Source: a virus. From it: 26,530 nt of DNA. The position numbers were made by a program, and so were the translations under genes. The stretch covers positions 1-26,530 of the IMG/VR virus record IMGVR_UViG_3300014501_000583; one strand, written 5' to 3'. The stretch's first letter is position 1. The number at the start of each line of letters is the position of its first letter. The notes under the pieces are model-generated. The model worked only from the letters and a program-made list of their open reading frames with translations. It did no database searches and was not told where the DNA came from. Positions 1 to 26,530 of this stretch are shown here, piece by piece.

Positions 1-571
1 AGACGTTACGGGCGAGGCGAAGAACGTCATCGTCCCCGGATACGTCGGGAAGGTTCTCGCGAAGCTCGCAGCGCTCACGAAGAAAACGACCCCGGACGTT
101 CGCGTAACGGTAACGCAGCACGACGCGTCCTTCGCGGTCGATGGGTGGACGGTGACGGTTCGCCTCGTCGATGGTCAGTATCCAAACTATGGGGCGGTAC
201 TGCCGAAGGCGTATGACCGCGAGCTGCGCGTGAAGTCATCCGATCTGCTCGGTGCTGCGAAGGCCGCAGCGAAGCTTGGATCCGGGCAACGCCTTTCGAC
301 AATGCTCCTGACCATAGGAGCGGAATCCATCGCTGCGAGCGCTTCAACCGACGAAGGCGGTTCGTTCTCCGCCGAGATCGCGTGCGAAACGGTGAAGGGC
401 GCAAGCGAACCGTTGACGATTCGGTTCAATGCGGCCTATCTCGCTCGGTGCCTCGCAACGGCCGGCGGAGAATACGTCCGGTGCGCGTTCATTGAACCGC
501 TCAAGCCTGCGCAGTTTACTGCTTGGGACGACGGAGGGGCTGAGGTCGTCCTCATGCCGCTGCGCGCATGA
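1..571 (+). CDS. dnaN: DNA polymerase sliding clamp (beta clamp, DnaN-like), 5'-truncated
   Basis: The reading frame is open from base 2, so the gene begins left of the window and 189 residues remain. Beta clamps form a ring that tethers polymerase and partner proteins to DNA. What shows it: the stretch RLVDGQYPNYGAVLPK (about 155-205) matches the clamp signature R-L-I-D-G-x-F-P-x-Y-x-x-V-(L/I)-P at the end of the middle domain. Upstream VIVPGYVGKVL corresponds to the middle-domain helix. Downstream FNAAYLARCL and the terminal VVLMPLRA match the third domain and the usual MP(M/L)R ending. The stop overlaps the next start (ATGA, 568-571). It heads a block with the phage's own primase, helicase and polymerase, so it is probably part of a phage replisome. 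A phage clamp beside a family A polymerase is less common than with family B or C enzymes. Confidence 0.93.
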   Translation, partial: DVTGEAKNVIVPGYVGKVLAKLAALTKKTTPDVRVTVTQHDASFAVDGWTVTVRLVDGQYPNYGAVLPKAYDRELRVKSSDLLGAAKAAAKLGSGQRLSTMLLTIGAESIAASASTDEGGSFSAEIACETVKGASEPLTIRFNAAYLARCLATAGGEYVRCAFIEPLKPAQFTAWDDGGAEVVLMPLRA

Positions 572-876
572 CGCGCCTCGCTCGCGTGCAACGGCGCGAC
601 CGCCGACGTTTCATCCGCGCGCACAAGCGCACCCCGTGGCTTGCGCTCGCGCTGCTACTGACCGCGGCGCCCGCCGGAGCAGCAACCGCGCAGCACTTCA
701 AAATACCGCCTTTCGGTGGCATCGGACCCGTACCCCACCCACCAATTGTAACGCCGATTATCATACACATCGTAAAACCGATACCGCCCTTCGGCGGTCT
801 AGGATCCAAGCTCCCCAGCGCGAAGCGCGGTCGTGCGTTCAGTATCTCGGTTTCGTTCGGGGGCCCGCGCAAATGA
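568..876 (+). CDS. Small exported proline-rich protein of unknown function
   Basis: A 102-residue protein I do not recognise. The N-terminus is strongly basic (residues 1-22), followed by a hydrophobic segment WLALALLLTAAPAGAATA (about 24-41) that reads as a Sec signal peptide or a single membrane anchor. The rest is rich in Pro, Ile and Gly, with a repeated peptide IPPFGGIG / IPPFGGLG about 26 residues apart. The ATG overlaps the clamp stop by four bases and its own stop overlaps the next ATG (873-876), which supports it as a real coupled gene. An envelope role, for example in lysis or superinfection exclusion, is possible but nothing here demonstrates it. Confidence 0.62.
   Translation: MTRLARVQRRDRRRFIRAHKRTPWLALALLLTAAPAGAATAQHFKIPPFGGIGPVPHPPIVTPIIIHIVKPIPPFGGLGSKLPSAKRGRAFSISVSFGGPRK
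703..804 (+). repeat. Two diverged copies of a 24-base repeat encoding IPPFGG(I/L)G
   Basis: Copies lie at 703-726 and 781-804. They differ at about five positions, three of them silent third-base changes, so the peptide is more conserved than the DNA. Each copy contains a small inverted repeat around TTCGG; in the second, ACCGCC and GGCGGT flank a CTTC loop exactly (783-798). The pattern fits protein-level selection on a repeated motif rather than a mobile element. Confidence 0.6.
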
Positions 877-1010
877 CGGGTACCACAGGGCGTCGGCGTA
901 GCAGCCGGCGCCCCTCGCGGGCCAAGAAAACGGGCTATCTCTGTATGTGCGGCGCGTATCTGCTGCAATCCGCCAAGCGCGGACTGCACTGCATCGCGTG
1001 CGACGGATGA
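873..1010 (+). CDS. Tiny zinc-ribbon-like protein
   Basis: A 45-residue protein with a basic N-terminal half (about ten Arg/Lys in the first twenty residues) and a Cys-rich C-terminus: CMC, then twelve residues on, CIAC. The four cysteines suggest one zinc-binding knuckle or ribbon, perhaps nucleic-acid binding given the basic arm. The start codon overlaps the previous stop (ATGA) and the stop overlaps the next ATG at 1007-1010. The function is unknown. Confidence rests on the overlaps and the cysteine spacing, not on a recognised family. Confidence 0.5.
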   Translation: MTGTTGRRRSSRRPSRAKKTGYLCMCGAYLLQSAKRGLHCIACDG

Positions 1011-1126
1011 GGAAACCGCCGCGCTCGAAACGCCTGACGCGCGAAGACGTGTTTTGGCTGCTCGTTTTGGCGGCGGTCGCACTTGCATCGGTCGTCGTCG
1101 AAAACTTCAAAGAAGGCGCCTGGTGA
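1007..1126 (+). CDS. Tiny single-pass membrane protein (39 residues)
   Basis: Translation gives a basic N-terminus (RKPPRSKRLTR), one hydrophobic helix VFWLLVLAAVALASVVV (about residues 15-31) and a short polar tail ending in Trp. This is a textbook single transmembrane segment with a positively charged cytoplasmic side. It overlaps its neighbours at both ends (ATGA at 1007-1010, GTGA at 1123-1126), which is the main evidence that it is translated. Small phage membrane proteins of this shape include holin-like, antiholin-like and exclusion proteins; I cannot tell which, if any, applies. Confidence 0.5.
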   Translation: MRKPPRSKRLTREDVFWLLVLAAVALASVVVENFKEGAW

Positions 1127-1269
1127 ACGTGCTACGCGCGATCTGGCGGCGCCTGTTTCCTCCGCTACGGCTAGTGTCCCAGGAGCAGAAAAAGCGCGAC
1201 CAGTGGGTCGCCTCGCAAGAGCGCTTTCACGGGTTCCCGTTTCCCGAAAAAGACGACTCGAATCAGTAA
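1123..1269 (+). CDS. Small hypothetical protein (48 residues)
   Basis: Starts at GTG overlapping the previous stop (GTGA) and ends at TAA. The N-terminus is amphipathic and basic with aromatic residues (VLRAIWRRLFPPLR), followed by a charged, Gln-rich segment and an FPFPEKDD tail. I recognise no family. The amphipathic start could lie along a membrane surface, which would fit the membrane protein before it. The 91 bases between its stop and the next gene hold an AAGGAG at 1280-1285 that is poorly placed for any start codon, and no clear gene. Confidence 0.42.
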   Translation: MNVLRAIWRRLFPPLRLVSQEQKKRDQWVASQERFHGFPFPEKDDSNQ

Positions 1270-1360
1270 CGATTCTCGCAAGGAGCCGAGGGGCTGGGCG
1301 TGCAATGCGCCCGGTCCCTTCGTTCTGTACGGCGGCGCAAATTATGCTCAACGGCCCCGC

Positions 1361-3013
1361 GTGATTGACACTTTCGAACTCGACCGCGCGATACCGCGCG
1401 ACGCGCTCCTCACGCAACTAAAAGACCATTCCAAAGCGCCGGCCTCAGCACGCGGGCACCACGATGCGCAGCCTGCAGCCGAGTTCTACGCGCTGGGGCA
1501 AAACGTCGGCATCGTACTGGACGGCAAGTTCATCGGCGTCGACATCGACCGCCCCGACATCGACGAGGCGCGCTTCCTCGCCAAACGGCTCGACGAAACC
1601 GGCACCTGGCGGCAGCGGACCCCCCACGGAAGGCACTGGCTGTTCCGCATTCCGGCCGGTTTAGAGCTCGGAAACGGGATACTGCCCGACAATTTCGGTA
1701 ACTCGTATGGAGACATGAAGACCCTCGGGTTCCTCGTAGCGCCCGGCTCGGAGGTTCGTTGCGACGGTCGAAAGCACGGCGGAGCGCCCTGCGCGGCCGA
1801 GGCGTACGCGATCGAATGTGCGACGGATCCGGTGCCCGCGCCCGATTGGATTCTCGCGCTCGCGGCGGCGGGCCACAAAGCGGCCCGGGAGGCGTCGGGG
1901 GCGCGCCGCGACACCATCCCCGTCGGCGAGCACGACAACGCCATGAGCGCGATTCTGGGCCAGGTGGCGCGGTCGCTGCAGGCCCGGCTCTCCGAGGACG
2001 CCCTGGCGCGCGTCGGACGCGCGATCGTGCGCGAGGCGGGCATCCTCGAGCCCTCCGCGCACCGTCCATTCGGCGAAGGGGACTTCCGGCGCTGGGCGGG
2101 GTCTGCGGTGCGCCACGGCGACGATAAGCCGCTCTACGACAACGTGGGCGACCTCGCACCGGCGGGATGGGTCGAAGGCGTCGAAGCGCTGGAGGCGGCG
2201 GACCGCACGCCCAAGCGCTGGTGGGTACCGGGGTTCTTTCCGCGCGGCGAGCTCGTGATGCTCTTCGGCCGGGGCGGCATCGGCAAATCGACCGCGGCGG
2301 CCTGGCTTGCCGCCCAGGTGACGCGCGAAGGGGGCACGGTCGGCTACCTGGGCGTCGAGGAACCCTTCGCCAAGTTCATCGACCGCGCGGTGCTGGCCGG
2401 CGGCGACTTCAACCGCATGGTGGCCGCACCGCAAGCGACGCTCTTTCCGCGCGACCTGCCGGCGCTCGAGGTCAACCTGCGGCTGCGCGGCGTCGACGTG
2501 CTCTACATCGACTCGATCTACTCCCACTTCGAAACGACCGCCCACGGCGAGAACGCTGCGGTCCACGCGCGCCGGTGCCTCGGGCCGCTGGCGGCCCTGG
2601 CGATGCGCTCGGGCGTGACGATCATCGGGACGTTCCACGAAAACAAGGCTGGCGAGTTCCTCGGCTCGGTCGAGATGGTCAACGTCGCCCGGCACATCAT
2701 CAAGGCGTACCGCAAGCGCTCGGGGCCGCTCATGCTTCGAGTTTGGAAAACGAATCTCAAAGAACCCGGCTACGAGCTCGGACTCCACGGCGAAGAACTC
2801 GATCGCGTGGACCCGCTGACCGGGGAACTCGTTTACGAAATCGACGAAGCGGGGGGGCTTGCTGCCGAGCGCATCATCATCCCAACGCGGACCGAGAGGA
2901 TTCTCGCGTCGATCGAACTCTCGGAGGACGACCTCGCGCCTCCCGATGGGCAGACAGTTCGTGAAGCAATGACAGAGACGAAACGACGCTATAGGAAGAA
3001 CGTAAGTGTTTGA
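1361..3013 (+). CDS. Primase-polymerase fused to RepA-like replicative helicase ATPase
   Basis: A 550-residue replication protein with two domains. Residues about 1-170 match the bifunctional primase/polymerase (PrimPol) family: the metal-binding motif IGVDIDRPD (D61, D63), TPHGRHWLF (H92) and the MKTLGFLVAPGS block. Such domains make primers on single-stranded DNA. Residues about 285-470 are a RecA/RepA-type ATPase: Walker A GRGGIGKST (303-311), Walker B LYIDS (381-385) and TFHENK (424-429), the segment where RepA-like helicases place a conserved His. The C-terminal 40 residues look helical and may be a winged-helix remnant. Start is GTG at 1361, without a good ribosome site. It probably primes and unwinds for the polymerase at 6197. 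The domain calls are firm; hexameric helicase activity is inferred from the family. Confidence 0.9.
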   Translation: MIDTFELDRAIPRDALLTQLKDHSKAPASARGHHDAQPAAEFYALGQNVGIVLDGKFIGVDIDRPDIDEARFLAKRLDETGTWRQRTPHGRHWLFRIPAGLELGNGILPDNFGNSYGDMKTLGFLVAPGSEVRCDGRKHGGAPCAAEAYAIECATDPVPAPDWILALAAAGHKAAREASGARRDTIPVGEHDNAMSAILGQVARSLQARLSEDALARVGRAIVREAGILEPSAHRPFGEGDFRRWAGSAVRHGDDKPLYDNVGDLAPAGWVEGVEALEAADRTPKRWWVPGFFPRGELVMLFGRGGIGKSTAAAWLAAQVTREGGTVGYLGVEEPFAKFIDRAVLAGGDFNRMVAAPQATLFPRDLPALEVNLRLRGVDVLYIDSIYSHFETTAHGENAAVHARRCLGPLAALAMRSGVTIIGTFHENKAGEFLGSVEMVNVARHIIKAYRKRSGPLMLRVWKTNLKEPGYELGLHGEELDRVDPLTGELVYEIDEAGGLAAERIIIPTRTERILASIELSEDDLAPPDGQTVREAMTETKRRYRKNVSV

Positions 3014-3019
3014 TTCGGA

Positions 3020-3060
3020 CCGACACTATACATTACCGCTAGGTAGTGTTATATTGTCGG
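3020..3060 (+). promoter_or_regulatory. AT-rich promoter-like region with nested inverted repeats
   Basis: Between the primase stop and the HTH gene lies the most AT-rich pocket of the plus block. TATACA (3027-3032) and TATATT (3050-3055) are 17 bases apart, an acceptable -35/-10 pair. CCGACA/TGTCGG (3020-3025 and 3055-3060) and ACACTA/TAGTGT (3023-3028 and 3044-3049) form nested inverted repeats sharing the left arm, as an operator might. Transcription would begin within a few bases of the ATG at 3064, which has no Shine-Dalgarno, so the message may be leaderless. This is inference from sequence only; the -35 match is weak. Confidence 0.4.
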
Positions 3061-3063
3061 TTA

Positions 3064-3378
3064 ATGTCGAACAAAACTCGGCCTCCAAGGTGGCTGGATC
3101 GCGTGGTTAAAAACGTCGATCGCGCAATCGCTTCCGGTAATGTTCAATGGGGCCGCCGTTACGCGACCTGTCTCGCCGATCAAGTTCTGCGGCTCGATGA
3201 AGCCTTCGGGAAATCCGAAATCCGAACCGCAAGCCCCCGACAGGTTCGATCACGAAACACGGGTACTGCTGTTTTGGTGGTTTCAAAATCGAATCCGACG
3301 TGGACCGTGCGACAGGTGTCTGAGGCGTGCGGTGTCGCCCCGTCAACCGCGCTCTTCTATATGCGGCTGTCCCGGTGA
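3064..3378 (+). CDS. Small helix-turn-helix DNA-binding protein
   Basis: A 104-residue basic protein. The last 27 residues read as a helix-turn-helix: TWTVRQVSEACGVAPSTALF, with the V-x-E-A-C-G-V-A-P-S-T pattern of an H2-turn-H3 unit where recognition-helix residues follow APST. The N-terminal half is helical and charged with no recognised domain. ATG at 3064 is preferred over an in-frame GTG at 3046 because the GTG falls inside the promoter-like element. The stop overlaps the methyltransferase start (GTGA, 3375-3378). Base composition is more AT-rich than its neighbours, hinting at separate acquisition. A regulator of its own promoter and of the methyltransferase is the simplest guess; no direct evidence. 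Confidence 0.6.
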   Translation: MSNKTRPPRWLDRVVKNVDRAIASGNVQWGRRYATCLADQVLRLDEAFGKSEIRTASPRQVRSRNTGTAVLVVSKSNPTWTVRQVSEACGVAPSTALFYMRLSR

Positions 3379-4358
3379 CTGCCGTTGACTTATTTGCCGG
3401 CGCGGGCGGTTGGGACATCGCGCAGCCGAATATCAACCCGCTCGGAATCGAAATCGACGAGTGGGCGTGTAAGACGCGCGACGCGGCGGGGCTCGCGACG
3501 TTTCGCGGCGACGTAACGCGCATCGACCCCATCCCGTGCGACCTGCTGATCGCCTCGCCGCCTTGTCAGGGATTCTCGATGGCCGGAAAACGCGATCCGA
3601 ACGACCCGCGCAACGCGCTGGTGTGGGAGCCACTGGCCTGGGCGCAAATCGTACAGCCGACCTACATCGCGCTCGAGCAGGTACCGCCCGTGCTCCCAAT
3701 CTGGGAGCAGTACGCCGCGCGGCTACGCGAACTCGGTTACGAAGTGTGGACGGGTCTTCTCCACGCCGAGCAGTTCGGCGTTCCGCAGACGCGCAAGCGC
3801 GCGATTCTCATGGCGCGTCGCGACGGGAAGCCGTGTTTGCCCCCGCAGCCGACACACTCGCGCTACTACGCGCGCGACCCCGCACGGCTTGACGACGGCG
3901 TGCTACCGTGGGGGTCGATGGCGGAGGCGCTCGGTTGGAGCGGCGCTGACGCACCTGCGCCGACACTCGCGCTCTCGGGTTCGACGAATCCAATAGGCGG
4001 CTCGGGGTCCCGAGCCGCCTGGGCCGTACGCACGCGCGGCGATCGCAAAACGAGCGGCGGAAATCTGTTCGATGCGTCAACGCCCGCTCGGGCGTTGACG
4101 GAGAAAGCGCGGTCGTGGACGCGGGAGCGCCCCGCCACGACCGTAGCCGGTGAACCCCGCCGAGGCGGGGTTGGAGACTATCGCGAGCGTCACCGGCAAG
4201 ATGGCGGCGTTCGCATCACGCTCGCCGAAGCCGCGATTCTGCAGTCGTTCCCGCCCGACTACCCCTTCCAGGGCGTTAAGAGTCGCCAGTTTCTCCAAGT
4301 GGGCAACGCCGTACCGCCACGCCTCGCACGAGCGATTCTCGGAGCCCTGGTCGCATGA
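3375..4358 (+). CDS. DNA (cytosine-5) methyltransferase
   Basis: A 327-residue enzyme that would transfer methyl from S-adenosylmethionine to C5 of cytosine in double-stranded DNA. Motifs in order: I DLFAGAGGWD (5-14, AdoMet binding); IV PPCQGFSMAG (62-71) with catalytic C64; VI LEQVPPVL (100-107), where family members normally have ENV, so Asn is replaced by Gln beside E101; VIII QTRKR (138-142); a variable target-recognition region (about 145-250); IX near ATTVAG (255-260); X QVGNAVPP (308-315). It is complete in length. GTG at 3375 is chosen because it overlaps the HTH stop and places motif I at the usual N-terminal position. No restriction endonuclease sits beside it, so protection from host restriction or a regulatory role is likelier than a restriction-modification pair. 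The variable region contains three DNA palindromes, described separately. Confidence 0.95.
   Translation: MTAVDLFAGAGGWDIAQPNINPLGIEIDEWACKTRDAAGLATFRGDVTRIDPIPCDLLIASPPCQGFSMAGKRDPNDPRNALVWEPLAWAQIVQPTYIALEQVPPVLPIWEQYAARLRELGYEVWTGLLHAEQFGVPQTRKRAILMARRDGKPCLPPQPTHSRYYARDPARLDDGVLPWGSMAEALGWSGADAPAPTLALSGSTNPIGGSGSRAAWAVRTRGDRKTSGGNLFDASTPARALTEKARSWTRERPATTVAGEPRRGGVGDYRERHRQDGGVRITLAEAAILQSFPPDYPFQGVKSRQFLQVGNAVPPRLARAILGALVA
3995..4020. repeat. Perfect 12-base-arm palindrome inside methyltransferase gene
   Basis: AGGCGGCTCGGG and its exact reverse complement flank a GT dinucleotide. It encodes residues about 208-216 in frame, within the target-recognition region. First of three such elements with two-base loops. 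Confidence 0.85.
4075..4100. repeat. Second perfect 12-base-arm palindrome in methyltransferase gene
   Basis: CGTCAACGCCCG and its exact reverse complement flank a CT dinucleotide. It encodes residues about 234-242. Its centre is 80 bases from that of the first palindrome; the sequence differs, only the architecture is shared. Confidence 0.85.
4153..4172. repeat. Third perfect palindrome (9-base arms) in methyltransferase gene
   Basis: AACCCCGCC and its exact reverse complement flank a GA dinucleotide. It encodes residues about 260-266, next to motif IX. Its centre is 75 bases from that of the second. Confidence 0.85.
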
Positions 4359-5791
4359 GCGCGCTCTATCCGTGGCAGGCCGATGAGGTCGCCGAGCACG
4401 CGCTGGTCGGCAAGCGCGGCCTCTTCGCCAGTCCGCGGGTTGGAAAGACACGGGCCACGATCGAGTCGATGGTGCGGGCCGGCGGCTTCCGGCGCGCTGT
4501 TGTGCTGGCGCCGCTGGCCGTCGCGCCGTTCTGGCTCAAGCAACTGCGCGAGGCCGGGTTCGAAGCGCGCGACGGGTTCTCGGGCACGATGCAGCAGGTC
4601 GGCACGGAACTCGAGATGGACCGCCCCGAGGGCGTGCTCGTGCTCAATTACGAACGCCTGCCCGACCGTTACTACGCGCGCACGAACACGATCGTGCCGG
4701 GGCTGCTCGATACCGTCCTGGCGTGGAAGCCGCAAGCGCTCGTGGCCGACGAGTCGCACTACATCAAGGGCCCGACGACCGACCACGCCAAGGCCGCGCG
4801 CCGCATCGCCAAGCGCGCCGGCTGGGTGCGCCTGCTCACCGGGACGCCGTCGCCCAACGACTACGGCGACCTGTGGGGACAGCTCGTGTGCGTCGACGAC
4901 CGGCCCCTACCGAATGGTTGGGGGTCGTGGACGGCGTTCAAAAATCGGCATCTCGTCATGGACGCGGTCTATCCGAGCCGCCGCGTCGGCCACGTCAACA
5001 TCCCCGAGCTCCAAGCGCGCCTGGTGCGCGATGCGCGGTTCGTGCGGCGTGAGGACGTGTTCGGCGCCGACCAGTACCAAGAGATCGAACGGCTGGTGAC
5101 GCTGCCCGATCGCGCGATGGAGATGTACCGTACGCTCGCGCGGCAGTGGATCGTCGAGTCGCCCGAGGACTTCGGCCGCTGCAAAGCCGACCACATTCTC
5201 ACGCGCCTGGTGCGCCTGCAGCAGCTCGCCGCCGGGTTTCTGCCCGACGAGGGCGGGATGCTCCACGAGGTCCACGACGCCAAGGTGAAGGCCGTGGCCG
5301 CCGACCTCGACGAGATCATCGAGTCGCGCGAGAAGGTCGTCATCTTCCACAAGTACCGTTGGGAGGGCGCGCGCTACCTCGAACTCGCGCAGAGCCTGCT
5401 CGGGCGGGGCGGCGTCGCGCTGCAAATCGGCGGCGATACGCCCACCGCCGAGCGCGAACGGGCCAAGGATCTCTTCAACGAAACGCCGCGCCCGGCGATC
5501 TTGGTCGCGCAGACGCAGTCGGCTGGCATCGGCATCTCGCTCGCGGAGGCGACGCACGCCTTCTTCACCACGCAGACGTTTAGTTTCGCCGCCGAGGACC
5601 AAGCGCGCGACCGCATCTACAAGCCCGGCGTGCCGCGCGTCGTGACGCACTTTATCACCGAGGGCACCGTGGATGAGTACATCCGCGACATCATCGCGAC
5701 CAAATCGAACATTCACGAATCCGTCCGTCTCGCCGACCGCCAAGAGATGGTCCACGGAAAACTTCGGCGGTCGTATCGGAGAATCGCGTAA
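4355..5791 (+). CDS. SNF2-type superfamily II helicase/translocase
   Basis: A 478-residue ATPase. Motif I is SPRVGKTRA (26-34; K31), a variant lacking the first Gly of the usual GxGKT; Ia VVLAPLAVAPFW (49-60); II DESH (132-135); III LTGTPSPND (161-169). The second RecA lobe includes KVVIFHKY, the segment LVAQTQSAGIGISL, and motif VI EDQARDRIYKPG, which carries the arginine pattern of SNF2 enzymes. Phage members of this group usually sit in replication blocks and are thought to move on or remodel DNA. The ATG overlaps the methyltransferase stop (ATGA), so the two are translationally coupled. It could serve branch processing in replication or recombination with the VRR-NUC further on. The family is clear; the job is inferred. 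Confidence 0.92.
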   Translation: MSALYPWQADEVAEHALVGKRGLFASPRVGKTRATIESMVRAGGFRRAVVLAPLAVAPFWLKQLREAGFEARDGFSGTMQQVGTELEMDRPEGVLVLNYERLPDRYYARTNTIVPGLLDTVLAWKPQALVADESHYIKGPTTDHAKAARRIAKRAGWVRLLTGTPSPNDYGDLWGQLVCVDDRPLPNGWGSWTAFKNRHLVMDAVYPSRRVGHVNIPELQARLVRDARFVRREDVFGADQYQEIERLVTLPDRAMEMYRTLARQWIVESPEDFGRCKADHILTRLVRLQQLAAGFLPDEGGMLHEVHDAKVKAVAADLDEIIESREKVVIFHKYRWEGARYLELAQSLLGRGGVALQIGGDTPTAERERAKDLFNETPRPAILVAQTQSAGIGISLAEATHAFFTTQTFSFAAEDQARDRIYKPGVPRVVTHFITEGTVDEYIRDIIATKSNIHESVRLADRQEMVHGKLRRSYRRIA

Positions 5792-6000
5792 TGAACAGCA
5801 CGGACAAGTACGGCAACAATTCACAGCCGATTAAGCCGATCCCCGAAGTCCTCACCGACCTACGTATTTTCGGATGCCCGCAGCACGGTGCGTTCGGAGT
5901 CAACTACGTCCGCCATTGCGCGAAGTGCGCGCAGACGCAGGCGGAGATTGACAGGTGGCGTTTCGCACCGCGCTACCGCGTATCGGCCTCGCCGCTGTAA
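5791..6000 (+). CDS. Small zinc-finger-like protein
   Basis: A 69-residue protein with C29-x2-H32 and C43-x2-C46, the arrangement of a small zinc finger or treble-clef-like knuckle (CPQHGAFGVNYVRHCAKC). The rest is unremarkable. It begins on the last base of the helicase stop (TAATG) and its own stop shares a base with the next ATG in the same way, so it is embedded in a coupled series. A DNA- or protein-binding adaptor is plausible; no family is recognised. Confidence 0.6.
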   Translation: MNSTDKYGNNSQPIKPIPEVLTDLRIFGCPQHGAFGVNYVRHCAKCAQTQAEIDRWRFAPRYRVSASPL

Positions 6001-6200
6001 TGCACACGCTCGTCGAAGTCGAAAGCACCGCCGACCCGAACGACCTGTTCACGCAGTACCGTTATCGGTGCTCGTGCGGTAAGGTCGGAGAGTGGCAACG
6101 CGGTGCGACGTTCTACTCGTCGGGCGCCGCTCGCGACCACGCGCTCGGGGCGTTCGTTGAGCACAAGTACCCATCGCATGTGGTGTCTGCCGCGAAGTGA
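6000..6200 (+). CDS. Small hypothetical protein with a CSC motif
   Basis: A 66-residue protein. ATG at 6000 is chosen over an in-frame GTG at 5955 because it forms the same TAATG junction as the gene before. C24-S-C26 in YRCSCGKVGEW resembles half of a zinc ribbon, and the C-terminal part has three histidines (H47, H55, H60) that could complete a site. Its stop overlaps the polymerase GTG start (GTGA, 6197-6200). Function unknown. Confidence 0.55.
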   Translation: MHTLVEVESTADPNDLFTQYRYRCSCGKVGEWQRGATFYSSGAARDHALGAFVEHKYPSHVVSAAK

Positions 6201-8464
6201 TCTGTACGGCCTGCCCTCTCCATGAGCACGCGCTCTCGAATTGCCTCGGCGGCATCGGCACCGGACCGCTGCTCGTGGTCGGAGCCTACCCCGGCTCGCG
6301 GGAAGACATGGACGGCGAACCGTTCGTCGGTCCGACCTCCGACTTGCTGCGCGACATGCTCGCGGACGCGGGATTCAAGCCGTCCGACTACGCGCTGACC
6401 AACGCCATCCGCTGCGCGCCGCGTCGCGACGTGTCGATTGAGGTTGCGCATATCGACGCTTGCCGCAACCACCTGCGGGACGAGATTCATGCGCGCCGTC
6501 CCGAGGCCATCGTGGCGTTGGGAGACGTGGCGCTGCGCGCGCTCACCAAGATGTCGGGCATCACCGCCCAGCGCGGCAAGTCGTTTCCGCTCCATGCGGA
6601 CTTCGGCTACGCGTGCGAGGTTTGGCCTACGCTGCATGCGGCCTACGTCGCGCGCGAGGGCAAACACCGCCCGACCGTCGTCGCGGACTTCCGTCGCGTG
6701 CGTGACCGCGGGCTTCCTCCCGACGAGATCGCTTGGTCAGCGTGGCCCGCGCATCCGCACCGCGGCACCATTGCTTGGGACATCGAAACCGACTTCGACC
6801 GCAAGACACGCACCGGCGGCGACCGCGTGACCTCGATCGCGTTCGCGTCGGCGGCGGGCGTCGATGTTATGCAGTCCGACCCGCTGGGAGCCGCCACGGC
6901 GGAGTTCCTGTGCTCGGCCGGCGCGACGTTCTCCGGGCACAACTCGCGGCGGTTCGATGTCGTGCGGATGCGCGCGGCCGGGGTCGCGGCGCCATTCGGC
7001 GAGGACACCATGTGGCTGGCCTGGCTGCTTGACGAATCGCAGCCGCTGGGGCTGGAAGCCCTCAGCGTCAAGTACCTCGGCGCTCGCGGTTGGAAAGAAG
7101 AACGCGACGCGACGGAGGGTTCGCCCGAGCACGCGCGCTACAACGCGCGCGACGCGCTGTGGACCCTGCGGCTCTACGAATACCTGCTCGGGGCGCTGGG
7201 GCCGCGCATCCGCATCGACCGTGAGATACTGGTGCCGGGGCACCTCGCGCTGGAGGCGTGCGCGCAGCGCGGCCTGTGGATCGACGGCGCCGCGGTCGAG
7301 CGGGCGCGCGAGTCGCACGTTACCGAACGGGACGCGGCGCTCGAGGCCCTGCGCATGATCGTGGGGTCGGACGACTTCAACCCCGGTTCGACGCCACAGG
7401 TCGGCGCGGCGCTTTCGGCGCGCGGGCTGCGTCTTCCGCGCACGAAGAAGAAGGCCCAGCTCGCGACCGACAAGGCCGCCCTGGCGCCGCACCGCGGCGA
7501 TGCGCTGGTTGACGCGCTCGAACGCTGGCGCAAGGGCGCAAAGCTCATTTCGACCTACGACGACCACTTCGCCGCCATCGCCGCATCGGCCGACGGTCGC
7601 GTGCATCCGACCTACGCGCTGGTACGCTCGGAGCGCGACCCCGGTGGGACGGTTTCGGGCCGCATCACCGCCTCCGACAACGTGCTGACGCTCCCGCGCG
7701 ACCTACGCCACTATTACGCCGCGCCCCCCGGCCGCATCTACGCCGAAGCGGACTACTCCGCGCTGGAGTTCTGGATCGCCGCCTGGGTGGCGGGCGAAGA
7801 GGGCATCTTGCGGCGCCGCCGCGAGGACGCGGCGTGGGACCCGCATCGGTTCTTCGCCGCGCGGTTCTACTCCAAGAGCGAAGTCGAAGTGACGCCGCTC
7901 CAACGCCAGGTCGCCAAATCGGCGAACTTCTCGCAACTGTATCTCGGCGACGCGCACACGCTGCAGAACTACGCCGCCAAGTTAGGAATCATTCTCAGTC
8001 TGCCGCAGTGCTTTGCGCTCCACGGGGCGTGGCACGAGACGTTCCGGTTTCGCCCGTGGTACGACCGCGTCGCCGCGACGCTGCGCGCCCAGGGCTACAT
8101 CGAAACCGCGACCGGCCGGCGCCGTCACTTCGGCGACCCGCGCCTGCTCGCGGCGCCCGGTAAGTTCCTCGAAGCGCACCGCGCCGCGGTCAACATGCTG
8201 GTGCAGTCGCTGGCAACCGACATCGGCCTGCTGGCGCTCGATGCGTGCCACCGCGCGCGCTTGCCGATCGTGCATTTCTTCCACGACTCAATTTCATTCG
8301 AGTTTGAATCCCAGGGGGATTTCAATTCTGGAATCGAAGTGATACAATCATGCATGACGGTCGAGCCCGTGCGCGTGTTGCGCGAGCGGTTCGGCGTCGA
8401 TCTCTCAGTGCCGTTGAGCATTGAGGTCAAAGCGAAGAACGGAGACATTCTTGCAACAGCCTAA
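6197..8464 (+). CDS. Uracil-DNA glycosylase / 3'-5' exonuclease / family A DNA polymerase fusion
   Basis: A 755-residue three-part enzyme. Residues 1-170 are a family 4 type uracil-DNA glycosylase: C3, C6, C73 and C89 are placed as Fe-S ligands; VVGAYPGSREDMDGEPFVG (27-45) corresponds to the GEAPG..ED..G.PFVG motif with Glu replaced by Ala; PTLHAAYVAR (144-153) supplies the His motif. Residues about 190-330 are a DEDDy exonuclease with all acidic residues: D195/E197, D254 (HNSRRFD), Y315/D319. Residues about 340-755 are a family A polymerase: motif A EADYSALEF (D519); motif B R570, K574, F578, Y582; motif C HDS (D697), where most have HDE. GTG at 6197 overlaps the previous stop. It should be the main replicative polymerase. 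Whether the glycosylase domain cuts uracil or only recognises it is open. Confidence 0.93.
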   Translation: MICTACPLHEHALSNCLGGIGTGPLLVVGAYPGSREDMDGEPFVGPTSDLLRDMLADAGFKPSDYALTNAIRCAPRRDVSIEVAHIDACRNHLRDEIHARRPEAIVALGDVALRALTKMSGITAQRGKSFPLHADFGYACEVWPTLHAAYVAREGKHRPTVVADFRRVRDRGLPPDEIAWSAWPAHPHRGTIAWDIETDFDRKTRTGGDRVTSIAFASAAGVDVMQSDPLGAATAEFLCSAGATFSGHNSRRFDVVRMRAAGVAAPFGEDTMWLAWLLDESQPLGLEALSVKYLGARGWKEERDATEGSPEHARYNARDALWTLRLYEYLLGALGPRIRIDREILVPGHLALEACAQRGLWIDGAAVERARESHVTERDAALEALRMIVGSDDFNPGSTPQVGAALSARGLRLPRTKKKAQLATDKAALAPHRGDALVDALERWRKGAKLISTYDDHFAAIAASADGRVHPTYALVRSERDPGGTVSGRITASDNVLTLPRDLRHYYAAPPGRIYAEADYSALEFWIAAWVAGEEGILRRRREDAAWDPHRFFAARFYSKSEVEVTPLQRQVAKSANFSQLYLGDAHTLQNYAAKLGIILSLPQCFALHGAWHETFRFRPWYDRVAATLRAQGYIETATGRRRHFGDPRLLAAPGKFLEAHRAAVNMLVQSLATDIGLLALDACHRARLPIVHFFHDSISFEFESQGDFNSGIEVIQSCMTVEPVRVLRERFGVDLSVPLSIEVKAKNGDILATA

Positions 8465-8476
8465 CGAGGCGTCACT

Positions 8477-9346
8477 TTGACGCCGCTCGTGCTATCCTAC
8501 TCGGCTCTGAACACGTACCGGCGGTGCCCGAAGAACTTCGAGCTATCGTACGAGCGCCGCATCATTCCGCGCAAGCATTCGGAGGCCGCTGACCTCGGCA
8601 CCGCGCTGCATGAGATACTCGCGGGTGCTGCGCGCGACGCCACGGTCGAAAACCATCTCCGCGCTGCGAGCCCGGAGCAACTCGACGGGATGTTCCTCGT
8701 TGCGTCGGCCTATCTCAAGCACAAGCCTATCCCGCGCGAGGTCGTCGCGATCGAGGAACCGTATTACACGCGGCTGATTCGCGGCGTCTGGCTGCGGACG
8801 ACGTTCGACCTTGTGTACCGCGACGAGTCGAGTTGGGTCGTCGGACGCGATTACAAGTCGTTCGAGAAAGCGCCCGCGCTCGACGTAGACCTCGATTTCC
8901 AGGGCGGCATCTACGTCGCCGCGCTGCAGCGCGCGTTCCCCGACGCGATCGGGCACCGCTTCGAGTACGAGTACATTCGACGCGTCCCGCCCGGCACGAA
9001 GAACTCCACGGGCGTCTGGCGTCCCGACGAGTGCTACATCAACGTGCCGGTGGTGCAGCCGCGCCGCGAGCTCGACGTGCTCTGGGCCGAAACGCAGGAA
9101 TGGGCGCGTACCATCCTGCGCGCGCGGATGCGCGGGTCGTTTCCGCGCGCCGGCACGCGCAAAGAGTTCGGGTCGCCGTGCCTGGGGTGCTTCCAACTCG
9201 ACCTGTGCAAGGCTGAGATGCAGCACGGCACGCTCGACGACCAGGACATGGAGTTTTTTGCTGAAGGAATCGGCGAAGTGCCGACGCTCCCGGCCACCCT
9301 GCTGGCACCCTCGAAGCGCACGCTGAAGAAAGAGGTGAATGTGTAA
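8477..9346 (+). CDS. Cas4/RecB-like Fe-S PD-(D/E)XK nuclease
   Basis: A 289-residue nuclease. The N-terminal LSYSALNTYRRCP is the classic opening of RecB-family and Cas4-like nucleases, with C17 as the first Fe-S ligand; C235, C238 and C244 (CLGCFQLDLC) supply the other three. Catalytic residues are H45 (TALHEIL), D111 (FDLVY) and D125-Y-K127. Relatives are single-strand or end-processing exonucleases. The start is TTG at 8477, supported by GAGG about seven bases upstream and by the need to keep the LSYS motif. It lies just before the Sak4-like, SSB-like and VRR-NUC genes, consistent with making single-stranded ends for annealing. No CRISPR genes are near, so a Cas4 role in adaptation is not suggested. 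Confidence 0.88.
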   Translation: MTPLVLSYSALNTYRRCPKNFELSYERRIIPRKHSEAADLGTALHEILAGAARDATVENHLRAASPEQLDGMFLVASAYLKHKPIPREVVAIEEPYYTRLIRGVWLRTTFDLVYRDESSWVVGRDYKSFEKAPALDVDLDFQGGIYVAALQRAFPDAIGHRFEYEYIRRVPPGTKNSTGVWRPDECYINVPVVQPRRELDVLWAETQEWARTILRARMRGSFPRAGTRKEFGSPCLGCFQLDLCKAEMQHGTLDDQDMEFFAEGIGEVPTLPATLLAPSKRTLKKEVNV

Positions 9347-10041
9347 TGCCGAAAACGATTGACCCCGACCGTCTCGTTCGGTTTGCCGAGGTCCACTTGC
9401 GTTCCGGTCAGGGTACCGGCGGAAACGGCACGGTAGACGTGTGCTTCATGCAAGCCGTAGATTGGCTCACAGGGGGCACCGGCAAAACGGATGCGCCGGA
9501 GTGCGTGGACCCTACGATTCGTGCATTCGGCATTCGGTTGAACGACGCGGCACGATTCGCAGATTACCGCGACGAGTTGAAGGCGTACGCCGTACGCGTC
9601 GTCGGTACCAAGACAACTGCGGCTGTAACGAAACAACGAGCATTTATGTGCGCCGATTGGGCCGTGCGCACGATCGCACCCATGGCGTTCGACCACTGGT
9701 CCTCGCCGAAAAATGCTAAGAAAGCAAAAGAGTGGGCCGCCAAGCTACGCGCTGTTGCGCCTATCACAGACAAGGCGAGCGCAGAAGTAGGTCGCCAGGT
9801 GGCCCGTGAGGCACGGGCCGCCAACGCCGACGCCTACGCCGCCTACGCCGCCGCCGCCGACGCCGCCTACGCCGCCGCCGCCGACGCCGCCTACGCCGCC
9901 GCCGCCTACGCCGCCTACGCCGCCGCCGCCGCCGCCTACGCCGCCCGCTCGAAGTCTAAAGACTTCTCGCGGCAACTTTGGTGCGAATCTCTCGCGTTTC
10001 TTGATCGGCTTGTCGCAGTCACCGAAGCGGTGTCCGCGTGA
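9346..10041 (+). CDS. Ala-Tyr-Asp repeat protein of unknown function
   Basis: A 231-residue protein. The first about 155 residues look globular and helical (FAEVHLRSGQG, FMQAVDWLTGG, ADWAVRTIAPMAF). Residues about 155-200 are low complexity: an eight-residue unit of the form AAAADAAY with late copies replacing Asp by Tyr. The end (SKSKDFSRQLWCESLAFLDR) returns to normal composition. Ala/Tyr/Asp repeat helices like this recur in uncharacterised phage and bacterial proteins, some annotated as immunity-like; I cannot assign a function. The start shares a base with the nuclease stop (TAATG) and the stop overlaps the Sak4-like GTG. All alanines in the repeat use GCC, suggesting recent expansion. 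Confidence 0.75.
   Translation: MPKTIDPDRLVRFAEVHLRSGQGTGGNGTVDVCFMQAVDWLTGGTGKTDAPECVDPTIRAFGIRLNDAARFADYRDELKAYAVRVVGTKTTAAVTKQRAFMCADWAVRTIAPMAFDHWSSPKNAKKAKEWAAKLRAVAPITDKASAEVGRQVAREARAANADAYAAYAAAADAAYAAAADAAYAAAAYAAYAAAAAAYAARSKSKDFSRQLWCESLAFLDRLVAVTEAVSA
9847..9939 (+). repeat. In-frame 24-base tandem repeat
   Basis: Unit of four GCC codons, GAC, two GCC codons and TAC. Copies at 9847-9870 and 9871-9894 are identical; 9895-9918 differs by one base (GAC to TAC); 9919-9939 is one codon shorter. The minus strand of this block is a long run of GGC/GGCG with GG tracts a few bases apart, which could form two-tetrad quadruplexes. Confidence 0.9.
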
Positions 10042-10862
10042 TTTACATGCTCAACGCGGACATCACGGGCGACGAAACCGTAGCGCACCTCGTGCGTGCG
10101 GGACTCGTTACATCGCTGACCTGTCAAATGTTCCGCGATTTCGACGACCACATCATGGACCTCATTCCCAAACTCGCGCCGGGGGATGTCGTCATCATCG
10201 ACTCGATTTCGTCGCTGGCGAATCAAACGCGCGGGGACCACAAGCTCGGCACGGACGTGCTCGAATCGGTGTGGGACCGTTCGGAGATTTTCTTCCGCGA
10301 CAAGTACGGTCAACTCGGTTACGAAGCGGCCCAGCAGCAGATCATGCGTCGAGTGCGCAACATCGTTGCGGTCGGTAAGAACATGACCGACCAGGGTGCG
10401 GAGCCGTGCAGGCTCTACATCACCGCCCACCAGCGCGATCAAATCGACCCGCTGACCGGCATCAAGGGCGCGTTCGGTCCCGACCTCAACACGCAGTTCT
10501 TCAACACACTCTACGCCACGGCATCGGATATGTTCCGGCTCGACGTAGCGCTCGAAGACATCACCGACCCCGACACCGGCGCGGTGAAGGTCGCCGCGGA
10601 CACCCGGATGCTCTACCTCAAACGCTCGGCCGAGCAAATCTGCAAAAACCGCTGTGCGCCGGATGTCGCACGGAGGTTGCCGGCCGGTTTCAAGGACCCG
10701 ACCCTTCCCAAGTTGTGGCGCGTGCTCGGACGCACGGCCCCGTGCCTCGTGATCTACTCGCCGGGCGGCGTCGGTAAAACGACGCTGGTGTGCTCGGAGG
10801 CTCAAGCACTCTACGACGCCGCAAAGACGGCAGAAGCAACGGAGACGAAAGTACCAGCATGA
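10038..10862 (+). CDS. Sak4-like RecA-fold recombination ATPase with permuted motif order
   Basis: A 274-residue protein related to the Sak4/AAA_24 group of phage single-strand annealing ATPases. Visible in order: IYMLNADIT (2-10), resembling the strand after Walker A in relatives; Walker B VVIIDSISSLA (51-61, D55); RLYITAHQRD (125-134), the sensor strand; FRLDV and LYLKRSAEQICKNR (166-205), the usual C-terminal strands; then CLVIYSPGGVGKTTL (236-250), a full Walker A with K247, and a helix (SEAQALYDAA) before the stop. Relatives have Walker A near residue 10-20. Here it follows everything else, so the fold appears circularly permuted with new ends between the first helix and second strand. 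GTG 10038 overlaps the previous stop and the stop overlaps the SSB-like start, so the borders look intact. Likely partner: the SSB-like protein next door. Confidence 0.82.
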   Translation: MIYMLNADITGDETVAHLVRAGLVTSLTCQMFRDFDDHIMDLIPKLAPGDVVIIDSISSLANQTRGDHKLGTDVLESVWDRSEIFFRDKYGQLGYEAAQQQIMRRVRNIVAVGKNMTDQGAEPCRLYITAHQRDQIDPLTGIKGAFGPDLNTQFFNTLYATASDMFRLDVALEDITDPDTGAVKVAADTRMLYLKRSAEQICKNRCAPDVARRLPAGFKDPTLPKLWRVLGRTAPCLVIYSPGGVGKTTLVCSEAQALYDAAKTAEATETKVPA

Positions 10863-11530
10863 ACAACACAAGTGCCCCGTTCATTCCCGAAGAACTGCGC
10901 CAGTATCTTACCCCCGACGGCGCGCTCGATATGTCCAAAGTCGGCGATGTCGGCACGTTTACCGACATTCCCGACGGCCAATACGTCGCCAAGCTCTCGG
11001 CGGTCGACGTGCAGGATCCCAACCCGAACTTCGAGCGGCCGTCGTACTCGCTGCAGGTCGCGTTCACCATCCTCGAAGGCAAGCACAAGGAACTCGACAT
11101 CCGCCAGTGGTGGTCGCTCGAAGTGCTGCCGCCCAAGGAGGGCAAAGAGGGCGTGTGGGCGCCCGACATCGCGCGTATGAAACAGGCGGCAGCGGCCGTC
11201 GGCGCACCGATCGCGCACTTCCACGCCTTCGAACCAGAGAAGGCTCGGCGCGAACTCGCCCAGGCGCTCGGGCGCAAGACGCTCGACATCTCGGTCAAAT
11301 CGCGGTCGTACACGCCCAAGGGAACGACCGAGAAAAAGTCGCGCAAAGAAGTCGTCGTGCTCGGTATCCATAAGGCGCAGGCTGGCCGTCGCACCGCAGC
11401 CGAAATGGCCGACGTTCCGGCGGTGGCGCAAGCGACGATTCCGCAGCAAGAGCCGGAAGTTGCCGCGCAGATACAGCGCGCAACGGAGCCCGCTCCGGTG
11501 CCCGTCGAAGACATGAGCGACTTCCTCTAG
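10859..11530 (+). CDS. SSB-like single-stranded DNA-binding protein (DUF669-like)
   Basis: A 223-residue protein. The first about 150 residues are mixed strands with a pattern seen in phage OB-fold SSB-like/DUF669-type proteins: DIPDGQYVAKLSAVDV, SYSLQVAFTILEGKHK, DIRQWWSLEVL, then a helical Lys-rich part and KTLDISVKSRSYT. The tail (about 175-223) is Ala/Pro/Gln-rich and ends VEDMSDFL, very like the acidic tip with terminal Phe that SSB proteins use to recruit partners. ATG at 10859 overlaps the stop of the Sak4-like ATPase. Sak4-type annealing proteins are known to work with a phage SSB, so the neighbourhood supports the call. The exact family is moderately certain; ssDNA binding is inferred. 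Confidence 0.75.
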   Translation: MNNTSAPFIPEELRQYLTPDGALDMSKVGDVGTFTDIPDGQYVAKLSAVDVQDPNPNFERPSYSLQVAFTILEGKHKELDIRQWWSLEVLPPKEGKEGVWAPDIARMKQAAAAVGAPIAHFHAFEPEKARRELAQALGRKTLDISVKSRSYTPKGTTEKKSRKEVVVLGIHKAQAGRRTAAEMADVPAVAQATIPQQEPEVAAQIQRATEPAPVPVEDMSDFL

Positions 11531-11535
11531 GACCT

Positions 11536-11844
11536 GTGCCCAACTACGAGGACCTCTTCCGCGACCGCGTCGTGCGCCCCAACTTAGAGGCGCGCGGCGC
11601 TGTCGTGGTTCTCGTTCCAAAAACGCGCTACGGTCGCTCGGGCGTGAGTGACCTGCTCGCGTGCTACTGCGGACACTTCATCGCAATCGAGTGCAAGAGC
11701 CCCCAGGGCGGTAGTTACGGGCTCACGCCTACGCAATCCGACTTCCTTGAGAGCGTTCGCAAAGCGGACGGCTACACCGTCGTTGCACGCACGTGGGAAG
11801 AAGTCGAGCGCGTACTCGATGCGATCGACCGGAGCGAATACTAA
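11536..11844 (+). CDS. VRR-NUC family nuclease
   Basis: A 102-residue minimal VRR-NUC (PD-(D/E)XK) nuclease. E5 in the first helix (YEDLFRDRVV), YGRSGVSDLLACYCGHFIAIECK with catalytic D39 and E52-C-K54, and TPTQSDFL with Q67 reproduce the family motifs in order. Stand-alone viral members are thought to cut branched DNA such as Holliday junctions or flaps. GTG at 11536 follows the SSB-like stop by five bases with GGA just upstream. It is the last gene of the plus block; its TAA (11842-11844) overlaps the opposing stop of the virion operon. Confidence 0.88.
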   Translation: MPNYEDLFRDRVVRPNLEARGAVVVLVPKTRYGRSGVSDLLACYCGHFIAIECKSPQGGSYGLTPTQSDFLESVRKADGYTVVARTWEEVERVLDAIDRSEY

Positions 11845-11866
11845 GGCGCTCGGCGCTCGGCTTTTT
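11829..11866 (+). terminator. Possible intrinsic terminator for the plus-strand block
   Basis: CCGGAGCG (11829-11836) can pair with CGCTCGG (11854-11860) with one bulged G, followed directly by CTTTTT (11861-11866). A duplicate CGCTCGG at 11847-11853 offers an alternative, shorter-loop partner. The stem starts inside the VRR-NUC gene and the T tract lies inside the opposing virion gene. The long loop and short T run make this tentative. Confidence 0.35.
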
Positions 11867-14624
11867 CGTAGCGGCGTTCCGCCGCAGCCGACGGACGCTT
11901 CCGGTAGTACGACCCCAGAATAGATGCAAACCCCGACGCGGCGGGTGAGACGCCCGGCGGCGGCTTGTACCCCGCGCCGCCCAGCGCTCGATTGACGAGC
12001 CCCGTATCCTCGGCCAAGCCGAAGCCCGGAATCAGCGACCGGCCCACGTCCTCAAGCACGCTTCCCGCGCCGACGGTGCGGTTGGGATCGAGGTACCGCA
12101 TCCCCAAGCCGATTGGGCCCGCCGACGCGGGTGATTCGAGATAGCCGAACGGATTGGACGCTGCACGGCCCATGTCTTCGACCGGGCCCCCCATCTCGAG
12201 CTCCGAGGGCGAGCCTGACTGAAACGAGTCGTTGATCGTCCGCTGGGTGTGCGCCACGGCCTCGACGTAGTTCGGCCGGCGCATCGCGGCGCGTGCGACC
12301 GCGCCCGGTACGATGCCCAAGCGGAACGCTACGAACGGCCCGCCCATCGCATCGAGCGCCGAGATGAAGTACGACGTGTTGCGGTAGTCGCCGATGGCTT
12401 GGCGGATGATCTCGCCCTTTTTGTAATCGAGCATCACGTCTTGCATCGGGTCCGCCATGCGCGGCCACTTACGGTCCAACTGATCGAGTATCGCTTGCCG
12501 GTAGCCGAGTTCGATGCGCGTCAGCACGGTGTTCGATGCCGCGGTGTAACCGCGGCCCATCGAAGTCGCCGCGCTGGTGGCGCGTTCGATTGGCGAGAGT
12601 TCTTCGAGCGCCGAGGCGCCCAGCGGGTGCTCGATGTCGCGCACGTAGTCAGCATCGACGCCCATATTGACCAGGCGCGCGCGCTGGGGATCTTCGAGGC
12701 CCTTCGCGGCGTAGCCCAGGCCCTTCCCAAACGCTTCGGGACCGCCGTGCAGGAACGCCAGCGTGCCGACGTTCTTGATGCCGTGCGGGAACGGGTTGAT
12801 CTTGATGGCGGCTTTCTGCACGCGGCCGATGGCGCGCAGCGGTGAGCCGGGCATCGCGCGCCGGGGTCCCGACGAAAGTTTGCCGACGTTGACCGCGGCG
12901 TCGTCGCCGGTACCACGCCAGCCTGCGCGACGGGTTGCGTCGGCCTCTTCCTCCGCCGTGAGCGCGGCGCCGGGCGCGAGTCCCTTTTCCTTGGTGATCG
13001 CGGCGCGCGCTTCGCCCAGGCGCTGGGTGAGGAGTTGCTCGGTTTCGCGATCAACCATGACCTGGCGCACGCGCGCGTTGCCGAGTTTGAGCCGATTGAG
13101 CGTGCGCGCATACTGGTCAGTCTCGTGGAGCTCGCGGTCGGCCGTACGCGACTTCTCGAAGCCGCGGAACTCCTCACGATGCGTTCCGCCCGTCGTTTTG
13201 ATGATCGGCTGGTCGGCCCACCGGCCGCGCGGGTTGATGAGCGTTTGGTAATCCTCAACCAAGTTGTGATTGAGCGCGCCGGTTGGGTTTGGGAATAGCC
13301 GCAGGTCGTCAGCGGTCGGCTTATAGCCGAACTTCGCGGTGATCTCCTCGCGCATGGCGGGCGTGCCGTGACGGTAGACCTGCTGGTTGTAGAGGTCGCG
13401 CGCGGCCTGCGGCAACTCACCGCCCTTGACGTTGCGCAACGCTTCGCGGACCGGCGCGAGCGCGGCCTCGGCTTCGGCGTTGGCGATATGTTCGTAGGAA
13501 ATGTGCTTGGCCTCGACGCCCAGCCGAACGCCCTTCATGTCGGTTGCGGCCTGGCCCGCAGCGATGCGGCTGTTGCCGAGAAACCGATCGAGTTCGGGAC
13601 GCCGGCCGAATGCTTCGTGCATGAACTGCGCCATCGGGGCGTTCGACATGCGGCTGTACGCCGATTGCGCGAGCGCGCGCGTCGCCTTGATCGTGCGGTC
13701 GAAGCCGGGAACGTGCCCGCCGATCTCCCCGGCCGCATGACTCGCGATTTCCAGCAGATGCGTGCCCTTAGCCACGCCGCCGAAGATGTCGGCGAACGGG
13801 ATGAAATTGAGCGGGTCCCCGATGACGCGCACGCCCTCGCGCGCTGCCGCTCGTTCGAACCTCGCACCCAACGTGTTGCCCTTGGCGACCGGAATGTGCA
13901 GGATTCCCAAGACGGCATCGGTGTCGGCCTCGTCGTTTTTGCCGGGGTGCGTCATCGAGGTCCAACCGTGCCCGAGTCCCCCCGCGACCGTCCCGAACGT
14001 GAGGCGTTCGAGGCCCCCGCCGATGGCGTCGACCCAACCCATGGGGTCGATCGACGCCTTGTGCTGCGCGACCTTGGCGCCTCGCACCGCCGAATCGAGC
14101 GCTCCGCCGCGCGCCGCAACCGCGAGCGGGTTGACTCCGGCCTGGGCCGGATGCGCGCCGGGCGGCGTGACGTTCGCGTACTGCCCCCAACCGCCGCCCG
14201 CGCCCTTGTTCCGCGAGTCTTCCCACGGCGAGAGTCCTTGCGAGCGATGGAGCGCGACGGCCGCGCGCGCGTTCTCCAGGGGGTCGGCCGTCGAACCGGT
14301 CGGGTGAATGTCCGAAACCTGCCACAGGCCGCGGACGTGGTACGTCTTACCCTTGTCGTCGTACTGATTCGCGGCGTTGGGGTCGCCGGTCGATTCGGCG
14401 TAGGCGACGCGCGCCATGAGCGGCGCGTCCTTGGCGTCGCCGCCCGCCTTTACCCACAGCGCTTCGAGGTCTGGGAGGCCGTAGCGATGCGGCGCGGTCG
14501 CAGACACGTCCGACCAGCCTGACGCCCCGCCAGCGCCGACGCGCGGGGCCGCAGCGGGCACGTCGGACCATCCGCCGCTCGCGGGCGGCTTCGTCGCCGT
14601 CGCGGGAACGTCCGACCACGTCAC
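11841..14624 (-). CDS. Large internal virion protein with N-terminal lytic transglycosylase domain
   Basis: A 927-residue virion protein. Residues 1-45 hold three WSDV repeats (described separately). Residues about 50-150 look like a soluble lytic transglycosylase (SLT/lysozyme fold): MARVAYAESTGDPNAAN with candidate catalytic E77, then YHVRGLWQVSDIHP (95-108) and WEDSRNKG, matching the E-S-x-x-x-P-x-A and G-L-x-Q-x motifs. The rest is long, mostly helical, with charged heptad-like stretches (about 530-590) and no recognised enzyme motif. Size and position at the end of the virion operon fit the ejected internal proteins of podoviruses that open the cell wall during DNA entry. ATG at 14624 overlaps the previous stop; the TAG at 11841-11843 overlaps the VRR-NUC stop on the other strand. 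Confidence 0.85.
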   Translation of the reverse strand: MTWSDVPATATKPPASGGWSDVPAAAPRVGAGGASGWSDVSATAPHRYGLPDLEALWVKAGGDAKDAPLMARVAYAESTGDPNAANQYDDKGKTYHVRGLWQVSDIHPTGSTADPLENARAAVALHRSQGLSPWEDSRNKGAGGGWGQYANVTPPGAHPAQAGVNPLAVAARGGALDSAVRGAKVAQHKASIDPMGWVDAIGGGLERLTFGTVAGGLGHGWTSMTHPGKNDEADTDAVLGILHIPVAKGNTLGARFERAAAREGVRVIGDPLNFIPFADIFGGVAKGTHLLEIASHAAGEIGGHVPGFDRTIKATRALAQSAYSRMSNAPMAQFMHEAFGRRPELDRFLGNSRIAAGQAATDMKGVRLGVEAKHISYEHIANAEAEAALAPVREALRNVKGGELPQAARDLYNQQVYRHGTPAMREEITAKFGYKPTADDLRLFPNPTGALNHNLVEDYQTLINPRGRWADQPIIKTTGGTHREEFRGFEKSRTADRELHETDQYARTLNRLKLGNARVRQVMVDRETEQLLTQRLGEARAAITKEKGLAPGAALTAEEEADATRRAGWRGTGDDAAVNVGKLSSGPRRAMPGSPLRAIGRVQKAAIKINPFPHGIKNVGTLAFLHGGPEAFGKGLGYAAKGLEDPQRARLVNMGVDADYVRDIEHPLGASALEELSPIERATSAATSMGRGYTAASNTVLTRIELGYRQAILDQLDRKWPRMADPMQDVMLDYKKGEIIRQAIGDYRNTSYFISALDAMGGPFVAFRLGIVPGAVARAAMRRPNYVEAVAHTQRTINDSFQSGSPSELEMGGPVEDMGRAASNPFGYLESPASAGPIGLGMRYLDPNRTVGAGSVLEDVGRSLIPGFGLAEDTGLVNRALGGAGYKPPPGVSPAASGFASILGSYYRKRPSAAAERRYEKAERRAP
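14496..14618 (-). repeat. Triple WSDV(P/S) peptide repeat at the virion protein N-terminus
   Basis: WSDVPAT, WSDVPAA and WSDVSAT at residues 3-9, 19-25 and 37-43, spaced 16 and 18 residues by Gly/Ala/Pro linkers. Short Trp-containing repeats of this kind occur at the start of some other phage internal virion proteins. A docking or packaging tag is a reasonable guess. Confidence 0.8.
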
Positions 14625-16015
14625 GGCGCCAGTACGGCTCCGGTTGCCTTGTTATACCAGCGGTAGTTGCCGTGGCCGTCGTTTTGGAGGGTGAACCCCG
14701 GTTTCGGGGGGTTCGAGGGGTCGGGGCCTCCCGTACGCGCGGGGGTGCCGGGACCGGGCTGCGTGTGCGACGGAGCGCCGGTGCCGCGTACGGGGACGCC
14801 CGCCGTGCCCGAGTGCGCCGCGTCCGAAGCGTGCGAAGCGAACGCGCGCGCCGTATCGAGTTGACCTTTCGTGCTGCTCACGAGCGTCGAGAGCGCGTCG
14901 TACTGCGCTTGGAGTTCGGTCGAGGGCGGGAACCCGTTCCCAGCGTTGGACGCCATGGCTTTGGCGACGCCCGCAAGCGCGGTGTTGGCCGAATCGAATT
15001 GCGTACGCAGGTCTGAGATCGGTTTCGCGAGCGCATCGACGGTGTGAATGTTCTGCATGAACTGGCGGTTGTCCATGAGCGACTGGAGCGATTGAGAACG
15101 CAGTTGGAGATTGCGCTGTGCAACGCCCAGGTTGTCGATGTGCGTCGCCCACAGGCGCTGCTGATTCGCTTGGAACTGCGCCTCGTGAATGCGTAGCGCC
15201 TCACCTTGAAGACCGATGCGCGCGATGGCTTCCTTCTCGCGCGCTTGCGCGATCGCTTTAGCCGTAGCGTCAGCATTCTGGAGGTGAATGCCGCGCTCGT
15301 GCAGCCAGTCGATTTGGGCGTTTGCCCACTGCGAGGTGCCTGAGGCAAGGAACTCCGGCGTCAGGAACTGGTCGATTGAAAACCCGCCGCCGATCTGCGA
15401 TGCCGGGCCGCGCATCGCTTCGATCTCACCGGCGAACGCGGTCGGGTCGAGCTTCCCCGCTTTGAACTGCGCGACGGCGCCGCTCGGACCGATAAAGTCC
15501 TGCACGATGTTCGTAGCCGCCCCCGCGTTGAGCGGCGTGTACTGCTTGGCGGTCAGCCACTCGGGCGGGACGTTGCGGACCTTTGCGAGCGCCGCCGCGC
15601 GGTCCTCGGTCGGCATCGCGACGATTTTCTGAAACAGTTCCTGCCGCTCCGGCATCGTCATCGAGGACACGTCGGGATGCGCCGTGAGCAGGTCGAGATT
15701 GAGCACTTGGTTGCCGTGCTCGTCGGTTTTGACCGGTGGCGGCAAACCCGTCTGCCGTGCAATGTCCATCGCGCGTTTGATGCGCGCGGGGTCGTTGGCA
15801 AGGGTCGGGTCGGCGGTGATCTCGTCGCCGATCTGCGAGTAGAGCTGCTTACCCAGCGCCGTCTTTTGAGCCTGGAGCGCGAGCGCTCGCATCTGCGCGT
15901 TCTGCTGCATCTGCGGAAACTGCGAGAGCGCAATGCCAATCTGTGCCAGGGGGTTGACGATGCCCGGCGGCTGCGCGATGGGCTGCTCTTCGAAGGACCC
16001 GATACCTGCGGTCAT
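14621..16015 (-). CDS. Helical virion protein
   Basis: A 464-residue protein, largely alpha-helical and Gln/Ala-rich: PQMQQNAQMRALALQAQ near residues 34-50 and long helices at about 245-310 with coiled-coil character. The last 60 residues are Pro/Gly/Thr-rich followed by a compact GNYRWYNKATGAV ending. There are no catalytic motifs. Position between the ATP-grasp gene and the transglycosylase protein, with immediate TAG-ATG contact to the former and an ATGA overlap to the latter, suggests an internal core or ejection protein, like the middle members of podovirus internal protein sets. No family was recognised, so the virion role rests on context. Confidence 0.78.
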   Translation of the reverse strand: MTAGIGSFEEQPIAQPPGIVNPLAQIGIALSQFPQMQQNAQMRALALQAQKTALGKQLYSQIGDEITADPTLANDPARIKRAMDIARQTGLPPPVKTDEHGNQVLNLDLLTAHPDVSSMTMPERQELFQKIVAMPTEDRAAALAKVRNVPPEWLTAKQYTPLNAGAATNIVQDFIGPSGAVAQFKAGKLDPTAFAGEIEAMRGPASQIGGGFSIDQFLTPEFLASGTSQWANAQIDWLHERGIHLQNADATAKAIAQAREKEAIARIGLQGEALRIHEAQFQANQQRLWATHIDNLGVAQRNLQLRSQSLQSLMDNRQFMQNIHTVDALAKPISDLRTQFDSANTALAGVAKAMASNAGNGFPPSTELQAQYDALSTLVSSTKGQLDTARAFASHASDAAHSGTAGVPVRGTGAPSHTQPGPGTPARTGGPDPSNPPKPGFTLQNDGHGNYRWYNKATGAVLAP

Positions 16016-17335
16016 CTACGACTCCAAGAGGCCCGCGTGGACCTCGAACCCGGCTTCGATCAACTTCTCGGCCGCGGCCTTGCAGTCATCCGCGCCGTCC
16101 GTACGAAACTGCAGCCCGCGCACCTGGAGCACGTCCTTGGCGTATTCGATCACGCGGTCGTGGATATCGTCGATCGCGTCTCCGGTGTCCGCCGCCAGTC
16201 CGACGCAGCCTTCGGGCCCCGCGACCTCTAGGGTGTTCTCGTCCTTGCCGGCGCGCACGGCGTAGGGGATGAAGCGACCGTCCCACAAGCCGTCAGCGCC
16301 CCGGATGCGCGTCCCGTCGGCGCCGCCCTTGTCGGAGCGCTTGCCGTGCTCCCAAGGGTACGGCGGTACCGAGAGCCGTACGGCGTAGGCGAGTTCGGTC
16401 GAGGGTTCGGGGACCTCGGCGCCGTGCGCTACCGCTTTGAGGTGCGCTCCGAGGTTGGGCAGGAGCAGCGCGGCGGTCATCTCGGCATCGTAACCCATGC
16501 GAGGCGTCCACTCCAAGAAGTACACATCGCCCTCGTCGGCGACCAGCGCGTTGATGTCGTAGATGCCGGGCGGCGCGTTGTAGCCGCGAAACGCTTCGGC
16601 CAACTGCGGCCACCCCAAGCGCCGTGCGATCTCGGGTTCGTCGTCGTAGAACCACACGGCATTGAACGCACAGCCCGTCGATGGCCCAACGTCCTCGTTC
16701 ATAAACTTTTTGTTTTCGTAGGTCGCCTCGAACGGTCCGGTCCAGTCCTTACCGTTCCACCAGCGCGCGGTCGAGAACGGCACGCCGTCGATCTTGCGCT
16801 GCAGGATGCAGGTGCCGTGCGCACCGTGCTCCGCGATCAACTCGTCGAGGTATTCGGCGAGCTCCGCACCGTTGTCCGCGCCGTGCGTTGCGTCCGATTC
16901 GAGGTAACGGTCCGACTTGAAGTACATCGGGATGTCGAGCTGCGCGGCGCGGGCGCGGGCTTGGTCGAACGACGCGAACTCTTCGTAGGGCGGGAGTAGC
17001 GCACCGGCGTCTTTGGCGACCTTGAAGCCGAAGGAACGGTCGTTCTCCAAGCGGTCGCAGAACGCGCCGCCGCCGACGGTTGCAATGCCGAGCGCCCGTG
17101 CCGCATCGGCCTTCTCGCCGAGCTTCGAGGATCCGAACAGCGCCAGCGCGTCGGACGGCTTTTCGTGCAGCCACGCCAGACCGTCTTCCCACGTCGCGAA
17201 CTTCTCAACGAGGCCGTTGCCGACCGACTTCGCAGCCTGCGGTTGAATCCAATACCGCACGTCGTGGCCTTCATCAAGCAGCCGCATGACCCACGAGAGT
17301 TCGTACGCGAAATCGGTCGCAACGAGAATCCTCAT
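16016..17335 (-). CDS. PurD-like ATP-grasp ligase encoded in the virion operon
   Basis: A 439-residue protein resembling phosphoribosylamine-glycine ligase (PurD) over its length. Seen: a Rossmann-like start MRILVATDFAYE (1-12); GGGAFCDRLENDRSFGFKVA (88-107), matching PurD's G-P-S..A..LE.SK.F.K; lysine K140 (MYFKSD); ILQRKIDGVPFSTA (177-190), like the E-x-x-x-G-x-E-x-S strand; NEDVGPSTG (213-221), like DGDxGPNTGG; YFLEWTPRMG (272-281), like the metal-binding E-F-N-x-R-F-G; and a C-terminal domain with ENTLEVAGPEG. Differences: the N-terminal GGREH phosphate-binding motif of PurD is absent, and the metal-binding Asn is Thr. So it probably activates a carboxylate with ATP but may not use phosphoribosylamine. 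It overlaps the gene before by ATGA. The substrate is unknown; a role in modifying virion protein or a small molecule is inference. Confidence 0.82.
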   Translation of the reverse strand: MRILVATDFAYELSWVMRLLDEGHDVRYWIQPQAAKSVGNGLVEKFATWEDGLAWLHEKPSDALALFGSSKLGEKADAARALGIATVGGGAFCDRLENDRSFGFKVAKDAGALLPPYEEFASFDQARARAAQLDIPMYFKSDRYLESDATHGADNGAELAEYLDELIAEHGAHGTCILQRKIDGVPFSTARWWNGKDWTGPFEATYENKKFMNEDVGPSTGCAFNAVWFYDDEPEIARRLGWPQLAEAFRGYNAPPGIYDINALVADEGDVYFLEWTPRMGYDAEMTAALLLPNLGAHLKAVAHGAEVPEPSTELAYAVRLSVPPYPWEHGKRSDKGGADGTRIRGADGLWDGRFIPYAVRAGKDENTLEVAGPEGCVGLAADTGDAIDDIHDRVIEYAKDVLQVRGLQFRTDGADDCKAAAEKLIEAGFEVHAGLLES

Positions 17336-17925
17336 CCCGCATTCGGGTTGCCGTAGCCGTAGGCGTACGAATCCCCCAGCAGGTTGTTGCCCCCCGTGGC
17401 GCCCGTTTTGCCGCCGCCGCTTCCCATCTTAGAAGCGACGCCGTTCAACGCGCCGCCGATCCCCTGGCCGACTCCCTGACCAGCGCCCGAGGCCGCGTTC
17501 ATGTACGGATTGACGAGCGACGAGAGCGATCCGGTGAGGCCCGAGCCGATGCCGAGCAGGCTCGAGATGTCGCCCATCGCGGCCTGTTTGCCTTGAATCT
17601 GACCGGCCATGCCCTCCTGGCCGATTTGGGAAGCGGTGTTCTCGACGACGGCGCCGGGGTTGGCGATCGACCCGACGCGCGACATCATCGTCTTCATCGC
17701 CGAGGTGCCGGCCGACGGAAAGAGATTGGCGTTTTCGAGCGACCCCAGCAGTCCGCCGTTGGGGCCCGTCCCGTTGAGGATACCGTTGATGTCGTTCATC
17801 ATCGACTGATAGCCGCCGGTTTCCAACCCCGTGATGGTGTTGGCCTGGCCCATATCCTGGTTGTACTGATTTGCGGACGACCCGGCGCCGAAGAGGCCGC
17901 CGATGATCGGGATTGACGAACTCAT
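17332..17925 (-). CDS. Gly/Ser-rich small virion protein
   Basis: A 197-residue protein of low complexity: PIIGGLFGAGSSANQYNQ at the start, Gly/Ala/Met/Asn-rich helices in the middle (about 20-130) and a Gly-rich tail ending YAYGYGNPNAG. ATG at 17925 is chosen because it makes an ATGA overlap with the GNAT stop; an upstream in-frame start would lie deep in that gene. Phages often carry small proteins beginning with a Gly-rich hydrophobic stretch next to internal virion protein genes. It could interact with membranes during ejection; unproven. Confidence 0.72.
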   Translation of the reverse strand: MSSSIPIIGGLFGAGSSANQYNQDMGQANTITGLETGGYQSMMNDINGILNGTGPNGGLLGSLENANLFPSAGTSAMKTMMSRVGSIANPGAVVENTASQIGQEGMAGQIQGKQAAMGDISSLLGIGSGLTGSLSSLVNPYMNAASGAGQGVGQGIGGALNGVASKMGSGGGKTGATGGNNLLGDSYAYGYGNPNAG

Positions 17926-18389
17926 TTGCCCAGCCCCAGCGCCCACACAGCCGCGATCGGCTTACCCCCGCGGGAGCCCATCGCGCGCGCCATGACGCGG
18001 TTGACGCGGTGGTTGTCGTTGAGCACCGACGCGACGACGATGCGTACGTCGCCCGAGTCGTAGAGGTGCGCCAGGCGCGTGATGGTCGCCTCAAGCGCGC
18101 GAGCGCCCAAGCGGTTCGGGTAGACGTACAGGCCGCCGACCTCGAGCGACCGCTTTGCCATGTCCCAGGTGATGCCCAGCACGCCGCCTACGCGGCCGTA
18201 GGACCCATCGGGGCGCATCTCCACGATCGCCAGCCAAATCGGCGAGAGAGCCTCGCCGTCGGTCGGCAAGCCGAACCGCGCGCAGTACCGCCGGAAGAGG
18301 TCGCGAGCGACGCCGCGCTGCTCGGGCGCGAGCGGCGGCCAAGCAAACGAGGCCGTTCCGGCAGGCGCGACGTACTCCGGGGCGATCAT
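17922..18389 (-). CDS. GNAT-fold N-acetyltransferase-like protein
   Basis: A 155-residue protein with the GNAT layout: an N-terminal helix-strand part; central strands WLAIVEMRPDG and RVGGVLGITWD; LEVGGLYVYPNRLGARALEATIT (about 82-104), where the strand and following helix correspond to motif A that binds acetyl-CoA pyrophosphate, although the canonical R/Q-x-x-G-x-G/A is replaced by N-R-L-G-A-R-A; then VRIVVASVLNDNHRVNRVMARAMG, the usual N-x-x-x-x-x-x-x-x-x-x-G ending. It sits in the virion operon two genes before the ATP-grasp enzyme, with ATGA coupling to the gene between. It may be a real acetyltransferase or a GNAT fold used structurally, as seen in some phage virion proteins. Forty bases without a gene separate it from the fibre gene. 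Confidence 0.72.
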   Translation of the reverse strand: MIAPEYVAPAGTASFAWPPLAPEQRGVARDLFRRYCARFGLPTDGEALSPIWLAIVEMRPDGSYGRVGGVLGITWDMAKRSLEVGGLYVYPNRLGARALEATITRLAHLYDSGDVRIVVASVLNDNHRVNRVMARAMGSRGGKPIAAVWALGLGK

Positions 18390-18429
18390 GGGCGAACCCT
18401 ACCCGAAATGGGGGGTTTGAGCAAGGCGA

Positions 18430-19479
18430 TCATCCGAGCCGCTGGGCGTTGTTGAGCGAGGAAATCTGGGCTTGCGTCAGCGCCGCGTTGTGGACGATGG
18501 CTTTCCCGAAAGAGGCTGGCACATTGTAACTCGCACCGCCAACGAGCGCACCGATCGTGATTGGGTTTCCACCTTTTGCATAAGCAAGAGTCGCGCTCCC
18601 GACCGGAAATCCATTGACGTAAAGTGTGCCGACTGTTCCGGTATGCGTGAACGCAAAGAAGATCGGCCCGAGCGGTACCTGGGCGCCTGACAAGAAGTTG
18701 CCGACGGTGATTGAGGCATAGGTACCAGCGCCCCCAAACTGTATAGTCAAGGCTCCGCCGCTGGTGTAGAGAATGAACCCGGTGTCTGAGCCGCCGACGT
18801 TTGCGTTTGTGTCCCAAAGGCTATACAAACTGGCCGCGGGGTCCCACTTCGGATTGAACTCGCACATGGTCGCGAACGTGAACCCAATCGTCGTCGTGTT
18901 GTCCGGGACCGTTGCGTAGCCTGTCGCGCCATCGAAGATCGGGCAACCTTCGCCGTCGTTGCGTAACGCGACCTGATTCAAGAGCACCCCGGTACCGGCG
19001 TATGTTCCAGTCGCTCCGCCGGTTGTACCGCTGTCGGTGATGTTCGTTCCAGTCGTCTCATTCATCACATAGTAGTGCTGAACCAACGCTTGCGCGGTCG
19101 TGTCGAATACACCGCCGGGAGGTGACGGTAGCGCTGCTGATGCCCACGCGCCGCCGACCGACGTGAGCACATTGCCCGCGGCACCCGGGGCGAGAAACGA
19201 AATGACCGGAGTTGTGCCGCCGCTCGAAAAAACCGGCGAGGTCGCGGTGACGGACGTGACTCCGCCGCCGCTGCCGCCCGACGCCGAGATGACGAAGATG
19301 CCGGAGCCCGGCGGCGTCTCGACGATGGTGACGTTCGTCCCCGGCTTGAGCGTGATCGTGCCTTCGCGACCGTTGACCGACAAGACGTAATCGCCCAGCG
19401 CCGTCACAACTTGCGACGGAAACGGAACGCTGCCCGGAGCGCCCTTGACCCACTGACGTCGCCAGACCTGATTCGCCAC
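18430..19479 (-). CDS. Tail fibre or adhesin with LamG/concanavalin-like domain
   Basis: A 349-residue protein. The N-terminal about 120 residues are fibre-like, rich in Ser/Gly/Thr/Val (VTSVTATSPVFSSGG), with LSVNGREGTITLKPGTNV resembling the short repeats of phage fibre shafts. Residues about 135-345 look like a LamG-type jelly-roll: DGEGCPIFDGATGYATV, FAFTHTGTVGTLYVNG, GNPITIGALVG and the closing IVHNAALTQAQISSLNNA. Such domains bind carbohydrates. GTG at 19479 overlaps the previous TAG by one base. A host-surface receptor-binding fibre is the best reading. Confidence 0.82.
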   Translation of the reverse strand: MANQVWRRQWVKGAPGSVPFPSQVVTALGDYVLSVNGREGTITLKPGTNVTIVETPPGSGIFVISASGGSGGGVTSVTATSPVFSSGGTTPVISFLAPGAAGNVLTSVGGAWASAALPSPPGGVFDTTAQALVQHYYVMNETTGTNITDSGTTGGATGTYAGTGVLLNQVALRNDGEGCPIFDGATGYATVPDNTTTIGFTFATMCEFNPKWDPAASLYSLWDTNANVGGSDTGFILYTSGGALTIQFGGAGTYASITVGNFLSGAQVPLGPIFFAFTHTGTVGTLYVNGFPVGSATLAYAKGGNPITIGALVGGASYNVPASFGKAIVHNAALTQAQISSLNNAQRLG

Positions 19480-19877
19480 TACCCGGTGCCGTTAAAGATG
19501 CTCGATACGAACGATTGCATCGGATCTTGGATCATGCCTTGGCTCAAGCCGCCGCCTCCACCGAGGTTGGGGTTCGCGACCTGTCCCAGCCCGCCGAAAC
19601 CGCCCTGCGCGGAGGGGGAGCCTCCGCCCATGCCGCCGATTTTGCCCATGATGTCCTGCGATTGCATGGCCGGCGCCGCCGAGCCGGTGACGCTACCGAG
19701 TTTGTCCATGGCGTTCGTCGGTTGCATCGAGGGCGACGCGCCGGTTGGCGCGTTCGACGTGTTGGGCGTTGCGGTCGTCGGCGTTTTGGTCGTGCCCGAC
19801 GCGACACCTTCCGGGTTTTGACTCGGCAGGCTCGATGGCGTAGAAAGCTTTGAGCCCAGACTTCCGAGGAAACTCAT
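19479..19877 (-). CDS. Small Gly/Ser/Thr-rich virion-associated protein
   Basis: A 132-residue protein beginning FLGSLGSKLS, then a Thr/Pro/Ser/Asn-rich disordered stretch (about 15-55) and a Gly/Met/Gln-rich half with GGFGGLGQV and GGGGGLSQG. It ends DPMQSFVSSIFNGTG. There is no fold I recognise. The start overlaps the tail hub stop (ATGA) and the end abuts the fibre gene, so it is part of the tail operon. It may be a tail accessory or an internal protein with membrane affinity. Confidence 0.7.
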   Translation of the reverse strand: MSFLGSLGSKLSTPSSLPSQNPEGVASGTTKTPTTATPNTSNAPTGASPSMQPTNAMDKLGSVTGSAAPAMQSQDIMGKIGGMGGGSPSAQGGFGGLGQVANPNLGGGGGLSQGMIQDPMQSFVSSIFNGTG

Positions 19878-21910
19878 GTCACCCCCGCAGCGCTGGCGGC
19901 GTATTCACGTTGGACGGAACCCATCACCTCAACGGAATACACCACGACGGGATTGGCCGCGCCTGCGGTCGTCGTGAGCTTCAACTGCGCCATCGAACCG
20001 ACCGTCCCTGCTCCGCCCGTGCCGATGGTCGCAATAAGCGTCGGACCTTGGCTCAGGTCAAACACCCACGACGCCGTAGCCGTCGCGCCGACGCCGGTGA
20101 AAATGGTCAGGGTCGCCGTCAGCGTCGCGGTTTGCACCGGCGCGTTGACGACGATCCATTGGTACTCCTTATCAAGACCGGGCTCTCCCGAATCCGTCAT
20201 CGGCGACTGCCACAGCGACGCGATCTCCGCGCCGAGGTCGAGGCCGTCCGCGGCGTTCCACGCATCGAGTTCCGTTAGGGAAGCAGCGAAGACGCCGCGG
20301 GCGGCGATGACTTCGTTGAACCGTTGCGCGGCTGGGGACGGCGCGGTTTCCGAAGGCAACGCATACGCGGCGTAGGTTGCGTACGGCAGCGGCGGGAGCC
20401 ACGCGCTCTTGGGCAGGTAGTATCGCAGCGTGTACCCCACTCCCCCCGCCCCCGTCGTTTGCGGAAACGACAGGAACCACGTACGGTCGGCGTACCAGCC
20501 CACAGCGAGCGCCCACTGCGCGGGCGTCCACTGCGCCATGAGTTCACGCATCGGCTCGCCGATATACTGGCGCGTCTGGCCGTCGGTCATCTGCGGGCCC
20601 TCCTCCGAGAGCCAGCAGTCCACGTCCTCGCACACGGTCGCCGACGCGCTCGCTACGCAACCGAGGTCCCACATTTTGAGCGCGATGTACGTCGAGGGAT
20701 CGTTGCCGTAGAGGATGTAGGTAGAGCGGCGCTTGTGCAAGATCGCAACCGACGAGAGCGATACGCCCGCCATCGGGAGGTCGTTGATTATGCTTGCGCT
20801 CCCGGCTACGCCAGCATAAAGCGTGCTGGGAGCTATGACCGCGCCCGCGTAGTTGTCGGAGTTGTCCCCAACCAAAATCACGTTGGTGTCAGCCGCGAAC
20901 GACCACGGCAGCCCTTGGTCCGAGAACCACAGTTGACATTGCCACAGGCCATTGGTCAGCGTCGCGTTCTCGAAGTCGTTGAATACCCACATTCGGTCCT
21001 GATGGCCGAAAATCACCGCGTTCGTAGCGGGCGCCGGGTAGCGGTACTGCAACTGCTGCGCCGTGGCGATTGAATTGTCCGAAGCAGTATCGGTGTACGT
21101 CCCGCTCGCACCGCCGGTAACGGTGCCGGAGTTTGCATTGCCCGCGAGATACCACGTCGGCTGATTCGTCGATATGCGATAGATGTTCGTCGTGTAGGTC
21201 GAGCCGTCGGCGTTGGTGCCATACCACGGTGAGAGCCCGCCCGAGAGCGCGACTTCGCTCGTGGTGCCGGTCGTCGTAACGGGCGCCGGGTAGGTATCCC
21301 CCTGCACCGTGGCGCCGGTAGCGAACGCGAACTGGTTAGGATTCGACTCTTGCGTGCCGCCGTCCGGGTACGCCGTAACCGTCGTCATAGCGTAGTAGTA
21401 CGTCGCCGCGAGCATGTTGCCGCCGGTTGCGCTAGGCGTTAGAGAAATCGTAGCCGCGAAGCCGACGCTGTTCTGCCACGGGTACGCCGTGTAGACTCCC
21501 GCGTTGTACCGGATTTGCTGGCCGCCGTTGGTGTAGAGGATATTCCCGAACTGCACCGCCCCGACGCCCTGGCTGAAGTACGTCCCATTGACGACGGTGA
21601 ACTGCACAGCCGTGTCGAGGTTGTACCCAACGATGACCTGCGCGGTTGCGCCGGTGGTGCCCGCCGCGATGACGTTGCGCACGCTCGTCGTGAGGTTGAA
21701 CTTCGCCAGCGCATAGGCGCTCGCGATCGAGCCTTGCGAGAGGTTTACGAGATTGACGCGGCCGCGCGAGGACACGAGCGCGCCGGGATACCGCTGCGTA
21801 TCGACGTTGGTCGCCGCGACGGCGACCTCTTGGTTTACATCCGTTTCGGCCGTCGTGTAGTCGACCGACTTGAACGACCGGATTTTGAGTAGCGAGACGG
21901 CTTTAGGCAT
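19874..21910 (-). CDS. Tail hub/nozzle-like beta-propeller virion protein
   Basis: A 678-residue, almost wholly beta protein. The N-terminus (DVNQEVAVAATNVDTQRYPGALVSSRGRVNL) and the repeated pattern of names such as DRMWVFNDFEN, QLWFSDQGLPWSF, SSVAILHKRRSTYILYG and DCWLSEEGPQMTDGQ read like the propeller blades of podovirus tail hub or nozzle proteins (the T7 gp12 / P22 gp10 type). This is a resemblance of layout, not a proven homology. ATG at 21910 follows the adaptor stop by eight bases with GTGGGG just upstream. It probably forms the tail tube below the adaptor ring and gives attachment points for the fibres encoded on either side. Confidence 0.75.
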   Translation of the reverse strand: MPKAVSLLKIRSFKSVDYTTAETDVNQEVAVAATNVDTQRYPGALVSSRGRVNLVNLSQGSIASAYALAKFNLTTSVRNVIAAGTTGATAQVIVGYNLDTAVQFTVVNGTYFSQGVGAVQFGNILYTNGGQQIRYNAGVYTAYPWQNSVGFAATISLTPSATGGNMLAATYYYAMTTVTAYPDGGTQESNPNQFAFATGATVQGDTYPAPVTTTGTTSEVALSGGLSPWYGTNADGSTYTTNIYRISTNQPTWYLAGNANSGTVTGGASGTYTDTASDNSIATAQQLQYRYPAPATNAVIFGHQDRMWVFNDFENATLTNGLWQCQLWFSDQGLPWSFAADTNVILVGDNSDNYAGAVIAPSTLYAGVAGSASIINDLPMAGVSLSSVAILHKRRSTYILYGNDPSTYIALKMWDLGCVASASATVCEDVDCWLSEEGPQMTDGQTRQYIGEPMRELMAQWTPAQWALAVGWYADRTWFLSFPQTTGAGGVGYTLRYYLPKSAWLPPLPYATYAAYALPSETAPSPAAQRFNEVIAARGVFAASLTELDAWNAADGLDLGAEIASLWQSPMTDSGEPGLDKEYQWIVVNAPVQTATLTATLTIFTGVGATATASWVFDLSQGPTLIATIGTGGAGTVGSMAQLKLTTTAGAANPVVVYSVEVMGSVQREYAASAAGVT

Positions 21911-21918
21911 ACCCCACG

Positions 21919-22734
21919 CTACTCATACTGTCCGGTTTGATGTCCGCCGATGCGGTAGAACCCGCGCTCCGAAACCGGCATGATCTGCGAATCCTCAAGC
22001 GAGTAATCGCGCTTCCAGGTTCGCAAGAGGCGCAGTTCCCCTTCGAGGGTCGAGAGCCAATCTTTCGCCAGCGCGTGCGCGGCGGGGTCGCGGTCAGACA
22101 TCAACGCGCGGTTGAGCACATAGGCGTCGATGGCGTCGGCGAAGTTGTCCGGGACCATGATGAATTGCGTATCACTCGTCAGCGTCGCGGGCACGAGCAC
22201 GCAGTCGACGGTAACGATCGTCCCGATTGCAGGCGCCGGTACGAAGCCGATGAAGCCCCCCCGACGGTAGTAGCGAGGGCGAGAGCCGACGATCCACGGC
22301 TGCGACATCGGCGAGGGTGTGCCCCAACTATTGAGATACGGATACACCGTCGGCGTCTGAATCGCCCACTGCGGCAGTTGGGCCGTACCGCCGGGCGCGG
22401 CCCCTGACCCCGTCGGGAGAGCGCCGGTTGCGGTTTGGTCGTTGAAGAGGATTTGATTCCCCTCCAGCGTGTCGATACCGCCGGGGATCTCAACGCAAAT
22501 CTGTCCGTTGAGGTACACGCGATGAATACGGTGCGTATCGGGCAGTTGGATTTCCTGGTTCGCGCTCGCCGTAGTCAGAGAAAGTCGCGAGTCGGGAAAG
22601 CGAATACGCGCGACAATCGCTTTGGTCGCGCGGTCCACCATTGGAATGAGATACGTCTCAGGCCAGCGGTTGGAGTTGGTGCCGGGCGTGTTGAGAAGGA
22701 TGCGCTCGTAGACCGTGCGGTCGGAGACGACCAC
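21919..22734 (-). CDS. Head-tail adaptor / tail tube A-like protein
   Basis: A 271-residue protein. The N-terminal helical part (YERILLNTPGTNSNRWPETYLIPMVDRATKAIVARI) and the C-terminal helices (VPDNFADAIDAYVLNRALMSDRDPAAHALAKDWLSTLEGEL) flank a beta-rich insert. The C-terminal pattern, Asp/Phe followed by two helices of an AxxYVLxRAL..D..A.AxxW type, is typical of podovirus adaptors such as T7 gp11 and related proteins. GTG at 22734 has GGGAG seven bases upstream and lies three bases after the previous stop. It is next to the hub gene, the usual order for adaptor and nozzle. Assignment is by pattern and synteny. Confidence 0.75.
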   Translation of the reverse strand: MVVSDRTVYERILLNTPGTNSNRWPETYLIPMVDRATKAIVARIRFPDSRLSLTTASANQEIQLPDTHRIHRVYLNGQICVEIPGGIDTLEGNQILFNDQTATGALPTGSGAAPGGTAQLPQWAIQTPTVYPYLNSWGTPSPMSQPWIVGSRPRYYRRGGFIGFVPAPAIGTIVTVDCVLVPATLTSDTQFIMVPDNFADAIDAYVLNRALMSDRDPAAHALAKDWLSTLEGELRLLRTWKRDYSLEDSQIMPVSERGFYRIGGHQTGQYE

Positions 22735-22736
22735 GA

Positions 22737-23039
22737 TTAGGCTCCCGTCGCATTGTAGTAGACGGAAACGAACGACCCCGGAGCACCGCCCGTCACGATC
22801 AACGAAAAACCCGTCACGAGCGCCGTTCCCGGCACGACCTGCGCTGAGAGTTCGTAAATGCCCGTGCTCGAAGGAGTAAGCGTGACCGACGAAATCGTCG
22901 TCAGAAACGGCGTCGCAAAGGTAACGGGAATACTTGCCGATCCATCGGCCGGTACAAAAGCGACGAGCCCCGTCTGCGAAGCCAAACCGGAGCTACTTAG
23001 GATTCCCGCAAAGGGGAAGTTCGTTGCAAGCCAAGACAT
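22737..23039 (-). CDS. Small beta-rich lectin-like tail protein
   Basis: A 100-residue protein: SIPVTFATPFLTTISSVTLTP, GIYELSAQVVPGTALVTGFSLIVTGG and SVYYNATGA. The alternation of strands with a phenylalanine-rich F-x-x-P-F and G-F-x-(L/I) pattern resembles the small C-terminal lectin-like (H-type lectin/gp53-like) domains of phage fibres, here as a separate chain. ATG at 23039 directly follows the tailspike TGA without a gap, so it is probably made in proportion to the spike and may cap or accompany it. Confidence 0.6.
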   Translation of the reverse strand: MSWLATNFPFAGILSSSGLASQTGLVAFVPADGSASIPVTFATPFLTTISSVTLTPSSTGIYELSAQVVPGTALVTGFSLIVTGGAPGSFVSVYYNATGA

Positions 23040-24932
23040 TCACGTACCCGTACACTTGAAGGCGACGGTCTGCGAGTTCGATACCGCTGCCGTGATGACG
23101 ACGCTGTTCGTAGCCTGCGAACCGACTGAGAGCGCCCCGGTTTGCGCGAACGTGCCCGCGCCACCCGAGGCATCGCACGCATAGGACGTGGCCGACGTAA
23201 ACACGGCAGCGCCGGTAAACGTGGTCGGCGTACACGTCACCGACGCGACGAACGCGCAGGTCCCCAACACCGTGTGGACCGTACTTCCTGTCACGGCACC
23301 CGCTACGGTATACGTCGGCGGCACATAGCCGACCGTTGTCGTTGAGTTCGAGAGCGCCGAGGCTTCGAGGGTGCTTGTGAATGTCGCCGCCCCGCCGCTC
23401 AACATAGTCAGATCGACGGCGTTATTCGTCGCGAGCTGCAGCGAGCGCGCCGAGGCGGTGCCGATGCACAGCGCGTACGCCGAACACCCGCCGAGAATCG
23501 ACCCGCCACCGCTCGATTCTACGCCAAAATACGACGTATTGCCGGTGTTCGATATCGGCCCGATATAGAGGTTCCCGGTGACGGCGGGCGAGTTGTTCGA
23601 GAATAGCGACCCCGTCGCGGTCGAGGCGACGTTACCCGAAAACGCGCCCGTCGTCGAGGCCACGCCGTTTGCGAAGTTGAACGCGCCGGTTGACAGCACC
23701 GTGCCGACGTCTTCGTACGTCGTGATCTGTCCGCCGGACTGCGCGATCGGCAGCGCCGTGTAACCGCTGAACGCCTGATAGTTGAAGATCGAGTTATTGG
23801 TCGAGGCGCCGTTCAGCCCCACGCACGCCGTCGTCCCCTTCGCGAGCGCCGAATACCCCTGGCCGAGCGACACGGGCACAAAGTCGTTGACGTACTCGTT
23901 GCGGCTGTTGCAGTCGAAAAGCACCTCGGTCCCGGCGTAGATGCCGAACGCGGTGGTGCCGGAAGGCGTGCCGGCGGCCCAGCCCGCCGTGGCGTTCAGC
24001 GTGCTCGACGTGTTGCTGGTGACAATGGCGTAGTTGTTGAACGCGACCGAAACGTAAGACCCAACCCACTGATTGACCGTCCAGGGCGTTCCGGCGACCG
24101 TCAGCGACGTCGCGGTGGTCGAGGTCGCCGTGCCGGTGTACGCCGCCGGAATGAGGCCGGAAAAGTGATAGATCGAAGTCGTATCCGACTCGTCGTTCAG
24201 AGTCGTTCCGCCGCCGAGATGCAGGAGCGTGCCGGTGATCGTGGCGAGGTAGAGGTTGCTCAAGATGCTGTTGTACGTTCCGTCGAGCCAGAAAATCGCG
24301 CCGTTGTTGTTATAGTTGAGGCCCATGATGTTCGAGAAGTTCAACTCGGACGAACCGGGCGGCGTCGCGCCGCTCGCGTAGGTGAGCCAGTACGTTGCGG
24401 TCGTAAACGCCCCGTCAGGAATCGAAGTCAGGTTCGTGAAGACGCCCTGCACTAAACCCTGCGTCTTGATTCCGGTCGCAGCCGATGCGCTATTCGCCTC
24501 GAGATCGAGGTTCGAGACGCCGCCCCCCGCAAGTTCAACTGCCCCGGGCGCTGCAAACGTCAGGATCGTGCCGCCCGCGGTGCCGTTGTATTTCAGCGCG
24601 GTTGAGGGAAGTGACCCGGCGTTCGTATAGTTCGCCGCGCCCTGGCCTTGAATGTAGATGTTGTTCGCGCTGACCAGCAGGCCGTGGACCCTGCACACGC
24701 CCAGCGGCAGCAGCACTGTACCGCCGCCCGCCGTCTGCGCCGCGGTGATCGCGGCTTGAACAGCGGTCGTCGTGTCCGTCGTGCCGTTGCAGACCGCGCC
24801 GTAGTACGTCGCGTCGAACGTCGGCCGACCAGCGGCGTACAGGTTGCCGTAGTACGACGGCGGAGCCGCTGCGGCTCCGAGCGGCAGGCTTCCGACGAGC
24901 AGAGTCGCCAGCAGTGCGCGAAAAAAGCGCAC
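23040..24932 (-). CDS. Tailspike with parallel beta-helix (pectate-lyase-like) domain and N-terminal signal peptide
   Basis: A 630-residue protein. FDATYYGAVCNGTTDTTTAV and AAQTAGGGTVLLPLGVCRV (about 40-82) reproduce the opening of phage tailspike beta-helices: F-D-V-x-x-Y-G-A, D-x-T-x-A-(I/V), G-G-G-T-V-x-x-P-x-G. A long Asn/Gly/Thr-rich beta region follows, and a C-terminal part with paired cysteines near the end. GTG at 24932 is chosen because it has GGA upstream at good spacing and lies two bases after the previous TAG; longer in-frame extensions run into that gene. The first residues, RFFRALLATLLVGSLPLGAAAA, form a clear Sec signal peptide with an AAA-type cleavage site, unusual for a tailspike. 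It may degrade host polysaccharide, but no catalytic residues are assigned. Confidence 0.83.
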   Translation of the reverse strand: MRFFRALLATLLVGSLPLGAAAAPPSYYGNLYAAGRPTFDATYYGAVCNGTTDTTTAVQAAITAAQTAGGGTVLLPLGVCRVHGLLVSANNIYIQGQGAANYTNAGSLPSTALKYNGTAGGTILTFAAPGAVELAGGGVSNLDLEANSASAATGIKTQGLVQGVFTNLTSIPDGAFTTATYWLTYASGATPPGSSELNFSNIMGLNYNNNGAIFWLDGTYNSILSNLYLATITGTLLHLGGGTTLNDESDTTSIYHFSGLIPAAYTGTATSTTATSLTVAGTPWTVNQWVGSYVSVAFNNYAIVTSNTSSTLNATAGWAAGTPSGTTAFGIYAGTEVLFDCNSRNEYVNDFVPVSLGQGYSALAKGTTACVGLNGASTNNSIFNYQAFSGYTALPIAQSGGQITTYEDVGTVLSTGAFNFANGVASTTGAFSGNVASTATGSLFSNNSPAVTGNLYIGPISNTGNTSYFGVESSGGGSILGGCSAYALCIGTASARSLQLATNNAVDLTMLSGGAATFTSTLEASALSNSTTTVGYVPPTYTVAGAVTGSTVHTVLGTCAFVASVTCTPTTFTGAAVFTSATSYACDASGGAGTFAQTGALSVGSQATNSVVITAAVSNSQTVAFKCTGT

Positions 24933-24934
24933 GA

Positions 24935-25285
24935 CTATTTCCAGAGAACCGTGTAGCCCGGCGCGACGACTGACGTTGCGATGGAGCACGTAATACCGAT
25001 GAGCGTAGCCAGCCCCCCCGGAGGCGGTCCGAGCGGCGTCGCTAGGGTTGTCGTGTTCTGATAGATGACGTTGCCTGATGCTGCAGTGTTGTCCCAACAC
25101 GTCACGACCGTGGTCTGCGCGACCGTCGAGGTCACGCCGAAGAAGATGCCCGGCCCGGCCTTGATGACCGTCGTCGTCGTGACGCCCACGACCGTGTACG
25201 TCGCAGGAGGCGTGTCGGCGCTGACCGCTACCGGGGCGAGCGCGAGCGCAAGTGCGACGAGAATCCTACGGAACCGCAAACGCAA
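24935..25285 (-). CDS. Small secreted-type beta protein in tail operon
   Basis: A 116-residue protein opening with basic residues and LVALALALAPVAVSAD (about 9-24), a textbook signal peptide with an AxA-like cleavage site. The mature part is a Thr/Val-rich beta sandwich-like sequence with two cysteines (TVVTCWDN and IGITCSIA) that could form a disulfide. TTG at 25285 is the start: AAGG lies eight bases upstream and no ATG or GTG is available. It overlaps the previous gene by 20 bases. Function unknown; two neighbouring export signals are discussed as a finding. Confidence 0.65.
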   Translation of the reverse strand: MRLRFRRILVALALALAPVAVSADTPPATYTVVGVTTTTVIKAGPGIFFGVTSTVAQTTVVTCWDNTAASGNVIYQNTTTLATPLGPPPGGLATLIGITCSIATSVVAPGYTVLWK

Positions 25286-25808
25286 CCACCGATCCTTGCC
25301 CGCTGGGAGTCGCCGACGCCGTCACGACGGCGCGCACGGCCACCAGCGGAAGGGAGCACGTAAACACCGGGACTGCTCCCGTCAGCGGGTTTGCGATCGA
25401 CCCCGTTCCCGATTGCTCAGAGGGCCCCGGCAGCAGGAACCAGCTCGATGCGGGCACCGACACCGGCGCGCGAATCACGGTGCCGGCGAGGTATTGGGAA
25501 CCGGTGGTGTACCCCTCAACGCCCGAGTTCGCCGTGTAGACGAGGTACGCGTTGTAGTCGAGCGTGCCGTACAGCGACACCGAAATGCCCGCCGTGTTGC
25601 CGAGCAGTTGGAACGCCCACTTCGTAAACGCCATCGCCGCGCAGCCGAACACGCCCGAATCGTTGGGCTGCAGCCCGGTCGTGTTCGTCGGCAAACTGCC
25701 GTAGGCGGCCAGCGGCGTAGCAACGACGGCGGAGTTCGCGTTGATGTTGCCGAGCAGCGTAATGCCGCCCTGGTTGCCGTACCGATTGAGGCCAGCAGAA
25801 CTTGCGAT
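25266..25808 (-). CDS. Beta-rich virion protein with probable ATC start codon
   Basis: The open frame runs from just after the previous stop and gives 180 residues if it starts at ATC (25806-25808). That codon lies seven bases after a strong AAAGGAG. The frame reads sensibly from there (ASSAGLNRYGNQGGITLLGN) and no ATG, GTG or TTG lies in any frame within the usual initiation window. The only in-frame conventional start is TTG at 25694, which has no ribosome site and would discard 38 plausible residues. The body is Gly/Ser/Thr-rich with beta strands (AFQLLGNTAGISVSLYGTLDY, AGTVIRAPVSVPASSWFLLPG). No family was recognised. A head or tail decoration role is suggested only by position. Confidence 0.68.
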   Translation of the reverse strand: MASSAGLNRYGNQGGITLLGNINANSAVVATPLAAYGSLPTNTTGLQPNDSGVFGCAAMAFTKWAFQLLGNTAGISVSLYGTLDYNAYLVYTANSGVEGYTTGSQYLAGTVIRAPVSVPASSWFLLPGPSEQSGTGSIANPLTGAVPVFTCSLPLVAVRAVVTASATPSGQGSVVAFAVP

Positions 25809-25815
25809 CGTCCTG

Positions 25816-25822
25816 CTCCTTT
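25816..25822 (-). promoter_or_regulatory. Strong Shine-Dalgarno ahead of an ATC codon
   Basis: On the minus strand AAAGGAG overlaps the TAA of the preceding gene and stands seven bases before ATC (25806-25808). It is one of the best ribosome sites in the window. It decides the start of the 180-residue gene, because the first usable conventional codon is more than 110 bases further on. Confidence 0.75.
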
Positions 25823-26530
25823 AGAAATCGCCGGGTACGGCTGACGATCCAGCGACGGGGAAGGCGTTTTGGTTGGTCGGCGAGCCCCACTTCTCTTTGC
25901 CGGTGATCGGCACGTAGAAGAGCGTTGCGACGAAGTTTGCAATTGAGATTGCGCCCGTCGTCGTGGCGCGCAGCGTGAAGTACCCGTTCGGGTAGATGAA
26001 CCCGGCCGGTCCCAGCACGGGCGCCGCTCCGCACGGATACACCGCGTCGGGGTTGGTCGGCACGAGGTACCCGACCGCGCCGCCCGCAGTCGTCGCCAAC
26101 GGGAAGTTCGCCACCGAGAACGTGATGTCGGCCGCGAACAGCGGCTGGTTGTCCACCGCGTAGTTCGTCGGCATCCCGAGGCCGCCGATTTGGTTGGGGT
26201 AGTTCGTCAGGTTCGCCGCGTTCGAAATCCCGTTGTAGAACGAGTTGTCGTTGGGAGCGGGGCCGTTGGCGAGATACGCACCGAGCGCCGAGCCGGGGTT
26301 GGGATTCGTGTTGTAGACGAGGTTAAACGACGTGGTCACGCCGAGCGTCGTGACCGAACTGAACACGATGCCGACTTTGAGAATCTTGCAGATGGACGGA
26401 ATCGCAAGCGAACCCTGCGATGTCGTGCTCACCTGGGAAATCGCAATCGCGTTGGGGCCGATTGACTCCGTACCGAACGCATCGAAAACAAATGCGTTGG
26501 GAGTGCGCTGCCAATCGGTTTTTGCGTACG
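25821..26530 (-). CDS. Beta-rich virion protein, 5'-truncated by the window edge
   Basis: The frame is open to the right edge, so the start lies outside; 235 residues are visible. The GTG at 26432 is internal, since the preceding codons (AKTDWQRTPNAFVFDAFG) read as protein in the same frame. The sequence is Asn/Gly/Thr/Ala-rich with short strands (ITFSVANFPLATTAGGAVGYLV, GYFTLRATTTGAISIANFVATLFYVP) and no helical or catalytic motif. Lying first among the visible tail-side genes, it could be a head decoration, head fibre or other capsid-associated protein. I recognise no family. Confidence 0.75.
   Translation of the reverse strand, partial: YAKTDWQRTPNAFVFDAFGTESIGPNAIAISQVSTTSQGSLAIPSICKILKVGIVFSSVTTLGVTTSFNLVYNTNPNPGSALGAYLANGPAPNDNSFYNGISNAANLTNYPNQIGGLGMPTNYAVDNQPLFAADITFSVANFPLATTAGGAVGYLVPTNPDAVYPCGAAPVLGPAGFIYPNGYFTLRATTTGAISIANFVATLFYVPITGKEKWGSPTNQNAFPVAGSSAVPGDF

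Follow-up and report, generated by a model that had tools for sequence, protein, structure and literature searches.

Can a RecA-type ATPase be encoded by a reading frame in which the Walker A motif comes last, behind Walker B and the entire usual Sak4 C-terminus, or is such a frame an artefact, a remnant or a composite? The question is raised by positions 10038-10862 of a 26,530-base IMG/VR virus sequence, a single metagenomic record with ends classed linear, the whole of which was analyzed and is called the window here. In a first-pass annotation the product of this frame had been read as a Sak4-like RecA-fold ATPase in circularly permuted order.

The frame is uninterrupted from a GTG start to a TGA stop on the plus strand (274 codons, each translated into one amino acid; alternative ATG at 10047), and its coordinates bear out the 4-nt overlaps with the neighboring genes that had been noted at both ends, with the ORF at 9346-10041 upstream and the ORF at 10859-11530 downstream. 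Along the product, a strand (IYMLNADIT) and its acidic stretch (VIYMLNADITGDE) came first, followed by Walker B, the sensor, K-x-R, the C-terminal motif, a linker, β1 with Walker A, and a helix. Walker A and Walker B are both present, as SPGGVGKT at residues 241-248 and VVIID at residues 51-55, and the former (S241-PGGVGK-T248, with K247) lies downstream of D55 in Walker B, of the sensor strand and of everything that forms the C-terminus of a usual Sak4. All five motifs named in the first-pass annotation were located in this one frame with their residue numbers checked, and the order given for them was confirmed (Table 1). The first residue of Walker A is Ser instead of Gly or Ala, and Ser is likewise found in some ordinary Sak4s (JacoRen57, L025). 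A second, normal Walker A near the N-terminus had been named as a point that would count against the permutation; it was looked for in the upstream part of the frame, in the other frames upstream, in the neighboring ORF and, as part of a Sak4, throughout the record, and none was found. The GGTGKT of the upstream ORF 9346-10041 was considered as a hidden Walker A and rejected for its lack of P-loop spacing.

Table 1. Coordinates of the candidate permuted Sak4 gene, its parts and the adjoining genes in the window.
Feature	Position	Strand	Basis
Candidate circularly permuted Sak4-like RecA-fold ATPase, 274 aa	10038..10862	+	Profile matches, rotation, AF2 model
New N-terminus: predicted strand, residues 2-6, equal to ordinary Sak4 β2 (E25-30 of L050)	10041..10055	+	DSSP of AF2 models, alignment
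Walker B strand VVIIDS, residues 51-56, D55 (within VVIIDSISSLA)	10188..10205	+	D55 invariant, 42-sequence alignment
Sensor segment TAHQ, residues 129-132 (within RLYITAHQ)	10422..10433	+	Sequence, alignment
K203-N-R205 (within CKNRC), putative equivalent of trans-acting K229/R231 of Sak4-52A	10644..10652	+	PMC11846896; R205 invariant
Sak4 C-terminal motif DPTLPKLWRVL, residues 220-230; C-terminal end in ordinary Sak4s	10695..10727	+	Alignments
Five-residue linker GRTAP, old C-terminus to β1	10728..10742	+	Sequence, DSSP
β1 CLVIY 236-240 and Walker A SPGGVGKT 241-248 (K247)	10743..10781	+	phrog_124 positions 43-63, shuffles
α1, predicted long C-terminal helix 249-269, and tail	10782..10859	+	DSSP of AF2 model
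PD-(D/E)XK exonuclease	8477..9346	+	PF12705 E 5e-18; phrog exonuclease
Alanine-rich ORF, 231 codons, phrog_13065-like in front part	9346..10041	+	PHROG profile match
SSB-like protein, acidic tail ending EDMSDFL, likely partner	10859..11530	+	phrog_7778 SSB, E 0.0024
VRR-NUC / Holliday-junction-resolvase-like nuclease	11536..11844	+	Pfam, PHROG profiles

Both pieces of the product are homologous to Sak4 and occur in swapped order. The PHROG Sak4 profile phrog_124 matched residues 32-207 with an E-value of 2e-14, and it matched twice within the one frame, with nucleotides 10131-10658 aligned to profile positions 94-236 and nucleotides 10737-10799 to positions 43-63. The Pfam family AAA_24 (30.8 bits against a curated cut-off of 27) was matched in the same swapped manner, by the body of the ORF at positions 47-195 and by the tail at positions 3-20. 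After rotation of the sequence, with the tail put first, each profile gave one continuous match, covering 43-236 of phrog_124 and 3-195 of the 195 positions of AAA_24. An HMM built from 12 ordinary phage Sak4s aligned residues 26-232 of the natural sequence to model positions 64-246 and residues 235-257 to positions 21-43; the rotated sequence was matched as a single domain (21-244) at 35.3 bits, compared with 28.2 bits for the natural one. With a 53-sequence HMM, which is dominated by one Sak4 clan, the two swapped domains were kept, but rotation added nothing to the best-domain score (22.1 to 22.3). The isolated tail scored 14.1 bits against the Sak4 HMM, which none of 5000 shuffles reached (best shuffle, 5.8). 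Searched separately, as the first-pass annotation had proposed, body and tail aligned to opposite ends of ordinary Sak4 profiles. Taken alone, the P-loop tail is too short to prove descent from Sak4 as against another P-loop protein.

Walker A precedes Walker B in all 55 other Sak4s that were compared (12 from annotated phages and 43 from IMG/VR). Because this order is reversed in the 10038-10862 product, the ORF was filed as a circularly permuted derivative and not as an ordinary Sak4 member. No variation was seen among the aligned relatives in the Asp of Walker B, the Arg of K-x-R or the Pro of the C-terminal motif, and the permuted ORF keeps all of these, together with the NPTxPKL-type C-terminal motif itself. 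The 15-40 residue N-terminal lead of ordinary Sak4s and their C-terminal tail are both absent. In the structure of the 52A Sak4, ATP is contacted by K41, T42, Y216, K229, R231 and H232, with K229 and R231 supplied by the next subunit (PMC11846896), and the Staphylococcus Sak4 3MRA carries these residues at exactly the positions of the 52A paper (numbering checked). By alignment, K203 and R205 of the permuted ORF appear to be the equivalents of K229 and R231, the trans-acting contacts. A Glu that follows β2 in a DPExGTD-type motif is present in at least 90% of the ordinary relatives and is not clearly kept in the permuted ORF; it is the catalytic Glu of RecA and Sak4, E58 in the Staphylococcus protein. 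The corresponding region reads NADITGDE, where the alignment is ambiguous among I9, D8 and D12 and D8 and D12/E13 are the closest acidic residues. Hydrolysis could be slower if this Glu is lacking.

The structure of the product was predicted with AF2 from an MSA that covered the ORF body only, as added Walker A fragments were misplaced. The model had a pLDDT of 77 and a pTM of 0.75, with a low value of ∼60 in the P-loop region (241-260), and it contained the elements E2-6, H13-20, E24-28, H32-45, E51-55, H57-76, H87-116, E125-136, E143-148, H152-161, E164-176, E183-193, H200-203, H208-213, E217-219, H223-230, E236-240 and H249-269. For the ordinary-order control L050 (AF2 pLDDT 91.5) the elements were E4-9, H15-20, E25-30, E44-48, H51-63, E70-74, H76-94, H105-123, E128-138, E148-151, H155-163, E167-179, E186-197, H199-203, E213-216 and H220-228. 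In this fold-prediction check, which the first-pass annotation had called for, the permuted list equals that of the ordinary protein with its first two elements, β1 and α1, shifted to the end; the extra elements are the helix at 208-213 and a short one that follows the first strand, and α1 is predicted to span 21 residues compared with 6 in L050. The best PDB match of the model was the solved Sak4 8rc5, in which model residues 1..232 aligned to chain residues 50..257 (Z 11.8, rmsd 3.1, 168 aligned), and chain residue 50 lies just past the Walker A of 8rc5. The ordinary control aligned from chain residue 27, before Walker A (Z 18.5, rmsd 2.7, 180 aligned), and the alignment to RAD51 started at residue 156 for the permuted model versus 119 for the control. 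These alignments of the body to solved structures, the predicted element order and the swapped two-piece profile matches support the reading as a circular permutation. The DSSP assignment of residues 236-240 as a strand means that β1 pairs with another strand, probably that of Walker B. The fold as a whole is predicted to be a RecA core without the C-terminal domain, with low confidence in the P-loop part.

Upstream of the permuted Sak4, the window encodes a helicase, a UDG-DNA polymerase A fusion and a PD-(D/E)XK nuclease, and downstream an SSB-like protein and a VRR-NUC protein. In MaVan, Cozz, JacoRen57 and ctfzr933 the gene order is polymerase, nuclease, Sak4 and then a small or SSB-like gene. 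The recombination context had been described as a nuclease gene before and an SSB-like gene after; the SSB-like gene is in place, but the nuclease does not lie directly upstream, as the alanine-rich ORF 9346-10041 intervenes. An ORF of this kind is absent from the place between nuclease and Sak4 in the five relatives MaVan, ctfzr933, Opt-155, Cozz and JacoRen57. Within it, a degenerate 9/15-nt repeat (YAAYAAAADAAYAAAA) forms a tract at 9817-9950. Elsewhere in the window, 6197-8464 encodes the fusion of a uracil-DNA-glycosylase-like domain with a family A DNA polymerase, all of it covered by one phrog_17 stretch, and 1361-3013 encodes a Prim-Pol domain fused to an AAA_25/RecA-like ATPase whose motifs are in ordinary order. 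The minus strand of 11841-25100 holds a late module of long ORFs, mostly without a PHROG or Pfam match; the exceptions with a family match are an SLT lysozyme-like domain, a laminin-G-like domain and an SU10-type adaptor. With most of its late-module ORFs unmatched, the phage is distant from known groups.

No real close relatives of the permuted protein were found in viral contigs, genome contigs, phages or plasmids, and its neighbors (polymerase, nuclease, helicase and a 927-aa virion protein) had no relatives in viral contigs. One candidate relative, L001, was rejected as a baseplate-like protein with a low-similarity match. Queries spanning the junction, used for permuted siblings, returned only single-piece matches with E > 0.1, which were judged to be AAA-type chance matches and rejected, or two-piece matches in ordinary order. 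The permutant appears to be a singleton, known from a single sequence, and as no second permuted sequence was found, conservation of the permuted form and selection on it cannot be shown.

In our view, the product is very probably a Sak4-family RecA-like ssDNA-annealing ATPase whose chain has been circularly permuted in nature, and probably an ATP-dependent annealase. The old N-terminal unit (β1, Walker A and α1) would have moved to the C-terminus, where the five-residue linker joins it to the old last helix, while new chain ends would have opened between α1 and β2 and the ordinary N-terminal lead and C-terminal tail would have been lost. The rearrangement may have arisen from a tandem duplication in which both outer parts were later lost. 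The chain would most likely take up the usual RecA core fold, in which the P-loop strand lies next to that of Walker B; ATP would bind where two subunits meet, with K203/R205 of the next subunit closing the site. We infer a folded, active enzyme capable of ATP-dependent annealing, which would coat and anneal the ssDNA of the phage together with the SSB-like protein of the adjacent gene. RecA-like proteins usually polymerize through an N-terminal segment, and the N-terminal lead forms the interface. The loss of this lead and the new ends at the α1-β2 turn could alter the filament contacts, and it is possible, though less likely than not, that the permutant is an active recombinase which assembles on ssDNA differently, without the N-terminal polymerizing segment. 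The Sak4 of HK620 binds ssDNA and performs ATP-dependent annealing that is stimulated by the neighboring SSB (PMC5928155). A phage recombination role like that of HK620 Sak4 is our best guess for the permutant, because the needed parts are present and an SSB-like gene adjoins.

An assembly chimera, with the true gene in ordinary order and pieces of the contig wrongly joined, would fit a single metagenomic record with ends classed linear and an alanine-rich repeat tract ∼90 nt upstream. It is highly improbable, as a ∼130-nt piece would have to be carried past a 700-nt body and joined in frame twice while both gene ends keep their 4-nt overlaps, and a search for repeats gave none at the junctions that explains a mis-join. 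A clean swap would moreover bring the ordinary N-terminal lead and C-terminal tail to the junction, where both are absent and the 5-residue linker stands instead. That simple misassembly is unlikely, as claimed in the first-pass annotation, is borne out by the single frame, the overlaps and the trimmed junctions. The codon-position GC bias stays in frame across the body and the junction and fades only at the very end: GC3 is 11/22 (0.50) in the last 22 codons (10797-10862) versus 0.81 in the rest of the gene (binomial 0.0009), possibly a mark of a recently made C-terminus. The unusual GC3 would also agree with an ordinary Sak4 that lost its N-terminus and gained a C-terminal P-loop from another ATPase, a protein that would be functionally permuted without its own ends having been joined. 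The matches of the tail to several P-loop families are about as good as that to Sak4 (AAA_16 E 0.003, CbiA 0.02, AAA_24 0.07), and residues 209-253 weakly resemble a VCP-like AAA protein in sequence. However, the best PHROG match of the tail is Sak4, at the right profile positions, the tail completes the model with no strand missing, and duplication with loss is the customary route to a circular permutant; a foreign origin of the P-loop is therefore unlikely.

That the rearranged gene is decaying and no longer yields a working ATPase seems quite unlikely, given an uninterrupted frame with normal GC3 across body and junction, the retained Walker B, K-x-R and C-terminal motif, the tight operon overlaps and a record that holds no other Sak4, even if the catalytic Glu has no clear counterpart, the P-loop is divergent with Ser in its first position and predicted at low confidence, and there are no relatives to show constraint. 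A swapped assembly, in which each chain lends its C-terminal P-loop unit to the active site of the neighboring subunit instead of completing its own, is very unlikely: the linker is short, and Sak4 and RAD51 work as filaments with shared interface sites (PMC11846896), yet the monomer model already has residues 236-240 as a DSSP strand.

If the permutant is an active recombinase, it would show that the RecA/Rad51 fold and its shared ATP site survive when the P-loop unit is shifted to the opposite chain end. If the protein works, its ends lie in new places, without the N-terminal lead that forms the interface and with the P-loop lobe as C-terminus, and it would be a natural test of the chain connections that RecA-type ATP sites and filaments need, as well as possibly a useful annealase scaffold. 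Circular permutation in P-loop NTPases is documented for GTPases (PMC2430557), and permuted methylases also turned up in the literature search. No description of a permuted RecA/Rad51-type protein was found in the open-licence papers searched, and within these papers the search agrees with the first-pass statement that permutation is known in GTPases and not in the Sak4/RecA family.

With the Sak4 proteins (PHROG 124; phages HK620 and 52A; PDB 8rc5) the permuted ORF shares the body fold, Walker B, the trans K-x-R, the C-terminal motif and an adjoining SSB-like gene, whereas its Walker A unit is C-terminal, the N-terminal lead is missing, α1 is predicted to be much longer (21 versus 6 residues) and the catalytic Glu cannot be clearly matched. 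The RAD51, RadA and DMC1 cores have the RecA-fold body in common with it, with a structure match of Z ∼10, but differ in the order of elements, at ∼10% identity, and the permuted ORF has neither their N-terminal domain nor a polymerization segment. The circularly permuted GTPases (YRG/RsgA family, cpRAS; PMC2430557) likewise represent a natural permutation of a P-loop NTPase in which G1/Walker A stands behind later motifs; the permuted Sak4, in contrast, belongs to the RecA-like ASCE branch, another superfamily, and is cut at another point.
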